From positions 1-64,000 of the forward strand of contig JALSQX010000093.1 in assembly GCA_026985075.1 (NCBI GenBank): DNA of 64,000 nucleotides, read 5' to 3'. The notes beneath the pieces were generated by a model, which did no database searches, was not told where the DNA came from, and saw only the letters and a list, made by a program, of their open reading frames with translations. Made by a program: the position numbers and the translations under genes. Positions 1 to 64,000 of this stretch are shown here, in pieces. Within the stretch, counting starts at the first letter, position 1. Every line of letters starts with the position of its first letter. The DNA is from Blastocatellia bacterium (GTDB lineage Bacteria; Acidobacteriota; Blastocatellia; HR10; J050).

Positions 1-23
1 CGGATGGTGTATTATGAGGCACT

Positions 24-892
24 ATGGCCAACCCCTTAGTCTCAGACGAACTGTGGGAAGTGATCGCGCCCTTGCTGCCTCCTGAGCCCCCAAAGCTCCC
101 GGGGGGTCGGCCGCGCATCCCCAACCGCCGAGTGCTCACCGGCATTCTCTTCGTGCTCAAGTAGTCTCGTCATCGCGCTCGCCCTGCCGTCAACCGTGTG
201 CTCACCGGCATTCTCTTCGTGCTCAAGACCGGGAGCCTCTGGGAGACGCTCCCCCAGGAGATGGGCGGCGGCTCCGGGATGACCGGCTGGCGCAGGCTGC
301 GGGAGTGGCAGCAGGCCGGCGTCTGGCCGAAGCTCCTCCAAGTCCTGCTTGACCGTTTAGGAGAGGCGGATGGCATCGATTGGAGTCGCGCCTTGCTGGA
401 TTCTCAAACGGTGCCCGCCCCGGGGGGGGTGAAGCGACCGGGCCGGATCCGACCAATCGCGGCAAAGCGGGGACGAAGCGCCATCTGCTGGTCGACCGGG
501 AGGGGGCCCCGCTGGCCGCGACTCTCTCGGGGACCGACATCCACGACTCTCAGATGCTGGAAGCCACCTTGGATGCGGTAGAGCCGATCAAGCGGCCGCG
601 GGGTCGGCCCCGCCAGCGGCCCAACAAGCTCCATGCCAACAAGGCCTATGACCCGGCTCGTTGTCGGCAAGCCTGCCGGAGGAGAGGGGTCACCCTCCGC
701 ATTGCCCAAAGAGGCATCGAGTCCTCAGAGCGGTTGGGGAGGCATCGCCCGGTGGTGGAGCGGACGCTGGCCAGGCTCAACCGGTTTCGGCGGTTGCGGG
801 TGCGCTACGAGCGCTTGGCGGAGATCCATGAGGCCTTCCTCCAGCTGGGATGCGCACTCATCGTATGGAACTATGTCCAACGGTTTTGTTAG
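24..892 (+). pseudogene. IS5-type DDE transposase, disrupted
   Basis: Two reading frames together give a complete IS5/IS427-like transposase. The N-terminal part starts at ATG 24 and the C-terminal part ends at 892. DDE residues are visible: D in LLDSQTV, D in SGTDIHDS and E in VERTLARLNRF. The frame changes at an eight-G run (422-429), a place where this group often uses programmed -1 frameshifting, so that shift alone need not be damage. However, a 66-bp tandem duplication (162-227) places an in-frame TAG at 162, so full-length protein cannot be made without readthrough. The left end of the element lies outside the window and no terminal repeats were identified. Confidence 0.85.
132..227. 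repeat. 30-bp direct repeat inside the transposase
   Basis: The 30 bases at 132-161 recur exactly at 198-227, 66 bp apart. The spacing is a multiple of three, so the frame is kept, but the inserted copy brings a TAG stop at 162-164. Confidence 0.9.
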
Positions 893-902
893 GGATTCTA
901 AG

Positions 903-1007
903 TGACGATATTTCGCGATCGCTCACGATATTTCGTGAATGACGTTTCTTATTGAAGATCAACGACGTTCCGTGATTTTCATCTGATACATTCATGATAT
1001 TTCGTGA
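903..1007. promoter_or_regulatory. Upstream activator array (TCACGATATTTCGTGA family)
   Basis: Three copies of a 16-bp inverted repeat lie at 903-918 (TGACGATATTTCGCGA), 923-938 (TCACGATATTTCGTGA, perfect) and 992-1007 (TCATGATATTTCGTGA). A weaker copy is near 961-976. They sit about 100-200 bp upstream of the -24 element at 1107, the usual distance for enhancer sites of NtrC-type activators. A related array lies at 10635-10737 before the second sigma-54 promoter. Confidence 0.7.
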
Positions 1008-1104
1008 ATCATGCTTCTGAGATGGCTTGAGAGGTTATCATCGAATATCGTCTATCTATAAGCATAAAGAGCGGTTAATGATTTTCCTCGTTTTGGTAGT
1101 CTCT

Positions 1105-1122
1105 TCGGCACAGAATTTGCAT
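1105..1122 (+). promoter_or_regulatory. Sigma-54 promoter of the RiPP operon
   Basis: GGCACAGAATTTGCA has GG at 1107-1108 and GC at 1119-1120, with exactly ten bases between, matching the -24/-12 consensus (TGGCAC-N5-TTGC). Predicted transcription start is near 1132, about 30 bases before the ATG at 1164. No competing sigma-70 promoter was evident. Confidence 0.75.
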
Positions 1123-1163
1123 ATTTTGCAGTGGGTTGAGTCAGGTAATAGGGGGAGAAAGGG

Positions 1164-2546
1164 ATGTCTAAGTATAAGCTATCCAACTATAATCATTACA
1201 TTTTCTACCGGAAAGGCAACATGTATCTTATCTACAACGCTATCAGTAATGGGCTGGCGAAATTAGAACCTGAGGTTTACAGGTTGATTAGAAGCGGTGA
1301 GCAAGGACTGGATAAGCTGGAGCGTGATGAGTCAAAGAGGCAGTTACTCGATTCTTTACGTTCGGGGCACATAATTGTAGAGAAAGAATTTGACGAGATC
1401 GAGTTCTTGCGAGCAAAAATGAATATGGGTCGGTTTGGATCAACAGTTCTATCATTAACTATTGTTCCTACGCTCGCTTGCAATCTTAAGTGTGTCTACT
1501 GCTATGAGGGGGTCAAAATAGGTAAGTACATGGACGAATCAATCGAAGACGCGATCACCAACTTTACTGAGAGTCAAATCAGGCGATTTGGCTATCGCGG
1601 ATTAACTGTTAGCTGGTATGGGGGTGAGCCGCTCATGCATTTGAAAGCCATATATTCCTTATCACGCAAACTAATCAATCTCTGTAGACGCAAGCGTGTT
1701 AACTATCAAGCCATGGTTGTCACTAACGGCACAATTTTAAACAAGACGATTGCTAGGAGACTGAAGGCGTGCAAAGTTACCCATATACAAGTTACTATAG
1801 ATGGCCCTAAAGAGACGCACGACGTGAGAAGGCCATTCATATCGAATAATAAGAGCTCGTTTGACACCATCGTCAGGAATGTGGAGCGCGTACTTGGTAT
1901 CCTGCCAGTTCATATTCGCATTAACGTTGATAGGACAAACTATGAGCAAAGTCTAGAGCTGGTGGAGGAGATGAAAAATCGAGGATGGCTTGACGAGTCG
2001 AAAAACTGCCTCTTCTATATCGGTTACACCAGAGAATGGACCTCCGTTTGTAGTAATATTGCTTCGCAGTGTTTTACCATGGAAGAGTTTTCGAAGGCTG
2101 AACTTGAGTTTCAAAAGGAGCTGATATCGCGCGGGTTTCGACTGAGTAACTTATATCCCTCACAATATTCCTATTGTGTTGCCACTTCTCCAGCAGGATT
2201 CGTTATTGATCCTCATGGCGAACTTTATAAGTGTTGGGCAGATGTTGGCAATAGAGAAGCGTATCTTGGAAATGTTAAGGAACCTCTGGAGATGAATGCA
2301 AAATTGTTGGAGTGGTTGAGCTATGAACCGCTCCTCCAATTCCCTGAATGCAGGGTGTGCAAGTTCTTCCCCATCTGTGCCGGTGGGTGCCCGTATGTGG
2401 CACTTAAACAACGAGGCAAGTTTGGGAGGAACTATAACTGTACTCCCTGGAAGATCTTGATGAGGAAGAAGATGGAGGTATTTCTCGAACAACTGGCTGA
2501 GGCCCAATCAACTCAATCTGGAGGTCAAAATGAAATGGCTAGTTGA
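1164..2546 (+). CDS. Radical SAM/SPASM peptide maturase
   Basis: This 460-aa protein probably installs crosslinks on the precursors encoded just downstream. It has an N-terminal region of about 90 residues and then the radical SAM cluster motif CNLKCVYC (C106, C110, C113). A C-terminal SPASM-type Cys-rich region follows (C-V-A-T near 333, CWAD, CRVC, CAGGC, and a final C before TPWK), expected to bind auxiliary iron-sulfur clusters. SPASM enzymes with this layout form Cys thioethers in sactipeptides and ranthipeptides; the exact chemistry here is inference. A strong GGGGGAG ribosome site precedes ATG 1164. The gene overlaps the first precursor by 17 bp, implying coupled translation. Codon use is AT-richer than the housekeeping genes, suggesting transfer. 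Confidence 0.92.
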   Translation: MSKYKLSNYNHYIFYRKGNMYLIYNAISNGLAKLEPEVYRLIRSGEQGLDKLERDESKRQLLDSLRSGHIIVEKEFDEIEFLRAKMNMGRFGSTVLSLTIVPTLACNLKCVYCYEGVKIGKYMDESIEDAITNFTESQIRRFGYRGLTVSWYGGEPLMHLKAIYSLSRKLINLCRRKRVNYQAMVVTNGTILNKTIARRLKACKVTHIQVTIDGPKETHDVRRPFISNNKSSFDTIVRNVERVLGILPVHIRINVDRTNYEQSLELVEEMKNRGWLDESKNCLFYIGYTREWTSVCSNIASQCFTMEEFSKAELEFQKELISRGFRLSNLYPSQYSYCVATSPAGFVIDPHGELYKCWADVGNREAYLGNVKEPLEMNAKLLEWLSYEPLLQFPECRVCKFFPICAGGCPYVALKQRGKFGRNYNCTPWKILMRKKMEVFLEQLAEAQSTQSGGQNEMAS

Positions 2547-2685
2547 ACCCCTAATGGGAGTAAAACTCCTCAGCGAGCCGATCGCCAAGACATGCTCGGG
2601 AGATGCAACTCTAAATCACTGCAGCTGTATTTTTGGTTTGAAGAAATGCGATTGCAATAGAGGGCTAGTTGTTTCGACTGATTAG
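2530..2685 (+). CDS. RiPP precursor peptide 1
   Basis: This 51-aa peptide begins MKWLVEPLMGVK and continues with Cys at 22, 31, 33, 40 and 42 and a Gly-Leu-Val-Val near the end. It is the first of six paralogues sharing a leader of the form M-x-W-(L/I)-(V/I)-E-P-L-x-G-(F/V)-K. Its start lies inside the end of the maturase gene and has a GGAGG site at about 2520. It is the most divergent copy in its middle: the first GGLVV block is replaced by FGLKK. Short length, Cys pattern and position mark it as a maturase substrate. Confidence 0.85.
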   Translation: MKWLVEPLMGVKLLSEPIAKTCSGDATLNHCSCIFGLKKCDCNRGLVVSTD

Positions 2686-2722
2686 TTCTCTCTATCGAGT
2701 GAAATCCTAAGAGGAGGTTGAC

Positions 2723-2887
2723 ATGAATTGGATTGTTGAACCACTTTCGGGGTTTAAGGCATTTGAGCCCATCGCGGGAGACACTTGTGATGGTGGTGGA
2801 ACACTGCATCATTGTCAGAAGAAAGGCGGGCTCATCGTCTGTACGTGTACCGGTGGATTAGTGATTGAAACTAACAGTTCCCACTGA
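2723..2887 (+). CDS. RiPP precursor peptide 2
   Basis: This 54-aa paralogue begins MNWIVEPLSGFK. Then comes a spacer with EPIAGD, the segment C-D-G-G-G-T-L, and the C-terminal part HC.....GGLIVCTCTGGLVI. Cys are at 22, 31, 40 and 42, so the first CxC pair has lost one Cys (C-Q-K instead of C-x-C). It has its own GAGGAGG ribosome site 37 bp after precursor 1. Leader and core regions match the other copies closely. No known precursor family was recognised. Confidence 0.87.
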   Translation: MNWIVEPLSGFKAFEPIAGDTCDGGGTLHHCQKKGGLIVCTCTGGLVIETNSSH

Positions 2888-2932
2888 CTGATCGAACTGA
2901 AGCCCTGAGACCTAAGGAAGGGGGGAGAAACC

Positions 2933-3097
2933 ATGGACTGGATTATTGAACCTATTACTGGATTTATCGGTTTGTTCGAGCCGATAGTCGCCGACCAATG
3001 TAGCGGGGGAGCAGAACTACGAAACCGCACATGCACCGGTGGTCTTCTGGTTTGCGACTGCAGTGGTGGATTAATTCAAAAGCCAAAATCTTTGTAG
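2933..3097 (+). CDS. RiPP precursor peptide 3
   Basis: This 54-aa paralogue begins MDWIIEPITGF. It has a one-residue longer spacer and Cys at 23, 34, 41 and 43. The first Cys of the upstream CxC pair is replaced by Arg (N-R-T-C), while the second GGL block and its C-D-C are kept. A GGGGGGAG ribosome site precedes it. It ends in a basic tail (QKPKSL), unlike its neighbours. Its place between copies 2 and 4 suggests tandem duplication followed by divergence of the core. Confidence 0.86.
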   Translation: MDWIIEPITGFIGLFEPIVADQCSGGAELRNRTCTGGLLVCDCSGGLIQKPKSL

Positions 3098-3400
3098 TGG
3101 CTGGAATCGACTCATGGAGACGCGGGGCAAACTCGTTTTAAGTTCTGCCTTTAACAAAACTGATGACTTGAAGTAGCGACAATTAGCACACCCAAACTGG
3201 TAACATGTTGAACTGTAAGATTTAGTTGTGATTGTCTTAAATGGAAATGAGTGGATTTGATGTCCGACTGAAGGAAGGTCAAGACAAAGTCGCTCTTGCC
3301 CTGGATTGACCGGGACCAGAGACTGAGAGCACAATCCAACCTGTGGTTATTGTACCCGGCCGCTCTGGGAGGAGAGCTGACAGAAAGGAGCAAAGAGACT
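3098..3400. other. Non-coding spacer before precursor 4
   Basis: No gene is supported here. The stretch includes the 48-bp segment 3283-3330 that recurs before precursor 5, and ends with an AAAGGAG ribosome site. I saw no clear terminator or second promoter. It may be a processing or regulatory leader copied together with the precursor gene. Confidence 0.5.
3283..3330 (+). repeat. Duplicated intergenic element, copy A
   Basis: A segment starting GACAAAGTCGCTCTTG lies 71-118 bp before precursor 4. It aligns without gaps to 3696-3743 before precursor 5, with roughly 35 of 48 bases identical. It has no open frame shared by both copies, so it looks like a non-coding part of the duplicated gene unit. 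Confidence 0.75.
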
Positions 3401-3559
3401 ATGGACTGGATCATCGAACCTTTTTCAGGATTTAAAATGTTAAATGTACAACAGCCTGAACCCGAGTGCTCGGGTGATGGAACCCTCAATGTTTGCAAGT
3501 GTAGTCAGGGACTTGTCGTTTGCAACTGCAAGGGCTGCCTGGTTATTAAGCCAGCGTAA
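3401..3559 (+). CDS. RiPP precursor peptide 4
   Basis: This 52-aa paralogue begins MDWIIEPFSGFK. It diverges in the spacer (MLNVQQPEPE instead of the usual EPI.AD) and then has C-S-G-D-G-T-L-N and VCKC..GLVVCNC.GCLVI. Cys are at 23, 32, 34, 41, 43 and an extra one at 46, the most in the family. The start used here is the internal ATG at 3401, because it aligns with all other copies and has an AAAGGAG site; the longer frame from 3296 runs through the intergenic repeat. Confidence 0.87.
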   Translation: MDWIIEPFSGFKMLNVQQPEPECSGDGTLNVCKCSQGLVVCNCKGCLVIKPA

Positions 3560-3695
3560 CTTCTGCTAAATAAGTTGTTCCAAAACCTATCGGCAGCCTT
3601 GAGTATGGCTCGAAAGAGACTACACAATCAGGCCTCCTAGTTAGGGAGAGACCCCGAGGCAAGGGGGTGAAATGAGCTCCAGAGACTATTATTGG

Positions 3696-3743
3696 GACAA
3701 AATCGCTCTTGTCCTGGGATGACCAGAATCGAAACCAGGGAGC
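3696..3743 (+). repeat. Duplicated intergenic element, copy B
   Basis: Partner of 3283-3330, found 76-123 bp before precursor 5 (starting GACAAAATCGCTCTTG). The near-equal distance to the downstream start in both copies supports duplication of the whole spacer plus gene. Confidence 0.75.
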
Positions 3744-3818
3744 GTGAATAATCTTATCGCGCTTTGTCTGTAGTATGTCTGGCCACGTTAAGGAAAGAGT
3801 TAGCAGAAGGAGGAAACA

Positions 3819-3980
3819 ATGGACTGGATTATCGAACCACTCTCAGGGTTTAAAGCTCTTGAGCCGATCAGCGCCGACTCTTGTACAGGTGAGGGCACAA
3901 AGCTCAACCATTGTAGCTGCACTGGGGGACTTGTTGTCTGCAAGTGCAAGGGAGGACTCGTTGTCCCTGGCCAGGAGTAA
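3819..3980 (+). CDS. RiPP precursor peptide 5
   Basis: This 53-aa peptide is closest to the family consensus. It has leader MDWIIEPLSGFK, spacer ALEPISAD, segment C-T-G-E-G-T-K-L-N, then HCSC-TGGLVV-CKC-KGGLVV-PGQE. Cys are at 22, 32, 34, 41 and 43. The C-terminal half is two tandem CxC-x-GGLVV repeats, the clearest core signature in the set. A GGAGG site lies just before ATG 3819. A longer frame that overlaps it in another phase is a shadow. Confidence 0.9.
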   Translation: MDWIIEPLSGFKALEPISADSCTGEGTKLNHCSCTGGLVVCKCKGGLVVPGQE

Positions 3981-4046
3981 GGCGCGAACTTTTGCATTTG
4001 ACATTTCCTGACCACTTGATGGTCGAGGCAAGGAGGGATAAGGATT

Positions 4047-4211
4047 ATGAAGTGGCTTGTGATCCCATTAGCGGATTTTTATACCATGGAGCTTGTGATC
4101 GCCGATAGATGCACTGGCGGTGGCACATTGAGGCATTGTGATTGCACAGGCGGTTTGGTGATTTGTGGTCCGACTCCGAATTCGTTCGTTATCAAAACAA
4201 CGGAGGATTAG
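4047..4211 (+). CDS. RiPP precursor peptide 6, divergent C-terminus
   Basis: This 54-aa paralogue begins MKWLVIPLADF, so it has lost the EP of the leader. It retains IADRCTGGGTLRHCDCTGGLVIC with Cys at 22, 31, 33 and 40. After this the second CxC-GGLVV repeat is replaced by an unrelated tail (GPTPNSFVIKTTED). A good AGGAGGG site precedes it. The tail change may reflect a new product or the first step of decay. Confidence 0.8.
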   Translation: MKWLVIPLADFYTMELVIADRCTGGGTLRHCDCTGGLVICGPTPNSFVIKTTED

Positions 4212-4224
4212 TTTTACAGATTGG

Positions 4225-4374
4225 ATGGATTGTATTATTGGCGAAATCTTATTCTCATTGGGAAGAGCAAGCCTCCTACTGCCTGTGGCGGGGCTCTTGG
4301 TGGAGGTGTTGCTTTGCAAATCACGTCATATTCGTCTCACTGCAGGCAATGGGGCATCTTGCGACTTCTCGTGA
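4225..4374 (+). pseudogene. Possible decayed seventh precursor
   Basis: Right after precursor 6 the frame from ATG 4225 reads MDCIIGE, resembling MDWIIEP, and the DNA ATGGATTGTATTATTG matches the leader start of the other copies. Downstream, a different frame reads TACGGALGGG, similar to the C-x-G-G-G-T-L segment. No single frame carries the full pattern, so if related it has suffered frameshifts. The resemblance is short and could be chance. Confidence 0.3.
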
Positions 4375-4388
4375 AATCACCCTGTATT

Positions 4389-4416
4389 CTGTGGTTATCT
4401 CGTCGGCTAACCACAG
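4389..4416 (+). other. Stem-loop between precursors and downstream genes
   Basis: CTGTGGTTA and TAACCACAG form a perfect 9-bp stem around a 10-base loop. There is no U-run, so it is not a classic terminator. Its position between the precursor genes and the transporter genes would suit an RNA stabiliser that keeps precursor transcripts more abundant; this is inference. Confidence 0.55.
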
Positions 4417-4465
4417 GATGCGTGATGAAGGGGTTATTTTAGAAAACTTGATATGGAGGTTGTAT

Positions 4466-5314
4466 ATGTTCGCGAATTGCTTTTGGCTTGGAATGGTTGG
4501 CTTCGTCCTTTGGGTAGTCCCCTTAGGTTTTTTCTTGGAGGGAAAATCAATGACTGAAATCCAGAGCCAAGTTGTGCAATTGAGAGTAACTCTCATCTCA
4601 TGCGACTGGCAACAAGAAACTTCAGAACTCTCAATGTCAGCGAGAATCATTCAGTTCAAGGAGTTCGGTATCAAGGACAGCGAACGATTAGTTGAACGTT
4701 TGAGAGCAGTATTCCCAATTCAGAACTTAGAGTCTTTCGGATATGGTGAGTTAACCCCGGGTAATCTGCCGAATGAGGTTTGGATGAAAGACGGCATTAT
4801 GACGCAAGTTTTTATTAGACCTGAAGAAGCACAATATTCTGACATGGTAGAAGTTCGCATCACCTTCGATGACATCCGAACGGGAGATTCTTATGTGGAG
4901 CAACTCCCTTTGACTGGGGGCGAGGGCGCCATTGTTTTATTTCAGAGGGGAAATTCGCAAAAGGTCCTGGCACTTCTTCTTTCTCTCATACCTGAAGCGT
5001 CGAAGGCTGAGCGATATCACCTGGAATACAAGACGGATAGATTCACCATCTTTTCACGAGACAGAAGTTGGGTTGAATCAAACGACCAGCAAGAACAGGT
5101 GATATTCCACCAGGCAAAGGTCGTCATACCGGTCCAAGGCGAGGGGGACTTTATCCTTGAGGCTGAGGAAATCATCTATTCAAAAGGAGCTTCCGAGTTG
5201 ATTGGGTGCAAGGCCGTCCTCTTTGATTCTTCGAATGATCGGGTAGTAGAAGGCGAGAAAATCAAACTGACGTTCGCAGATGGATCTATACGGTACGAGA
5301 TCGTGGGCGGATAA
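4466..5314 (+). CDS. Membrane-anchored protein of unknown function
   Basis: About 282 aa. The start at ATG 4466 is chosen because GGAGG lies seven bases upstream; the frame is open further back but that part overlaps the decayed precursor and has no ribosome site. Residues 5-24 (CFWLGMVGFVLWVVPLGFFL) form one membrane segment and the rest looks soluble with many beta-prone stretches. A second start at 4550 (MTEIQSQ) with its own GGAGGG would give a cytosolic 254-aa form. I do not recognise the family. Its place between precursors and the exporter suggests a peptide-binding, processing or export accessory role, but nothing in the sequence proves this. Confidence 0.75.
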   Translation: MFANCFWLGMVGFVLWVVPLGFFLEGKSMTEIQSQVVQLRVTLISCDWQQETSELSMSARIIQFKEFGIKDSERLVERLRAVFPIQNLESFGYGELTPGNLPNEVWMKDGIMTQVFIRPEEAQYSDMVEVRITFDDIRTGDSYVEQLPLTGGEGAIVLFQRGNSQKVLALLLSLIPEASKAERYHLEYKTDRFTIFSRDRSWVESNDQQEQVIFHQAKVVIPVQGEGDFILEAEEIIYSKGASELIGCKAVLFDSSNDRVVEGEKIKLTFADGSIRYEIVGG

Positions 5315-5370
5315 ATCCATAAATTGAGTCATCGCCACCTCGTTCCATGATTTGGCAGGAGACGAGTCGT

Positions 5371-7206
5371 ATGAAATCGTGGTCGATGAAGAATATGAGG
5401 CTGCTTTTGCGCCTCCTTCATTACTTTGTCCCCTTCAAGAAGCATATCACTCTAGGATTCCTTTTTCTTCTCTCAGGCCTGTTTCTCTCTTTGATTCAGC
5501 CAGTCATTTCAATGGCAATCATAGATGAGGCTTTGCTGAAAAAGAATGTAAAGCTGCTTAACGTCCTTGGAGTGGCCTTTCTGGTGGTAGCCATTCTGTC
5601 ATATCTGTTTGGCATGGCCCGGCAGTATTTGTTTGCTGTTATCCAGCAAAAAGCAATGCTCTTGATGAGGAGGGATCTTACTGGACATATCTTGAAGCTT
5701 CCCTTAAGGTTCCACAACTGTCAGAATCCAGGATACCTCCTGTCCAGAGTCGATGCAGACATAGGCAATCTCGCCGGTGTTATGACGGATAGGTATGTTC
5801 AGACGTTCGTTGATCTGCTCACACTCATTGGAGCCGCCTTGATTCTGATCCTACTGAACTGGAAATTGGCCCTCCTATCGCTCGCCGTTCTGCCTTTTTT
5901 TACATGCTCGGTCATCTACTTCGGCGAAAAGATGAGGACCCTTTCCTGGGAGAATCAAGAGCGGCACGCCCTTGTTGCTGCCAGATTGCAGGATCTTTTT
6001 CACTCGATCTTTATAATAAAAGTTTTTGCCCGAGAAGCTGGTGAACTCCGGCTGCTGATGAAAAGTTTGATAAAGTTTGTACGCAGTAATCTGCAAATCA
6101 CAAGACTTAGCTTGCTCTCTAATTTGGTCATGGGGTGTATCGCCACGCTGGCTCCGTTGTCGGTGATCTGGTATGGGGGCTATCTAGTGGTTCATAATCA
6201 GCTCTCCATTGGGAAGCTTTTCGCGTTTAATATGTATCTGGCTTACCTTTTTAACCCGTTGAGAAATATCTATGGTATTGTGCAGTCTATTCAAGCGTCT
6301 CTCGCGTCGCTAGATAGGATCTTCGAGCTTTTTGATCTTCCGGGTGAGGAACCCTCTCCGTCTCCATTGCGCAGGATAGTGAACCGAGAGGAGCTCTCAG
6401 GGTTAATCGAATTCGAAGATGTTACCTTTGCCTACCGGCCTGATCAGGAGGTATTAAAGGGAATCTCGTTTAGAGTAGATCCGCATACCACTGTAGCTCT
6501 TGTGGGCCCAAGTGGCGCTGGCAAGACGACGATCTTTAATCTCATTTTGAGACTTTATAATGCTTATCAGGGACGTATTTTGATCGATGGAATAGATACT
6601 CGAGACATCGACCTGAAGGCGCTGCGAACGCTCATCAGAATGGTTCCTCAAGAGCCCTTCTTGTTCAATAGGAGCCTTAAGGATAATGTGCGCTTTGGGT
6701 CACCAAGAGCATCAGATGAAGAGATTATCCGAAGTTGCACCCAGGCACATGTCGATCAGCTTATCAAACATCTACCCGATGGATATGAATCACAGATCGG
6801 CCGGCAAGGAGCGTTGCTTTCCGGAGGCGAGAAACAAAGAATTTCCATAGCCAGGGCCTTAGTGTCTAATCCGAAAATCCTGCTGTTGGATGAGGCGACC
6901 TCCTTCTTGGATTCGAATACGGAAAAGCTCGTACAGGAGGCGATTCGAGATTCGATGAAAGGTCGGACTTGTTTGGTGATTGCTCACAGACTCTCGACCG
7001 TGCTGAACGCGGATAAGATCATCGTTCTGAATCAAGGAAAAATAGTAGACCAGGGCACGCATGCTGAATTATACTCTCGCTGTTCGCTGTATGCAGAATT
7101 GTGCGATCAACAGTTTCACTCACGGCCTGTAGCGCCCAGCATGAGCCTGGAGATGGCATATGGAGAGCAGGGCACAATCAATTCCCGCAATCAGTCTCAT
7201 CGCTGA
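5371..7206 (+). CDS. ABC exporter (fused membrane and ATPase domains)
   Basis: About 611 aa. The N-terminal half has six predicted membrane segments of the ABC exporter type. The C-terminal ATPase has Walker A GPSGAGKT (about 379-386), signature LSGGEKQR (about 483), Walker B ILLLDEAT and H-loop IAHRLST. There is no N-terminal C39 peptidase domain, so leader removal must be done by another protein. It most likely exports the modified peptides as a homodimer in the inner membrane. Start 5371 follows GGAGACG; an alternative ATG at 5347 adds eight residues. It overlaps the next gene by 47 bp. Confidence 0.9.
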   Translation: MKSWSMKNMRLLLRLLHYFVPFKKHITLGFLFLLSGLFLSLIQPVISMAIIDEALLKKNVKLLNVLGVAFLVVAILSYLFGMARQYLFAVIQQKAMLLMRRDLTGHILKLPLRFHNCQNPGYLLSRVDADIGNLAGVMTDRYVQTFVDLLTLIGAALILILLNWKLALLSLAVLPFFTCSVIYFGEKMRTLSWENQERHALVAARLQDLFHSIFIIKVFAREAGELRLLMKSLIKFVRSNLQITRLSLLSNLVMGCIATLAPLSVIWYGGYLVVHNQLSIGKLFAFNMYLAYLFNPLRNIYGIVQSIQASLASLDRIFELFDLPGEEPSPSPLRRIVNREELSGLIEFEDVTFAYRPDQEVLKGISFRVDPHTTVALVGPSGAGKTTIFNLILRLYNAYQGRILIDGIDTRDIDLKALRTLIRMVPQEPFLFNRSLKDNVRFGSPRASDEEIIRSCTQAHVDQLIKHLPDGYESQIGRQGALLSGGEKQRISIARALVSNPKILLLDEATSFLDSNTEKLVQEAIRDSMKGRTCLVIAHRLSTVLNADKIIVLNQGKIVDQGTHAELYSRCSLYAELCDQQFHSRPVAPSMSLEMAYGEQGTINSRNQSHR

Positions 7207-8662
7207 AAAAGAGTTCCGCCGGAATATCACGACCTTCAAGTTCACCTTCAGCTTCAGCCTGGCTATCATGTTAGTCTCGGTTGGGACTTTCGCCATGTGT
7301 CGAGATTATGAAGCCCGGCTCCAGGATTGTAGCGCCGCAGAGAACCAGATCACTGAAAGCTTGCGGCAGGCTGACATCTTTTCCGCCCTCTCGCCCGGTG
7401 TGGTCAGAGCACCCAGTGTGTTGACCATCTTCCGCTCCGGTCTCGAAGGGACTCTGGGCGATCTCTTCCCCATCAGCATCGGGCAGATTCCAACGTTGCT
7501 CAACGCAGAGCATACATCCAGGGTCAATCCCTTCATTACGCCAAGTCCCTCCCCTGACCTCACGAGGTTGGTTATTGTTATTCTGAGCGTGTTAGCGATG
7601 TTATTCGGTTATGAGGCGATTTCCGGTGAAAAGGAGATGGGAACATTGAAGATGGTTCTCGCACAACCCGTTCCTAGGAGCCACGTCTTGCTCGGCAAGC
7701 TATTGGGTGGACTCAGTTGTCTTGTCGTTCCTTTATCGGGGAGTTTCCTTATTGCGTTGATGATCTCAGAGAGCCAGAGCTTCATCCAATTCGCCGGCAC
7801 TGACTGGATCCGAATATCCCTGATCTTCTTTTGCTCCCTTCTTTTCCTCTCGTCCTTCTATTTGATGGGAATAGTGCTCTCGACGCTCACCCATAGGGCG
7901 TCCGCGACGCTGCTCTCCTGCTTCATGATATGGGTCATACTCATTCTTGTCATCCCTAATCTCGCCCCCTATCTTGGTGCCCGCATGAGGCCGATCACTT
8001 CGAGTCAGGTCATGCTCGACCAGATCACTTCGCTGGATCAGGACTTCAAGCAAAAAGTCGCCAAGTTTGAGGAGCGAGAGGCGACCACCTTTAGTGTAGA
8101 TCTAGGGGCGAATTTTGTGCCCGGCATGGGACTGTATGGATTGTTCAGAGGAGAGACCAGGGTTCAGACGACGAATCAGCCTACGCTCGACTATATGAGA
8201 AAATTCATCGAATATGTAGAGCCACTCCGCCTCCAATATGCGGAGAAGGTCCACAGGCTCTATGAGGCCAGGCTGATGGAGTTAAGAAACCAGGCCCGGC
8301 TGATCGAAAGTCTATCCCGGCTTTCACCGGCCTTTTCGCTCGCCAAAGTGGCCTCCATCCTGGCGGGCACGGATGCTGCCGCTTATCAGCAGTTTTCCCG
8401 TTGCGCGAGGCACCGCCGCGCCCAGTTCATTGCTTATCTGAAGACCCAAAACGCGTTCACTTCCATGAGGTACTTCACGTCCCAATTTGACGGTGGGGAG
8501 GCATTGGATTTCGAGAAAGATGTCCCCGCGTTTCGTTGCCCCCAGGAATCCATTCAAGACGCGATGAGGAGAGCGGGCCTGGACATCGTGCTACTTATTT
8601 TCGAACCGCTGCTGCTGGTTCTCGTCGCTTTAGTGGCCTTCCTCCACTACGACGTCCGGTGA
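7160..8662 (+). CDS. Large ABC-2 type permease 1
   Basis: A 500-aa permease with an N-terminal membrane segment, a long extracytoplasmic region, and a membrane block opening with GYEAISGEKEMGTLKMVL, the conserved ABC-2 helix that contacts the ATPase. A second large soluble insert (about 280-450) and a final C-terminal membrane segment follow. This matches the DUF3526-like/Gld-type permease layout. It starts inside the exporter gene and is followed by a homologous permease 28 bp later. No separate ATPase gene lies in this operon. A role in export or self-protection is likely but unproven. Confidence 0.82.
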   Translation: MESRAQSIPAISLIAEKEFRRNITTFKFTFSFSLAIMLVSVGTFAMCRDYEARLQDCSAAENQITESLRQADIFSALSPGVVRAPSVLTIFRSGLEGTLGDLFPISIGQIPTLLNAEHTSRVNPFITPSPSPDLTRLVIVILSVLAMLFGYEAISGEKEMGTLKMVLAQPVPRSHVLLGKLLGGLSCLVVPLSGSFLIALMISESQSFIQFAGTDWIRISLIFFCSLLFLSSFYLMGIVLSTLTHRASATLLSCFMIWVILILVIPNLAPYLGARMRPITSSQVMLDQITSLDQDFKQKVAKFEEREATTFSVDLGANFVPGMGLYGLFRGETRVQTTNQPTLDYMRKFIEYVEPLRLQYAEKVHRLYEARLMELRNQARLIESLSRLSPAFSLAKVASILAGTDAAAYQQFSRCARHRRAQFIAYLKTQNAFTSMRYFTSQFDGGEALDFEKDVPAFRCPQESIQDAMRRAGLDIVLLIFEPLLLVLVALVAFLHYDVR

Positions 8663-8690
8663 GTATCGATTGATTATGGAGCCGTGAAGG

Positions 8691-10082
8691 ATGTTGTGGA
8701 CGATAGCCAAAAAGGAACTCACACAAAATTTGATGGAGGTGAGATTCTTCCTCATACTGGCCGTAACGGTGCTATTATTTGCCGTCAGTGGAGTCGTTTC
8801 CCTCAGCAGATATTTTGATGCGCTCGAGCGGTACCATCAGCTCGCTCGCGTGGAGATCCAGGAACTTCGCGAAAGTGCGATGAGCCTTCGTCAGCTTTTC
8901 GATCATCAACAAACTCTCTATCTCAAACCTTGTTTGTTGGAATTCCTTATCTCAGGTCGAGGCACCGGCTTATCCGATTCGATACAAATATCTCCTCGCT
9001 TTGTGATCGCCGAGACACTGAGTGTCAAACTCGTGCCTGGTAATCCGTTGATTGAAAGGTTCACTCCCATCGGGTGGATTTTCATCGTCGGCGCGATCTT
9101 GAGCTTTGGAGCCGTGGTGTTCAGCTATGATTCCATCTCAAGAGAGAAAGAAGAGGGGATACTTGCCCTGATGTTGGCAAACCCGGTGAGAAGATCGGAG
9201 ATTCTCCTGGGTAAGTTCCTTGGGATTTATCTGACAATAATCATTCCTCTGTTGGTAGGGGTGATTCTCAGCCTACTGATTGTGGCGACCCGGTTCAGAA
9301 TTGGAGTTCATCCAGAGGATGGAGCCAAGATTGGTCTTGTGCTCCTCATTGCTCTGGTGTATCTTGCGGGCTTCGCGGTGCTGGGAATCATGGTCTCGGC
9401 CCTCACTCATAACTCCTCGAACAGCTTCGTGATATTATTTCTCCTGTGGGCCCTGTTTCTGGTCATCATACCCGAAGCAGGAAACACGGCAGGGAGACTC
9501 CTTCAGCCAACAAAAAATAGCTCACAGCTTCTGACCCTTGCTCAGAAGGCGGTAGAGGAGGTCGACAACAAGTATAAAGATAGAGAATCGGGTGTCGATT
9601 TCAGTCAACCCTTTTCTGAGCGAACGAAAATCTGGGTCGATTTTATTAATGAACGGATGAGGGCTGCCCGGAGGGTCTACGATGATCATTTGCATCGCGC
9701 TCTGGCTCAAGCGGCAACGGCACGGGCGTTCTCTCGCCTGTCACCCGCCTCGACTTTCGACTATGCGGTGGAGAACATCGCCGGCATCGGCCTTGAGCGC
9801 ACCCAGCTCTTCTTGGAATCGGTCAGGTCATACCGGAGAGCCCTTCTACAGTTTATCGTTGACCGGGATAGAATGGACCCCGAGAGTCCTCATCTTCTCT
9901 TCTCTTTTTTTCTCTCGAAAAACCCGGTCGATCCTCATGAGATTCCTCTGTTTGACATGAGCGAACCTCGCTTGATTGATTCGATGAGGAAAGCCTTTTT
10001 CGATGTCAGTCTGCTCATGGGGTTTCTTTTCTTTGTTGTGATCGCGGCATATATTGCCTTTGCGCGGTACGATGCACGTTAA
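8691..10082 (+). CDS. Large ABC-2 type permease 2
   Basis: A 463-aa paralogue of the preceding permease with the same order: N-terminal membrane helix (residues 15-35), periplasmic loop, SISREKEEGILALMLANPV coupling segment, four further helices, a large soluble insert rich in charged residues, and a final helix ending FARYDAR. The pair could form a heterodimeric channel. The ATPase partner is not encoded next to it; the nearest stand-alone ABC ATPase in the window is at 63.1 kb. It is the last gene before the IS debris. Confidence 0.82.
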   Translation: MLWTIAKKELTQNLMEVRFFLILAVTVLLFAVSGVVSLSRYFDALERYHQLARVEIQELRESAMSLRQLFDHQQTLYLKPCLLEFLISGRGTGLSDSIQISPRFVIAETLSVKLVPGNPLIERFTPIGWIFIVGAILSFGAVVFSYDSISREKEEGILALMLANPVRRSEILLGKFLGIYLTIIIPLLVGVILSLLIVATRFRIGVHPEDGAKIGLVLLIALVYLAGFAVLGIMVSALTHNSSNSFVILFLLWALFLVIIPEAGNTAGRLLQPTKNSSQLLTLAQKAVEEVDNKYKDRESGVDFSQPFSERTKIWVDFINERMRAARRVYDDHLHRALAQAATARAFSRLSPASTFDYAVENIAGIGLERTQLFLESVRSYRRALLQFIVDRDRMDPESPHLLFSFFLSKNPVDPHEIPLFDMSEPRLIDSMRKAFFDVSLLMGFLFFVVIAAYIAFARYDAR

Positions 10083-10233
10083 GGCAGTTTATGAATCGGG
10101 CCTCTCATCATGAGGGTTCCACGCCTGGTTGGAGAAGGAGGTTCGAGGAAACCCAAGATTGATCCTGAGCGAGCATCGGTGAGATCATAGAACTCATTTC
10201 AAAACCTGCTCTGGTCTGTGATAGAGTGGAGGC

Positions 10234-10497
10234 ATGGGATGGAGACGATTAACGGATGAACAGCGGGAGGAGATCAGCGTTCACCTCCCTCCATATGAGC
10301 CTGGCCCTAAGGGGGGCGGGCCCCGCGTGGATGACCGGCGCTGTTTTGAAGGGGTTCTCTGGATCTGGTGGACGGGGGCGCCCTGGAGCGAGTTGTCCCG
10401 TCGGTATAGCCGTCCCAGCACCGGCTGGCGAAGGTTGATGGAGTGGGAAGAGAAGGGGGGTGGCTCAACCGGTGATGGGCTTTCCTGGCCCCGTTGA
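10234..10497 (+). pseudogene. IS5-type transposase N-terminal remnant
   Basis: This frame encodes only the N-terminal DNA-binding segment of an IS5-family transposase (GWRRLTDEQREEISVHLPP, then RRCFEGVLWIWWTGAPWSELSRRY). It resembles the same part of the element at 24-892. The catalytic DDE part is missing and the sequence joins directly to an unrelated Fis-type DNA-binding tail at about 10500. It is a relic of an insertion plus deletion. Confidence 0.8.
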
Positions 10498-10503
10498 ACG
10501 ACT

Positions 10504-10602
10504 GGCTACAATCAGAGCCGGGCCGCCCAGCTCTTGGGCATCCCCCGCTCGACATTGAGGAGTAAGATGAAGAAGCTGGGGATTGCCCGGAAAGATGCCT
10601 AA
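10504..10602 (+). pseudogene. Fis-type HTH tail of a sigma-54 activator
   Basis: The frame GYNQSRAAQLLGIPRSTLRS followed by KMKKLGIARKDA and TAA is a typical C-terminal HTH_8 domain of NtrC-family enhancer-binding proteins. Only 32 residues remain. The AAA+ and sensor domains are absent because IS sequence lies directly upstream. It sits beside activator-like palindromes and between two sigma-54 promoters, so it is probably the remains of, or a relative of, the regulator of these operons. Confidence 0.75.
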
Positions 10603-10634
10603 TCTGAGCGGAGAACATTCCTCATGCAGGTTGC

Positions 10635-10737
10635 TGACGATATTTCGCCATGGTGATGATATTCGGCCAACGGACTATTTTGTTGTTTGACTACAGGATA
10701 AGCAAAAGCCCAAAGTGAAAATGACGATATAAGGTCA
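10635..10737. promoter_or_regulatory. Upstream activator array of the second sigma-54 operon
   Basis: Related sites occur at 10635-10650 (TGACGATATTTCGCCA), 10654-10669 (TGATGATATTCGGCCA) and 10722-10737 (TGACGATATAAGGTCA). The first shares an exact 14-mer, TGACGATATTTCGC, with position 903. The sites lie about 100-200 bp before the -24 element at 10836, the same geometry as in the first operon. Confidence 0.6.
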
Positions 10738-10833
10738 ACTCTCTCGGACAAAGAAGGTGCACATCAAAATCGTCTCTCTCCGTAACGGGTTGCAGAACGT
10801 GAGGTTGCCATACTGCCGCTGATGACTCCTTGT

Positions 10834-10851
10834 TTGGTACGGTAATTGCAG
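10834..10851 (+). promoter_or_regulatory. Sigma-54 promoter of the second operon
   Basis: TTGGTACGGTAATTGCAG has GG at 10836-10837 and GC at 10848-10849 with ten bases between, a close match to the -24/-12 consensus. The predicted start near 10861 lies about 25 bases before the small exported peptide gene. Confidence 0.75.
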
Positions 10852-10885
10852 TAGGGTGATGGGAAGGTAAAACTCACGCGAGGAG

Positions 10886-11095
10886 GTGCCTAAGAAGTTG
10901 GGCATAAGCGTAGCAACATTTTTTCTGATCGCCCTTAACTTTTTAGTGGTGCTAGCACCATTTGAGGTGCAGGCATCTACTTCAATTCCCATTCCTCCAA
11001 TTCCGATACTCATCCCAGGAACGGTCGTCTCAGTATTTCCGCTTATCTGCCAATGCCCGGGGGATGGTTCCTGTTTCTGTGGCATTGTCTTTTAG
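10886..11095 (+). CDS. Small exported Cys-containing peptide
   Basis: This frame encodes 69 aa. A basic N-region (PKK) and hydrophobic stretch SVATFFLIALNFLVVLA end in VQA, a good signal-peptidase I site. The mature part of about 39 residues is Pro/Ile-rich and finishes CQCPGDGSCFCGIVF with four Cys. GTG 10886 is chosen for the basic N-region, although the GAGGAGG ribosome site overlaps it; TTG 10898 is better spaced but loses the lysines. As the first gene after a sigma-54 promoter it may be a secreted effector or a structural peptide. No family was recognised. Confidence 0.6.
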   Translation: MPKKLGISVATFFLIALNFLVVLAPFEVQASTSIPIPPIPILIPGTVVSVFPLICQCPGDGSCFCGIVF

Positions 11096-11291
11096 GGATT
11101 TCAGATACATGCCCGCGCAGATAAGTGGTGAGCGGGGAGGCGGTGACACGGGGGATCACCATATTGATCGAGTCGCCAGTAGAGCGTTGAGGCTAGCTTC
11201 AGAAACCCGAGAAACGGAACCGCGGGCAGAAGTGATGTTAGGGAGGAGAAACAATAGGCTCTCGAAGAACGTAACACTTACAGCAAAAGCG

Positions 11292-12497
11292 ATGCGATTA
11301 TCCACCTGCACACTGTTCTTGATCTTCACACTCGCATGTGGTGGATTACCAAGCGGTGAATCTCGGCCCAAAAGAAGCTCAGACGGCCCGGCAGAGGCAA
11401 CACCTCCTCCCCCCAGCACGTCTAGAAACATATCGTCTCATCTCAGTACAGAGGCGACTCGATCAGGGGGACGTCATAACAGGGTGCTCTCTCTCCAGCA
11501 TTATCCTCGGCCAAAAGAGCTGGCTGTGCCGAGGAAGGATTTAACCAATGAGGCGTTTGATCGCGTCTTCCTTAAACGTCAGCAGATTCGCTTGCAAAAG
11601 CCGGTGACTGGGATCTTGGCTTTCGTTGGGGATTATCGACAGAACATTTGGCTCTTCGATTACCCAAGCCTGACGCTGCGAAAATATTCCCCCCGTGGTC
11701 GCTGTATCTTAGAACTCACTGGACCTGGCGTCACGAAAAACAAGCAAGATGCCTTTGGCGTTGTGTTCGGACTAGCCGTTGATAGTCAGGGAAGAGTATA
11801 CGTGGCGAATACGGATGGACGTATTGTTGTCCTCACGCCCGAAGGACACTACCTTCGATCTGTTGTGACAAAAGAGATGGGAGTCGTTACGGCGCTGGCC
11901 GTGGACGAGAAGCGAAATACCCTCTATATGTCTGGCACACCAGCCGGCAGGATAGATATAGGTCAGATCGCACATCGGTTCGAGCTCGCAGATTGGAAGC
12001 ACATTGATTCATTTCTCGATGTGCCATCGAAGGTGCGAGCCAGGCACTTGACTTCATATAACTTTGGGTTTCTTGACGTTGATGCTGACGGCGAGGTGTT
12101 TATTGTGCATCAAGTGGTACATGGCCTTTTCAAATATGACCCTGTCTCAAGAAAGCTGGTGAAGTTTCCATGCCGGTCACAATATTACCGGTCTCCACCA
12201 GATTTCTCTACCACCCGAGATATCCACGAGATTTTAAACCGGGAAGGGGAGTGGTCACGCGTAGCCAAGGTTTGGGTCACTGGCCCGCGCGTTATCGTCG
12301 CCATTATGCAATATACCCCATTCAAGTATTTGTTAGAAATTTATGATCTGAATGGTCACCTCGTTGCTACTGATTTGATGACACAATTGACGCCTGTAGG
12401 ACGGGATCAGCAGGGGCGACTCTATTTCTATGATGAAGAACATCCTTCCACTTTGGTCCAATATGGTCTTCGAGAAACCGGCCATGAAGGGGAATAG
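11292..12497 (+). CDS. Beta-propeller (NHL-like) lipoprotein
   Basis: About 401 aa from ATG 11292, with a lipoprotein signal (MRLSTCTLFLIFTLAC, Cys 16 lipidated). A Pro/Ser-rich linker and then blade-like repeats follow, such as FGLAVDSQGRVYVANTDGRIVVLTPEGHYLRSV and FGFLDVDADGEVFIVHQ. These suggest a six-bladed propeller facing the periplasm or cell surface. The frame is open back to 10962, but that part overlaps the small peptide gene. The ribosome site for 11292 is weak, so the start is uncertain. It may act as a binding scaffold for an exported peptide; this rests on operon context only. Confidence 0.75.
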   Translation: MRLSTCTLFLIFTLACGGLPSGESRPKRSSDGPAEATPPPPSTSRNISSHLSTEATRSGGRHNRVLSLQHYPRPKELAVPRKDLTNEAFDRVFLKRQQIRLQKPVTGILAFVGDYRQNIWLFDYPSLTLRKYSPRGRCILELTGPGVTKNKQDAFGVVFGLAVDSQGRVYVANTDGRIVVLTPEGHYLRSVVTKEMGVVTALAVDEKRNTLYMSGTPAGRIDIGQIAHRFELADWKHIDSFLDVPSKVRARHLTSYNFGFLDVDADGEVFIVHQVVHGLFKYDPVSRKLVKFPCRSQYYRSPPDFSTTRDIHEILNREGEWSRVAKVWVTGPRVIVAIMQYTPFKYLLEIYDLNGHLVATDLMTQLTPVGRDQQGRLYFYDEEHPSTLVQYGLRETGHEGE

Positions 12498-13035
12498 GCT
12501 GAGGTCACTGGTCGCATTGTTGTTGGCATTGAACGTTGTCCTACTCTGGCGCTTCTCCGTGCTGAAGCACAGGTTGGCCCAGATGTCGACAGTGAGTGAA
12601 TTCACCGATAGCTTGGCCCGGTATGTGCTGACCCAGCCATTTCGTACGTTGGATGGTCGCCTGATCCAGTTATCGGAGATCCCGGAACCTCTTCTTCTGG
12701 TCTTCATCTTTCGTCCAACCAATTGTCCGCCCTGTCTGCAGGAACTCTCCTTGTACTCGAAAAGGATAGGCCGGGCGAGCGTCTATGGTATTGGGCTGGG
12801 GACCAACGAACAGGAAATGCGACTGTTTCTGCAGGAGTCACCGCTTCAGTTTCCGGTGCTCATAGATGAAGAGGGTTGGCTATCGGGTAGGTTGCCAGAC
12901 GCATGGACGCCTTTCAAGCTGTTGCTTGATCGCGCGGTAGGACGAGTACTCCTGCGCGGTGGACCCAATGCTCATGCCACTGATCAGCAGCGATTCCTCG
13001 ATCGAGTGAATCAGCTGGTCACGACGGAGCCGTAG
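12484..13035 (+). CDS. Membrane-anchored thioredoxin-like protein
   Basis: About 183 aa, with one N-terminal membrane segment (LRSLVALLLALNVVLLWRF) and a periplasmic thioredoxin/AhpC-TSA-like domain. The redox motif is NCPPC near residue 80. ATG 12484 overlaps the lipoprotein stop by 14 bp, indicating coupling. An upstream in-frame ATG at 12430 is possible. In this operon it may oxidise or reduce the Cys of the small exported peptide. The fold is supported by the FIFRPTNCPPCLQEL motif and the later PVLIDEEGWL. Confidence 0.78.
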   Translation: MKGNRLRSLVALLLALNVVLLWRFSVLKHRLAQMSTVSEFTDSLARYVLTQPFRTLDGRLIQLSEIPEPLLLVFIFRPTNCPPCLQELSLYSKRIGRASVYGIGLGTNEQEMRLFLQESPLQFPVLIDEEGWLSGRLPDAWTPFKLLLDRAVGRVLLRGGPNAHATDQQRFLDRVNQLVTTEP

Positions 13036-13037
13036 TC

Positions 13038-14471
13038 ATGCTCAGAGAGCTGATGCGCAAGGAAATTCTCCAGGGAATTCTGAGCTTCAAGTTCGTCGTT
13101 GTCCTGGTCACGAGTGTGGTGTTAATTCTGCTGGCCTTTCTGGTTGGCGTGACCCGCTATCGGATGGAGATGCGCGCCTATCTGGAGGGACAGGCGGCGA
13201 ACAGGGAGCAAATGGAATCAGCCACCGATTGGGCTGATTTAGGACGCGTGGGATTGTATGTGTTTCGTCGGCCGGAATTCATGGCGGTGTTCAGTGGGAG
13301 TAGCATTCCGGCTATTCAGAGCGCCTATATCAGCATCGATGCTCCGCCGCGCTTCGAGGGCAATGCGCAACTCGTAGGATCACTCTCCCTACTCCTGGGG
13401 AAACTCGATTTCCTTGTGGTCGTCGAGGTCGTCTTGAGTCTGTTTGCGCTGTTATTCGCCTATGACGCTATTTGTGGTGAGAAAGAGGCAGGTACGCTGC
13501 GGATGATATTGGCTCATCCTGTGAGTCGAGTCCAAGTGATCCTGGGGAAAATGCTCGGTCGGTATGTGATTTTGAGCGTGCCCTTGGCGATGGCTTTCCT
13601 CATGGGGCTGTTAATCGTTGTTTCTTCTTCAAGGGCTGTACTTGGTGGGGAGGTCGGGACGCGGATATTGTTGGTGTTCTCGTTTTCGCTGGTCTATCTT
13701 CTGGCGTTCTATCTGTTGGGATTGGTGCTGTCGGGACTGAGCGCCCGGTCGTCGATCTCCCTCATCCTGTGCCTGTTTGCCTGGATTTGGTTGACATTTG
13801 TGACTCCTCGTCTGGGCACAGCAGTGGCGGCCCGCTTGCGACCGGCGCCCGCCTACACTCAACTGCAGGCTCAACGCATTCAGCTTGGTCGCCAACGCAT
13901 GCAGGAGGAGACGAGAGAGACCCTCACGCTCTATTCCCAGTGGCAACAGCGGTGGGCGTTGACAGACGAGGCAGCTCGGCTCCAAGCTCAACTGGAATTT
14001 CAACAAAAGTTGGGAGCTCTCCGTCGGCGACTACGTGACAAGTATCAGCGCCAATTCCTCAAACTGTGGGAGGATTATCAACGTCACCTTGAAGCGCAGG
14101 CCAGCTTGGCGGCAGCACTGGCGTGCTTCTCTCCCAGTGCCGCTTATCGACTGTTGATGGCAGAGTTGACGCACACGGGCCAGAGCGATCAAGCCGCTTT
14201 TGTGACGGCGGTGTTGACCTATCATCGGCAGTTCCGCCGTGTGGTGGAGGATATGATCGAGCAGACGCATAGTGAGATGGCCTTTCTGTCGGCCGAGGGG
14301 AATCCACTTCCGGGGCGGAAACCGGATCTCCGTCAACTTCCGCGCTTCATCTACTCAACGGCGCAAGGTCCTAGCAGGTGGCCGTGGATTGACATGGTGG
14401 TCCTCATTCTCGACGCCCTGGTCTTGTTTTTCATCGCCTATGTGGTCTTCCTCCGCTACGATCCACGGTGA
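13038..14471 (+). CDS. Large ABC-2 type permease 3
   Basis: A 477-aa paralogue of the permeases at 7160 and 8691. It starts MLRELMRKEILQGIL with a first helix at about 18-40, the coupling motif AICGEKEAGTLRMILAHPV, four helices, a Gln/Arg-rich insert (about 270-420) and a last helix ending FLRYDPR. It follows the thioredoxin-like gene by 2 bp. Again no ATPase gene is adjacent. The shared permease type ties this operon to the RiPP operon upstream. Confidence 0.82.
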   Translation: MLRELMRKEILQGILSFKFVVVLVTSVVLILLAFLVGVTRYRMEMRAYLEGQAANREQMESATDWADLGRVGLYVFRRPEFMAVFSGSSIPAIQSAYISIDAPPRFEGNAQLVGSLSLLLGKLDFLVVVEVVLSLFALLFAYDAICGEKEAGTLRMILAHPVSRVQVILGKMLGRYVILSVPLAMAFLMGLLIVVSSSRAVLGGEVGTRILLVFSFSLVYLLAFYLLGLVLSGLSARSSISLILCLFAWIWLTFVTPRLGTAVAARLRPAPAYTQLQAQRIQLGRQRMQEETRETLTLYSQWQQRWALTDEAARLQAQLEFQQKLGALRRRLRDKYQRQFLKLWEDYQRHLEAQASLAAALACFSPSAAYRLLMAELTHTGQSDQAAFVTAVLTYHRQFRRVVEDMIEQTHSEMAFLSAEGNPLPGRKPDLRQLPRFIYSTAQGPSRWPWIDMVVLILDALVLFFIAYVVFLRYDPR

Positions 14472-14539
14472 ATGGCCCATCGGGCGAGCTTCTCACGGGG
14501 AGTCATTCCATCGTTGATTCGTCGCGCGGGGCGCGAGCG

Positions 14540-15118
14540 TCATTCCAGGTCTTTGAGCGTCGCCTTCTTCGCTCCCGCGCGTTCCATGGCGGCGATGGCT
14601 TCTTGCGAGGCTTTTTCGTCTACGCCACGAATGGCGTCTTCGAGCAGCGTGACGCGGAAGCCGTTCTTCAGTGCGTCGAGCACCGAGTGTTTGACGCAGT
14701 AGTCCGTCGCCAGGCCCCCCACATAAAGATGCTCGACGCCGAGATCCCGGAGCACAGTGGCCAGAGGGCGGCCCTTCTCATCCGTGCCCTGAAACGCCGA
14801 GTAACTGTCCGCATCGTACTCCGTGCCCTTGGAGATGATGATGGCGCCTTCGGGGAGTTTCAAATCCGGATGAAATTCGGCCCCCTTGGTTCCCTGGACG
14901 CAATGCGGGGGCCAGGGGCCACCGTATTCCTTGAAGTGCGTCGTCTTCGGCGGATGCCAATCGCGAGAGGCGATGATCGGTCGTCCGGCGCGAGAGAATT
15001 TTTCGATGTACTGATCCAATACGGGGACGACCTCATCTCCCCCAGGAACCGCCAGCGACCCTCCAGCACAAAAATCATTCTGGACATCGACGATGAGTAA
15101 CGCGCTGCGCTCTCCCAT
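14540..15118 (-). CDS. pncA: Nicotinamidase
   Basis: A 192-aa isochorismatase-fold hydrolase that converts nicotinamide to nicotinate for NAD salvage. The signature is clear: ALLIVDVQNDFCAGGSLAVP (catalytic Asp), SRDWHPP and a downstream His for the metal, GTEYDADSYSAFQ, and the nucleophile Cys in GLATDYCVKHSVLDAL. The length is typical. A GGGAGGG site precedes the ATG on the minus strand. It is a single gene, convergent with permease 3 and divergent from sucC. Confidence 0.93.
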   Translation of the reverse strand: MGERSALLIVDVQNDFCAGGSLAVPGGDEVVPVLDQYIEKFSRAGRPIIASRDWHPPKTTHFKEYGGPWPPHCVQGTKGAEFHPDLKLPEGAIIISKGTEYDADSYSAFQGTDEKGRPLATVLRDLGVEHLYVGGLATDYCVKHSVLDALKNGFRVTLLEDAIRGVDEKASQEAIAAMERAGAKKATLKDLE

Positions 15119-15272
15119 GACTACCCTCCCTGAACCTATTCTGGGATCTCTTCCGGTCTCCTGTCAAGCAAGAAGGGAGTGACTGAGCCAGCCTTGACTT
15201 TTGGCCAGACAGAACATAAAGTCCATGAGCTCATTCGTGAGAGGCACATCGAAAAGAGGATAGCGTGGCGAT

Positions 15273-16436
15273 ATGAAAATTCACGAATATCAGGCCAAGG
15301 ACTTGTTGAAGCGATATGGCGTGACGGTGCCGCGAGGACAGGTCGTCGATACGCCAGAGGCGGCTCGCCAGGCGGCCGAGCAAATTGGTGGTCGCGTAGT
15401 CGTCAAGGCCCAGATTCATGCTGGCGGTCGCGGAAAAGCGGGCGGGGTGAAGCTGGCCCACTCGCCCCAAGAGGCCTTCGCGCTGGCCCAAAAGATGTTG
15501 GGCATGACGCTCGTCACCCATCAGACCGGCCCCGAAGGTCGACAGGTACGGAAGCTCCTCATCGAGGAGGCACTCAACATCAAACAGGAACTCTATCTGG
15601 GGATCGTCATCGATCGGGCCATCGCGGCACCCGTATTCATGGCCAGCGCAGCCGGAGGCATGGACATCGAAGAAGTGGCCGCCAAGACGCCCGAGGCGAT
15701 CTTGAAAGAGCCCGTCCATCCAGCGCTCGGCTTTCAGGCGTATCAGGCGCGACGATTGGCGTTTGGATTGGGATTGCCGTCGGAGTTAGTGGGGAAGGCG
15801 GCGCGCTTCATGATGGCGCTGGCGCAGGCGTTCATCGATTTGGACGCCTCGCTGGCCGAGATCAATCCCTTCCTGGTGACCGAGGAGGGGGAACTCTACG
15901 CGCTCGATGCCAAAATCAACTTCGATGATAATGCGCTCTTCCGCCACAAAGACTATGCAGAGTTGCGCGACCTCCATGAGGAAGAGCCACTGGAGATCGA
16001 AGCGTCCAAGTACAACCTCAATTACATCAAACTCGATGGCGACATCGGTTGCATGGTGAATGGCGCCGGACTGGCCATGGCCACGATGGATATCATCAAA
16101 CTGGCCGGAAGTGAGCCGGCCAACTTCCTCGACGTCGGCGGCGCCGCCAATGCCGAGCGCGTCGAGCACGCGTTTCGCATCTTGCTTTCAGACCCCAACG
16201 TGAAGGCCGTGCTCATCAATATCTTCGGCGGCATCGTGCGCTGCGATATCGTCGCTCAGGGCGTCATCGAAGCGGCCAAGAAGATCGGCGTGTCCGTGCC
16301 CATGGTCGTGCGCCTGGAAGGGACCAACGCCGAGAAAGCCCGGCAGATGCTGGATCGCTCCGGATTGCAACTGGTCAGTGCGACGAGCATGCAGGATGCG
16401 GCAGAGAAGGTCGTGAGGCTGGCGCGAGGGCGATAG
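15273..16436 (+). CDS. sucC: Succinyl-CoA ligase beta subunit
   Basis: A 387-aa ATP-grasp protein of the TCA cycle (succinyl-CoA plus ADP or GDP to succinate). Recognisable segments are [17 protein letters not shown] at the start, [36 protein letters not shown] and [14 protein letters not shown]. The length fits the family. The alpha subunit gene sucD, usually the next gene, is not present here; the following gene is on the opposite strand. Confidence 0.95.
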
Positions 16437-16501
16437 CCGACCGATTTCACCTTTCGATAGGCTCAACGCGGCTCATCGCCGATCACGTGGAGAGCTTCGC
16501 C

Positions 16502-16933
16502 TCATCGACGCCTCATCGGGTACACCATCTTGATGCGAGCATCTTCGGTGTTGAGGAGGGAACGACGATAGCGGATCAGTTGGCGCTTGAAAGGAGCGTG
16601 CGCCGAGAGCATCATCTTCACCTTGAGGCGCGTGATCTCGCCGCGTTCGATGTCAAGATCGAAAATGTCAACGGGAGCATACGTTGCCTTGGTGATGGTA
16701 ACCAGATAACGGCCAGCCGGTAGACCGGCGTGGGCGAATTGGCCGCGCCGGTTGGTGGAGATGACGAATTCCTTGTCCACATCGAGCGACATGATACGCA
16801 CCGTCGCTCCCACCACTGGTCGCCCCGTCTCGCTATCACGAAGCGTTCCGATGAGTATGCCGTGATCTTGTGCCAGAGCGAGAATCCCGGAACCCAGAAA
16901 AATGCCGAGCAGGAGGAATTCGCATCGTCGCAT
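16502..16933 (-). CDS. Secreted carboxypeptidase-regulatory-like domain protein
   Basis: About 143 aa from ATG 16933 (GGAGAGG five bases upstream). A signal peptide (CEFLLLGIFLGSGILALAQ) is followed by one carboxypeptidase-regulatory-like beta-sandwich: GTLRDSETGRPVVGATVRI, GQFAHAGLPAGRYLVTITKATYAP. The same domain forms the N-terminus of the large Oar-like receptors at 41.7-49.9 kb. It is probably a periplasmic or surface binding protein; ligand unknown. Confidence 0.75.
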   Translation of the reverse strand: MRRCEFLLLGIFLGSGILALAQDHGILIGTLRDSETGRPVVGATVRIMSLDVDKEFVISTNRRGQFAHAGLPAGRYLVTITKATYAPVDIFDLDIERGEITRLKVKMMLSAHAPFKRQLIRYRRSLLNTEDARIKMVYPMRRR

Positions 16934-17079
16934 CGGTCGCCTCTCCAATTAGGATCTCGCTCTCATGATATCAGTGCTGACGAAGGGTCATCAAGTAGGG
17001 ACGACCAGCGCTCTGCTTGACAGCCGGGAGGGCCGGTCTTAGTATCCCCCGGAGGAGGCCAAGGAGATGGAGTGTGACG

Positions 17080-18225
17080 ATGCCAGAACGGGGATTCCAA
17101 CTCCAGGCTGTTGATGCTGCGACGGGTGCGCGAGCGGGCATCCTCCATACGGCTCATGGCTCAGTGGAGACGCCCGTGTTCATGCCCGTGGGTACGCGAG
17201 CGACCATCAAGGCGCAGACTCAGGAGATGCTGGAGCAACTCGATGCCCGGCTCATCTTGGCCAATGCTTATCATCTCTACCTGCGGCCGGGCCATGATGT
17301 CATTCGCCAGGTGGGCGGACTTCACCGATTCATGTCATGGGACCGTGCCATCTTGACCGACAGCGGGGGATTCCAGATTTATAGTTTGGCTCCGCTGAGA
17401 AAATTGAGCGAGGACGGCGTCGATTTTCAATCGCATTTGGATGGCTCCTGGCATCACCTGACGCCGGAGAAGGCGATCGACATCCAGGTGGCTCTGGGAT
17501 CGGATATCGTCATGGTGTTGGACGAATGTCAGCGGTATCCGGCTCCTCGTCACGCGGTGGAACAGACGGTCGCGCTGACGACCAACTGGGCTCGACGGGG
17601 GAAGCGACGGTTCGAAGAACTCAGCGCCAACGAACGGCAGATGCTCTTCGGGATCATGCAGGGAGGGACGTTCGTCGATCTTCGCCGACGGAGTCTGGAG
17701 GAACTCTCAGCCATTGGCTTCGATGGGTATGCCATTGGTGGGCTCAGCGTGGGGGAGGAGAGAGCAGCGATGTACGACACCGTGGAGGCAATAGCACCGC
17801 TCATGCCGGAGGACAAACCCCGATACCTGATGGGCGTGGGAACGCCCCTCGATGTGGTGGAATGTGTCGCTCGTGGTGTCGATATGTTCGATTGCGTGCT
17901 CCCCACCCGCAATGCGCGGAACGGACAGGTGTTCACCTGGCGAGGACCGCTCAACATCAAGAATGCCGTGTGGATGAAGGATTCCCGGCCCATTGACGAG
18001 CGCTGCGCTTGTTTCGTGTGTCGGCGATATTCGCGCGCCTACATTCGTCATTTATACGTCGCCAACGAGATTCTCAGCGCCATTTTGTGTACGCACCACA
18101 ACTTGTTTTTTTATCTTGACATCATGCGGAAAATGAGGCAAGCTATTCGACTTGGCAAGTTTTCAGAATTGTATACCGAGTTCAAAGCGTGCTTTCAGAC
18201 AAAAGCTGAGGAATCGACGTATTAG
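17080..18225 (+). CDS. tgt: tRNA-guanine transglycosylase
   Basis: About 381 aa. It exchanges G34 of GUN-anticodon tRNAs for preQ1 on the way to queuosine. Motifs are TDSGGFQIYSL (catalytic Asp), GGLSVGEERAAMYDTVE and the zinc site CACFVCRRYSRAYIRHL. The start is set at ATG 17080; GTG 17074 is two codons earlier and better spaced from AAGGAG, so it may be the real start. It heads the tgt-yajC-secD-secF run, a widespread gene order. Confidence 0.95.
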   Translation: MPERGFQLQAVDAATGARAGILHTAHGSVETPVFMPVGTRATIKAQTQEMLEQLDARLILANAYHLYLRPGHDVIRQVGGLHRFMSWDRAILTDSGGFQIYSLAPLRKLSEDGVDFQSHLDGSWHHLTPEKAIDIQVALGSDIVMVLDECQRYPAPRHAVEQTVALTTNWARRGKRRFEELSANERQMLFGIMQGGTFVDLRRRSLEELSAIGFDGYAIGGLSVGEERAAMYDTVEAIAPLMPEDKPRYLMGVGTPLDVVECVARGVDMFDCVLPTRNARNGQVFTWRGPLNIKNAVWMKDSRPIDERCACFVCRRYSRAYIRHLYVANEILSAILCTHHNLFFYLDIMRKMRQAIRLGKFSELYTEFKACFQTKAEESTY

Positions 18226-18227
18226 TT

Positions 18228-18512
18228 ATGGGAACATTAGCGGGGCTCATGCCGCTCGTGCTCATCATGGTGATTTTTTATGTCCTCATCATTCTGCCCG
18301 AGCGGAAGCGGCGAAAGAAGCTCCAGGAACTCATCAATAACTTGAAGGTCGGCGACAAGGTTGTGACTTCGGGGGGCATCTACGGCACCATCCTCAGCTT
18401 GCGCGATGATCGTCTGATCATCAAATCGGACCAGGCCAAATTGGAAATTTCCCGGAATGCCGTCGCCGGTTTGCAAACCGAGGCGGGGTCTGAGACGAAC
18501 CCGCCACGATGA
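18228..18512 (+). CDS. yajC: Preprotein translocase accessory subunit YajC
   Basis: A 94-aa protein with one N-terminal membrane helix (LMPLVLIMVIFYVLIILPE) followed by the YajC pattern RKRRKKLQELINNLKVGDKVVTSGGIYGTI. It belongs to the SecDF-YajC complex that supports Sec export. It starts 2 bp after tgt and overlaps secD by four bases (ATGA). Confidence 0.94.
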   Translation: MGTLAGLMPLVLIMVIFYVLIILPERKRRKKLQELINNLKVGDKVVTSGGIYGTILSLRDDRLIIKSDQAKLEISRNAVAGLQTEAGSETNPPR

Positions 18513-20191
18513 AGGCCTCACTCATGAGCAAGAGAGTACGCAATCGGTTCATCGTCATCTCGGTGGTGGTTGTTGTCTCTCTCTATCTGCTCTTCGGGCC
18601 TCTTCGCCTGCGAGACCCACAGACGGGAGCGTTCTCCTGGAAGACCTTTGCGGCCAACTTCACGCTCGCTCAATTGAAGCAGAACCTGGCCGAGAATATC
18701 AAGCTGGGATTGGATTTGAAAGGGGGGACGCACCTCATTCTTCAGGTACGAGCCGAAGACGCCATTCGGGCCATCACCGACGGGAATGTGGAGAAAGCGC
18801 GGGAAATTCTCAGTAATGAGGGGATCGCCTTCACGCGCCTGACCTCGCCCCGTCCCGGGCAGATCGTCGTCGAGCTGGAGGATACGACGCGCCGCGAGGA
18901 TGTCAAGAAACTCCTCAGCGAAGATTTCGGACCCGGATGGGATGTGGATACGCCAGGCAAGAGCGTCGTGTTCACGCTCCGTCCCGACGAGGCCGAACGC
19001 ATTGGCGATCAAGCGACCGAGCAGGCTATGCGCATCATCGAGAATCGGGTGAACGCGTTCGGCGTGGCCGAACCGGTCATTCAGCGGCACGGCCCGGCCT
19101 CGGCCCATCAGATTCTCGTTCAACTCCCTGGCGTCGATGATCCCGAGCGGGTGAAGAATCTCATCCGCGCCGAGTCGCGGTTGGAATTGAAGCTGGTGGT
19201 CGATGGACCTTTTCCGTCTGAAGAGGCCGCCAAACAGGCGTTGGGTGGCACCGCTCCCCTGGATCGACAGATCCTCCCGAGCACGCGACGACGGCGCCGT
19301 CCCGGCTCGTCGGCCACGCGAGAGTACTACGTGGTGGACAAGACGCCCGTGGTCACCGGTGCCGAACTGCGCAGCGCCCGCGCCGTGCCCGCCCGCACCG
19401 GAGGGAGTAACTACGAGATTCTCTTCTCACTGCGCCCCGAGGGAGCGAAGAAATTCTCCGAGTTCACCGGCAAGCACATCGGCGATCGGCTGGCCATCGT
19501 CTTAAATGACGTCGTTCAAAGTGCGCCGGTGATCAAAGCGCAAATCTCCAGTGAAGGGGTCATCGAAGGCGATTTCACTCGCGAGGAGGCCGAGGATCTC
19601 GCCCTCACGCTCCGATCGGGTGCGCTCCCGGCGCGCGTCGCCTATCTGGAAGAACGGACAGTGGGGCCCAGTCTGGGAGCTGATTCCATTCAGCAGGGCG
19701 TCGCCGCGTCGGTGCTGGGAATGACGCTGGTGGTGCTCATCATCCTGTTCATCTACCGGCTGTCCGGCATCAATGCCTTCATCGCGTTGATTCTGAACCT
19801 CGTTCTCATGCTCGCCGCGTTGCGCATCTTCGGAGCGGTATTGACGCTACCGGGCATTGCCGGTGTCATTCTGACCATCGGCATGGCCGTCGATGCTAAT
19901 GTGCTCATCTTCGAGCGCATTCGCGAGGAATTGAGACATGGCAAGGTCATCATGTCCGCCGTGAAGCTGGGGTTCGATCGGGCGTTTGTGACCATCTTCG
20001 ACGCCAATGTCACCACCATCATCGCCGCCATGTTTTTGTTCATCTTCGGAACCGGGCCGATCCGAGGATTCGCCGTCACCCTGACCTGCGGATTAGTGGC
20101 CAACCTGTTCTCGGCCGTCTTCGTTTCGCGCACCATATTCGAATGGGCTCTGACGCGGCGGGGCGAAGTGCCTGAGAAGTTGAGCATTTAG
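18509..20191 (+). CDS. secD: Protein translocase subunit SecD
   Basis: A 560-aa inner-membrane protein that uses the proton gradient to pull exported proteins across. It has a first helix at about 12-32, the conserved GLDLKGGTHLILQV segment, a large periplasmic domain, and a C-terminal block of five helices starting near SIQQGVAASVLGMTLVVLIILF, with GMAVDANVLIFERIREE. A basic/Pro stretch (STRRRRRPGSS) lies in the periplasmic part. It is translationally coupled to yajC; a second possible start at 18524 (MSKRVRN) would drop five residues. Confidence 0.95.
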   Translation: MKASLMSKRVRNRFIVISVVVVVSLYLLFGPLRLRDPQTGAFSWKTFAANFTLAQLKQNLAENIKLGLDLKGGTHLILQVRAEDAIRAITDGNVEKAREILSNEGIAFTRLTSPRPGQIVVELEDTTRREDVKKLLSEDFGPGWDVDTPGKSVVFTLRPDEAERIGDQATEQAMRIIENRVNAFGVAEPVIQRHGPASAHQILVQLPGVDDPERVKNLIRAESRLELKLVVDGPFPSEEAAKQALGGTAPLDRQILPSTRRRRRPGSSATREYYVVDKTPVVTGAELRSARAVPARTGGSNYEILFSLRPEGAKKFSEFTGKHIGDRLAIVLNDVVQSAPVIKAQISSEGVIEGDFTREEAEDLALTLRSGALPARVAYLEERTVGPSLGADSIQQGVAASVLGMTLVVLIILFIYRLSGINAFIALILNLVLMLAALRIFGAVLTLPGIAGVILTIGMAVDANVLIFERIREELRHGKVIMSAVKLGFDRAFVTIFDANVTTIIAAMFLFIFGTGPIRGFAVTLTCGLVANLFSAVFVSRTIFEWALTRRGEVPEKLSI

Positions 20192-20202
20192 GGGTGGGAT
20201 TG

Positions 20203-21552
20203 ATGTTTGAGATCGTTAAAAATCCGCGCATCGATTGGCTGGGCATCAAAAAGCCGTTCATCTTTTTTTCCATGGTGCTGCTCCTCGTCGGGGCCATCTC
20301 CGTCTACTATCGGGGGTTCAATCTGGGTATCGACTTCGCGGGCGGGACATTGGTGACGGTGAAGTTCAAACGGGCGCATCCTCCCGAGAATGACATTCGC
20401 CGGGCTTTGGCCAAACAAGGCATCGATCCGGGAAAGGTGATTCTCCAACCGGTGAGAGATCCGCTCACTGGTGAAGTCAATCAGATGCTCATCCGCCTGC
20501 CTCAACGCGAGGAGCAACCAGCCGCTCAACCGGAGACCACGGCGGGGACGGGGAGTTCGGGGAATCCTTCATCGGAGACTTCGACGACCGGGCAGGTGGG
20601 GAACTTGGCCGAACAGCTCGACGCGGAGAAGCGGGCTATCGAAGCGGCCCTCCAAACGTTCAATGAGTCGGCCCAGGCAACGGGGAAAATCGATTTGAAC
20701 ACCATCGGGCGCGATCGATTGAGGGACGAGTTGATGGAGTGGGATCCCCTCGGTTTGATCCAGGGGTCTGACACGGCGGCCGCGGCGTCACAATATGAAC
20801 GCTATGCGGAGCTGATCACCATCTATCGCGATCAACAGCGCGGTGGGTTGATCGACGACGTGAAGGAGTTGGCCAGCGTTTCCGGATTGCCCCGGGAATT
20901 GGTGGAGGCGTTGCCCGATCATTTCTTCGCCGGAAATGTCAAGATTGTGAGCGCCGACATCGTGGGTCCCCAAATTGGCCAAGAATTGCGTCAACGGGCC
21001 ATCTACGTCGTGCTGGCTTCGTTTGCCGGCATGTTGCTCTACATCGCTTTTCGTTTCGAGTGGGTGTATGGCGTGGCCGCCATCATCGCCGTCTTTCATG
21101 ATCTGCTGATCACGTTTGGGGCGTTCTCCATTCTCCAGAAGGAAATCTCGTTGGCCGTGGTCGCCGCTTTCCTCACGCTGGCCGGATATTCGGTGAACGA
21201 TACCATTGTCGTCTTCGATCGCATTCGAGAGAACCTCAGGTTGCGGCGTCGCGACGATCTGCGCGTCATTGTCAACGACAGCATCAATCAGACATTGAGC
21301 CGGACGATCATGACGTCAGGCACTACGTTGGTGGCCGTGGCCGCGCTGGTGATTTTTGGCCCCCCGGTGTTGGATGGGTTCGCCTGGGCGCTCCTCATCG
21401 GCGTCACTGTGGGGACCTACTCATCGGTAGCTATTGCTAGTCCGGTTATGGTGTGGTGGCAACAGCGCAAGCAGGCACGCATACGTGCTCGACGGAGAGG
21501 AGCTTCGGCGCGCCGGTCCCGGGAAGTCAAGCGCAAGGTGGCCGTCAGCTGA
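20203..21552 (+). CDS. secF: Protein translocase subunit SecF, enlarged periplasmic region
   Basis: About 449 aa, clearly longer than a typical SecF of roughly 300-320 aa. It has a first helix (FIFFSMVLLLVGAISVYY), GIDFAGGTLVTVKF, and a C-terminal helix block with SVNDTIVVFDRIRENLR. The extra length lies between them: a low-complexity Gln/Thr/Ser/Gly linker (about 107-133) and a helical segment of about 120 residues. ATG 20203 is 11 bp after secD; GTG 20194 is an alternative. It ends in a basic tail rich in Arg. Confidence 0.94.
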   Translation: MFEIVKNPRIDWLGIKKPFIFFSMVLLLVGAISVYYRGFNLGIDFAGGTLVTVKFKRAHPPENDIRRALAKQGIDPGKVILQPVRDPLTGEVNQMLIRLPQREEQPAAQPETTAGTGSSGNPSSETSTTGQVGNLAEQLDAEKRAIEAALQTFNESAQATGKIDLNTIGRDRLRDELMEWDPLGLIQGSDTAAAASQYERYAELITIYRDQQRGGLIDDVKELASVSGLPRELVEALPDHFFAGNVKIVSADIVGPQIGQELRQRAIYVVLASFAGMLLYIAFRFEWVYGVAAIIAVFHDLLITFGAFSILQKEISLAVVAAFLTLAGYSVNDTIVVFDRIRENLRLRRRDDLRVIVNDSINQTLSRTIMTSGTTLVAVAALVIFGPPVLDGFAWALLIGVTVGTYSSVAIASPVMVWWQQRKQARIRARRRGASARRSREVKRKVAVS

Positions 21553-21694
21553 TAGTCGTCGCTGATCGATGAGGTGCTGGGCATTGAACACAAGGTATGA
21601 CGCTCTCCGGGATGGATTGAGGTTCTTTTTCTCAACGCTTTCTTCCCTGGTACATTACGGCTCTGCCGAGAGCGGCCGTCGGCGAAAATCGGCC

Positions 21695-21723
21695 TTGACC
21701 CTGGAGGGCATTTTGACTATACT
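21695..21723 (+). promoter_or_regulatory. Sigma-70 promoter of tonB-exb operon
   Basis: TTGACC at 21695-21700 and TATACT at 21718-21723 are 17 bp apart, close to the housekeeping consensus. The predicted start lies about 70 bp before tonB. Confidence 0.75.
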
Positions 21724-21803
21724 AGGCACCAGTTGCTGGCCTATACGATCAAGAGAGACGGAGAGTAAAATCATTTGACCCATCGGCAAGGAGTAGGGAG
21801 CAA

Positions 21804-22562
21804 ATGTTTGAATTATCGCTGGTCGAATCAACCACGGAGAGAGTCAAGACGCAGACCAAGTGGTATTTCCTCGCCACGATGATCGTTTACACTATCGTGG
21901 TGTCGACGGTCATCATTCTGGGCATCATGCTCGTCAACCCACAGTTGGAGGAGCAATTCATCTCGGCCGCACTATTGGCGCCGCCCCCGCCCCCGCCGCC
22001 GCCCCCGCCAGCCGCGGCGCCACCGAAGCCGCGAGCCGTTCCCCGGAACGTCATTAAGATCCCCACCGGATTCGTGGCCCCGACGAAAGTTCCGGAGAAG
22101 CTTCCGCCAGCAGAAGCCGATCTCCCTGTGGTTCGCGTGGACCCCAATGCCATGGGCGTACCTGGGGGGGTGCCCGGCGGTGTGGCTGGAGGCGTGCTCG
22201 GTGGCGTGGTGGGTGGCGTTTTGGGAAGCGCCGGACCGGTTGAAGCTCCACCGCCCCCGCCTCCGCCGCCCCCGAAAAAACCCAAGCGGGTTTCTGGCGG
22301 CGTGTTACAGGGGAAAGCGATTCGCCGCGTGCAACCCATTTATCCCCCCATCGCTCGGAGTGCTCGAGTTCAAGGAGCGGTGCAGGTGGAAGTGGTGATT
22401 GATGAGCAAGGAAATGTGATCTCGGCCCGCGTCTTGTCCGGTCACCCGCTGCTGCGGCAGGCTGCCTTGGATGCTGCCCGGCAGTGGAAATTCCGGCCGA
22501 CGCTGTTGAGCGGTCAGCCGATCAAGGTCACCGGGATCCTGGTATTCAACTTCCGATTGTAG
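21804..22562 (+). CDS. tonB: TonB-family energy transducer
   Basis: A 252-aa protein with an N-terminal cytoplasmic stretch, one membrane helix (FLATMIVYTIVVSTVIILGIML), a periplasmic Pro-rich run, a Gly-Val-rich repeat (VPGGVPGGVAGGVLGG), a second Pro run, and the C-terminal TonB domain (RVQPIYPPIARSARVQGAVQ, VLSGHPLLRQAALDAARQWKF). It passes ExbBD energy to outer-membrane receptors, presumably including the two Oar-like receptors in this window. It is first in the operon with exbB and two exbD genes. Confidence 0.93.
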   Translation: MFELSLVESTTERVKTQTKWYFLATMIVYTIVVSTVIILGIMLVNPQLEEQFISAALLAPPPPPPPPPPAAAPPKPRAVPRNVIKIPTGFVAPTKVPEKLPPAEADLPVVRVDPNAMGVPGGVPGGVAGGVLGGVVGGVLGSAGPVEAPPPPPPPPPKKPKRVSGGVLQGKAIRRVQPIYPPIARSARVQGAVQVEVVIDEQGNVISARVLSGHPLLRQAALDAARQWKFRPTLLSGQPIKVTGILVFNFRL

Positions 22563-22614
22563 CCCATGGGCTCGCAAACAAGATCAAAATTTTGAATAGG
22601 AGGACATTCTGACG

Positions 22615-23346
22615 ATGTTTTACGCCTTCGTGTGTTTTGGTGGACAACTCTTTCTCTTGCTTCAAGAGGAAACACCGACATTCCAGCTCTGGGATATGCT
22701 TCGTCGCCTCTCAGGAGTTGGTATTGCCGTGATGATCATTCTGGCGATCATGTCGATGTACTCGATCGCCGTGATGATCGAGCGCTTATTGACGTTCAAC
22801 GCGGCCAAGAAACAATCGCGCGAATTCGCGCCCAAGGTGGCCGCGGCTCTGCGCAAGGGGAACATCGATGAGGCCATCTCCATCTCCGACAAGTACAAGA
22901 AGAGTCATCTGGCCATGGTCGTCAATTCCGGGCTCCAGGAATTTCAAGCTCATCAGCTGTCAACGGAAATTCCTGGTGAGACGGTCGATGCGGCCAAGCG
23001 GGCCTTACAACGGGCCGTGGCCGTGAAAACGGCGGAGTTCAAGCGAGGACTCTCTTCGCTGGCCACCATCGGGTCGACCGCTCCCTTCGTGGGCTTGTTC
23101 GGGACGGTGGTGGGCATTGTAGCCGCCTTCCAGGGATTGAAGGAAGCCGAGACGGCGGGCATTGGTGCCGTCGCCGCCGGGATCTCTGAGGCATTGGTGG
23201 CCACCGCGTTTGGTATCTTCGTCGCCGTGCCCGCGGTGTGGATGTTCAATTATTTCACCAGTCGCGTGGATGCCTTTGTGGTGGAGATGGAGAATTCCTC
23301 ATCGGAGTTGATCGATTATTTCCTGAAGCAACGAGGAGAGAAGTAA
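22615..23346 (+). CDS. exbB: ExbB/TolQ proton-channel protein
   Basis: A 243-aa MotA/TolQ/ExbB family protein with three membrane segments. Visible are GIAVMIILAIMSMYSIAVMIERLL, LATIGSTAPFVGLFGTVVGIV (family hallmark) and GISEALVATAFGIFVAVPAVWMFNYF. With ExbD it forms the proton channel that drives TonB. An AGGAGGA site precedes the ATG, and it lies 52 bp after tonB and 2 bp before exbD. Confidence 0.94.
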   Translation: MFYAFVCFGGQLFLLLQEETPTFQLWDMLRRLSGVGIAVMIILAIMSMYSIAVMIERLLTFNAAKKQSREFAPKVAAALRKGNIDEAISISDKYKKSHLAMVVNSGLQEFQAHQLSTEIPGETVDAAKRALQRAVAVKTAEFKRGLSSLATIGSTAPFVGLFGTVVGIVAAFQGLKEAETAGIGAVAAGISEALVATAFGIFVAVPAVWMFNYFTSRVDAFVVEMENSSSELIDYFLKQRGEK

Positions 23347-23348
23347 CC

Positions 23349-23807
23349 ATGGGCATAGACGTTGGCACGGGAAAAGGCGGGCTCGTCGCCAAGATCAACG
23401 TGACGCCGATGGTCGACGTGATGTTGGTGCTACTCATCATCTTCATGGTGGTGACCCCCTTTCTGCAACCGGGGGTGAACGTCACCTTGCCCAAGGCTCC
23501 TCATGGTGTGGAAGATCCGGACATCAATAAAGAATCGGCCGTGATCGTCGCCATCCCCACCGATGGGGTGTATTACTTGGGGAAAGATGCGATGAGCTTG
23601 AGCGAGATTCAAAGTCGCATCCAGAAGATGATGGAGAATAAGCCCCTCAACGAGCGCATCGTCTACGTCAAAGGCGATAATCGCGTGCGTTATGGAGAGA
23701 TCGTCAGCGTCATCGATACCATCCGGAGTGCGGGCATTGACCGCGTTGGTCTGGTGGTGGAGACGCGCGAGGAAGCGGAGAAGCGGCGGCGACAGCAGCA
23801 ACAGTAA
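23349..23807 (+). CDS. exbD: ExbD/TolR protein 1
   Basis: A 152-aa protein with a single N-terminal helix carrying the proton-binding Asp in INVTPMVDVMLVLLIIFMV and a periplasmic domain (VYVKGDNRVRYGEIVSVIDTIRSAGIDRVGLVVE). The start is ATG 23349, directly after exbB. It ends in an Arg/Gln-rich tail. Its pairing with a second exbD downstream is common in Acidobacteriota and Myxococcota-type clusters. Confidence 0.94.
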   Translation: MGIDVGTGKGGLVAKINVTPMVDVMLVLLIIFMVVTPFLQPGVNVTLPKAPHGVEDPDINKESAVIVAIPTDGVYYLGKDAMSLSEIQSRIQKMMENKPLNERIVYVKGDNRVRYGEIVSVIDTIRSAGIDRVGLVVETREEAEKRRRQQQQ

Positions 23808-23915
23808 ACAAGTGCTTCAGGACGTCGGGCGCGCGAGCCCAGCCTGGGCCCGAACGAAGATCGAATTCTCATGACCCTTCGATCGCCGATGGGTCGAGGG
23901 GAAGGAGTTGTGAGT

Positions 23916-24368
23916 ATGGCCATTGAACCCGAAGAAAAACCAGTGCAGCCCACAGAGGCGGAACCCGATATTAACGTCACGCCGCTCATTGACGTGCTCC
24001 TGGTTCTGCTCATCATCTTCATGGTGCTCACGCCCATTAAGCCGCATAAGCTGGAATCCAAGATTCCCGAGCGAGCCAAGCCAGAGGTCGAAGTCGTCAA
24101 TCCTCTGGTCACCGTGCTGAGCGTGCAGACGGATGCCCGGGGGCGCATCACCGGCGTGAAGATTCAAAACGACGGTCCGTTCACTCTGGAGGAGTTGAGC
24201 GAGCGACTCACCGACGCTCTCAGCTCATTGCCTTCGGATCGGCGCACGGTGTTCATTCGTGCGGCGCGGAATGCCATCTACGGTCAGGTCATTCAGGTGA
24301 TCGATATCGCCAAAGCGGCCGGGGCTTCACCCATCGGACTGCAGATCGATGACCTGCCGGAATCATGA
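23916..24368 (+). CDS. exbD: ExbD/TolR protein 2
   Basis: A 150-aa second ExbD. The helix contains INVTPLIDVLLVLLIIFMVLTP with the proton-binding Asp, then a periplasmic part ending IDIAKAAGASPIGLQIDDLPES. ATG 23916 or GTG 23910 follows GAAGGAG. It differs enough from the first copy to suggest a distinct role or a hetero-oligomer in the same motor. Confidence 0.93.
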   Translation: MAIEPEEKPVQPTEAEPDINVTPLIDVLLVLLIIFMVLTPIKPHKLESKIPERAKPEVEVVNPLVTVLSVQTDARGRITGVKIQNDGPFTLEELSERLTDALSSLPSDRRTVFIRAARNAIYGQVIQVIDIAKAAGASPIGLQIDDLPES

Positions 24369-24483
24369 GGGAGTGAGCGCCGCTGCAGGGATCGAGAGAG
24401 GCGCACAATCCTTCGATGGGCGCCCCTCGGTCATCCTACAGTTCAAATGTATGTCCAGTGAACCCAGGAAGGAGGCTTGAAAC

Positions 24484-25284
24484 GTGAACGCAAAACAACA
24501 GGTCGCGGTAGGGGGCCTCGTGCTCCTCTTGGTGGTGGGATTGAGTGGTTGTCGGTTTCTGAACAAGGTCAAGGCGAAAGACCGGTTGAACACGGCAGCC
24601 GTGGAGTACAAGCACGGGAACTATGAGAGAGCACAGGAGCTGTTGGAGGAAGCCCTGGCGCTCGATCCCACGTTGCCTCAGCTCAAACCGTATTATGGAG
24701 CGACCCTCTACGCCCGATTCAACCTCACGGGCGATGAGGAATTCGCCCATAAGGCCCTGGAGGTCTACCAGCAGGTGTACGAGGAACAGATGCAAAAGGA
24801 TAACCCCGATGTCGAAACGCTGAATAACACCTTGGCCTATATCGCCGCCATCTATGGTAACTTGGGCGATACGGAGAAGAAGCATGAATGGATGAAGAAG
24901 CGGCTGGAGCTTCCGGGAATGACGCCCGAGAGTAAGGCGGAGATCTACTACAGCCTGGCGACCGATTATTGGAACGATGCCTTCCAGATCACTCAACAGT
25001 ATGTCATGAACAAACAAGAGGTGCCCGATGAAGAGATTCCCAAGGTCCGTGAGCTGGCCAATAAGGGACTGGAATACATCGAGCAGGCGCTGGCCCTACG
25101 ACCGGAATACGCCGACGCGCTGACCTATAAGAATCTCCTGTTGCGCGAATTGGCCAAGGTGGAGAAAGATCCCAAAGTGAAGGAGCAGCTCATCAGTCAG
25201 GCCGACGAAATACGCCAGCGGGCCATGGAACTCATGAAGCGGAAGCGGGAGGAGGAGCAAATGAGCCCATCGGGATCATCATAG
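24484..25284 (+). CDS. TPR-repeat lipoprotein
   Basis: A 266-aa lipoprotein starting at GTG 24484 with AAGGAGG upstream. The signal VGGLVLLLVVGLSGC gives a lipidated Cys. TPR-like helices follow: AAVEYKHGNYERAQELLEEALALDP, ALEVYQQVYEEQM and GLEYIEQALALRPEYADALTYKNLLL. It ends the tonB-exb cluster and is followed by a terminator, so it is likely an accessory periplasmic protein of the same system. Confidence 0.85.
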   Translation: MNAKQQVAVGGLVLLLVVGLSGCRFLNKVKAKDRLNTAAVEYKHGNYERAQELLEEALALDPTLPQLKPYYGATLYARFNLTGDEEFAHKALEVYQQVYEEQMQKDNPDVETLNNTLAYIAAIYGNLGDTEKKHEWMKKRLELPGMTPESKAEIYYSLATDYWNDAFQITQQYVMNKQEVPDEEIPKVRELANKGLEYIEQALALRPEYADALTYKNLLLRELAKVEKDPKVKEQLISQADEIRQRAMELMKRKREEEQMSPSGSS

Positions 25285-25310
25285 GCCCCGTCAGGAGGAG
25301 AGAGGTCGAA

Positions 25311-25351
25311 CAGGCGATATCCTCAAGGAGAGGAATCGCCTGTTTTTTTTT
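25311..25351 (+). terminator. Rho-independent terminator after the tonB-exb-TPR genes
   Basis: CAGGCGAT (25311-25318) pairs with ATCGCCTG (25335-25342) and is followed by nine T residues. Confidence 0.92.
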
Positions 25352-25448
25352 GTCTCGATCAATGAAGATGAACGGGGCAAACTGGCTCCAGCGGCGATTT
25401 CCGACTACAATGTTCTGTGGAGGGCGGCACCAGCGGTGAGAAAGGCCC

Positions 25449-27617
25449 ATGATTCGGTTCGAGGATATCGTCCAAAAAGTGAAACAATACCACCCCGACG
25501 CCGATGAAGGGCTGTTGCGGAAAGCGTATCTCTTCTCGGCCATGCAACATCGGGGGCAGACGCGGATGTCGGGTGAACCGTACCTCATCCACCCGCTGGA
25601 AGTCGCCTACATGCTGGCCGAGATGCGACTCGATCATGTATGCGTCGCCACGGGTCTGTTGCACGACGTGGTCGAGGATGGTGAAGCAACCGTTGAAGAG
25701 ATCGAACGCTACTTCGGGCCGGACATCGCTCACATCGTCGATGGATTGACCAAGTTGAGTCAGATCAGTTATGCCTCTCGCGAAGAGCGGCAGGCCGAGA
25801 GCACGCGGAAAATGTTGTTGGCCATGGTGGACGATATCCGCATCATCCTGGTCAAATTGGCCGACCGCCTTCATAACATGCGGACGCTTCACTATCTTCC
25901 GCGCCGGCGACAGATTCGTATCGCACAGGAGACGCTCGATGTGTATGCTCCCATCGCTCATCGGTTGGGGATGGGGCGCGTCCGCGGGGAGTTGGAGGAT
26001 CTGGCCTTTCGATATCTCTTCCCCGAAGATTATGAACGCATCAAAAAAGCGTTGGGGGAGAGACGCCGCGCCCTCGATGCCACCTTGGATGACCTCAAGA
26101 AACGGATTCGAGTGCAGATGGAGGAGAATCACATTCCGGTGGTCGAGATTCAAGGCCGGGTGAAGCGACTGTACAGCATCTACCTGAAAATGAAACGCCG
26201 CAAGGTGACCCTGGATGAGATCTATGATCTGATCGCCGTTCGCATCATCACCACCAGCGTCAAGGATTGCTATGCGGCCTTAGGGGTGATTCATACGCAT
26301 TGGACGCCCATTCCAGGCCGCTTCCGGGATTGGGTGGCCATGCCCCGAGAGAATATGTACCAGTCGCTTCATACGTCCGTCATTGGCGACAAAGGGCAGC
26401 CCTTCGAGGTGCAGATTCGTACCGAAGAGATGCACCGTATCGCTGAGGAGGGCGTGGCGGCCCACTGGAAGTATAAGGAGGGGCGACGAGGACATCATCC
26501 CGAGGATCGAACCTATCAGTGGCTTCGACAGTTGGTCGAATGGCAGCAAGAGGTGAAAGATCCCCGCGAATTTCTCGATGATCTGAAATTGGATCTCTAC
26601 CCCAAGGAAGTCTTCGCCTTCACCCCCAAAGGAAAGGTCATCGAACTCCCCCGCGGGGCGACGCCGGTCGATTTCGCCTATGCCATTCACACCGAGATTG
26701 GTCACACCTGCACGGGAGCCAAGGTCAACGGGCGGATCGTCCCGTTGCGATATCAAATCCGCAACGGCGATGTCGTCGAAATCATCACCACCCCAGGACA
26801 TACGCCGAGTCGCGATTGGTTGAAGTTCGTCGTCACCAACAAGGCGCGGAATCGCATTCGCAAGTGGCTTCGCGAGCAGGAACGCGTCGAGGCCATTGAG
26901 CTCGGGCGGAGGCTGCTGGAAAAAGAGGCCCAACGCTTCCGGCTCAGCCTGAGGAAGATCCTCAAGAGCGAGCAGCTCCAGCAGATCGCCACCGAATATG
27001 GCTATGGGAAGATCGATGAGTTGCTCGCCTCCGTTGGATACGGGAAAACGCCGGCGCGAAGTATCGTGACGAAGTTCGTTCCCGCCGACCGGCTCCCGCT
27101 GGAGGAAGAGCGCCCCCCCTCCCGGCTCGAGCACGTGGCCAACGTGGTCAGACGGGCGTTGCGACTCGGGGACGTGCCTCTCCGAGTCAAAGGGGTGGAC
27201 AACCTGATGGTCTACCGCGCGCACTGTTGCAATCCGATCCGAGGCGAACCGGTGATCGGATACATCACGCGGGGGAAGGGGGTCTCGGTGCATACGCGAT
27301 ACTGCCCCAATGTGCGCAGTTTGATGGTCAATAAGGAGCGCATCGTTGATGTGGAGTGGATCAAAGGGAGTAGCGATGAGTCTTATGCCGTTCCACTGCA
27401 GGTATTCGTGGAAGATCGCCCGGGGGCCCTGGCCGAGGTGACGCAGGCCATCGCTGCCATTCACACGAACATTCGCGACGCCCGCGCCCGGGTGAACGAT
27501 CATGGCCAGGGCGAGTTGACGTTCACGGTGGAAATTTCCGATCTCAAACACCTGGAGAAGGTGATCCAGGCGATCAAATCAGTTCAAGGCGTCATTGATG
27601 TTGAGCGAAAGGAATGA
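25449..27617 (+). CDS. rel: Bifunctional (p)ppGpp synthetase/hydrolase
   Basis: A 722-aa long RSH protein. The N-terminal HD hydrolase has HRGQTRMSGEPYLIHP and the intact HD motif in GLLHDVVEDGEAT, so hydrolysis should work. The synthetase domain has RVKRLYSIYLKMKRR and FEVQIRTEEMH. A TGS domain follows (VFAFTPKGKVIELPRGATPVDFAYAIH) and a C-terminal ACT domain (DRPGALAEVTQAIAAIHTNI). It controls the stringent response. It begins about 100 bp after a terminator and is followed by ridA. Confidence 0.95.
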   Translation: MIRFEDIVQKVKQYHPDADEGLLRKAYLFSAMQHRGQTRMSGEPYLIHPLEVAYMLAEMRLDHVCVATGLLHDVVEDGEATVEEIERYFGPDIAHIVDGLTKLSQISYASREERQAESTRKMLLAMVDDIRIILVKLADRLHNMRTLHYLPRRRQIRIAQETLDVYAPIAHRLGMGRVRGELEDLAFRYLFPEDYERIKKALGERRRALDATLDDLKKRIRVQMEENHIPVVEIQGRVKRLYSIYLKMKRRKVTLDEIYDLIAVRIITTSVKDCYAALGVIHTHWTPIPGRFRDWVAMPRENMYQSLHTSVIGDKGQPFEVQIRTEEMHRIAEEGVAAHWKYKEGRRGHHPEDRTYQWLRQLVEWQQEVKDPREFLDDLKLDLYPKEVFAFTPKGKVIELPRGATPVDFAYAIHTEIGHTCTGAKVNGRIVPLRYQIRNGDVVEIITTPGHTPSRDWLKFVVTNKARNRIRKWLREQERVEAIELGRRLLEKEAQRFRLSLRKILKSEQLQQIATEYGYGKIDELLASVGYGKTPARSIVTKFVPADRLPLEEERPPSRLEHVANVVRRALRLGDVPLRVKGVDNLMVYRAHCCNPIRGEPVIGYITRGKGVSVHTRYCPNVRSLMVNKERIVDVEWIKGSSDESYAVPLQVFVEDRPGALAEVTQAIAAIHTNIRDARARVNDHGQGELTFTVEISDLKHLEKVIQAIKSVQGVIDVERKE

Positions 27618-27674
27618 GGGGCGGCGGCCGGAGGATTGGCGATCTCGCCGTCCCATCTCGGGAGGAGATGAGCG

Positions 27675-28061
27675 ATGGAACCCATTCACACTGATCGTGC
27701 CCCACAGGCGATCGGACCTTACGTTCAGGCCATTCGGGTTGGGCCATTCCTCTTTCTCTCCGGCCAGATCGGCATCGACCCGGAGACGGGACGACTCGTC
27801 GAGGGAGGGATTCGGGAGCAAACGGAGCAGGTTTTGAAAAACCTGGAGGCGGTGTTAGCCGCCGCTCAGGCTTCGCTGAGCAACGTTGTGAAGACGACCG
27901 TTTATCTGGCCGATCTCGGCGAGTTTCAGCAGATGAACGAGGTCTATGCCCAATATTTCTCCTCGTGGAAACCAGCGCGAGCAACGGTGGAGGTCAGCCG
28001 GTTGCCTATGGGAGCGAGAGTGGAGATCGAGGCCGTGGCGGTCGTCGGGGATGTGTCGTGA
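27675..28061 (+). CDS. ridA: RidA family enamine/imine deaminase
   Basis: A 128-aa protein of the YjgF/YER057c/UK114 family that hydrolyses reactive enamines released by PLP enzymes. The motifs VGPFLFLSGQIGIDPETGRLV, LENLEAVL-like helix (VLKNLEAVLAAA) and RATVEVSRLPMGARVEIEAVA, including the catalytic Arg region, are present. A GGAGGAG site precedes ATG 27675. It is 57 bp downstream of rel in the same direction, a common arrangement. Confidence 0.93.
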   Translation: MEPIHTDRAPQAIGPYVQAIRVGPFLFLSGQIGIDPETGRLVEGGIREQTEQVLKNLEAVLAAAQASLSNVVKTTVYLADLGEFQQMNEVYAQYFSSWKPARATVEVSRLPMGARVEIEAVAVVGDVS

Positions 28062-28104
28062 AGGGGAGTGGGGGGGCGCTCCCTGCCCGGCGACCATGCG
28101 ATCA

Positions 28105-28296
28105 TTACGCGGCTTTGACGATTTTGCCCGCTTTGATGCATCGAGTGCACACTCGGATTCGCCGCACGCTGCCATCGATCAAGACGCGAACGCGCTGCAA
28201 GTTGGGATAGAAGCGGCGCTTGGTCCGATTGTTAGCGTGGCTGACGCGATGGCCAAATTGAGGGCCTTTCCCGCAGATCGCGCATCGATTTGCCAT
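28105..28296 (-). CDS. rpmB: 50S ribosomal protein L28
   Basis: A 63-aa ribosomal protein: [20 protein letters not shown], then [21 protein letters not shown] and [14 protein letters not shown]. Two Cys pairs could form the zinc-ribbon version of L28. A GGAGG site and a sigma-70 promoter lie upstream on the minus strand. Confidence 0.95.
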
Positions 28297-28336
28297 GCTC
28301 TTTGTCCTCCGATATAGTTATAAATTCAAAACAACA

Positions 28337-28365
28337 CTTATAGCAAACTCAATTCGGGAAGTCAA
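28337..28365 (-). promoter_or_regulatory. Sigma-70 promoter of rpmB
   Basis: Reading the minus strand, TTGACT (28360-28365) and TATAAG (28337-28342) are separated by 17 bp, about 40 bp before the rpmB start. It overlaps the 5' flank of the divergent PPIase gene. Confidence 0.7.
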
Positions 28366-28377
28366 CTCAAGGGTCAT

Positions 28378-29496
28378 ATGAAGAAAGCGTTCGTCATCAT
28401 GAGCATCGTCGCAGTGGTCACTGGGGGATGTCGAAGTGGCCAGCAGCCGAGAGCCACCGAGGACGTTGCCGCGCGTGTCGATAAGGCTATCATTCGTCTC
28501 TCCGAAGTCGATCGCATCGTCGAACAGCAATTGCGGGATCGAGCGGCCCAGGGAAATCTGACGCTCACACCCGCAGAGTTAGCCATGGCTCGATTACAGG
28601 TGCTCAATACCCTGATCACTCAGGAGGCTCTCTATCAGTGGGCTCAGCGCCAGGGAGTGGTGGTCAGCGAAGACGAGGTCACCCAGAACATTCAGAAGCT
28701 CAAGCGAGATCAGGGGTTGACTGAAGAGGGATTCCAGCGAATGTTGCGCGACGCCGGACAGACGGAACAACAGTTCCGACAAGAGGTGAGACGTCAGGTC
28801 GCCATCCAGAAGTTGTTCGATCGAGAAGTGACGCCGCGGGTGACGGTCACCGATCGGGAGATCGAGGAATTTTACGCCGCCCATCGCGCCCAGTTCGTCG
28901 AACGTCGGGGCTTTCTACTCAGCCAGATCATGGTCAGTCCAGAGGTCGATAATGTCCCTCAAGATGCGATCGGTGAGGAAGCGGCGCGACGCAAGATTCG
29001 CGAGATTTATGACCAGCTCCGAACGGGCGCCGACTTTGCGACCGTGGCCGCGAGCCGCTCGGAAGACCGCATCACCGGGCCACGCGGCGGCGGACCGACA
29101 TTCGTCCCGGAACGCTCGTCCGATCTTCCTCCTGCGTTCATTAAGCTGCTCTCCAGGATGCGGGAAGGCGACATCACCGAACCCATTCGAGCGGGCAACC
29201 GGTGGTATATTTTCAAACTCGATGGGCGCGTCAAGCGCGATCGCGAGTTGACGCTCGACGAGGTACGTCCTCAAATCGTCAAGGAGCTCCGGCAGCAACG
29301 CGAGGAGGTCTTGCAAGCGGCATTGACGCAGATGGCCCTGAGTCGGATGCGGGTGGAAAACGTCATGGCGCAAAGAATACTGGAGAATCCGACCAACTTC
29401 GGCAACTTGCGCCCCATTTCTATCCCTCCCTCGGAATCGCCCCGCCTCCACCCATCGACGCCTGAAGATCGTTTGCCGCAGACCAAGGCTCCATAA
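28378..29496 (+). CDS. SurA/PrsA-like peptidyl-prolyl isomerase lipoprotein
   Basis: A 372-aa periplasmic folding factor. The signal (MKKAFVIMSIVAVVTGGC) is of lipoprotein type. A SurA-N-like helical region contains QVLNTLITQEALYQWAQRQGVVVSEDEVTQNIQ, and a parvulin domain begins at RRGFLLSQIMVSPEV and includes DFATVAASRSEDRITGPRGG. A Pro-rich tail follows. It probably assists outer-membrane protein folding. It is divergent from rpmB. Confidence 0.9.
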   Translation: MKKAFVIMSIVAVVTGGCRSGQQPRATEDVAARVDKAIIRLSEVDRIVEQQLRDRAAQGNLTLTPAELAMARLQVLNTLITQEALYQWAQRQGVVVSEDEVTQNIQKLKRDQGLTEEGFQRMLRDAGQTEQQFRQEVRRQVAIQKLFDREVTPRVTVTDREIEEFYAAHRAQFVERRGFLLSQIMVSPEVDNVPQDAIGEEAARRKIREIYDQLRTGADFATVAASRSEDRITGPRGGGPTFVPERSSDLPPAFIKLLSRMREGDITEPIRAGNRWYIFKLDGRVKRDRELTLDEVRPQIVKELRQQREEVLQAALTQMALSRMRVENVMAQRILENPTNFGNLRPISIPPSESPRLHPSTPEDRLPQTKAP

Positions 29497-29707
29497 CAAG
29501 TGAATGCTGGTGACTTGTCGAGACGCTGGCGATGAGTCGTGGCGATGATGAATGGCCTCGCGACGAATCTCTTCTCGCGAGAAGTGAATGGGGAGTTGTC
29601 CTCGATGAGGGTTGGAGAGTAAAATAACAAATTGTGCCATTGCGAGGGGGAGATTGCAGAAACCAGGGACTCCTGTCCGAGAAACGGCGTTATGAGAGGG
29701 GAAGAAG

Positions 29708-30436
29708 ATGAGTGTGAAAGAATTGGAGGACGTGATTGAGACGATCGAGTATAAACCGGTGACATTCGAACAAGTGCTCGCCGATCGGCGAGCGATTGCT
29801 TACGTGGAAGCGGCCGATGCCGTATTGGAGACGTTGGGCTATACCGAGCATGGGCTTCGCCACGCCAAACGCACGGGGAAAATCGCGCGACAGATTCTTC
29901 AACAGTTAGGATATGACGATCGCCTCCCGGAGATCGCGGCCATTGCCGGGTACTTTCATGATGTGGGGAACCTCATCAATCGGAATGACCACGCTCACTC
30001 CAGCGCCCTCATGGCGTTACATATCCTGACCGATTTGGGGATGGATCCCAGGGAACTCGCTCTCGTCATGTCGGCCGTCGGGCACCATGACGAGGAGGAT
30101 GGGGGACCGATCAGTCCGGTCAGCGCGGCCGTCATTCTGGCCGATAAATCGGACGTTCACCGATCTCGGGTACGTTTGACGGATCCCAAGCAGTTCGACA
30201 TCCATGACCGCATAAACTATGCGTCGCGACGCAGTTTGCTGAAAGTGGATCCTCAGGCGCACGTCATTACATTGGAGTTGGATGTAGATACATCGATCGG
30301 CAGCGTGATGGAATTCTTCGAGATTTTCACGCAACGGCTGGTGATGTGTCGCACGGCGGCCGAGTTCCTCGGGTGCCAGTTCCGGCTTGTTGCGAATAGT
30401 GTCGAATTGCATGGAGCCAGCCGCCGGAAATCATGA
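29708..30436 (+). CDS. HD-domain phosphohydrolase
   Basis: A 242-aa protein with metal-binding HD residues: GLRHAKRTGKIARQIL, IAGYFHDVGNLINRNDHAHSSALMALHIL and VGHHDEEDGGPISPVSAAVILADKSDVHRSRVR. The family hydrolyses nucleotides or cyclic dinucleotides; the substrate here is not evident. It has a good ribosome site (GAGGGGAAGAAG). A stretch of about 210 bp upstream holds only a short stem (CTCGCGA pairing with TCGCGAG near 29554-29580). Confidence 0.85.
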   Translation: MSVKELEDVIETIEYKPVTFEQVLADRRAIAYVEAADAVLETLGYTEHGLRHAKRTGKIARQILQQLGYDDRLPEIAAIAGYFHDVGNLINRNDHAHSSALMALHILTDLGMDPRELALVMSAVGHHDEEDGGPISPVSAAVILADKSDVHRSRVRLTDPKQFDIHDRINYASRRSLLKVDPQAHVITLELDVDTSIGSVMEFFEIFTQRLVMCRTAAEFLGCQFRLVANSVELHGASRRKS

Positions 30437-30508
30437 ACGGCATTTGGGGATCTCTATCCTCCGCATAGTCGTTCTCATCCGACGCGATGATGAGGCGACG
30501 TGTGGCCA

Positions 30509-31387
30509 TTAGAAGTGAATCTCTTCTTCGCGGAAGTCCGGCGTCTCTAATTGCAGCGTGGCGTGAGCGATGCCGAATTCTTCCCGCAGCTTCCCTTGAA
30601 GGGCCTCCAACGTTGTTTTATGACTGGCCTTCTCGTCGAGGATGATATGAGCGCTCAAGGCTTCCTTGCCCGGAGTGATCGTCCAGATATGCAGATCATG
30701 AATATCGAGGACGCCGGCAATCTGCTGCATTGATTGTTTGACGGCTTCAATGTCGATGTGGGCCGGTGTGGCCTCCAGGAGCACGTTGACTGAATCTCTG
30801 ATCAGTCGCCAGCCGCAGTAGATGATGAGCAGGGCGGTCACGACGCTGAATAGTGGATCGGCCGTCCTCCAATCCCACCGCCAGATGGCCAGTCCCGCCG
30901 CCATGGCTCCCAGCGAACCCAAGGCATCTCCGAGAATGTGAAGGAAGGCTCCGCGAATATTGAGGTTGTGATGCCAAGGAGAGCTCAACAGCCACAGTCC
31001 TATGAGGTTAACTACCAGACCACCAGTGGCGATGGCCATCATTTCTGGACCCCGGACGGGCGGAGGCGAGTTGAATCGTTGGTACGCTTCATAAAGGATG
31101 ACCAGCGAAATGACGACCAGGGCGACGGCGTTGATGAAGGCGGCCAGGATCTCAAAACGGTAATACCCGTATGTTTTCTCAGGGGGCGCCGTGCGGTCGG
31201 CCATCCAGGCGGCCAGCAGAGCCAATCCCAGTCCGGCCACGTCGGTCAACATATGTCCGGCATCGGCGAGCAGGGCGAGACTGTTGGTCCACCAACCACC
31301 GATCGCTTCGGCCAGCATGTAGATGGCCGTCAATCCCAGTACGAACCTGAGTCGTCGAACGTTGTGTTCGTAAGCGTGATCCTTCAT
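30509..31387 (-). CDS. CDF-family metal cation efflux protein
   Basis: About 292 aa, with a His-containing N-terminus (MKDHAYEHN) and six membrane helices. Metal-site motifs are HMLTDVAGLGLALL in helix 2 and HILGDALGSLGAM in helix 5, followed by a cytoplasmic domain (HDLHIWTITPGKEALSAHIIL). It exports Zn or similar divalent metals in exchange for protons. ATG 31387 is preferred; ATG 31420 would add 11 residues. Confidence 0.92.
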   Translation of the reverse strand: MKDHAYEHNVRRLRFVLGLTAIYMLAEAIGGWWTNSLALLADAGHMLTDVAGLGLALLAAWMADRTAPPEKTYGYYRFEILAAFINAVALVVISLVILYEAYQRFNSPPPVRGPEMMAIATGGLVVNLIGLWLLSSPWHHNLNIRGAFLHILGDALGSLGAMAAGLAIWRWDWRTADPLFSVVTALLIIYCGWRLIRDSVNVLLEATPAHIDIEAVKQSMQQIAGVLDIHDLHIWTITPGKEALSAHIILDEKASHKTTLEALQGKLREEFGIAHATLQLETPDFREEEIHF

Positions 31388-31626
31388 GGGCGCTCTCAAA
31401 GGTGACGTCATATTGTACACTCACCGCGCCAATTGTGAAGGGCTGAGTTCGATCGGAGGCGACGTCCGCGGGGGAATAAAAATCAAAAAGGGAAGCGAAT
31501 CTCGGAGACTTCGCCCAATGAGGCGAGTCAGAGAAAGCACAACGGCGCGCTTGATCACTTGTCTCTCGACTCGTCCTCGCCTATCTTTAGCTCTTCATTG
31601 AATCGCGCATCGACGGAGATGGTGAG

Positions 31627-32151
31627 ATGAAACGGAACGAGTGGCATGACGTGAGCTTTCTGTTGATCGTGGGGATGGGGTTGATTCTTTTGAGCAGCAT
31701 CTCTCTCATCGCGCTCGGTCAACGACTCGGCCAGCCAGCTCCTGATTTTGTGCTTCCCGACCGGTCGGGACAGATGATCTCATTGCGCGAGTTGCGCGGG
31801 CGGGTCATTCTCTTGGATTTCTGGGCGACCTGGTGCCGGCCCTGTCGTCGAACGATGCCTCACGTCCAGAAGTGGCATGAGCAATACAAGGATCGCGGCC
31901 TCAAGGTGATCGGCGTCAATATCGAGGGGCCACTCCCCAGAGTTTTCCGGTATCTCGATGCCGGGAAGTATGCGTTCACCGTCGTGTTCGATCAGGGGAA
32001 TTGGCGCAGTCAAATCGTTCAATTGTATGGCGTACACAGCATTCCCTATACGTTTCTCATTGATCGAAGGGGCATCATTCGTTATCGCGGGCACCCTCTG
32101 CGGCTCCCGGAGAGACTCCTCCAGGCGGTGTTGAGGGAAAGAGGGCGTTGA
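31627..32151 (+). CDS. TlpA/ResA-like thiol-disulfide protein
   Basis: A 174-aa membrane-anchored thioredoxin-fold protein: helix SFLLIVGMGLILLSSISLIALG, then APDFVLPDRSGQMISLRELRGRVILLDFWATWCRPCRRTMP with active site WCRPC, and IPYTFLIDRRGIIRYRGH with the cis-Pro. It works in periplasmic thiol reduction or cytochrome maturation. It is a single gene, convergent with aroF. Confidence 0.92.
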   Translation: MKRNEWHDVSFLLIVGMGLILLSSISLIALGQRLGQPAPDFVLPDRSGQMISLRELRGRVILLDFWATWCRPCRRTMPHVQKWHEQYKDRGLKVIGVNIEGPLPRVFRYLDAGKYAFTVVFDQGNWRSQIVQLYGVHSIPYTFLIDRRGIIRYRGHPLRLPERLLQAVLRERGR

Positions 32152-32218
32152 TGATTTCTCTTCCACCTCCTGCCGCTCTTCCCCTGCATCTCGATGGTTA
32201 CCCTCCCTCCATGCGATC

Positions 32219-33253
32219 TCACCGATGGGCCATCGCCCTGGGGCGACTCGCGTCCAAGGCCATTTGAATGTGCTTCAACTCGATCATCATCTGCTCGAAA
32301 TCGGCGAACCGCAAGCTCTGTGGGCCATCGCTTTTGGCTTTTTCCGGCTCCGGGTGCACTTCCACCATCAGCCCATCGGCACCAGCGACCAGTGCCGCTT
32401 TGGCCAATGGCGGGACGAGATGCCGCTTTCCGGTGGCGTGCGATGGGTCGACGATGATGGGCAAGTGGGAGAGATCCTTGATGACCGGCACGGCGCTGAT
32501 GTCGAGCGTGTTGCGCGTGTAGCGCTCGAACGTTCGAATCCCCCGCTCGCAGAGGATGATCTGAGGGTTGCCGCCGGCGACCAGATATTCGGCGGCCAAC
32601 AAGAATTCTTCGATCGTCGCACTCATGCCGCGCTTGAGGAGGACGGGTTTGTTCACCCGACCAATCGCCTTCAGCAGGGCGAAGTTTTGCATATTTCGCG
32701 CGCCGATCTGCAAAATGTCAGCATACTCGGCAACCATCTCCACCGTCTCCGGCGAGAGTACTTCGGTGACGACGGGAAGACCGGTTTGCTCTCGGGCTTC
32801 GGCCAGATATTTCAGTCCTTCAAGTTCCAATCCCTGGAAACTATATGGCGATGTTCGCGGCTTGAAGGCCCCACCTCGGAGAAGATGCGCCCCGTGTGCC
32901 CGAACGAAATGCGCCGTCTCCAGAATTTGTTCTCGCGATTCCACCGAGCACGGCCCCGCTATGACCACGAATCCCCCTCCTCCAATGGTCACGTCTCTCA
33001 GACGAACGATAGTATCATCAGAGCGAAAATCGCGAGAGACGAGTTTATACGGCTTCAAAATGGGGACCACCCCCTCCACGCCGGGCATATCAATCAATCG
33101 ATCCTTCGCCCCATAGCGATCATCACCAATGACGCCAATGATCACCTTCTCTGCTCCTCGCGACAGGTGTGGTTTAAATCCCAGAGACTCGATGAGGGCA
33201 AGCACATCGTTAATCTGTTGTTCCGTAGCGTCTTTCTTCATGATGACAATCAT
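32219..33253 (-). CDS. aroF: 3-deoxy-7-phosphoheptulonate synthase (DAHP synthase)
   Basis: A 344-aa enzyme of the AroF/KdsA-like subtype that starts the shikimate pathway. An N-terminal ferredoxin-like regulatory domain ([27 protein letters not shown]) precedes the barrel, with [31 protein letters not shown] and [21 protein letters not shown]. It is the last gene of the trp cluster, 22 bp after trpA, and supplies its pathway. Confidence 0.94.
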
Positions 33254-33275
33254 TGCTCATATACCTCCACATCAA

Positions 33276-34103
33276 TTACTCAGCATTGATTACCGATGAT
33301 GGCGACCAGGATTCATCCAGCGCTCGCCTGAGTGGCGTGAGCATTCGTTGGGCCGCCCGAATGGGATCGGATGGCGCTTCCATGATCACCCGCAACAAGC
33401 TCGATCCCACAATGACACCATCAACTTCAGGGGCGAGTTGTCTCACCTGTTCCGGCCGGGAGATCCCGAATCCCACGCACAACGGCTTGTTCGTCAGAGC
33501 ACGCATGCGTCGCAGAAAGTCGAACGTCTCGGCCGGGAAAGCATCCCGCGCGCCAGTGACGCCGGTGATAGATACCAGGTAAACGAACCCCTGCGATCGA
33601 TCGGCGATCAGTCGCGCGCGCTCCTGACTGGTGGTGGGCGCGATGAGATAGATGAGATCCATCTGCTGATCTCGGGCCGCAATCTCGTACGGTGCTCCTT
33701 CTTCGACCGGGAGATCGGGAATGATCACCCCGGCGACGTTCGCTCGCCGAGCTCGTTCGAAGAAGTCTCCATCGGATATCTGAAGCAACGGATTGAGATA
33801 ACTCATCAGCACCACCGGAACCGAAACGGAGGCGCGCGCTTGCTGATCGGCGAGCATCTCCAGAATCCACGGGAGCGTGACGCCCTGCTCCAGGGCGACC
33901 TGTGACGTATGTTGAATCACCGGACCGTCGGCCAGGGGATCGGAGAAGGGAACGCCGATTTCAATGATGTCGGCGAATCGGGAGACCTCTTCGAGGAGCT
34001 GCGGAAACACGTCCCGGGTGGGAAATCCCGCCGTGACGAACGGAACTAATGCTTTCTTCCCCGCCCGCTGCAGTGCTGTCATTCGGGTCGCGACCTCACC
34101 CAT
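33276..34103 (-). CDS. trpA: Tryptophan synthase alpha chain
   Basis: A 275-aa barrel enzyme cleaving indole-glycerol phosphate to indole. Motifs are [30 protein letters not shown] (catalytic Glu and Asp region) and [13 protein letters not shown]. It overlaps trpB by 8 bp, consistent with coupled synthesis of the alpha-beta complex. Confidence 0.95.
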
Positions 34104-35298
34104 GATGGTATTCCTCCATAGCCTGGCGCGCCAGTTGTAAGTCTTTATCCCCGCGTCCCGAGAGGCCGACCACGACGATATCCTCTTTGGACGTGCGGGG
34201 GATCAACCGCCGTAGGAAAGCCAGCGCGTGGGCCGGTTCGAGCGCGGGAATGATCCCTTCCAATTCCGAGAGCTCCTCGAAAGCTTCCAGAGCCTCGCGA
34301 TCAGAAACGGTCACGTAGGTGACCCGGCCCGTCTCTTTCAGGAAGCTGTGCTCGGGACCAACGCCGGGATAGTCCAATCCCGCCGACACCGAGTGAGTGC
34401 TGGCAATCTGGCCAAATCGATCCTGGAGGAGGAAGGAATGGGCGCCATGCAGCACGCCCGGCGTCCCGAAACTCAGGGTCGCGGCGTGTTCGCCCAGTCC
34501 TGGGCCTCGCCCACCGGCTTCCACGCCGATGATCTGGACTGATTCCTCGTCGAGGAAAGGATAAAATAATCCGATGGAATTCGATCCTCCGCCCACACAG
34601 GCCACCAGATAATCGGGCAGTCGCCCTTCCCGCTCCAGGAGTTGTTCCTTGACCTCCTCTCCGATGACCGCCTGGAAAGATCTCACCATCACCGGATACG
34701 GATGCGGGCCGACGACCGAGCCCAGCAGATAATGCGTCGTTCGCACGTTGGTCACCCAATCGCGAATGGCGGCGTTGATTGCCTCTTTGAGCGTTCGACT
34801 GCCTTCGGCGACTCCCACGACCTCGGCGCCGAGTAACTGCATGCGGAAGACGTTGGGCGCTTGTCGCTCCATATCGATCTCACCCATGTACACGATGCAT
34901 TCCAATCCGAATCGGGCGGCCACTGCCGCCGTGGCCACGCCGTGTTGACCGGCTCCCGTCTCGGCCACGATGCGCCGTTTCCCCATGCGCAGCGTCAGGA
35001 GCGCTTGTCCGACGCAATTATTGATCTTGTGAGCTCCCGTGTGGCAGAGATCTTCACGCTTCAGATAGATGCGCGCTCCGCCGAGCGCCTCGGTCAATCG
35101 CTCGGCGAAATAGAGCGGCGTCGGCCGCCCCACGAACTCTCTCAAATGATGATGAAAGAGTCGTCGGAATGCCTCATCATGCCAGGCCGATTGGAATTGG
35201 CGCTCCAGCTCCAGCAAGGCTTCCATGACGGTTTCCGGCACATACTGTCCACCGAATCGCCCAAACCGTCCCCGTTCATCAGGTTGTCCGTAATGCAT
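34096..35298 (-). CDS. trpB: Tryptophan synthase beta chain
   Basis: A 400-aa PLP enzyme joining indole and serine. [19 protein letters not shown] carries the PLP Lys, and [13 protein letters not shown] binds phosphate. ATG 35298 ([10 protein letters not shown]) follows GGGAGG; the frame is open further upstream but overlaps trpF. The length is usual for TrpB1. Confidence 0.95.
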
Positions 35299-35905
35299 GT
35301 TCGACCTCCCTGACCGCGCGAATGAATCGTTCCAGCTTCGCCGCGCTCTTCTTCCCCGGATAGCTCTCCACGCCACTGGCCACATCCACGGCGAAGGGGC
35401 GAATCTGGAGGATGGCCTCGCCGACGTTCTCCGGCGTCAACCCCCCGGCCAAGATGAGATGTGAAGCATTGACGATCCGCCGAGCGACATCGATATACTC
35501 CAGGATCGTCCCCTCGCTTCCCTTGGGCGTATCCAGCATGATGGTATTCAGATTGTACCTCTCAATTTCCTCAAGGATCTTCGTCCCGTTGATGGGAAAC
35601 ACCTTGATGGCGCGGCGACCGAGCCGCCGCGCGTACTCCGGCGGCTCCGATCCGTGGAGTTGAGCATAGCTCAATCCCACGTAATTCATCGTCTCGATGA
35701 CTTCACTGAGCGTCTGGTCCTTGAAGACGCCCACCGTCACCACGAAAGGCGGGAGTTGTCGGATGATACGGCGGGCCGTCGGCACGTCGATGCGCCGGGG
35801 ACTTTCGGCGAAGATGAATCCGAGCGCGTCCGCTCCCAACTGCACGGCGAGCCGAGCATCCTCCCTGTTCGTAATGCCGCAAACTTTGATGCGCACTCTT
35901 TCCAT
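35279..35905 (-). CDS. trpF: Phosphoribosylanthranilate isomerase
   Basis: A 208-aa barrel isomerase. Hallmarks are [26 protein letters not shown] (catalytic Cys), [28 protein letters not shown] and [15 protein letters not shown] (catalytic Asp). It overlaps the trpB start by 20 bp. Confidence 0.95.
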
Positions 35906-35921
35906 AAGCGATACTCGCTGC

Positions 35922-36701
35922 TCAGGCCATGAGTTCTCGCAGCTTGACCGCTGGCCTCTCGGCGCGCACGAGCGTCTCGCCGACGAGGATGCCGTCGTAT
36001 CCCGCTTGTCGGAGTCGATCGACGTCGGCTCGCGTTTTGATGCCGCTCTCGGCGATTTTGATGATGCCCGGGGGGATCACCGGCGCCAACGATAATGGGA
36101 TGCGAAGATCGACGGCGAAGGTCTGCAGATCGCGGGCATTGACGCCGACAATATCGGCTCCAGCATCCAGGGCTTTGCCCAGTTCATCGAGATGATGAAT
36201 CTCCACCAGAGGCATCATTCGCAGTTGCCGGGTGAGTCGAATCAATTGACGGAGCGAGACCATATCGAGTGCCGAGGCGATCAACAGGACGGCGTCGGCG
36301 CCTGAGGCCCGCGATTCCCAGATTTGATAGGGATCGAAAATGAAATCCTTGCGCAGCACCGGAAGCGAAACGGTCTCTTTCACCTTTGACAGGTCTTCCA
36401 GACGCCCACCAAAGAACGTCTCTTCCGTCAGGACTGAGATCGCCGCGGCGCCCCCCTCTTGGTACTGCCGAGCTTGTTGGGCGGCATCCATCTGTTGGAC
36501 CATTGGCCCTTGAGAGGGCGAAGCTTTCTTCACTTCGGCGATGACGGCCAGTTCCTTGGTCATGAGAGCGGCCTTGAAATCTCGTGGTGGCGCTATCGAC
36601 CGGGCGCGCGCCATGAGTTCGGCGAGCGGCGTCGTTTTCTTGGCGTCTTCGACGGCTCGTCGCCTAGCGGCGAAAATTTTTTCCAGAATAGGTTCCACCA
36701 T
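35922..36701 (-). CDS. trpC: Indole-3-glycerol phosphate synthase
   Basis: A 259-aa barrel enzyme. Features are IAEVKKASPSQG (substrate-binding Lys and Ser), VLRKDFIFDPYQIWESRASGADAVLLI, GVNARDLQTFAVDL and IAESGIKTRADVDRL. The start at 36701 (MVEPILEK) overlaps trpD by 38 bp; the longer frame would read into trpD. Confidence 0.95.
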   Translation of the reverse strand: MVEPILEKIFAARRRAVEDAKKTTPLAELMARARSIAPPRDFKAALMTKELAVIAEVKKASPSQGPMVQQMDAAQQARQYQEGGAAAISVLTEETFFGGRLEDLSKVKETVSLPVLRKDFIFDPYQIWESRASGADAVLLIASALDMVSLRQLIRLTRQLRMMPLVEIHHLDELGKALDAGADIVGVNARDLQTFAVDLRIPLSLAPVIPPGIIKIAESGIKTRADVDRLRQAGYDGILVGETLVRAERPAVKLRELMA

Positions 36702-37696
36702 AGGGAAACAACCTCCGCAAGGTCTCGACCAGGGCCAGCGCGCGACCCGAGTCGATGGCCTCAGCGGCTTGCTCCATGCCTTGCCGCAAGTCTTGAGCGC
36801 GGCCGGCCACCCAGAGGGCCATACCCGCATTCATGATTGTCGTCTCTCTTTGTGGACCGCGCTCTCCTCGGAGTACCGACCGGCCAATCTGCGCATTGTC
36901 CTCGGGCGAACCACCGCGAAGCGCTGTCACAGGATCTTCACCTTGTGCGGAGCCGTTGGCATCGAGAACGAATTCCCGACTCTCACCATGGTGCACCTCG
37001 ATGACCCAATTTCGGCCCCAGGGCGTGAGCTCATCGTAGCCGAGTTCGTTGTAGACGACGAAGGCCCGCGGCACGTTCAATAACCGGAGCACTTCGGCCA
37101 TCTTCCGCGCCTTAGATAGGCTCGATGCGCCCACTAACTGGAACTCCGGCACCGCTGGATTCGTCAAAGGACCAAGGATATTAAATACCGTCTCGATTTT
37201 CAACTCCCGGCGAATGGCGGCCACCCGCCGAGTCGCCGGGTGATAACGCGGCGCGAGCAGAAAGGCGAAGCCCGTCTCTTCCAGCGAACGTCGGGCCGCG
37301 ACGGGATCGAGATCGACGCGAATTCCCAGAGCTTCCAGGAAGTCAGCGCTCCCACAGCGACTGGAGGCTGCTCGATTCCCGTGCTTGGCCACCGGTTGCC
37401 CGCAGGCGGCCACGACCAGTGCAGCTAGCGTCGAGATGTTGAAGCTTCCGCTACCGTCGCCGCCCGTCCCACACGTGTCGATCAGGGGTCGGATAGGACA
37501 TTCGAAGCGCACGGCGTGCTCCCGCATGGCCTCGACGAAGCCGAGGATTTCGGTCGGCGTTTCGCCTTTCATGCGGAGCGCGGCCAACAGGGCTCCGACT
37601 TGTGATGGGGTCACCACATCCTCGATCAACAGATGCGAGACTCGATTCGCTTCCTGGCGGGTGAGGTCCTGGCCCGCGAGAACTTTTTCTAGGAAT

Positions 37697-37704
<8 letters not shown>
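36664..37704 (-). CDS. trpD: Anthranilate phosphoribosyltransferase
   Basis: A 346-aa enzyme (349 aa if GTG 37713 is used). Key segments are [17 protein letters not shown] (PRPP binding), [21 protein letters not shown] and [11 protein letters not shown]. It overlaps trpG by 8 bp and trpC by 38 bp. The function is well supported by motifs and operon position. Confidence 0.95.
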
Positions 37705-38274
<570 letters not shown>

Positions 38275-38278
<4 letters not shown>

Positions 38279-39660
38279 AATCCCTCGGCGACCATTTCCA
38301 GAGCGCGAAACAATGCCCGCGCCTTGTTGAGAATCTCTTGGTGTTCGCGTTCCGGGATGGAGTCGGCGACGATACCCGCGCCGGCCTGAATATAGTAACG
38401 CTCTCTGGCGAACAGAATCGTCCTCAGCGTAATCGCCTGGTCCATGTTTCCGTTCAGCCCGAAGTAACCCACCGATCCGGCATAAGGTCCGCGTCGCTCG
38501 CCTTCCAGTTCTTCGATGATCTCCATGGCTCTGATCTTGGGAGCGCCGGTCACTGTGCCGGCGGGAAAGGTCGCTTCGAACAAATCGATCATGTCCATTC
38601 CCGGCGGCATTTGTCCTTCCACTGAGGAGACCAGATGCATCACGTGGGAGTATCGTTCGACGGTGAGGAAATTCGGCACGCTCACCGTCCCCGGTTGAGC
38701 TACCCGTCCGAGGTCGTTGCGGGCGAGATCGACCAGCATGATATGCTCGGCTCGTTCTTTCTCATCGGCGAGCAATTCCGCCTCGAGCTGCCGATCCGCC
38801 TCAGCGTTCGCGCCCCGGGGACGCGTTCCCGCGATAGGGCGAAGCATCGCGCGCCCGTTCTCCAGTCGGACGAGCGATTCTGGTGAAGAGCCCACAATCT
38901 GATAGGGGCCGAAATCGAGATAGTACATGTACGGCGATGGATTGATCGTGCGAAGCGCCCGATAGACCTGAAAAGGATGAGCTTCCGTCTCTCCCTCGAA
39001 CCGGATCGAGAGGACGACCTGAAAAATGTCTCCGGCGGCGATGTAGGCTTTGGCGCGTTCGACCTGCTCTACGAATTGTTCCCGAGAACGATTGGGTCGA
39101 GGTGGAGAGGACGCTTGTGCCGGCCACGAGGGCACCGATGACTTGAGGAACTGTTGAATCTGAGCGATGAGGCGATCACCCTCGAGTTCGCGCCGTGCGC
39201 CGATTAAGCTGATCTTCCTTTGGAGGTGATCGAAAGCGAGAATCACCGATGGGAGACAGAACGCGGCCAACGGGAAGGGCATCGTCTCCTGGGTCACGTT
39301 GGGCAGCCGCTCAATGAAGCGGACCATATCATATCCAGCGTAACCGACGAGGCCTCCTGAGAATCGAGGCAGCTCATCCGATGACGGCGAGCCGTTCAAC
39401 CGATGTAATATTTTTTTCAGGATGAGGAATGGATTCTCCGACAGCCATTGACGCGATTCGCCCTCTACGATCAGCGTGCGATCCGCGAATACCTCCAGGC
39501 GAAGGAGCGGACGGAGTCCAATGAAAGAGTAGCGCCCGAGGATCTCGCCTCCCTCTACGCTCTCTAAGAGGAATACCGGTCGCAGCGGGAGCAACTTCAA
39601 AAAGGCGGAGACCGGCGTCTCCAGGTCGGCCAACCACTGTTCCTTCAACTCGAATACCAT
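38275..39660 (-). CDS. trpE: Anthranilate synthase component I
   Basis: About 461 aa. It converts chorismate plus ammonia to anthranilate. The N-terminal region has [17 protein letters not shown] (part of the Trp feedback site in the family). The chorismate-binding domain contains [34 protein letters not shown] and [11 protein letters not shown]. The start is set at ATG 39660, since the frame upstream runs through the terminator hairpin. It is the first structural gene after the attenuator. Confidence 0.95.
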
Positions 39661-39669
39661 ATTCTCCCC

Positions 39670-39708
39670 AAAAAAAATCCCCACCTCGAATTTCTTCGAG
39701 GTGGGGAT
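39670..39708 (-). terminator. trp attenuator terminator
   Basis: On the minus strand ATCCCCACCTCGAA pairs perfectly with TTCGAGGTGGGGAT around a GAAA loop and is followed by eight T, only about 10 bases before the trpE start. The CCCCACC of its left arm can alternatively pair with GGTGGGG just after the leader peptide stop, as an antiterminator would. Confidence 0.88.
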
Positions 39709-39755
39709 CGCTGAATTCCTTATCCCTCAGCTTCCTACCGAGTGCACCCCACCCC

Positions 39756-39842
39756 CTATGGCCCAGACCACCAGTAAGCGGCGATAGCCACGTCGGGAGT
39801 GACGATGCTGAAGCTGAGTCCTCGCTTCATAGAACGGAGCAT
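39756..39842 (-). CDS. trpL: trp operon leader peptide
   Basis: A short frame of 28 aa (MLRSMKRGLSFS..., ending AAYWWSGP) lies between the trp promoter region and the attenuator hairpin. The adjacent Trp-Trp codons near its end are the hallmark of ribosome-mediated attenuation: stalling at low charged tRNA-Trp would favour the antiterminator. The start is uncertain among 39830, 39842 and 39851; 39842 has the best-spaced purine-rich site (GGGAG). Confidence 0.82.
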   Translation of the reverse strand: MLRSMKRGLSFSIVTPDVAIAAYWWSGP

Positions 39843-40341
39843 TATAGCCATCGCTCCCAGGACCGTCAACCCCCCTATTCGATACAGCGGTGCACCAGGT
39901 GAAAAACCCAAGGCCTTGAACGAGCGCAGTGCTGTGATCTGGCGCGCCTCAGCCGACCGATCTCTCGGAATCGCTGAAAGGGCGACATGGCTATGGAAGC
40001 CATCGTGGCCGGACCAGTTTCTGATAACCGCACCGGGCGCGCTGGGGCTTCTTGACACTCTCGAAACGAATATCTTATAAATGTCAGAGGAGGCGAGAGG
40101 TTCACCCACTCTTCAGGCTTCCCGTCCAGGAGCCGGAGCCGCATAATAAGCCCGCAGGCATGGCCCATCACGCGAGGCGAACAATGATCCGACCGCGACG
40201 TGCGCAATGCGCGTCTAAGATTGGTGGCGGTTCGTTCTCCTTGAGAGTGTTCGTCGGTGAACGAATTTGTCACTCAAGACGAAGAGCCGCTCTTCGTGTC
40301 GGTATGTGCGACGGAGCATCTCTCTGCGGAGGAGTTGATCG
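39843..40341. other. Intergenic region between trp operon and hydrolase gene
   Basis: This divergent spacer must hold promoters for the trp operon and the secreted hydrolase gene, but I found no strong consensus promoter. A GGAGG ribosome site for the hydrolase lies at its right end. No gene is supported. Confidence 0.5.
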
Positions 40342-41598
40342 ATGAAAAAAATGATCTTCACCGCGACCATTCTACTCGTTCTGTTCATGACAATCCACGG
40401 TTTCGGTGGGGCGACCCACTCCTCATCAAAAGATGGACGAGTGGGCCAGGACACGGTGCGCTTCGGTGTTGTGCAGCTCGGCGAAGATAATACGACCATC
40501 TACTGCGATCGCCTCGAAGGGCTCGGCGCTGGTGCCACCTGGATTAAGGTGCCTTGGAAGTTCATCCAGCCGGCGCGGAATCAGTGGAATTTCGATCTCC
40601 TCGATGACCTCGTCGATGAGGCGGAGTCCTGCGGCGTCGAGCTGGCCATCAAGCTTCGCACCGGTCAGGGACATTGGGGAGTGAGACCGGGAGGGAATGG
40701 CGAGGGATCGCGCCCACCGCGCAACTTGGACGACTATGCGCAATGGGTGTTCACCGTGGTCAGTCGTTATCGGGGGCGCGTGCGAGCCTATGCTCTGGAA
40801 AACGAAGTCAGCGCCTCGTCGTTTTGGGCGGGGAGCTACGAGGACTATGAACCTCTGTGGCGAGTGGGATATGAGGCCATCAAAGCGGCTGATCCCGATG
40901 CGGTGGTCGTTGATTTCGGCATGCCGAGCCCGAGCTACGGCATCGCCATCGCTCGTTGGCGATATGATCGGGGTGATGTGAGTGGAGCCATCGACTGGCT
41001 CAATCGGTACTTCGCGCATCGTACATCCGTTCAGATTGAGACGGAGCGGGACCTCCGCCGTGTCCTTTTCGCGCCCGAAGCCGAGCGCACCTACGACATT
41101 ATGATCCGCCATTTTCAGAATCCCACGCTTTACGACGCTTATCAACTCCACTTTTATGAACCCTGGGACCTGCTACCCGAGGTCCTCCGGTGGATTCGCG
41201 CTCGCATGGCCGAGTATGGGGAGATCAAACCCATCGAGGTGTGGGAGATCGGGTATGCCTTCGTCGATGACCGGCGTTATGATGCGGATATCCACGGGCG
41301 CGATACGGTGAAGTTGCTGGTCACGGCGCTCGGAGAAGGGGCGCGGAACGTCTTTTACTTGCCGTTCATCAGCGCCCGCGCCCGGCAGGGGCGATTAGAG
41401 ACGGTCCGTGGATTAGTTGATGCGGCCGGGCATCGGCGTCCGGCCTACTTCAGTTATCAGAAGACGGCGGCGGCACTGGAGGGATTCGCCTCTGCTCGGC
41501 GAATCAGCGGAGGACCAGAGGAGTGGGCCTATCAGTTCGATGATGTGCTCGTACACTGGACGCGCGATGGAGAAGCCGTTTTTGAACGGGTTCCGTGA
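40342..41598 (+). CDS. Secreted glycoside hydrolase-like TIM-barrel protein
   Basis: A 418-aa protein with a signal peptide (MKKMIFTATILLVLFMTIHGFGGA). The barrel resembles clan GH-A: WIKVPWKFIQPARNQWNFDLLDDLVDEAESCGVELAIKL, then YALENEVSASSFWAG, where the Glu after Asn would be the acid/base. EVWEIGYAF supplies a likely nucleophile Glu on a later strand. Substrate and family number cannot be fixed by eye. A GGAGG site precedes it. It is convergent with the Oar-like receptor. Confidence 0.75.
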   Translation: MKKMIFTATILLVLFMTIHGFGGATHSSSKDGRVGQDTVRFGVVQLGEDNTTIYCDRLEGLGAGATWIKVPWKFIQPARNQWNFDLLDDLVDEAESCGVELAIKLRTGQGHWGVRPGGNGEGSRPPRNLDDYAQWVFTVVSRYRGRVRAYALENEVSASSFWAGSYEDYEPLWRVGYEAIKAADPDAVVVDFGMPSPSYGIAIARWRYDRGDVSGAIDWLNRYFAHRTSVQIETERDLRRVLFAPEAERTYDIMIRHFQNPTLYDAYQLHFYEPWDLLPEVLRWIRARMAEYGEIKPIEVWEIGYAFVDDRRYDADIHGRDTVKLLVTALGEGARNVFYLPFISARARQGRLETVRGLVDAAGHRRPAYFSYQKTAAALEGFASARRISGGPEEWAYQFDDVLVHWTRDGEAVFERVP

Positions 41599-41701
41599 GC
41601 GTTCGATCCCCGGAGCAGAGAAAGAGCGTCGCTCGCGGTGTCATCGCCGACGTCACCCTCCAGGGTCCGGTAGCCGTGTGCCGTTCGAGGTGGGAAAAGA
41701 A

Positions 41702-41730
41702 CGGGTTGGGCCCAGACTGGACCCAACCCG
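41702..41730. terminator. GC-rich hairpin between convergent genes
   Basis: CGGGTTGGG pairs with CCCAACCCG (9 bp). There is no U-run. A very similar hairpin (GACGGGTTGGGT / ACCCAACCCGTC) lies after the second receptor at 45872-45900. Confidence 0.6.
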
Positions 41731-41752
41731 CCGGAGGGGTTGGGAAAGAAGA

Positions 41753-44700
41753 TTAGAATTCGATTCGAGCTCCGAATTGGATTCGCCGGGGATCGTTCCG
41801 TTGTGAGGTGATCACGCCGAATGTGCTCAGATTCTGGAGGTTCAAGCTCGGATCGTCAAAGACGACGTGATTGAACATATTGAAGAACTCGAACGAGAAT
41901 CCAAAGCGAACGTCCTCCGTGATGTTGGTGAATTTTCCAATGGCGAAGTCCAGATTCCAGCTCGCCAGCCCGCTGAAGACGCCGCGCCCATGGCGGGTGT
42001 CCTGGCTGAGCAAGATGGGCCGGAAGCTGTTGGCCACCGCTTCCGGGTTGGAGAAGAGGTTGAGACCGGAACCGCCTCGGCTGGGATCACCGCTGGTTCC
42101 TACGCCATTTGATCCTTTCACTCCGGAGTTCACGCCTTCGCTGTCCACCGGTCGGAGAGGAATAGCCCCGGAGTTCACGGCGAAAACCAGTCCTCCCCCG
42201 AATGCCTGATCGGTTTGCGTCACTTGCAACGGGAATCCACTCCGCGCCTGGAAGATGCCGGAGATCCACCATCCGCCAATCACTTTGTTCACCCAATTGC
42301 CGGTAGAAAATCGTCCTCGACCAAATGGGAGGTCATAGACCCAGTTGGCATTGAAGACGTGACGAAGATCGAAGTTCGATCGACCGTAATCGAAGTTGGG
42401 GAAGAAGCTGGTGGAGAACTCACCAGCGAAGTTCTGGATCAATCCAGCTTGATCGAGCGACTTGGCCAGTGTGTAGTTGAGATCGAAGACCAACCCATGG
42501 GAGTATCGTTTCCGCAGGGTCACGACCATACCATTGTAGTTGGACCGACCACCATTGGCTCGAATGAAGATGTCGATCACCTGCTGATTCATGAATGGTC
42601 CCGCGCCCGCCACGAAGTCCAGGAAGAACTGCCAGAGCGAGTTTTGAGCTCCTTCGATGAAGTTCGCCGCGCGACGGGTCGCGACCATGACAGTGCCTCC
42701 CTCCCCGATCAGATTCTCAAACCAGGGTTGCGGCGTTACGTTGTTGGGATCGACGCCAGCGCGCAACTCGGTGGCCACGGCATCGAATGCCTGGGCATAG
42801 GTCTGCCCGGACGCTGGATCCGCGAAGAAGAAGGGAATGGAGTTGAGATTGTAATTCTGATAGAGATTCCGCGCAAAGCGCCCGATGTACCCAATTTCGA
42901 ATAACATGTCCCACGGGAGTTCGCGCTGAATGGTGAAGTCCACAACGTGGTTATAGGGAACGGTCAAATTGGGACTGATGGCGAAGTGGAATAATTCACC
43001 GAGATTGCTCGGAGGAACGATCGGAGCTGTCTCATCACTGATGCTGGGAACAGGGATGAGACCATCAACGAGCGCGCGGAAGGGATCACCAGCCGGATTC
43101 GTCGGACCGTTGATGGCCGCGATGGACGTGAAGCCAAGTCCGAGCGTGGGAATAGTGATCGTCGTGACGGTGTTGGTACGGTCATAGAGGAGAGCGTATC
43201 CACCGCGAAACACTGTCTTCTTCTCTCCGAATAGCTTTCCGAAGAAGCCCTCTTTGAATGCGGGATTCCAGGCCAGCGAAATGCGCGGAGAGACGTTGTT
43301 CTTGTCCGTCTCGAACACTCTCCCTGCTGTCGTGAACTTGACCGGTTGGAATCCAATAGGAGGATTGAATACCTCGCCTTTCTCGGCAGCGATGCGCTTT
43401 TGTTTGAGGTACTCTAGGGGATCCAGCGGCTGGACGGTATCGGCGAAGACCGTCACGATTTGCTTCCCGTCCTTTTCTCTGGGCGGCGTTTGCCAACGAT
43501 ACATGACGCCGGCCGTGACCGTCAGCGTGGGAGTAAGCCGCCAGGTATCTTGCACGTAGAACTCCGGCGCCCAGAGGGTCGAATTGGTGAACAAACCAGT
43601 CCCCGGTGGAAGCGCCTTCAGGTTGCCATCGCGAACGCCGAGGAACGAAGAGTTATCCACAATCCCGAGCAATGCAGCATAGAATCGATCGTAATTCCTC
43701 ACATCCTGTGGTTGGATGAAATTTGGTCGCTGATCGTCGGGAATGGAGACATTACTTCCGGCTCCGACGAGGGCCACGGGAACGGTGAGACCGCCGATGA
43801 CTTTGTCATTGCGGAATGCTTTCACATTAATACGGCGAATGTTGAAACCCGTTTGCACCGTGTGGTCACCTCGAATCCAGGTGAAGTTATCGATGAATTG
43901 GTAGACATTGATCGTCCGCGCTTGTGAGCGCGCGCGCTGAGCATCCACGTCAATCGGTTCGTCGAATCCCACAAAATTAATCGGCAGGTTGAAATTCCCC
44001 AGCGGGAAGGGATCCGTGCGCTTGAAATTGAGACGGTCATGTAACCAGCCGAATCGGAATTCATTTGACGCCGTGGGCGTGATCTGGCCGAGGACCGCCG
44101 CCGTGAGGTTCCGCGGGCGCGACTCCGTCGCCGCCACTGCCTTCTTCTCCATCACGCTCACCTGTCGAGCATCGCCTCTGACATCCCGCTGGTAGGTGAA
44201 CACGCCATTGAATGTCCACCGGCCATCCCGGGTGAGGTTTTGGTCGAATCGGGTGACGAAGTAATCGTCCCGCCGACCAATGGGCGCGGTGAAGCGAAAC
44301 CCGGCAGTATTCAGTCCATCGCCCACCGTGAAGTCGTTCGGCTGAGGATAAAGCTGCATGAGCTGCAGGATGTCCGGGTTCGGGCCGATACCGCGCGGAT
44401 CGAAGTCTGTGGGGTCAATCTCTTGAATGAGCCCATCGGCATCGCGAAAGCGCAAGATGCCTCGGCGCATCGATTCGGTGGGGACAATGCGAACGACGTT
44501 GCTGCTTTGTGGGAAGCGTCGCCCTTCATAGTTGGTGAAGAAGAAGAGGCGATCTCTCAAAATCGGACCACCTACCGAAAAGCCGAATCGATTATCGATC
44601 AAGAAGGGACGGTCCACACCCACGCGATTATTCTCCCAGCTATTGGCGTTGAGATTGTCGTTCTGGTGCCACCAGTACACGGAACCATGAAAATTATTCG

Positions 44701-45493
44701 AGCCACTTTTAGTGACCAACGCCACCTGGGCGCCAGAGGCTCGTCCGAATGAAGCATTGGGATTGGCGACCGTCACGCGGAATTCTTCGATGGCCTCGGT
44801 CCGAACGGGAACGACCGTGCGGAAGTCTTGTCCGATGACGTTGTCTGAGACGTCCAATCCGTTGAGTGTGAATACAGACTGGTCGGCTCGCGCGCCGGTG
44901 ATGCTCCCTCTGTTTCCATAAGCTCCTTCGCCAATCGTTCCCGGTTGGAGGCCGAGCAAAGCGGTGGCTGTCCGGAACTGGTTAGGCAGCCGCATGATGC
45001 GCCGGCGCTCGATGACGTTACCAACACTGGCATCGGTCGTTTGCAGCTCGATGGCTACCGCTTCAGCCGGGACCTCCATAACCTCCTCTACGCCCCCAAC
45101 CTCCATGGCAATGTTGACCGTCGCCTCCCTGGAGACTTGAACGCGAATGCCAGAGATGAGCGCTTGACGGAAGCCCGCCGCCGTGACGACGAGGTCATAG
45201 GTACCGGGCTCAATATTGGCGAACACGTATTGCCCATCGGCGTTTGTCAGCACGCGACGTTCGGCTTTTGTCGCCTGGTTGACGAGCTTGACTTCCGCCC
45301 CCACGATCACGTCGCCTTGCGGATCTGTCACTATCCCCTTGAGCGTCGTCGTGGTCGTGGTTTGCCCCTGAATGTTCATAGGGAGGCAGAAGAAGACCAG
45401 CCACAGGCTGACCAAGATCGACCACTTCAGCTTATTTTGGAAATTCTCAGCAGAGAGGGTCACCCTCACCACTGAGCTGAGTCGATGCTTCAT
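41753..45493 (-). CDS. Oar-like TonB-dependent receptor 1
   Basis: About 1246 aa from ATG 45493 (AGGAGGAG upstream). A membrane signal (ILVSLWLVFFCLPMNIQG) is followed by a carboxypeptidase-regulatory-like domain (LKGIVTDPQGDVIVGAEVKLVNQ), a plug domain (TEAIEEFRVTVANPNASFGRASGAQVALVTKSG) and a long beta-barrel ending in FGARIEF, with the aromatic C-terminus of outer-membrane barrels. Such proteins import or bind large substrates using TonB; the ligand is unknown. It is a paralogue of the next receptor. Confidence 0.93.
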   Translation of the reverse strand: MKHRLSSVVRVTLSAENFQNKLKWSILVSLWLVFFCLPMNIQGQTTTTTTLKGIVTDPQGDVIVGAEVKLVNQATKAERRVLTNADGQYVFANIEPGTYDLVVTAAGFRQALISGIRVQVSREATVNIAMEVGGVEEVMEVPAEAVAIELQTTDASVGNVIERRRIMRLPNQFRTATALLGLQPGTIGEGAYGNRGSITGARADQSVFTLNGLDVSDNVIGQDFRTVVPVRTEAIEEFRVTVANPNASFGRASGAQVALVTKSGSNNFHGSVYWWHQNDNLNANSWENNRVGVDRPFLIDNRFGFSVGGPILRDRLFFFTNYEGRRFPQSSNVVRIVPTESMRRGILRFRDADGLIQEIDPTDFDPRGIGPNPDILQLMQLYPQPNDFTVGDGLNTAGFRFTAPIGRRDDYFVTRFDQNLTRDGRWTFNGVFTYQRDVRGDARQVSVMEKKAVAATESRPRNLTAAVLGQITPTASNEFRFGWLHDRLNFKRTDPFPLGNFNLPINFVGFDEPIDVDAQRARSQARTINVYQFIDNFTWIRGDHTVQTGFNIRRINVKAFRNDKVIGGLTVPVALVGAGSNVSIPDDQRPNFIQPQDVRNYDRFYAALLGIVDNSSFLGVRDGNLKALPPGTGLFTNSTLWAPEFYVQDTWRLTPTLTVTAGVMYRWQTPPREKDGKQIVTVFADTVQPLDPLEYLKQKRIAAEKGEVFNPPIGFQPVKFTTAGRVFETDKNNVSPRISLAWNPAFKEGFFGKLFGEKKTVFRGGYALLYDRTNTVTTITIPTLGLGFTSIAAINGPTNPAGDPFRALVDGLIPVPSISDETAPIVPPSNLGELFHFAISPNLTVPYNHVVDFTIQRELPWDMLFEIGYIGRFARNLYQNYNLNSIPFFFADPASGQTYAQAFDAVATELRAGVDPNNVTPQPWFENLIGEGGTVMVATRRAANFIEGAQNSLWQFFLDFVAGAGPFMNQQVIDIFIRANGGRSNYNGMVVTLRKRYSHGLVFDLNYTLAKSLDQAGLIQNFAGEFSTSFFPNFDYGRSNFDLRHVFNANWVYDLPFGRGRFSTGNWVNKVIGGWWISGIFQARSGFPLQVTQTDQAFGGGLVFAVNSGAIPLRPVDSEGVNSGVKGSNGVGTSGDPSRGGSGLNLFSNPEAVANSFRPILLSQDTRHGRGVFSGLASWNLDFAIGKFTNITEDVRFGFSFEFFNMFNHVVFDDPSLNLQNLSTFGVITSQRNDPRRIQFGARIEF

Positions 45494-45871
45494 ACTCTCC
45501 TCCTGTTCTGTGAGTTTTGTAGAGGCACGCTCTGAACACCCAGTGCCTCGCAGATCCACACTCCAGCACTGGTTGTCATAAGAGCGAGCCTCATACTGAT
45601 ATGCACTCAGCTATACTGCAAGTAGCATGCCAATGGGATGGGGATTTCCAATTCATCGATAATGAAGGAGTTAATTCATTCCCTCTGTTCAGGAAAACCC
45701 GGAGATATCCAATTTTTTGGATGTCCTTCCAAAAAATTGGATGACGAGATTCAGTCAGGGCTCATCAAGTACGAAGGAGCAGGGAGAGATCACCATCTGG
45801 GTAGGGCTTTTCCGAAGTCATTCGTCTCTCATTGACAGGAGATCGAGGATTGAGGGTTTCTCAAGAGGGAG
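45494..45871. promoter_or_regulatory. Promoter region of receptor 1 with paired palindromes
   Basis: At 45707-45722 ATCCAATTTTTTGGAT and at 45727-45742 TTCCAAAAAATTGGAT form two palindromes of type ATCCAA-N4-TTGGAT, 20 bp apart. Together they also make a perfect 15-bp inverted repeat. They lie about 215-250 bp upstream of the receptor start. The same paired arrangement occurs before receptor 2. No gene is supported here. Confidence 0.72.
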
Positions 45872-45900
45872 GACGGGTTGGGTCATCAACCCAACCCGTC
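45872..45900 (-). terminator. Hairpin after receptor 2
   Basis: A perfect 12-bp stem GACGGGTTGGGT / ACCCAACCCGTC with a 5-base loop lies 25 bp after the receptor 2 stop. It lacks a U-run but matches the hairpin after receptor 1. Confidence 0.65.
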
Positions 45901-45924
45901 AACCGTCGTGCGCGGACTCAGGAG

Positions 45925-48900
45925 TTAAAACTCCACGCGGAAGCCGAATTGGATCCAGCGACTGGAAGACTGCCGTCGCGTGGGCACCGTCTGCTGCGTG
46001 ACGACGCCGAATCCGCGCGGATTGAGCAGATTGAGACTGGGGTTGGAGAAGATGGGATGATTGAACAGGTTGAAGAAATCGAACGAAAAGCGAGTCGCCA
46101 CCGTCTCGGTGATCTGAGTCCGTTTGCCGAGCGAGAGATCCAGATTCCAGGTGGAGAAGCCGCGCAATGGATTGGCGCGTCCAGAGCGTCCATCTTCGCT
46201 CAGCCGCACGCGGCGGAAGCTGTTGAACACCGCCTCGGGATCGGCGAAGATGTTGAGGCCCGATCCCCCATTAGCAGGGTCGCCGTTGGTGCCGATGTTA
46301 TTCGAGCCGGTCACGCCCGAGTGTACGCCATTGCCGAAATCATCGGGATCGCGGAGCGGAATGGCGCCCGTGGCGCCAATCAATGCCGCGCCGCCGCCCA
46401 GTGCCGGTACGCCTTGCGAGACGACCACCGGGAGTCCGCTGGCCGCGCGAAAGATTCCGGAGACGCTCCATCCTCCGAGGATTTTATCCGCCCAGTTGCC
46501 GGTACTCAATCGATGGCCACGACCCGCCGGGAGCTCGTAGAGGAAATGCCCGTTGAACACGTGCGTGCGGTCGAAGAACGAAGGCCCATACTCGAAGCCG
46601 GGGAAGAAGCTGGTGGGTATGATCCCGGCGGAGTTCTGAACGGCCCCCGATTCATCGAGCGACTTGGAGAAGGTGTAGTTCAAATCGAACGTCAATCCGT
46701 GAGACATCCGCTTCCGCAGCGTCACTACCAGGGCATGGTAGTTCGATCGACTGAGACTGGTGCGGACGAAGGCCACCAGATTCTGCAGGTTGTTGAATGG
46801 CGTCAACCCGCTGAACAAGCGAGCCAGATCGACGCGCTGGAAGATGCTGGAGACGTTCCCGTTGATGAAGTCGGCTTCCGACCCGCTGATGATGGCCGCC
46901 GTGCCTCCGGGCATCTGATTCTCGAACCAGGGTTGTGGGGCGATATCGGCCGTCGGCACGCCGGCGCGTAATTGTTCGGCGATGGTGTCGAAGGCCTGAG
47001 CGAACGTCTGTCCAGAGGCCGGATCGACGTGGAAGAAGGGAGAGGAGTTGAAATTGGTGCTCGATGGGAGATCGCGACCCAGTCGGGCGACCCAGCCCAA
47101 CTCTAACAGCAGGTCGCCGGGGAGTTCCCGTTGAATGGTGAAGTCGAAACTGAAATTCTTGCCCACATCGAAATCCGGATCCATCTGGAAAGAGAGGATC
47201 TCCCCGAACGGAGCACGAGGCACGACGGGAACATTGGCCTCGGGGACGGTCGGCAGAGGGAGAGGACCATCGACGCCGACGCGAAACGCCGATACGGGAT
47301 CGCTTCCATTAGGATCGCAACCGGGACCGCCCGCTCCGGTGGCCGCACAATCCGGGCCGGCGACATTGATCGTCTGCCCGAATCCCACGCCCAGCATGGG
47401 AATGATGACCGACTGAACGGTATTGATGCGATCGTAGACGAGACCGAATCCACCGCGCAGAACCGTCTTTCGATCGCCAAACAGTTTACCGAAGAGCCCT
47501 TTGGTGAACGATGGATTCCAGGCGGCCGCCACCCGTGGCGCCACATTATTCCAGTCGATATCGAAGATGTCCTTTCGACCCGAGGCTTTGATGGGGAGGA
47601 AAGCCACTTCCGGATTGAAGATCTCGCCGCGAAGAGCGGCATCGCGTCGAGCCTGGATGTACGTGTCGTAGGTGAGGATCTCGCCCGTCTCGTTGTTGAT
47701 CATGAACGTTTGCCGTCCCAGTTTCTCCTTGGGCGCTTCCTGCCAGCCATAGGACAATCCCAGCGTCAGTGTGAATGACGGCGAGAGTTGCCAGGTATCC
47801 TGGAAGTGGAAGTCGTAGGTGTTGAGCGAGGTGTCGGCGATCAACGGTGTGCCGAAAGGTAAAGGATTGAGATCACCGTCGCGAGCGATGAGAATGCCGA
47901 TGGTGTCCACCATCCCGGTCACGGCGGCGAACAGTTGATTCCATTGATTCACATCGCCAGGTTGCAGGCAGTTGGTCTGACCGGGTTCGGCACAGGTTGG
48001 CGGCCGCGCCGTATCCGGAATGTTGATGAAATTGCCGTCGAAGACGTCAGCCACCAGCGAACCCAGCGAGCCCAACACTTTATCGTTCCGGATGTGACGA
48101 GTGAGAATGTGACGAATGTTGGCCCCAAATTGAAACGTGTGATTTCCCTTGATCCACGTGGCATCTTCGACGAATTGAAAGATCTCGTTATCGTTGCTCT
48201 GCGTGCGACCGCGTTGCGTGCCGACGTCAATGGGTTCGCTCACCAGCTGATCGAATGTCCCGCCACCAATATTGAGAGCAATATGTCCCGCGCTGGTGTT
48301 GGTGCCGGGAATGGCCAGGAGATTGGCCACCGCCGACGGATCGAAGCGGATGTTGCCCGTGCGATCTCGCGTCCATCCGAACCGGAAACTGTTAGTGAAC
48401 GTGGGAGTGAGCGTTCCCGTCAATCCCAACGTGAGGTTCTGCCCGCGTTGCGGGGAATTGCCGGTGAACACGGCCCGACCACCGCGGATATCCAGTTGTT
48501 GGCGAAATCCGTTGGCCCCACCTTGGGTGGCCAATTCGCGGAAGTAGGTCGCACTCCCATCGAACCGCCAGTTCTGGGAGAAATGGTGATCGAAGCGAAA
48601 GACGAAGTAATCATCTTCCAGTGGAGCCGAGGCCGTAGAACGAAAACCAATCGTATTGAGCCCGTCTCCACTGCCCGGATCGTTCCCCGGTGGAAGGAGC
48701 GACCAGAGAGCCGATACGCTGGGACTCAAACCGAGTCCGCGTGGGTCACAGGGTTGGTCGTTGTTTGGGCCGCAGAGCCGGGAATTGGCCAGATCGTAAG
48801 AGACGATGTTCCCCGCTCCATCGCGGAATCGCACGATGCCGCGGCGCAGCGTCTCGGTGGGCACGATGCGCGAGACATCGAAGGCTCGAGGGAAGTCGCG

Positions 48901-49860
48901 GCCTTCATAGTTGACGAAGAAAAACGTATGGTTCCGCCAGATCGGTCCGCCCACCCGAAACCCATAGCGATTGTCTTTCAACTCTGCTTTGGGAATGCCG
49001 TTGCGATTGTTCGTCCAGCTATTGGCGTTGAGATTGTCATTCTGGTGATACCAGTAGACGGCACCGTGAAACTCGTTCGATCCGCGCCGTCCGACCAGCG
49101 CGACCTGAGCGCCGGCCGATCGAGCGAACGTGGCATTGGGATTGGTCACGCCGACGCGGAATTCTTCCACGCTGTCCACGGGCACCGGGATGATGGTACG
49201 AAATCCAGCGCCTCCGGCGATAGAATTATCGGTGATGTCGATGCCGTCCAAAGAGAAAGTGTTCTGATCGGATCGCGCGCCGGTCACCGCGCCGCCGCTG
49301 TTGCCGAAATCCCCGTCGCCCGCCTCGGGAATGCTGCCCGGTTGCAGAGTGAGGAACTCCACGGCGTTGCGTTGCAGCGATGGCAGATAGAGCAACGATC
49401 GACTGGCTATCACATTACCCACCGTGGCATCGGCCTTTTGGAGTTCCACGGCGACGCCGGCCGTGACATCGACGGTTTCAACAACATCGCCGACTTCCAA
49501 CGTCATATCGACGCTGTAAGACTTGGCGACTTCCACTTTCACCGACGAGACGTTCGCCTTGCGGAAGCCTGACATGGTGAAGGTGAGCGTATACTCGCCG
49601 GGAGAGACCCGGGAAAAGACGTATTGCCCGGAAGCATTGGTCATCTGCTTCCAGGTCTGACCGGTCGCTTTATTCTGTAATTCGATCTGGACGCCCGGCA
49701 AGACGGCCCCGCTAGGATCGGTGACCGTCCCAGAGATGCTCGCCGTGGTCGCCGTCTGAGACCAGGCCACGGCGGGGACAGCCAGGAGAATCAGGACGGC
49801 AAATAGCCATCCCCGGTGAGACTGTCTCATGCCCGGCGCACGAGATTCTCGATTGATCAT
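45925..49860 (-). CDS. Oar-like TonB-dependent receptor 2
   Basis: About 1311 aa from ATG 49860 (GGAGGTG upstream). The signal peptide is GWLFAVLILLAVPAVAWSQ. A carboxypeptidase-regulatory-like domain (ISGTVTDPSGAVLPGVQIELQ), a plug (DSVEEFRVGVTNPNATFARSAGAQVALVGRRG) and a large barrel ending FGFRVEF follow. It is homologous along its length to receptor 1, so the two arose by duplication. The energy source is presumably the TonB-Exb system at 21.8 kb. No partner lipoprotein of the SusD type is adjacent. Confidence 0.93.
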   Translation of the reverse strand: MINRESRAPGMRQSHRGWLFAVLILLAVPAVAWSQTATTASISGTVTDPSGAVLPGVQIELQNKATGQTWKQMTNASGQYVFSRVSPGEYTLTFTMSGFRKANVSSVKVEVAKSYSVDMTLEVGDVVETVDVTAGVAVELQKADATVGNVIASRSLLYLPSLQRNAVEFLTLQPGSIPEAGDGDFGNSGGAVTGARSDQNTFSLDGIDITDNSIAGGAGFRTIIPVPVDSVEEFRVGVTNPNATFARSAGAQVALVGRRGSNEFHGAVYWYHQNDNLNANSWTNNRNGIPKAELKDNRYGFRVGGPIWRNHTFFFVNYEGRDFPRAFDVSRIVPTETLRRGIVRFRDGAGNIVSYDLANSRLCGPNNDQPCDPRGLGLSPSVSALWSLLPPGNDPGSGDGLNTIGFRSTASAPLEDDYFVFRFDHHFSQNWRFDGSATYFRELATQGGANGFRQQLDIRGGRAVFTGNSPQRGQNLTLGLTGTLTPTFTNSFRFGWTRDRTGNIRFDPSAVANLLAIPGTNTSAGHIALNIGGGTFDQLVSEPIDVGTQRGRTQSNDNEIFQFVEDATWIKGNHTFQFGANIRHILTRHIRNDKVLGSLGSLVADVFDGNFINIPDTARPPTCAEPGQTNCLQPGDVNQWNQLFAAVTGMVDTIGILIARDGDLNPLPFGTPLIADTSLNTYDFHFQDTWQLSPSFTLTLGLSYGWQEAPKEKLGRQTFMINNETGEILTYDTYIQARRDAALRGEIFNPEVAFLPIKASGRKDIFDIDWNNVAPRVAAAWNPSFTKGLFGKLFGDRKTVLRGGFGLVYDRINTVQSVIIPMLGVGFGQTINVAGPDCAATGAGGPGCDPNGSDPVSAFRVGVDGPLPLPTVPEANVPVVPRAPFGEILSFQMDPDFDVGKNFSFDFTIQRELPGDLLLELGWVARLGRDLPSSTNFNSSPFFHVDPASGQTFAQAFDTIAEQLRAGVPTADIAPQPWFENQMPGGTAAIISGSEADFINGNVSSIFQRVDLARLFSGLTPFNNLQNLVAFVRTSLSRSNYHALVVTLRKRMSHGLTFDLNYTFSKSLDESGAVQNSAGIIPTSFFPGFEYGPSFFDRTHVFNGHFLYELPAGRGHRLSTGNWADKILGGWSVSGIFRAASGLPVVVSQGVPALGGGAALIGATGAIPLRDPDDFGNGVHSGVTGSNNIGTNGDPANGGSGLNIFADPEAVFNSFRRVRLSEDGRSGRANPLRGFSTWNLDLSLGKRTQITETVATRFSFDFFNLFNHPIFSNPSLNLLNPRGFGVVTQQTVPTRRQSSSRWIQFGFRVEF

Positions 49861-50115
49861 CGTCTTCACCTCCATAGTGAATTTGCCGTGCGACCCTGGC
49901 ATTGGACAGAGAAATGGGCGGTGATTCACCCGGAGGGAACCTCCTCCTGCCACTCAGCCATATCGCACACTTCGTCAATCCATCACCTCAAGCATCACAA
50001 CAGCAGAAGCCGGCGCAGATGAATGCAAACCGCGTGCCATTCAGAGAGCGACAAATCAATACACTGATGGGCAAGGAGTTGCCGGGCAACCGGGGATCAG
50101 ATGGGCGAGACACCT

Positions 50116-50151
50116 ATCCAGATTTTCGGAAACCTATCCAAAAATTTGGAT
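50116..50151. promoter_or_regulatory. Paired palindromes upstream of receptor 2
   Basis: ATCCAAAAATTTGGAT at 50136-50151 is a perfect palindrome and ATCCAGATTTTCGGAA at 50116-50131 is a degenerate copy. They are 20 bp apart, as before receptor 1, and lie about 255-290 bp upstream of the receptor 2 start. Confidence 0.65.
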
Positions 50152-50408
50152 GCCGGAGCCGAGATCGTGCGGTCAAAGGAGCATCGTGTTGCCTCCGACG
50201 CCATTGGCTCTATCGTCGACGATGCCGTCTTTCGGCGACGTTTCGGTCTCGGGAACGCCGGGCGGAAGCGCATCAACGAGTTGACGATGATGGTATGGTG
50301 GGAATTCTTACAGTGTTTTCTCGTTGTTGGCGCATCGATCGTATTCAGATGACCGGGATGATGTGACGAAAAGTCAGGAATAGCTGGCTGAGAGCGCTCT
50401 CGGCGATG

Positions 50409-50450
50409 TGACCAACGGTCATTTACATTGATGGAGGGTGGACGTAAAAT
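50409..50450 (+). promoter_or_regulatory. Promoter with TGACC-N3-GGTCA operator, copy 1
   Basis: TGACCAACGGTCA (50409-50421) is centred 30 bp before a TAAAAT -10 hexamer (50445-50450), placing its centre at about -42, where class II activators bind. The same arrangement recurs at 51896-51937. Confidence 0.65.
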
Positions 50451-50509
50451 GGAGAAAATTTGGCTTTTTGATATTCGGTCGAGGAGTGTGGGATGATGAA
50501 GATACATCG

Positions 50510-50737
50510 ATGGAGAGGGGTCATGTCACGATGCATCGTTATCGTGCTCGAGGAAGCGGCAGGAGTATACGTGCGGGGAGCTTCTGCTTGAACAGTACTT
50601 GCGGGGGAAGTGGATGCATAGGCCAGTTTTTCGACGAACGATCTCCGATATGGAAGCTCATCCACTTGTATCTGATTTTCGGCGTGTTCTTTCTCATTGT
50701 GGGTTGGTATTCGCCGTCGAGAGATTCTAGCCATTAG
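50510..50737 (+). CDS. Hypothetical small membrane protein
   Basis: A 75-aa frame from ATG 50510 with a Cys-containing middle (SFCLNSTCGGSGCIGQFF) and one C-terminal membrane helix (LIHLYLIFGVFFLIVGWY). It lies downstream of the predicted promoter at 50409-50450 and before the first Crp/Fnr gene. No convincing ribosome site is seen and other short frames overlap it, so it may not be translated. Confidence 0.3.
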   Translation: MERGHVTMHRYRARGSGRSIRAGSFCLNSTCGGSGCIGQFFDERSPIWKLIHLYLIFGVFFLIVGWYSPSRDSSH

Positions 50738-50980
50738 TTGCTGTGAGGAATGTGCTTGTTGACGATGTATGTGGTGTTTCTTCTCGTTCTGAAAAAGTTC
50801 CGCAAGGGTGAGCACAATTTGGTGAGACAACGGGGGATGTCTGAGCACCGAATTACTGGATAATCATGGGATTGACGGCGAGCTTATACCTTGAGCTCGT
50901 TCGGTTTCTTTCATCGCCCGAACCAGTTTTGGAATGACAGGTGCCGGATGGTTGGCGCTACGTATTGAATGGAGGATTCC

Positions 50981-51739
50981 ATGAACACGAAGAAATCAGA
51001 GGCGCGTGAGTTAACGCTGGCCTGTCGCGCTTGTGCTCGCTGTCCGATTTGTCAGGTGAGCGATGAGGAGTGGGAAGAGATCGATGGGCTGATTCCGGCG
51101 TATCGTCGGGCCCGCGGGGTGCTGTTTCGGGAAGGGGAGAGGCCGCAAGGGGTGTACGTCATTTGCGCTGGGCAGATCAAGCAGTGGTATGGGGATGAGC
51201 GGGGTCGGCGCTTTCTCTGGCGGACATTCGAGGCTGGGGAGGTGTTGGGGGCCATTACGCTGCTGGCCGGGCGGGTCTATCCGACGACGGCGGAGATGGT
51301 CGAGCCGTGCTGGCTGCGGTTCATTCCTCGGCGAGCGTTTTTTGCTCTTTTAGAGGAGTATCGAGGGATTGAGCGGGCGTTGCTCGGGCAGATGGCGCAG
51401 CGGCTCTATGAGGTGTTGGGGCTGTTGCGGACGTTCACGTTGAGTCGGACGGCGGTGGAGCGGTTGGCCTGGCTGTTGTATCGGCTGTGGGTGGAGGAGG
51501 GGGGAGGGGAGGCGGAGGTGGTGCGGTTGGCGATGAGTCGGCAGGAGATGGCTGAGCGGATTGGGGTGGAGGCGGTGGAGACGGTGTCTCGGCTGTTGCG
51601 GCGATTGGTGGAGGCGGGATTGATTGAGCGGGAGCGGGGAGTGACGCTCATTCGCGATGCCCATGGGCTGCGGCGGTTGTGCGAACGGGAAAGGGATGAT
51701 GTGCTGTGGGGGAGTGGGCGAGGGGATGAGAGGAGATGA
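50981..51739 (+). CDS. Crp/Fnr-family regulator with N-terminal Cys cluster
   Basis: 252 aa from ATG 50981 (GGAGG upstream). Four Cys spaced by two residues (C15, C18, C21, C24) lie before the cyclic-nucleotide-like domain, and C110 lies in the position range of the fifth ligand in FNR. This suggests an iron-sulfur, oxygen- or NO-sensing regulator. The sensor has VLFREGERPQGVYVICAGQIKQW and the C-terminal HTH has MSRQEMAERIGVEAVETVSRLLRRL. Its promoter resembles that of the second Crp/Fnr gene. Confidence 0.9.
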   Translation: MNTKKSEARELTLACRACARCPICQVSDEEWEEIDGLIPAYRRARGVLFREGERPQGVYVICAGQIKQWYGDERGRRFLWRTFEAGEVLGAITLLAGRVYPTTAEMVEPCWLRFIPRRAFFALLEEYRGIERALLGQMAQRLYEVLGLLRTFTLSRTAVERLAWLLYRLWVEEGGGEAEVVRLAMSRQEMAERIGVEAVETVSRLLRRLVEAGLIERERGVTLIRDAHGLRRLCERERDDVLWGSGRGDERR

Positions 51740-52296
51740 GGGGGACAAGGGAGACGAGAGGGCGTTAGGTTACGGGGGTGCGGCGAGCTTATTTCTGGAT
51801 GAGGGGAGAGTGAGTGCGCAGTTTTGTTCAGTGCGGCGCGCCTGTCGGCTCTGACGTGGTGGAATTGGTGAGAGTAGAGAGTCCTTGGGTCGGCGTGACC
51901 GATGGTCATTTACTCTCGATGAGGACGGGCGTAAAATGGAGAGGATTTGAAGTTCTGGTATTGAGCTGGAGAAACGAGCGCAATGAGAAGGCTGAGATTA
52001 AGAGACATTGCTTGATGGATCATGCTGGCTGTGCTGTCAGAGGGACGAGATGGAGTCTGGAGCACGTTCGGTAAGCAATGTCACACATCGAACCACGGTC
52101 GAATCGGGGAGTACGCTCACTGCTGTACTGTCGAGTCGGATCTATAGGGCCACAGGTTCATCCTGAGTAACCAGCTTGTGCACGCTGACGATGTGGGCAG
52201 AGGCGTCGGTGAGGCAATGAGGGATGCTGAGCGCATCATCGAGCTGTCACCATAGTGTCGTTTTTCATTCTCGCGTCGTCTCGTGGGGGGAGGGAT
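51740..52296. other. Spacer between the two Crp/Fnr genes
   Basis: This stretch holds the second TGACC-N3-GGTCA promoter copy (51896-51937) and a predicted leader of about 350 bases. Only short, weakly supported frames occur and I call no gene. Confidence 0.5.
51896..51937 (+). promoter_or_regulatory. Promoter with TGACC-N3-GGTCA operator, copy 2
   Basis: TGACCGATGGTCA (51896-51908) is centred 30 bp before TAAAAT (51932-51937), the same spacing as copy 1. Surrounding sequence (GGTCATTTAC, GTAAAATGGAGA) is also shared with copy 1. Confidence 0.65.
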
Positions 52297-52953
52297 ATGA
52301 ATCGAGTTCAGCCTTCAGCGAGATTGATTGAGAAGTTCTCCGGGATGGGACGAGCGAAGGTGTATGCTCGAGGGACTGTGATTTTTCGTCAGGGTGAGGA
52401 CGTGAGCGGGATGTGGCTCATCCGCTCTGGATGGATCAGGTTGGTTCGTATCACTTTCGCTGGTCGGACGCGGACGTTGCGGCTCATTGGCCCGGAGGGC
52501 CTTCTGGGGGTAGTCGAGCTCATGATTGGGCGCGCGCATATGATGACGGCGGAGGTCATTGACGAGGTCGAGGTGGTGTATCTCAGCAGGAATGAGGTGA
52601 TGGCCGTCCTGGCACATGATGTGGCAATGGCCGAGGAGTTTCTCGCGCTTCTCAGTGAGGAAGCCCGAGCCTATCTGATGGGGTGGTGTGTGGAGGCGGG
52701 GGATATGCCCATGGTGGAGCGTTTATTGTATCGGCTGAGGGAGGTGGCTGAGGTTTGTGGTCAGCCGGGGAGAGAGGGCGTTCAGTTACAGTTGCCGTTC
52801 ACGGTGCAGGATCTGGCCGAGAGTGTGGGATGTACGCGGCAGTGGGCGAGTCGGTTATTGAGGGAGTTGGAGGAGCGGGGAGTGATTCGGAGGCGGCGAG
52901 GGTGGATCACCCTGTTGCCGGCGGCCTTCACTGACGATGGGATGAGGCGGTAG
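52297..52953 (+). CDS. Crp/Fnr-family regulator without Cys cluster
   Basis: 218 aa from ATG 52297 (GGGAGGG upstream). The sensor domain has VIFRQGEDVSGMWLIRSGWIRLVRI, followed by a dimer helix and a C-terminal winged HTH (FTVQDLAESVGCTRQWASRLLRELEERGVI). It lacks the N-terminal Cys set of its neighbour, so it likely senses a small molecule or works in another way. It is the closest regulator gene to the TGTCAAC-N2-GTTGACA operators at 53.1 kb and a good candidate to bind them. Confidence 0.9.
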   Translation: MNRVQPSARLIEKFSGMGRAKVYARGTVIFRQGEDVSGMWLIRSGWIRLVRITFAGRTRTLRLIGPEGLLGVVELMIGRAHMMTAEVIDEVEVVYLSRNEVMAVLAHDVAMAEEFLALLSEEARAYLMGWCVEAGDMPMVERLLYRLREVAEVCGQPGREGVQLQLPFTVQDLAESVGCTRQWASRLLRELEERGVIRRRRGWITLLPAAFTDDGMRR

Positions 52954-53077
52954 AGCCTCGGGGGAGGGGGGAGAGATGAGTCACTCAGAGGGAGAATTCG
53001 AGAATTAATGTTTTGTCGGCGATCTCTGGCTTGAGAGGTGATTGGTCTTGGCCGGGTGGTCGGTCATTTCGTCGGAG

Positions 53078-53143
53078 TGTCAACCAGTTGACAGACAGGT
53101 GTCAACCAGTTGACAGACGTGAGAGTGGGTAATGCTTTAAAAT
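53078..53143 (+). promoter_or_regulatory. Tandem TGTCAACCAGTTGACA operators and promoter
   Basis: Two perfect palindromes at 53078-53093 and 53100-53115 are 22 bp apart. The second is centred at about -42.5 relative to the TAAAAT -10 (53138-53143). TGTCA-N6-TGACA has the half-site spacing of Crp/Fnr sites. A third identical copy is at 59582. Confidence 0.75.
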
Positions 53144-53167
53144 AGCGTAGTGAGGAAGTAGTGATAA

Positions 53168-54331
53168 ATGATGTGGTTTATTATCATGAAAGTGACTGGA
53201 TCTAGCTCATTCTCAAAAAGGGCAAATATTGAGATATCTAACGACACTAAGTGGGCTCTCAGGGAACTAGTTGAATGTCTTTCACGGCTGGGATATAGTG
53301 AATATATTTCAAGTTTCATTCCCTTTGAATTACCAGCCATGTGGAATAAATGGGGAGCCTATCGTAAGAAAGCTCCGAATAAACTTTATCGCTTGCTCGA
53401 TCTCTTCCTGCTGAATCAAGCTGTTCCACCTGAAATGATTAAAGAATTACCGAGTGACCTTATAGAACTGCTCTGTAATCTTGGAGTGATGAGGCGGACA
53501 CGGAGTGGTTGGCTGAGAATGTGCGATCTCATTTTGATCCGACTCTATGGAAATTGGCTATTTGTTCAACCACCTCAGACAAATCCAAAGATCTATTACG
53601 GTGATGACTCAGTGGCTTTATTAACTCGCCTACAGCCTAAGCGCAAAGGAAAGTGTTTGGATCTTTGTGCTGGTGCAGGCATCCAATCGCTCTATTGTAG
53701 TCTATTTGCGAGTCACACTGTAGCGGTTGAAATCAACCCGGAGGCAGCTAAGGTTGCACAGCTCAATGTCTTAATGAATGATCGCGAGGATTCAGTCATG
53801 GTATGCTGTGGTGACCTCTATGAACCTGTAGCTGGAGAGGTTTTTGATACAGTTGTGTGTAATCCACCTTTCATACCTTTCCCGGAGAATATGCCTTACC
53901 CTTTCGTAGGACATGGTGGTGCAGATGGATTGCGTGTGATTCGACACATTTTGAATGGATTACCTTCTGTGTTGGCTTCTGGCGGAACTGCCCAGCTCAT
54001 TGGCACATGCTTAAGCGATGGAACGCGGCCTTTCATTGTCGACGAGCTAAAGGGATGGGCTGAAAGTATGAACATGGACATATTGATGACGGTAACATCA
54101 CATAAATCCCTAGCTCCACATAGCCTTTTCTTCAGAAGGATTGTTTGGTCCAGCGCTATAGGTATGAAAATTCCTTTTCACGTTGTTAAAGCCGAGTACG
54201 AACGAATGCTAATTAAACAAGGGGCGAGCCACCTATGTGCCTATTTCCTTTATATTACAAAAGGTATTGGCCATTTCGCTCTTCAGGATCTCTCGATGAA
54301 TAGTAAGCGATACATTTGGTTTGTTGGATGA
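53168..54331 (+). CDS. SAM-dependent methyltransferase (HemK/PrmA-like fold)
   Basis: A 387-aa protein. The C-terminal half has SAM motif I (CLDLCAGAGIQSLYCSLFA, about 163-181), VAVEINPEA, and the catalytic-site motif VVCNPPFIPF with NPPF at 232-235, typical of N-methyltransferases acting on amide or amino groups. The N-terminal 140 residues are an unassigned helical region, perhaps for substrate binding. It is AT-rich relative to its neighbours. It is first in an operon with the Asn-rich protein, so Asn-side-chain N-methylation of that tail is an attractive inference. Confidence 0.85.
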   Translation: MMWFIIMKVTGSSSFSKRANIEISNDTKWALRELVECLSRLGYSEYISSFIPFELPAMWNKWGAYRKKAPNKLYRLLDLFLLNQAVPPEMIKELPSDLIELLCNLGVMRRTRSGWLRMCDLILIRLYGNWLFVQPPQTNPKIYYGDDSVALLTRLQPKRKGKCLDLCAGAGIQSLYCSLFASHTVAVEINPEAAKVAQLNVLMNDREDSVMVCCGDLYEPVAGEVFDTVVCNPPFIPFPENMPYPFVGHGGADGLRVIRHILNGLPSVLASGGTAQLIGTCLSDGTRPFIVDELKGWAESMNMDILMTVTSHKSLAPHSLFFRRIVWSSAIGMKIPFHVVKAEYERMLIKQGASHLCAYFLYITKGIGHFALQDLSMNSKRYIWFVG

Positions 54332-54386
54332 TGATTGAAAATGTCTTAATGATTGTTATTGTGAACCCGATAACTGGAGGGACATT

Positions 54387-55355
54387 ATGACTCGTAAGGA
54401 TCAGAAAGATCGGAAGAAAAAAGGAAAATTCACACGGAGAAAGCTTTTGGGGAAGATATTTGATGTTTCTTCTGCGCTAATCTTGGCGGATATGGGATAT
54501 GGCCTTGTGCCTCCAGCAGCACAACCTGATCAGCCTCTGGTTCTCCCACTTCGTGGCAGTTTGAAAAATCTCTTGGAAAAAGAAAGTCGGTTCTTAATGG
54601 AACTCTCTCAAAATCGACATCTACAACTTGAGTTTTTAGGTAGTCCTATAGAAGCGATGCTCTTACATGGAGTTCTTCCGGAAGAGGCTAGACCATTTAT
54701 TGGTGAGGCTAACAGGTTACTTTTTTACCTCTCAAGTAATAGCGAGCTTCAAGAAAAGCTGCTTGAGCAATCCTTAATGATCGATATTCCAGAATGGTTA
54801 GTTGAGTCCTGGATAGGTCAAATAGCTGCAGGAGGAGAAATCAACATTTCACCGGAGTTTTTTAGGAGAGTTATTAAGGCTTACTTGAAGTCTGAAGAGA
54901 ACCTAAAAAATCAGTTGAAAATTTTGTTGCAGGACGAAGGTATTCAGCAAATACTTTCTCGCAGGTTCACTGTCAATGAGGTTAATCGGATTATAGAGGC
55001 ATTTATTCATGCGTTAAGAGAGCACTCTCAGCTCAACTTCCCCGGCGGTTTTCCTAATAAGTCTATATCCATTGACACGTATCCTTTTGATACAGATGAT
55101 ACAGAATTCTCTTGCGTGGCAGTACTATTATGCGTAGTTGCTGTGGTTCTTGTTAAAACGGGAGTGGTTGTAAATGCTTATGCAAATGTGAATGTCGTGG
55201 CAAATGCCAATGCCGTAACAAATGCAAACGGTGATGAAGTGACGGGGAGTCAGGGGCGATTCAAACCTACTCAGCAATTGGGAGTCCTAATACAGTTGGC
55301 CCGATTTAGTGATGAGTTCGTACGATATGCCAAGCAGGGTGGATGGGTTCAGTGA
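54387..55355 (+). CDS. Putative peptide precursor with Val/Ala/Asn-rich C-terminus
   Basis: 322 aa with GGAGGG before ATG 54387. The N-terminus is very basic with a twin-arginine-like TRRKLLGKIF (16-25). Residues 50-215 are helical and leader- or adaptor-like. Residues 243-282 change character: CVAVLLCVVAVVLVKTGVVV followed by NAYANVNVVANANAV, with Asn at alternating spacing. This resembles cores of polytheonamide-type proteusins, where D-residues and N-methyl-Asn are made. A charged tail of about 40 residues follows, unusual for such cores. No nitrile-hydratase-like leader was recognised. It could instead be a membrane-inserting structural protein. Confidence 0.65.
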   Translation: MTRKDQKDRKKKGKFTRRKLLGKIFDVSSALILADMGYGLVPPAAQPDQPLVLPLRGSLKNLLEKESRFLMELSQNRHLQLEFLGSPIEAMLLHGVLPEEARPFIGEANRLLFYLSSNSELQEKLLEQSLMIDIPEWLVESWIGQIAAGGEINISPEFFRRVIKAYLKSEENLKNQLKILLQDEGIQQILSRRFTVNEVNRIIEAFIHALREHSQLNFPGGFPNKSISIDTYPFDTDDTEFSCVAVLLCVVAVVLVKTGVVVNAYANVNVVANANAVTNANGDEVTGSQGRFKPTQQLGVLIQLARFSDEFVRYAKQGGWVQ

Positions 55356-55639
55356 TAACTATGGTAGTGAGAAATTAGAAGAAGGAGTCCTGTATAAAAG
55401 CGGCAGACTGAAGAGAAAAAGAGCTGTCAATATCCTGTGCTAATGCTACATTTACCATGATCATCTGCGCCACTTCGTTACAGGAAGTTTAGCGGCTCGT
55501 GCGGATGTTCCCACCGCTTGAGTGGAGACCAGGGAGGAAGAGATGCTCGAAACCACGTTAATTCGTTGATGGCCTAGTAAGGATCCGTGATGCTGGTAGC
55601 CATGGCGGACGTTTGGTATAACACGTATGACTGCTCACC

Positions 55640-56470
55640 AAACTAAGAAGATAAAGCCTCCGATGTTCAATATGGAAATCATAAACCATGCTCACCGGGC
55701 CCAGACCTCGGTGCAGCGTTTTGTTCAACCGGGCTGGAGTGCGGCTCCGATGGCGGAGGCTCCCCAACCGTTGACGAAATGGGCCGTTGAGCTGTTTGAT
55801 GAATGGCATGTTGATGCCATCGTGGCCTTAGAAGTGGTTGATCACGGCCTAGATCTGTTCGATGAGATCTTGGGCGAGGTGTTGTACCATCACCATGACT
55901 TGCCCCTGAGTAAACTTTTTAATGGTCTGAGTGATACAGATATGATTCTAGAGTCGCCGCTGCAGCCGCTCCACGTGGCCGCCTCGGGCCGCCTGTCGAA
56001 AAGTCTGACGTACAATGGTGATATAGGCCCACCGACCATCGGTACAGACCAAGACGGTGTCGGTCAAGTCCGAGCCACAGGCCCACACCATCTCCATCAA
56101 GGCTGTAACCGAGACCAGATTCCAGTGTTCCGAGATCGCCTAATCCCGCTACAAGTGAATCCGCACCATCAGGGTCATGGCCAGCCCTACCACCATCTCT
56201 TGCGCTTTGATCCGCATCTGGTTTGTTGGTGCTCGTCCCACTTCTTGGTACTGCTGGACCGGATATTTGTGCATTGCTTGGCACTATTTCCCAGTCCTCT
56301 TGGATCCGCCTCGTTCCGTGCACTCATCCGTCTCAAAGGCCACCACAATCGTCGGCATCGGACAACTATATGCCAGCAACGCGGCCACCAAAGTAAGACG
56401 ATCTTTAGCTGTCTTCAATCGGTAAAACGGCATCCCTTTGATCTTAGCAAACGTCCAAGATCGCCACACT
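55640..56470 (-). pseudogene. Decayed DDE transposase
   Basis: The minus strand shows pieces of one transposase in several frames: FYRLKTAKDRLTLVAALLAY near the right end, LVCTDGRWAYITIVR in the middle and GPFRQRLGSLRHRSRTPARL near the left end. The last resembles the NTAYIERLNATFRQRLA region of transposases common in Chloroflexota and Acidobacteriota. Stops and frameshifts break it throughout. It separates the Asn-rich gene from the radical SAM gene. Confidence 0.75.
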
Positions 56471-56694
56471 CATGGCGGATAAGGTATCGCTTCTTCCAAT
56501 TGTGGATGCCAATGTGGTCAGTTCCCGGTCGCTCTCCCATATTCGGGCAAAATACTTTCTCTGGGTCTATCGTCGTAATCCTTTGGGCTTCGTTAACTTT
56601 AAGGATTACTCCTGAACTCTTTCTTGTTCAACAGCTCTCTGCACTGCGATTTAGTGTAGAACAGTCATAAAACGATTTCAGAGGGAAAATCAAT

Positions 56695-57753
56695 ATGAAC
56701 CTTCGCCTTCCCACTACATTGACCATCTTGCCCACCTATAGGTGCACGGCCGCTTGTTCTCATTGTTGTTTTGGATCTCACCCATTCGTCAAAGGGAGAA
56801 TCCCCCAGGAACGAATCCTGAGTTACATCGACCAGGCTGCCAAGTTGGGTATTTTTTTGATTGTATTCTCAGGAGGGGAGCCGTTCTTACTTGATGAAGA
56901 TTTAGATCAGGCCATTGCTTATGCTACTCAATTAGGGTTAATGACACGCGTCGTATCAAACGCCTTTTGGGCTGTTAATGAAACGAACACTCATAAACGT
57001 TTGGAGCGACTGAGAGAGGCGGGATTAGATGAACTTAATATCAGCACCGGAGATTTTCATCAGGAATATGTTCCAGTTGAGAATGTTGTCAACGCAACTG
57101 TAGCAGCTATTAGACAAGGGATACGAACATCAATCATGGTTGAGTCACGGTGGGGGCGCCAATTTGCTGCTGAACACTTTTGGAGGAATGAGAGAATTGC
57201 CTCCATCATAGAGGATCCTGATATTAAAGATCTATTGCATATATTTGAGAGTCCATGGATACCGATGGAAATGACTAACGCAGATATTCGATACGAATCT
57301 ATGCAGTATATCAACAAGAACAATCTCCATGCTCAACCGGGGTGTGATAGCATACTAGGAACTTTGGTCGTCACTCCTCAGGAAGAACTCGGGGTTTGCT
57401 GCGGACTAACCCGACAACAGATTTCAGAGTTGAACGTTGGATCGCTGCGAGAACAGTCTCTTCGTGCGCTTTTTAAGAAGGCTGTACAAGATTTCTTAAA
57501 GATTTGGTTATTTGTCGAAGGACCGGCACATATCGTGGCTTGGGCCGCTGAGAAGGATCCTACTATTCAATGGGAAAATCGTTTTGCACACATATGTGAC
57601 ATCTGCCGTTTTATGTATCATGACTCAAAAGTGAAGAAAACCATCCGCGATCGGTATGAGGAGAAAATCTTGGATGTCTCGATGAGGTTTGTTATGCTGA
57701 ATGAGCTAGAGGTGCCGATTTTGATGGAAGGAGGTTTTGAAACCAAGTCATGA
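56695..57753 (+). CDS. Radical SAM protein, peptide-epimerase-like
   Basis: 352 aa with the cluster motif CTAACSHC (C17, C21, C24) and FSGGEPFLLDED. Toward the C-terminus are PGCDSILGTL (C217), VCCGL (C235-C236) and ICDIC (about 300-304), enough to bind an auxiliary cluster. In the epipeptide epimerase YydG an adjacent Cys pair provides a cluster ligand and the hydrogen donor, so the CC here suggests L-to-D epimerisation; this is by analogy. No YydF-like short precursor was found next to it. It overlaps the following SdpI-like gene by 4 bp. Confidence 0.8.
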   Translation: MNLRLPTTLTILPTYRCTAACSHCCFGSHPFVKGRIPQERILSYIDQAAKLGIFLIVFSGGEPFLLDEDLDQAIAYATQLGLMTRVVSNAFWAVNETNTHKRLERLREAGLDELNISTGDFHQEYVPVENVVNATVAAIRQGIRTSIMVESRWGRQFAAEHFWRNERIASIIEDPDIKDLLHIFESPWIPMEMTNADIRYESMQYINKNNLHAQPGCDSILGTLVVTPQEELGVCCGLTRQQISELNVGSLREQSLRALFKKAVQDFLKIWLFVEGPAHIVAWAAEKDPTIQWENRFAHICDICRFMYHDSKVKKTIRDRYEEKILDVSMRFVMLNELEVPILMEGGFETKS

Positions 57754-58088
57754 AAAATATGCTCATCCTGATCGTCGCTCTATATGGGGTACTGCTTGTT
57801 GGATTGGCGACCCCGATGAGTTTGCGTAAGGTGCGTCCTAATGTGTTCTATGGCTTTCGCACGGCGAAGACACTCTCCAATGAGAGAATATGGTATGAAG
57901 CTAACGAGTATTGTGGCAAACTCCTCATCCTTGTAGGAGTGATGTCTATCGTCCTGGCAATGATCCTTTGGTGGCTGCGGGAAACGCTGCCGGCTTCAGC
58001 CATACTCATCGCCATTTTAGTTGGCGACATATTTCCATTGGCTGTCGTGTTGGCCGCGTGTTTCATGTATCTCAAGCGATTAGAATAG
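57750..58088 (+). CDS. SdpI-family membrane protein 1 (likely immunity)
   Basis: 112 aa with three predicted membrane segments. The signature RPNVFYGFRTAKTLSNERIW, then YEANEYCGKLL, matches the SdpI/YfhL family, whose founding member protects Bacillus from the SdpC toxin. It is coupled to the radical SAM gene by a 4-bp overlap (ATGA). An immunity role for the peptide made here is inference. Confidence 0.8.
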   Translation: MKNMLILIVALYGVLLVGLATPMSLRKVRPNVFYGFRTAKTLSNERIWYEANEYCGKLLILVGVMSIVLAMILWWLRETLPASAILIAILVGDIFPLAVVLAACFMYLKRLE

Positions 58089-58281
58089 CGTAAGAGTGAT
58101 GGGAGGGACGCTGATTCTTTTTTGATTTGAGGTGATGAGAGTCAGGGATGAGAACATGCACGTGTGGAGAAATGGAAAAATCATATTATGAATCGTCCTC
58201 TATGACTCTTTTTGTTTGGCCATATCCTTTGATTGACAGAGACTCTCAAAACGTGCGCGGTGACATGAAGGAGGTTATGCG

Positions 58282-58647
58282 ATGGAGTTATCCCCTCGTG
58301 AAGTGCAGTCAAAGATCAACGGCTTGATCATCTGTTTGTGGGTAGTGAGTGTCACATATGTGGCCATCTCGATCCCGTTAGTGTTGGATAAGGTCCCACC
58401 GAATCGGGCTTATGGGTATCGCAGCGCTGAGACCCTCTCTGATCCGGGCGTATGGTACGAGGCCAATCGTTTCAGTGGGATGATACTGCTTGTTGGAGGA
58501 GGTGTAGCAGGGATAATAGGAGGTGTGCTTTGGCGATTTCGCCGAGGCCTCTCTCTCTGCACGGCATTCATTGCCGTGCTGCTCACCATACTCACTCCCA
58601 CGGTGATCATGGTGATAGCCACTCGCATATATATCAGCCACTTATGA
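58282..58647 (+). CDS. SdpI-family membrane protein 2 (likely immunity)
   Basis: A 121-aa paralogue of the previous gene with PPNRAYGYRSAETLSDPGVW, then YEANRFSGMIL, and three helices. It has a GAAGGAGG ribosome site. The 193-bp gap before it holds no convincing gene. Two diverged immunity-like proteins suggest more than one target peptide or a two-part shield. Confidence 0.8.
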   Translation: MELSPREVQSKINGLIICLWVVSVTYVAISIPLVLDKVPPNRAYGYRSAETLSDPGVWYEANRFSGMILLVGGGVAGIIGGVLWRFRRGLSLCTAFIAVLLTILTPTVIMVIATRIYISHL

Positions 58648-59091
58648 CTTGGCCGCATGAATTACGAACCTCTATTACGGGAGCAGCAATGGGTCAAAGA
58701 GCGGTTAGGGCGGGAATGGTGGGCTGACCGAAGGTGAGTCCACTGGGAGAGAGCCAACCAGAGTTGATTATCTGTATGGATCTTATGGTCTGTATTCTCT
58801 TCAGCATCGGCCAGGAACTCCAAGTGCACCATGTCAGTGGTTGGTGGGAAATTCACGACTCGTGGCTATGTCTATGAAAGCGAATTCTCGACTGGTCTAT
58901 TCTCGCCAATCACTGAATTCGATCTTCCTCTCAGGACCGACGAAGCGGTAATCTGCAGGCAGCAATCGGAGATTCTTCTCTGATGCTAGTCCGAAGTAGG
59001 GATCTGTTCTCTCCAGTTGACCGAAGTCTCAGGCGTGCGTATATAGAAATAGTGGGACTCATCACCTTCATGCGCTGAAGGAGCATGTGGC
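58648..59091. other. Gene-poor stretch
   Basis: Only a 26-codon frame at 58657-58737 and other very short frames occur. No ribosome site, promoter or repeat stands out. Confidence 0.5.
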
Positions 59092-59479
59092 ATGGGAAGG
59101 ATCAAAGTGATGGCCCTATTACTCGTCGTCTTTGTTATAGTCCTTGATGAGGTCTTGCTACTGGGCGAACATTATCCTGTAGAAGTTATCGTAAGGAGTG
59201 TTCCATATTCGTTTGCCGTTGGCAATAGCATCGGGATAGCTGGGATACTGGGAAGGAGTTCGCGAATCGGTGGAGGTATCAGTTGTGCAGTTCATCGGAT
59301 TCGGCGTTCTGGGGTTGTCTTTGGCCATTGGCGGTGTGGGCGGTCTTCAGCTCCTTCTGGATACCAGAGGGGGAAGATTCCACGTGCTCGTTCGAGGGAT
59401 GATCAGAGGAGTGCTCGCCATGTTCCCCGTGATGTTTTTGCTTTCACAGAAAGTCGCGTCAAAATCCATCGAGAGATGA
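59092..59479 (+). CDS. Small membrane protein(s), possibly frameshifted
   Basis: ATG 59092 (AAGGAG upstream) opens a frame with one helix (VMALLLVVFVIVLDEVLLL) that loses membrane-protein character near 59280. From about 59270 another frame continues with two helices (VQFIGFGVLGLSLAIGGVGG and GVLAMFPVMFLLS) to the stop at 59479. Either these are two overlapping small membrane proteins or one gene of about 129 codons with a frameshift near 59270. No family was recognised. Confidence 0.4.
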
Positions 59480-59581
59480 AGCTCGCCAGAGGCGGAGTCA
59501 GGCCACCGTTGAGGAGGAGATCCAATCGCTGGAACGCTTGACTCGATTTCCGCTCAGCCGGAGATGGGGTCTCCACCTCAG

Positions 59582-59624
59582 TGTCAACCAGTTGACAGAC
59601 GTGAGAGACGATGAGATGTAGAAT
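59582..59624 (+). promoter_or_regulatory. TGTCAACCAGTTGACA operator and promoter of the secreted-peptide operon
   Basis: The palindrome at 59582-59597 is identical to those at 53078 and 53100, and the match extends through GACGTGAGAG. Its centre is exactly at -41.5 relative to a TAGAAT -10 (59619-59624), the class II Crp/Fnr activation geometry. Confidence 0.75.
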
Positions 59625-59699
59625 AGGGGGTGCAAGCTCGATGGGCTTGCCGCCACATGCCTGAATGTGGTGGGATTCGAAACATAGGAGGATATGACG

Positions 59700-60146
59700 A
59701 TGGCCAAAAAGAGACTGTTCAAGTTCGCATTAGTTCTGAGCCTCGCATATGCGAATCTGGGAATCGCTTCGGGCAAGGATATATCGACCTTTCCGAATCT
59801 CCGATGGAATCCACCTATCAGATCGGTGGCAGGCGACAGCATATCAGTATATCCCGTCCATGACTTTACGACGTTGGTGAAGCACAAAGGAGGTACGATC
59901 CCAGGAATGCGCACTGTCGCTCTCGCTTCTGCGTTTCAAGATTCCTCGGGAGATGGTGGCGATGAAAACGATCCTGATTTCCTGGATTGTCTGGAAGAAT
60001 GTGTCGAGAGCATTATTGAGGATCCAATAGGCCTGGGAATAACCTGCTATACAAGTCCCCAGGCGTGCCTTCTCTACCTGTTCGCCATTGGCAGTGGTGC
60101 GGAGATATGTGGATTCTTGTGCTTGGCGAATACTAATGTTCCCTAA
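59700..60146 (+). CDS. Secreted six-Cys protein, putative bacteriocin precursor
   Basis: 148 aa from ATG 59700, eight bases after AGGAGG. A signal peptide (KKRLFKFALVLSLAYANLGIASG) and a polar propeptide to about residue 92 precede a hydrophobic C-terminal domain. Its six Cys are in mirror-like order: C97-x3-C101, C116-x6-C123, C137-x3-C141. A Cys-rich hydrophobic C-terminal domain after a cleavable pro-region is typical of halocin-C8-like and Sdp-like toxins, though no direct homology could be tested. The SdpI-like proteins upstream and the ABC permease downstream fit a secreted toxin. Confidence 0.65.
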   Translation: MAKKRLFKFALVLSLAYANLGIASGKDISTFPNLRWNPPIRSVAGDSISVYPVHDFTTLVKHKGGTIPGMRTVALASAFQDSSGDGGDENDPDFLDCLEECVESIIEDPIGLGITCYTSPQACLLYLFAIGSGAEICGFLCLANTNVP

Positions 60147-60300
60147 GGAATTCGATTGATGGATTTCGTGCTGTGGGGATATGTAGACTCTTGTGCCTAC
60201 TTTCTACGTGGCAGGAGCGGGTAATTCATAATGCCGTCTGACAGGCACAATCCGTGAGACGCCGATAAGCATCCATTGATCCCGTCACGGTGATGAGACG

Positions 60301-61071
60301 ATGAGCGAACGACTCAAATCCAGCATCGACATTATCGCCCAATTCATGAAAAGAGACGGGTTATGTAACAGATCTTTCTCCTTTTTCCTCTTGATGTTTC
60401 TTCTTGTCTGGGCACTGGAAATTCTTATACTCACTTCCTTCGATCAGCGGCTATCTTCGCTCCCCCGCATAGTAGTGAACATCATGAGGTGGACGGCGAG
60501 TCCAGCTCTCGATTTTTTCTATTATTCTTTACTCTCCCTCTTCCTCGGCGTCGCCGTCATCGCCAGCACCATCCACGCTGAAAAAGCCAACGGGAGCTTC
60601 AGAGCCTTGCTTGTATTGCCTCTGTCTCGCGAAATGCTGTTCTGGGGAAGGATTCTCTCCACGGCGCTGCTATGCGCAATGCCATTGATCGTCGGCTATG
60701 CCGGTCTCTGGCTATTGAGATCACTCAATTTGATCAAGGAGGAACCCTTAATCCAGACGGTCGCCGCATTCGATTTCTTCGCCTTGCTTCTGGCTCTTGA
60801 TTTTTTACTCGCCGTGATCTTCATCGGCTCCTCTTTGCTCGGCGATGCACGCATCGTATATTTGATTTTCATGGGTCTATTCTTCGTGCCTTTACTCATT
60901 AACTTCGTCCTGAACCCATTTTTCACCGGTCTCCATCGGGAACCAACATTTCTCATCGTAATTCGCTTTCTCAGCCGGATGGAGAATCTGATAGGAGTCA
61001 TCGTGCTTCTGACGTTGCTCATCGGGATAGTCATGAGCAAGGTGTTCCGGCACAAGAGAGCATATGTCTGA
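60301..61071 (+). CDS. ABC-2 type permease
   Basis: A 256-aa membrane protein with about six helices (for example FFLLMFLLVWALEILILTSF and FFALLLALDFLLAVIFIGS) and the coupling segment IHAEKANGSFRALLVLPLSREMLFWGRIL. It is the short ABC-2 form, unlike the large permeases at 7-14 kb. The ABC ATPase at 63094 is its likely partner. The size fits permeases of peptide-resistance transporters such as YydJ. Confidence 0.8.
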   Translation: MSERLKSSIDIIAQFMKRDGLCNRSFSFFLLMFLLVWALEILILTSFDQRLSSLPRIVVNIMRWTASPALDFFYYSLLSLFLGVAVIASTIHAEKANGSFRALLVLPLSREMLFWGRILSTALLCAMPLIVGYAGLWLLRSLNLIKEEPLIQTVAAFDFFALLLALDFLLAVIFIGSSLLGDARIVYLIFMGLFFVPLLINFVLNPFFTGLHREPTFLIVIRFLSRMENLIGVIVLLTLLIGIVMSKVFRHKRAYV

Positions 61072-61088
61072 TTGCATGGAGAGTGGTC

Positions 61089-62822
61089 ATGAGAGAAAAC
61101 ATGAGGCATGGGCTCATTGCCGTGGTTCTGTTATGGCTCACTGCTGTACCCGCTCGCGGTCAACAACCGAGCGAATCGGACATCTCGCCCTGGGATCGAG
61201 CGCGCCAGGAGGTAGAGAACGTTCTGGCCGAAGTCGATTTGCTGGCCGATAAGCTGGGTGCGGTCAAGGTACGGGCGCGAGTAGCGAATCTGTTATGGCC
61301 TTCCGATCCGGATCGCGCCTGGAGGATGTTCACCGAGTTATGGCAATGGATTGAGGCGCAAAAAGACGGAGCGCTGGATAAAGAAGCGGCGCGAACGGCC
61401 GTATTGCAGAACATGTTCCCTCGCTCTCCCCGAATGGCCAAGGAACTGCTGGCCAAGGCTTCTGCCAGTCACAAGAGCGGAGAAGCGCCCTTCGCCGCGC
61501 AGCTCAGGGGTCGAGATCCGCACCTGAAACGACTCCATCGGTTGACCGCCAGGATGTTAGACCGTGACCCCTCGTTGGCCGCCTCGCTCCTCGAACAGAG
61601 TCTCTCAGTGAGCGTCTCACCGGCGGCGTTCCAGTTGCTGCTCCGATTGAGAGAGAGAGATCCCTCACTGGCCGATTATCTGGTGATGCGGACGTTGGAA
61701 ACGCTCCAGGAACGCCCCACGGTGATTGCATTGTCCGGCGTCCATGTGCTCAGCGACTATGTGTTCCCGGCGCAGCAGATGATGGGGAAAACCGATCCTC
61801 CGGATGAAACATTGCGCGGACAATATTTTTCCGCGGCATATGCTATTTTGCAGCGATCGCTTCAGGAATCCGAAACCGTCCTTCGACGAAAACAGCAATA
61901 CACGGCTGCCGATCTTCGCCTTCGCTCGCTCTATCAAGGACCGGTGGCCGCCATCCTCGCAGCGCTGGCTCCGCGATATGCTCCCGAGCTGGTCGGTGAG
62001 TTGAACGCCCTGGCCACCCGATTGGCCAGGGAGATCCCATCGCCGCTGGCCCGCATCGAGCGCCTGAGGATCATTCGTCTTCGACGAACTCTCGGTCAAG
62101 AGTCCGAACGATCGGAACCCGAGGACGTGGACGAAGCCATCCGATTGGCTATTGAACGCGGAGAGCTGGGTGAGGCCAGGAAACTGATCGGCCGGATCGA
62201 GGATGAAGCTAAGAGAAAAAGCTTCGCTCAAGCCATCGCTCATGTGGAGTTTCGATCCCATCTGTCCAAATCCAACTTGGCCCAGGCGCTCCTGGTCGCC
62301 CGGCAGATCGATGATGTGAACGTGCGAGCGACGATGTATGCTGAGGTGGCTCGATCAGCTCAACGAAAAGGAGAGGTCGAGTTCGCCAGGTTGATCCTCG
62401 CCGAAGCGCGCCTGGCGCTGGCCAACGCCAGGCCCAACGGCCTTCACGTGCGGGCGCTGTTGAAGTTAGCCGCTACGGCATCCACTATCTCCGAATCCGA
62501 GGCCATCGGATCGCTTCAACAGGCCGTCGCCGCTCTGAATGGGCTCGCGCTCCTGTCTCGGGAAGAGGCCTCGACTGGCGCGTCGTCGAAGACGTTCATG
62601 AGGAGACTCAACGACCCCCGCCGTCTCATCGATGGATCGGAGTTGAATCGTGCCTTCGCATCCCTGGGGCGCATCAACTTGGACGAGGCTCTACTGGCTG
62701 CCGCTCAAATCGAGAATCCGGTGATACGACTGCTCGCTCGGCTGGCTGCTTGCGAAGCGTGGCTAGAGCAGCCCGAATCGTCGACGCCCGCCGCCAATGC
62801 GAGATCCGATACGGTGCGCTGA
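61089..62822 (+). CDS. Exported alpha-helical repeat protein
   Basis: About 577 aa from ATG 61089 (GGAGAG upstream). The signal peptide is RHGLIAVVLLWLTAVPARGQ. The rest is rich in helix pairs with TPR/HEAT-like spacing (AIRLAIERGELGEARKLIGRIEDE, ALLVARQIDDVNVRATMYAEVARSAQRKG). No catalytic motif is visible. It lies 17 bp after the permease, so it may be a periplasmic partner of that transporter. The function is unknown. Confidence 0.7.
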   Translation: MRENMRHGLIAVVLLWLTAVPARGQQPSESDISPWDRARQEVENVLAEVDLLADKLGAVKVRARVANLLWPSDPDRAWRMFTELWQWIEAQKDGALDKEAARTAVLQNMFPRSPRMAKELLAKASASHKSGEAPFAAQLRGRDPHLKRLHRLTARMLDRDPSLAASLLEQSLSVSVSPAAFQLLLRLRERDPSLADYLVMRTLETLQERPTVIALSGVHVLSDYVFPAQQMMGKTDPPDETLRGQYFSAAYAILQRSLQESETVLRRKQQYTAADLRLRSLYQGPVAAILAALAPRYAPELVGELNALATRLAREIPSPLARIERLRIIRLRRTLGQESERSEPEDVDEAIRLAIERGELGEARKLIGRIEDEAKRKSFAQAIAHVEFRSHLSKSNLAQALLVARQIDDVNVRATMYAEVARSAQRKGEVEFARLILAEARLALANARPNGLHVRALLKLAATASTISESEAIGSLQQAVAALNGLALLSREEASTGASSKTFMRRLNDPRRLIDGSELNRAFASLGRINLDEALLAAAQIENPVIRLLARLAACEAWLEQPESSTPAANARSDTVR

Positions 62823-62984
62823 CTAGGGGCTGGTTCACCATGCTCGTTCCGACTCTGCATCTCGTCCTTTCAGGGCCGATGGAGAGGAGAGATCGGTGTC
62901 TGGTGATGCATGATTCAGGCTGCTCTGTTGCACTTTTTGGGACTCTCCAACGTTCACTTGGCGCACCAGAACCGACGAGAGGTC

Positions 62985-63014
62985 TTGACGAAGCCGTTGA
63001 GGGGAGACTATAAG
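62985..63014 (+). promoter_or_regulatory. Sigma-70 promoter of the ABC ATPase gene
   Basis: TTGACG (62985-62990) and TATAAG (63009-63014) are 18 bp apart, in the 271-bp gap after the helical-repeat gene and about 70 bp before the ATPase start. Confidence 0.6.
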
Positions 63015-63093
63015 GATCTCGGAGTGAGAGTCGACATATGAAACTGCCGGATCCCGAGCGCGCCGGTCAGCACATGAGGAGCTGGGAGGGTTG

Positions 63094-63981
63094 ATGAACG
63101 CACTTGAGGTTGATGGACTGACCAAGCGGTATCGAGGATTTCAGCTCTCTGTCTCCTTTTCCATTGCCGAGGGCGAGACGCTGGCTTTCGTGGGACCCAA
63201 TGGAGCGGGGAAGACGACGCTCATCTACACGCTGCTGAACATCGTCCGCCGGAATGAAGGGCGCGTTCGATTCTTTGATCTCGATCTGGATAGGCATGAG
63301 GTTGAGATCAGGCAGCGGTTAGGTGTTGTGTTCGAGCATCCGCATTTGTTCGACGAGCTCCGGGTGGGACGCATCCTGGAGTTCTGGAGTTCTTTCTATC
63401 CCGCCTGGGATCAGCAATATGCCCTCCGCCTGCTTGAGGAGTTCGCCGTTGATCCTGACAAACGGTTCAAGAAACTCTCCAAGGGAATGAGAACCAAGGT
63501 CGCGCTGACGCTGGCGCTGGCCGTCAGACCTCGTTTGTTGATCCTCGATGAGCCGACGGCGGGCTTGGATCCCAAGATGCGACGATTATTCGTAGAGAAG
63601 ATCCGGGAGGCGCGAGAGCGCTTCTCACCGGCCATCCTGCTGACCTCCCACATCATGCGAGACGTCGAAGATCTGGCCGATCGGATCGCCTTTCTGGAGA
63701 ACGGACGAGTAAAGCTGTTAGAGAGCCGTCGGGCATTGGAGACCTGGCGAGTGGTGGAGGGAGTATGTGATGGGGATCTCTCCATCGATGTCATCGGCTT
63801 GAAGTTGAGTCGTGCCAGACAGGCGAAGCGATTCGCTCTCCTCACGGACCGGTACGATGAGAGATTGATCAACGAACTCCGGGAGCGGGGAGCCACGGTG
63901 ACCAGCGTCTTTACGCCCGATTTGGAAGAGATCTACGACTGGATCATCGCACCAGAGACGGCACCATCCTCGTCCTCGTAA
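63094..63981 (+). CDS. ABC transporter ATP-binding protein
   Basis: A 295-aa stand-alone ATPase with Walker A GPNGAGKT, the Q-loop region VVFEHPHLFDEL, signature LSKGMRTKVALTLAL, Walker B LLILDEPTAGLD and switch LLTSHIMRDVEDL. The C-terminal extension of about 80 residues is typical of BcrA/YydI-like drug and peptide transporters. It probably drives the permease at 60301; it might also serve the orphan large permeases. ATG 63094 follows GGGAGGG. The window ends just after it. Confidence 0.9.
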   Translation: MNALEVDGLTKRYRGFQLSVSFSIAEGETLAFVGPNGAGKTTLIYTLLNIVRRNEGRVRFFDLDLDRHEVEIRQRLGVVFEHPHLFDELRVGRILEFWSSFYPAWDQQYALRLLEEFAVDPDKRFKKLSKGMRTKVALTLALAVRPRLLILDEPTAGLDPKMRRLFVEKIREARERFSPAILLTSHIMRDVEDLADRIAFLENGRVKLLESRRALETWRVVEGVCDGDLSIDVIGLKLSRARQAKRFALLTDRYDERLINELRERGATVTSVFTPDLEEIYDWIIAPETAPSSSS

Positions 63982-64000
63982 CGTCTCCTCAATCGGTCTG

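Follow-up and report, generated by a model that had tools for sequence, protein, structure and literature searches.

The gene cluster at positions 1164 to 10082 of the window (the whole 64,000-nt stretch of DNA that was analysed) represents a real, uncharacterised new subfamily of a known kind of Cys-rich SPASM RiPP system. In the reading that we favour, and consider reasonably probable, the cluster was acquired horizontally, and its Cys-rich peptides undergo leader-guided crosslinking by a SPASM enzyme and are then exported. From sequences and models, a RiPP-type system is well supported, because an RRE-like maturase, adjacent leader/core peptides and an exporter occur together and the set is conserved in a second genome. 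The preliminary description had spoken of a candidate new RiPP system; the RiPP type holds up (gene set, second genome), but novelty of kind does not, since the leader aligns to the Clo7bot precursor family TIGR04333, the leader motif is widespread and the Clo7bot gene arrangement is already known.

The layout is as first described. The SPASM maturase gene is followed by six genes for Cys-rich peptides of 51-54 aa, all of them intact and where they had been placed, and the order and domains of the genes that follow (one for an anchored protein, then one for an ABC exporter that lacks a C39 peptidase, then two for ABC-2 permeases) are borne out. The features are:

24..892, + strand, remnant of a transposase at the contig end, upstream of the cluster (identified by eye)
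903..1007, + strand, three palindromic operator-like sites (TGACGATATTTCGCGA at 903, TCACGATATTTCGTGA at 923, TCATGATATTTCGTGA at 992)
1164..2546, + strand, radical SAM/SPASM peptide maturase with an N-terminal RRE-like domain (about residues 1-75)
2530..2685, + strand, precursor peptide 1 (51 aa, 5 Cys)
2723..2887, + strand, precursor peptide 2 (54 aa, 4 Cys)
2933..3097, + strand, precursor peptide 3 (54 aa, 4 Cys)
3401..3559, + strand, precursor peptide 4 (52 aa, 6 Cys)
3819..3980, + strand, precursor peptide 5 (53 aa, 5 Cys)
4047..4211, + strand, precursor peptide 6 (54 aa, 4 Cys)
4466..5314, + strand, membrane-anchored protein of no family, with a C-terminal domain predicted to be an LptA/LptC-like jellyroll
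5347..7206, + strand, MsbA-type ABC exporter, a TMD-NBD fusion with no C39 peptidase
7160..8662, + strand, ABC-2/DUF3526 permease 1
8691..10082, + strand, ABC-2/DUF3526 permease 2
10234..10500, + strand, remnant of a transposase, downstream of the cluster (identified by eye)
10636..10650, + strand, degenerate operator-like site, the fourth (GACGATATTTCGCCA), ahead of the genes at 10886-14471

The organism's own 5.2 Mb genome holds exactly six copies of the precursor, each of which is found with precursor 5 (E 7e-11 to 6e-18). We take them to be translated genes and not chance ORFs, because a Shine-Dalgarno-like sequence precedes every precursor ATG and pairwise dN/dS values among them are 0.14-0.65, or dS is saturated. 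Precursor 4 starts at the ATG at 3401, within a mechanical ORF that is longer (3296-3559). A 48-nt repeat stands before precursors 4 and 5 (at 3283 and 3696), and suggests that a unit of about 415 bp was duplicated.

Identity among the paralogues is 54% in the leader and 54% in the core, against 25% in the linker and 19% in the tail, which, as judged from sequence, is the pattern of a leader/core precursor. The leader given in the preliminary description, MDWIIEPLSGFK, is exact in precursor 5 only; what the six have in common is M-x-W-[IL]-[IV]-x-P. The core is a doubled nine-residue CxCxxGLxx unit, and precursors 1 to 6 contain 5, 4, 4, 6, 5 and 4 cysteines, respectively. Two of them thus have five cysteines, and therefore purely intramolecular disulfides cannot take up every cysteine. 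Among the matches listed there are 12 homologous precursors, six in the window and six in two Candidatus Aminicenantes genomes (L036 and L037). CxCxxGLxxCxC occurs in five of the 12, and most of the others differ from it by the loss of one or two cysteines. The C-x4-T pattern is present in five of the six window precursors and absent from those of L036 and L037; outside the window there is no obvious conserved acceptor residue, and the Cys positions vary among precursors.

The paired CxC motifs might alternatively serve as metal ligands, in peptides that act as metallophores or in storage and are exported for metal homeostasis. In keeping with such a role, there is a gene for a thiol-disulfide oxidoreductase-like protein further downstream, at 12430-13035. 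We consider it quite unlikely, however, because precursors 2, 3 and 6 retain CxC on a single side and no metal transporter or metal regulator is seen among the genes annotated here.

Compared with precursor profiles, as the preliminary description had proposed, the six peptides have no credible NCBIfam or Pfam match, and TIGR04333 does not match the window precursors at E values up to 1. A plasmid search with precursor 5 gave no match, an IMG/VR scan with the precursor profile gave 38 pattern matches and no confirmed one, and searching 142 genomes of the class to which L036 belongs with a profile gave no further relatives. The statement that no described precursor family has this leader thus stands as far as NCBIfam and Pfam matches go, but not for the leader itself, which aligns to TIGR04333 and carries a widespread motif. 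The alignment to TIGR04333, from profile comparison, covers the first 14 leader positions only (E 9e-5), and is partly circular, the regular expression that selected the compared sequences having contained the leader motif. An enrichment count is less biased; here we counted small ORFs that start with M-x(1,2)-[WFY]-[ILV]-x-x-P, contain at least two cysteines and lie within 1.5 kb of maturase relatives. On the same strand near 80 maturase relatives (among the matches listed) there are 0.38 such ORFs per kb, against background densities of 0.014 (far away) and 0.017 (opposite strand) per kb. The motif M-x-[WFY]-[ILV]-x-x-P is thus enriched about 25-fold beside maturase relatives in many phyla, with at least one such ORF at 35 of the 80 loci. 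Four clostridial peptides with the motif were tested, and all match TIGR04333 (1e-6 to 4e-14), three of them above its cut-off. By its sequence, the window leader is one form of this wider motif. The aromatic-I-x-x-P leader of Clo7bot peptides is therefore common to a much broader group of maturases, and provides a search handle for precursors in many phyla.

The maturase matches the Pfam Radical_SAM family (6e-16) and the NCBIfam SPASM model TIGR04085 (4e-16, above cut-off). Its radical SAM motif, CxxxCxYC, comprises C106, C110 and C113, and its SPASM cysteines are C338, C357, C396, C399, C405, C409 and C426; across 51 relatives most of these cysteines are invariant and the rest nearly so. 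The AF2 model has a pLDDT of 93. Residues 4-73, at its N-terminus, comprise three helices in addition to beta strands, the make-up that a winged-helix RRE should have; the topology is beta-beta-beta-helix, and the pLDDT exceeds 90. The model thus suggests an RRE-like domain that is a candidate for leader binding. The thioether synthase CteB (5why) aligns to the whole model (Z 28.5 over 396 residues, model residues 7-442; Z 27.4 for a second CteB row) and also ranks first in Foldseek (1.5e-18). TigE (8vpo) matches full-length as well, N-terminal domain included (Z 23.7, model residues 1-445).

The nearest NCBIfam models are TIGR04334 and TIGR04463, and the maturase scores below the cut-offs of both (318.6 versus 600 bits and 304 versus 525 bits, respectively), as do, by far, its orthologues in L036 and L037. 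Clostridial control maturases score 722, 747 and 590 bits with TIGR04334. In the maturase tree the window, L036 and L037 sequences form one clade (support 100/100); its neighbours are other Acidobacteriota sequences (92/94), and the Clo7bot clade (100/99) is separate from it. Relatives of the maturase are also encoded in Methanosarcina and Methanomicrobiales genomes (L101, L106 and L107), among the matches listed. In five Zixibacteria loci (L058, L066, L067, L063 and L081) a second radical SAM enzyme adjoins the maturase relative; it is of the SPASM type in three and of the B12-binding type in two.

In the crosslinking reading, the N-terminal domain of the maturase would bind all six precursors by their W-[IL]-[IV]-x-P leader, leader binding by such a domain being the general RRE model of RiPP maturases (PMC9413430). 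The enzyme would then install intramolecular crosslinks in the Cys/Gly-rich core, most likely ranthionine-type thioethers that join cysteines to non-alpha carbons, within the doubled CxCxxGLxx unit or close to it. The type of linkage was a matter of inference in the preliminary description, and is so here. We prefer ranthionine to sactionine because PapB-like models lie closer to the maturase sequence than sactisynthase models do, and because published mapping separates sactisynthases from a PapB/CteB/QhpD-like group (PMC11002830). Uncharacterised families aside, the PapB ranthipeptide maturase is the best NCBIfam match of known linkage (5e-33), although the score is under the cut-off of that model (114.6 versus 340), and that for the SCIFF maturase model TIGR03974 is as well (78.6 versus 425 bits).

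Sactionine links, from sulfur to the alpha-carbon, would make the products sactipeptides and not ranthipeptides. The enzyme superfamily is the same, the fold matches of the maturase include SkfB (6efn; Z 21.4), and a Cys-rich core would suit such links. The maturase is nonetheless closer to the PapB and SCIFF maturase models, no sactisynthase model is among its best 25 NCBIfam matches, and the mapping cited above sets the sactisynthases apart, so that we regard sactionines as unlikely. It would be more surprising still if the cysteines stayed free and the aliphatic residues of the GLVV stretch were modified instead, for example by C-C or cyclopropyl formation. GL is conserved in most of the cores, TigE is a full-length fold match, and a SPASM relative is known that makes cyclopropylglycine in Thr-Val-Gly-Gly repeats (PMC11002830); what the precursors of the relatives have in common, however, is cysteines and not a GLVV motif, and we consider this alternative very unlikely.

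Returning to the preferred scheme of crosslinking and export, the peptide would leave the cytoplasm through the ABC exporter, whose periplasmic partner would probably be the anchored, predicted LptC-like protein. The exporter (5347-7206) passes the Pfam cut-offs for ABC_membrane and ABC_tran, and Pfam shows no Peptidase_C39 in it. No leader protease is seen in the cluster, and the leader would be cut off by a protease encoded elsewhere. At a related maturase in another locus (L031, 7928-10765) there are two M16 peptidase-like genes, the first by Pfam and the second by eye, which are candidates for a leader protease; that locus also holds an ABC-2/DUF3526 permease like those of the window. The window permeases carry ABC2_membrane_2 and DUF3526, permease 2 is 28% identical to permease 1, and no ATPase adjoins them in the cluster; they might be immunity factors. 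The product would be a family of diversified secreted peptides, probably used in antagonism or signalling, a function that is a guess from diversification and export.

For the anchored protein the best start is the ATG at 4466, with GGAGG upstream (282 aa). A homologue is encoded in L036 (8901-9710; 27%, 1.5e-14), between precursors and exporter, and the protein was not found in the other 395 genomes of a phylum sample. The model, built from two sequences, has a pLDDT of 71, with 75-89 in the C-terminal domain. In a second-look structural alignment LptH and LptA have Z 10.6 and LptC has Z 9.0, whereas unrelated rows reach at most 6.1. LptC of the LPS pathway is built as an anchor plus a jellyroll. 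The predicted Lpt jellyroll fold of the C-terminal domain is a lead, because Foldseek E values for the Lpt rows are weak (0.016 and up) and no relation to Lpt proteins is seen at the sequence level; a sequence profile search of the PDB gave nothing, and Pfam with the two halves of the protein nothing useful. If the LptC-like partner is real, it hints at how Gram-negative producers move stapled peptides across the envelope.

Close relatives of the precursors occur, among the matches listed, only in the two Aminicenantes genomes. Both L036 (two precursors) and L037 (four) have a maturase 55-58% identical to that of the window beside their homologous precursors, and L036 shares the anchored protein and the exporter (57% identical) too. 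The two differ from the window in precursor number and in having interleaved PF17170 beta-propeller genes; no ABC-2 permeases are seen in their clusters. Six-bladed beta-propeller proteins (PF17170 or homologous to its matches) stand beside maturases in several loci, and are interleaved with precursors in L037:

L036, 4358-5521 and 11532-12662, six-bladed beta-propeller genes
L037, 2253-3389 and 3718-4860, six-bladed beta-propeller genes
L031, 10826-11971, six-bladed beta-propeller gene
L104, 6378-7406, six-bladed beta-propeller gene

The Clo7bot system (TIGR04333 peptides, TIGR04334 maturase) resembles the window in its single SPASM maturase, its several tandem Cys-rich precursors with the leader M-x-[aromatic]-I-x-x-P, and its nearby ABC exporter; L057, L061 and L072 show this arrangement of a single maturase and multiple paralogous Cys-rich precursors. 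The window differs in its separate maturase clade, in a maturase score far below the cut-off (318 versus 600 bits), in the lack of a TIGR04333 match, in a CxCxxGLxxCxC core unlike Clo7bot cores, and in the predicted LptC-like anchored partner. TIGR04463 maturases are similar full-length enzymes, below whose cut-off the window maturase falls. With the ranthipeptides (PapB/freyrasin; CteB/thermocellin, SCIFF) the window shares a CteB-like full-length fold, a leader-binding-like N-terminal domain and a Cys-rich core; unlike them it has neither the CX3D/E pattern nor a SCIFF core, and its PapB and SCIFF model scores are far below the cut-offs. No description of this system was found among titles of the literature on Acidobacteria and RiPPs, and no mention of Clo7bot in the literature searched. 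The window thus ties an uncharacterised branch of SPASM maturases to six natural core variants, from which leader and crosslink rules may be read with one enzyme.

The 14-base palindrome core ACGATATTTCGTGA, with at most one mismatch, has three sites in the 5.2 Mb genome, all of them at 903-1007, while its reversed control pattern has none. A distinct Acidobacteriota/Aminicenantes RiPP class, defined by a stapled doubled CxCxxGLxx core, LptC-like plus MsbA-type export and a cluster-specific operator, is a tentative possibility. With at most one mismatch, GACGATATTTCGCSA occurs in the genome only at 904 and 10636, and this shared type of site hints that the genes at 10886-14471 may be co-regulated with the cluster. 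Besides a secreted-looking Cys-containing peptide of 69 aa, these genes encode a protein of the NHL/beta-propeller type and a TlpA/ResA-like thioredoxin; a third DUF3526 permease encoded there is a paralogue of the two in the cluster. An Rfam scan of 850-10900 gave nothing.

GC content is 0.44-0.48 from maturase to exporter, against 0.58 in the housekeeping region, and one other family member sampled contains no maturase relative at E 1e-40. Together with the transposase/IS remnants on the flanks, these features make horizontal acquisition of the cluster likely. Binning contamination is unlikely, since the same contig runs on into housekeeping genes such as sucC. The transposase remnants on both sides and the contig end could also point to a decayed, non-functional remnant between IS elements, but none of the ORFs from 1164 to 10082 is broken, no catalytic cysteine is missing and purifying selection acts on the precursors, which leaves decay highly improbable.

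A second, separate RiPP-like locus lies at 54387-57753 of the window. It encodes a 322 aa protein with the C-terminus TGVVVNAYANVNVVANANAVTNANG, which resembles polytheonamide-type proteusin cores; the next gene encodes a YydG-like radical SAM peptide epimerase, whose match to TIGR04078 (3.4e-26) is below the cut-off. After the epimerase come two small membrane proteins, and a PmtA-like ABC ATPase is encoded at 63091.
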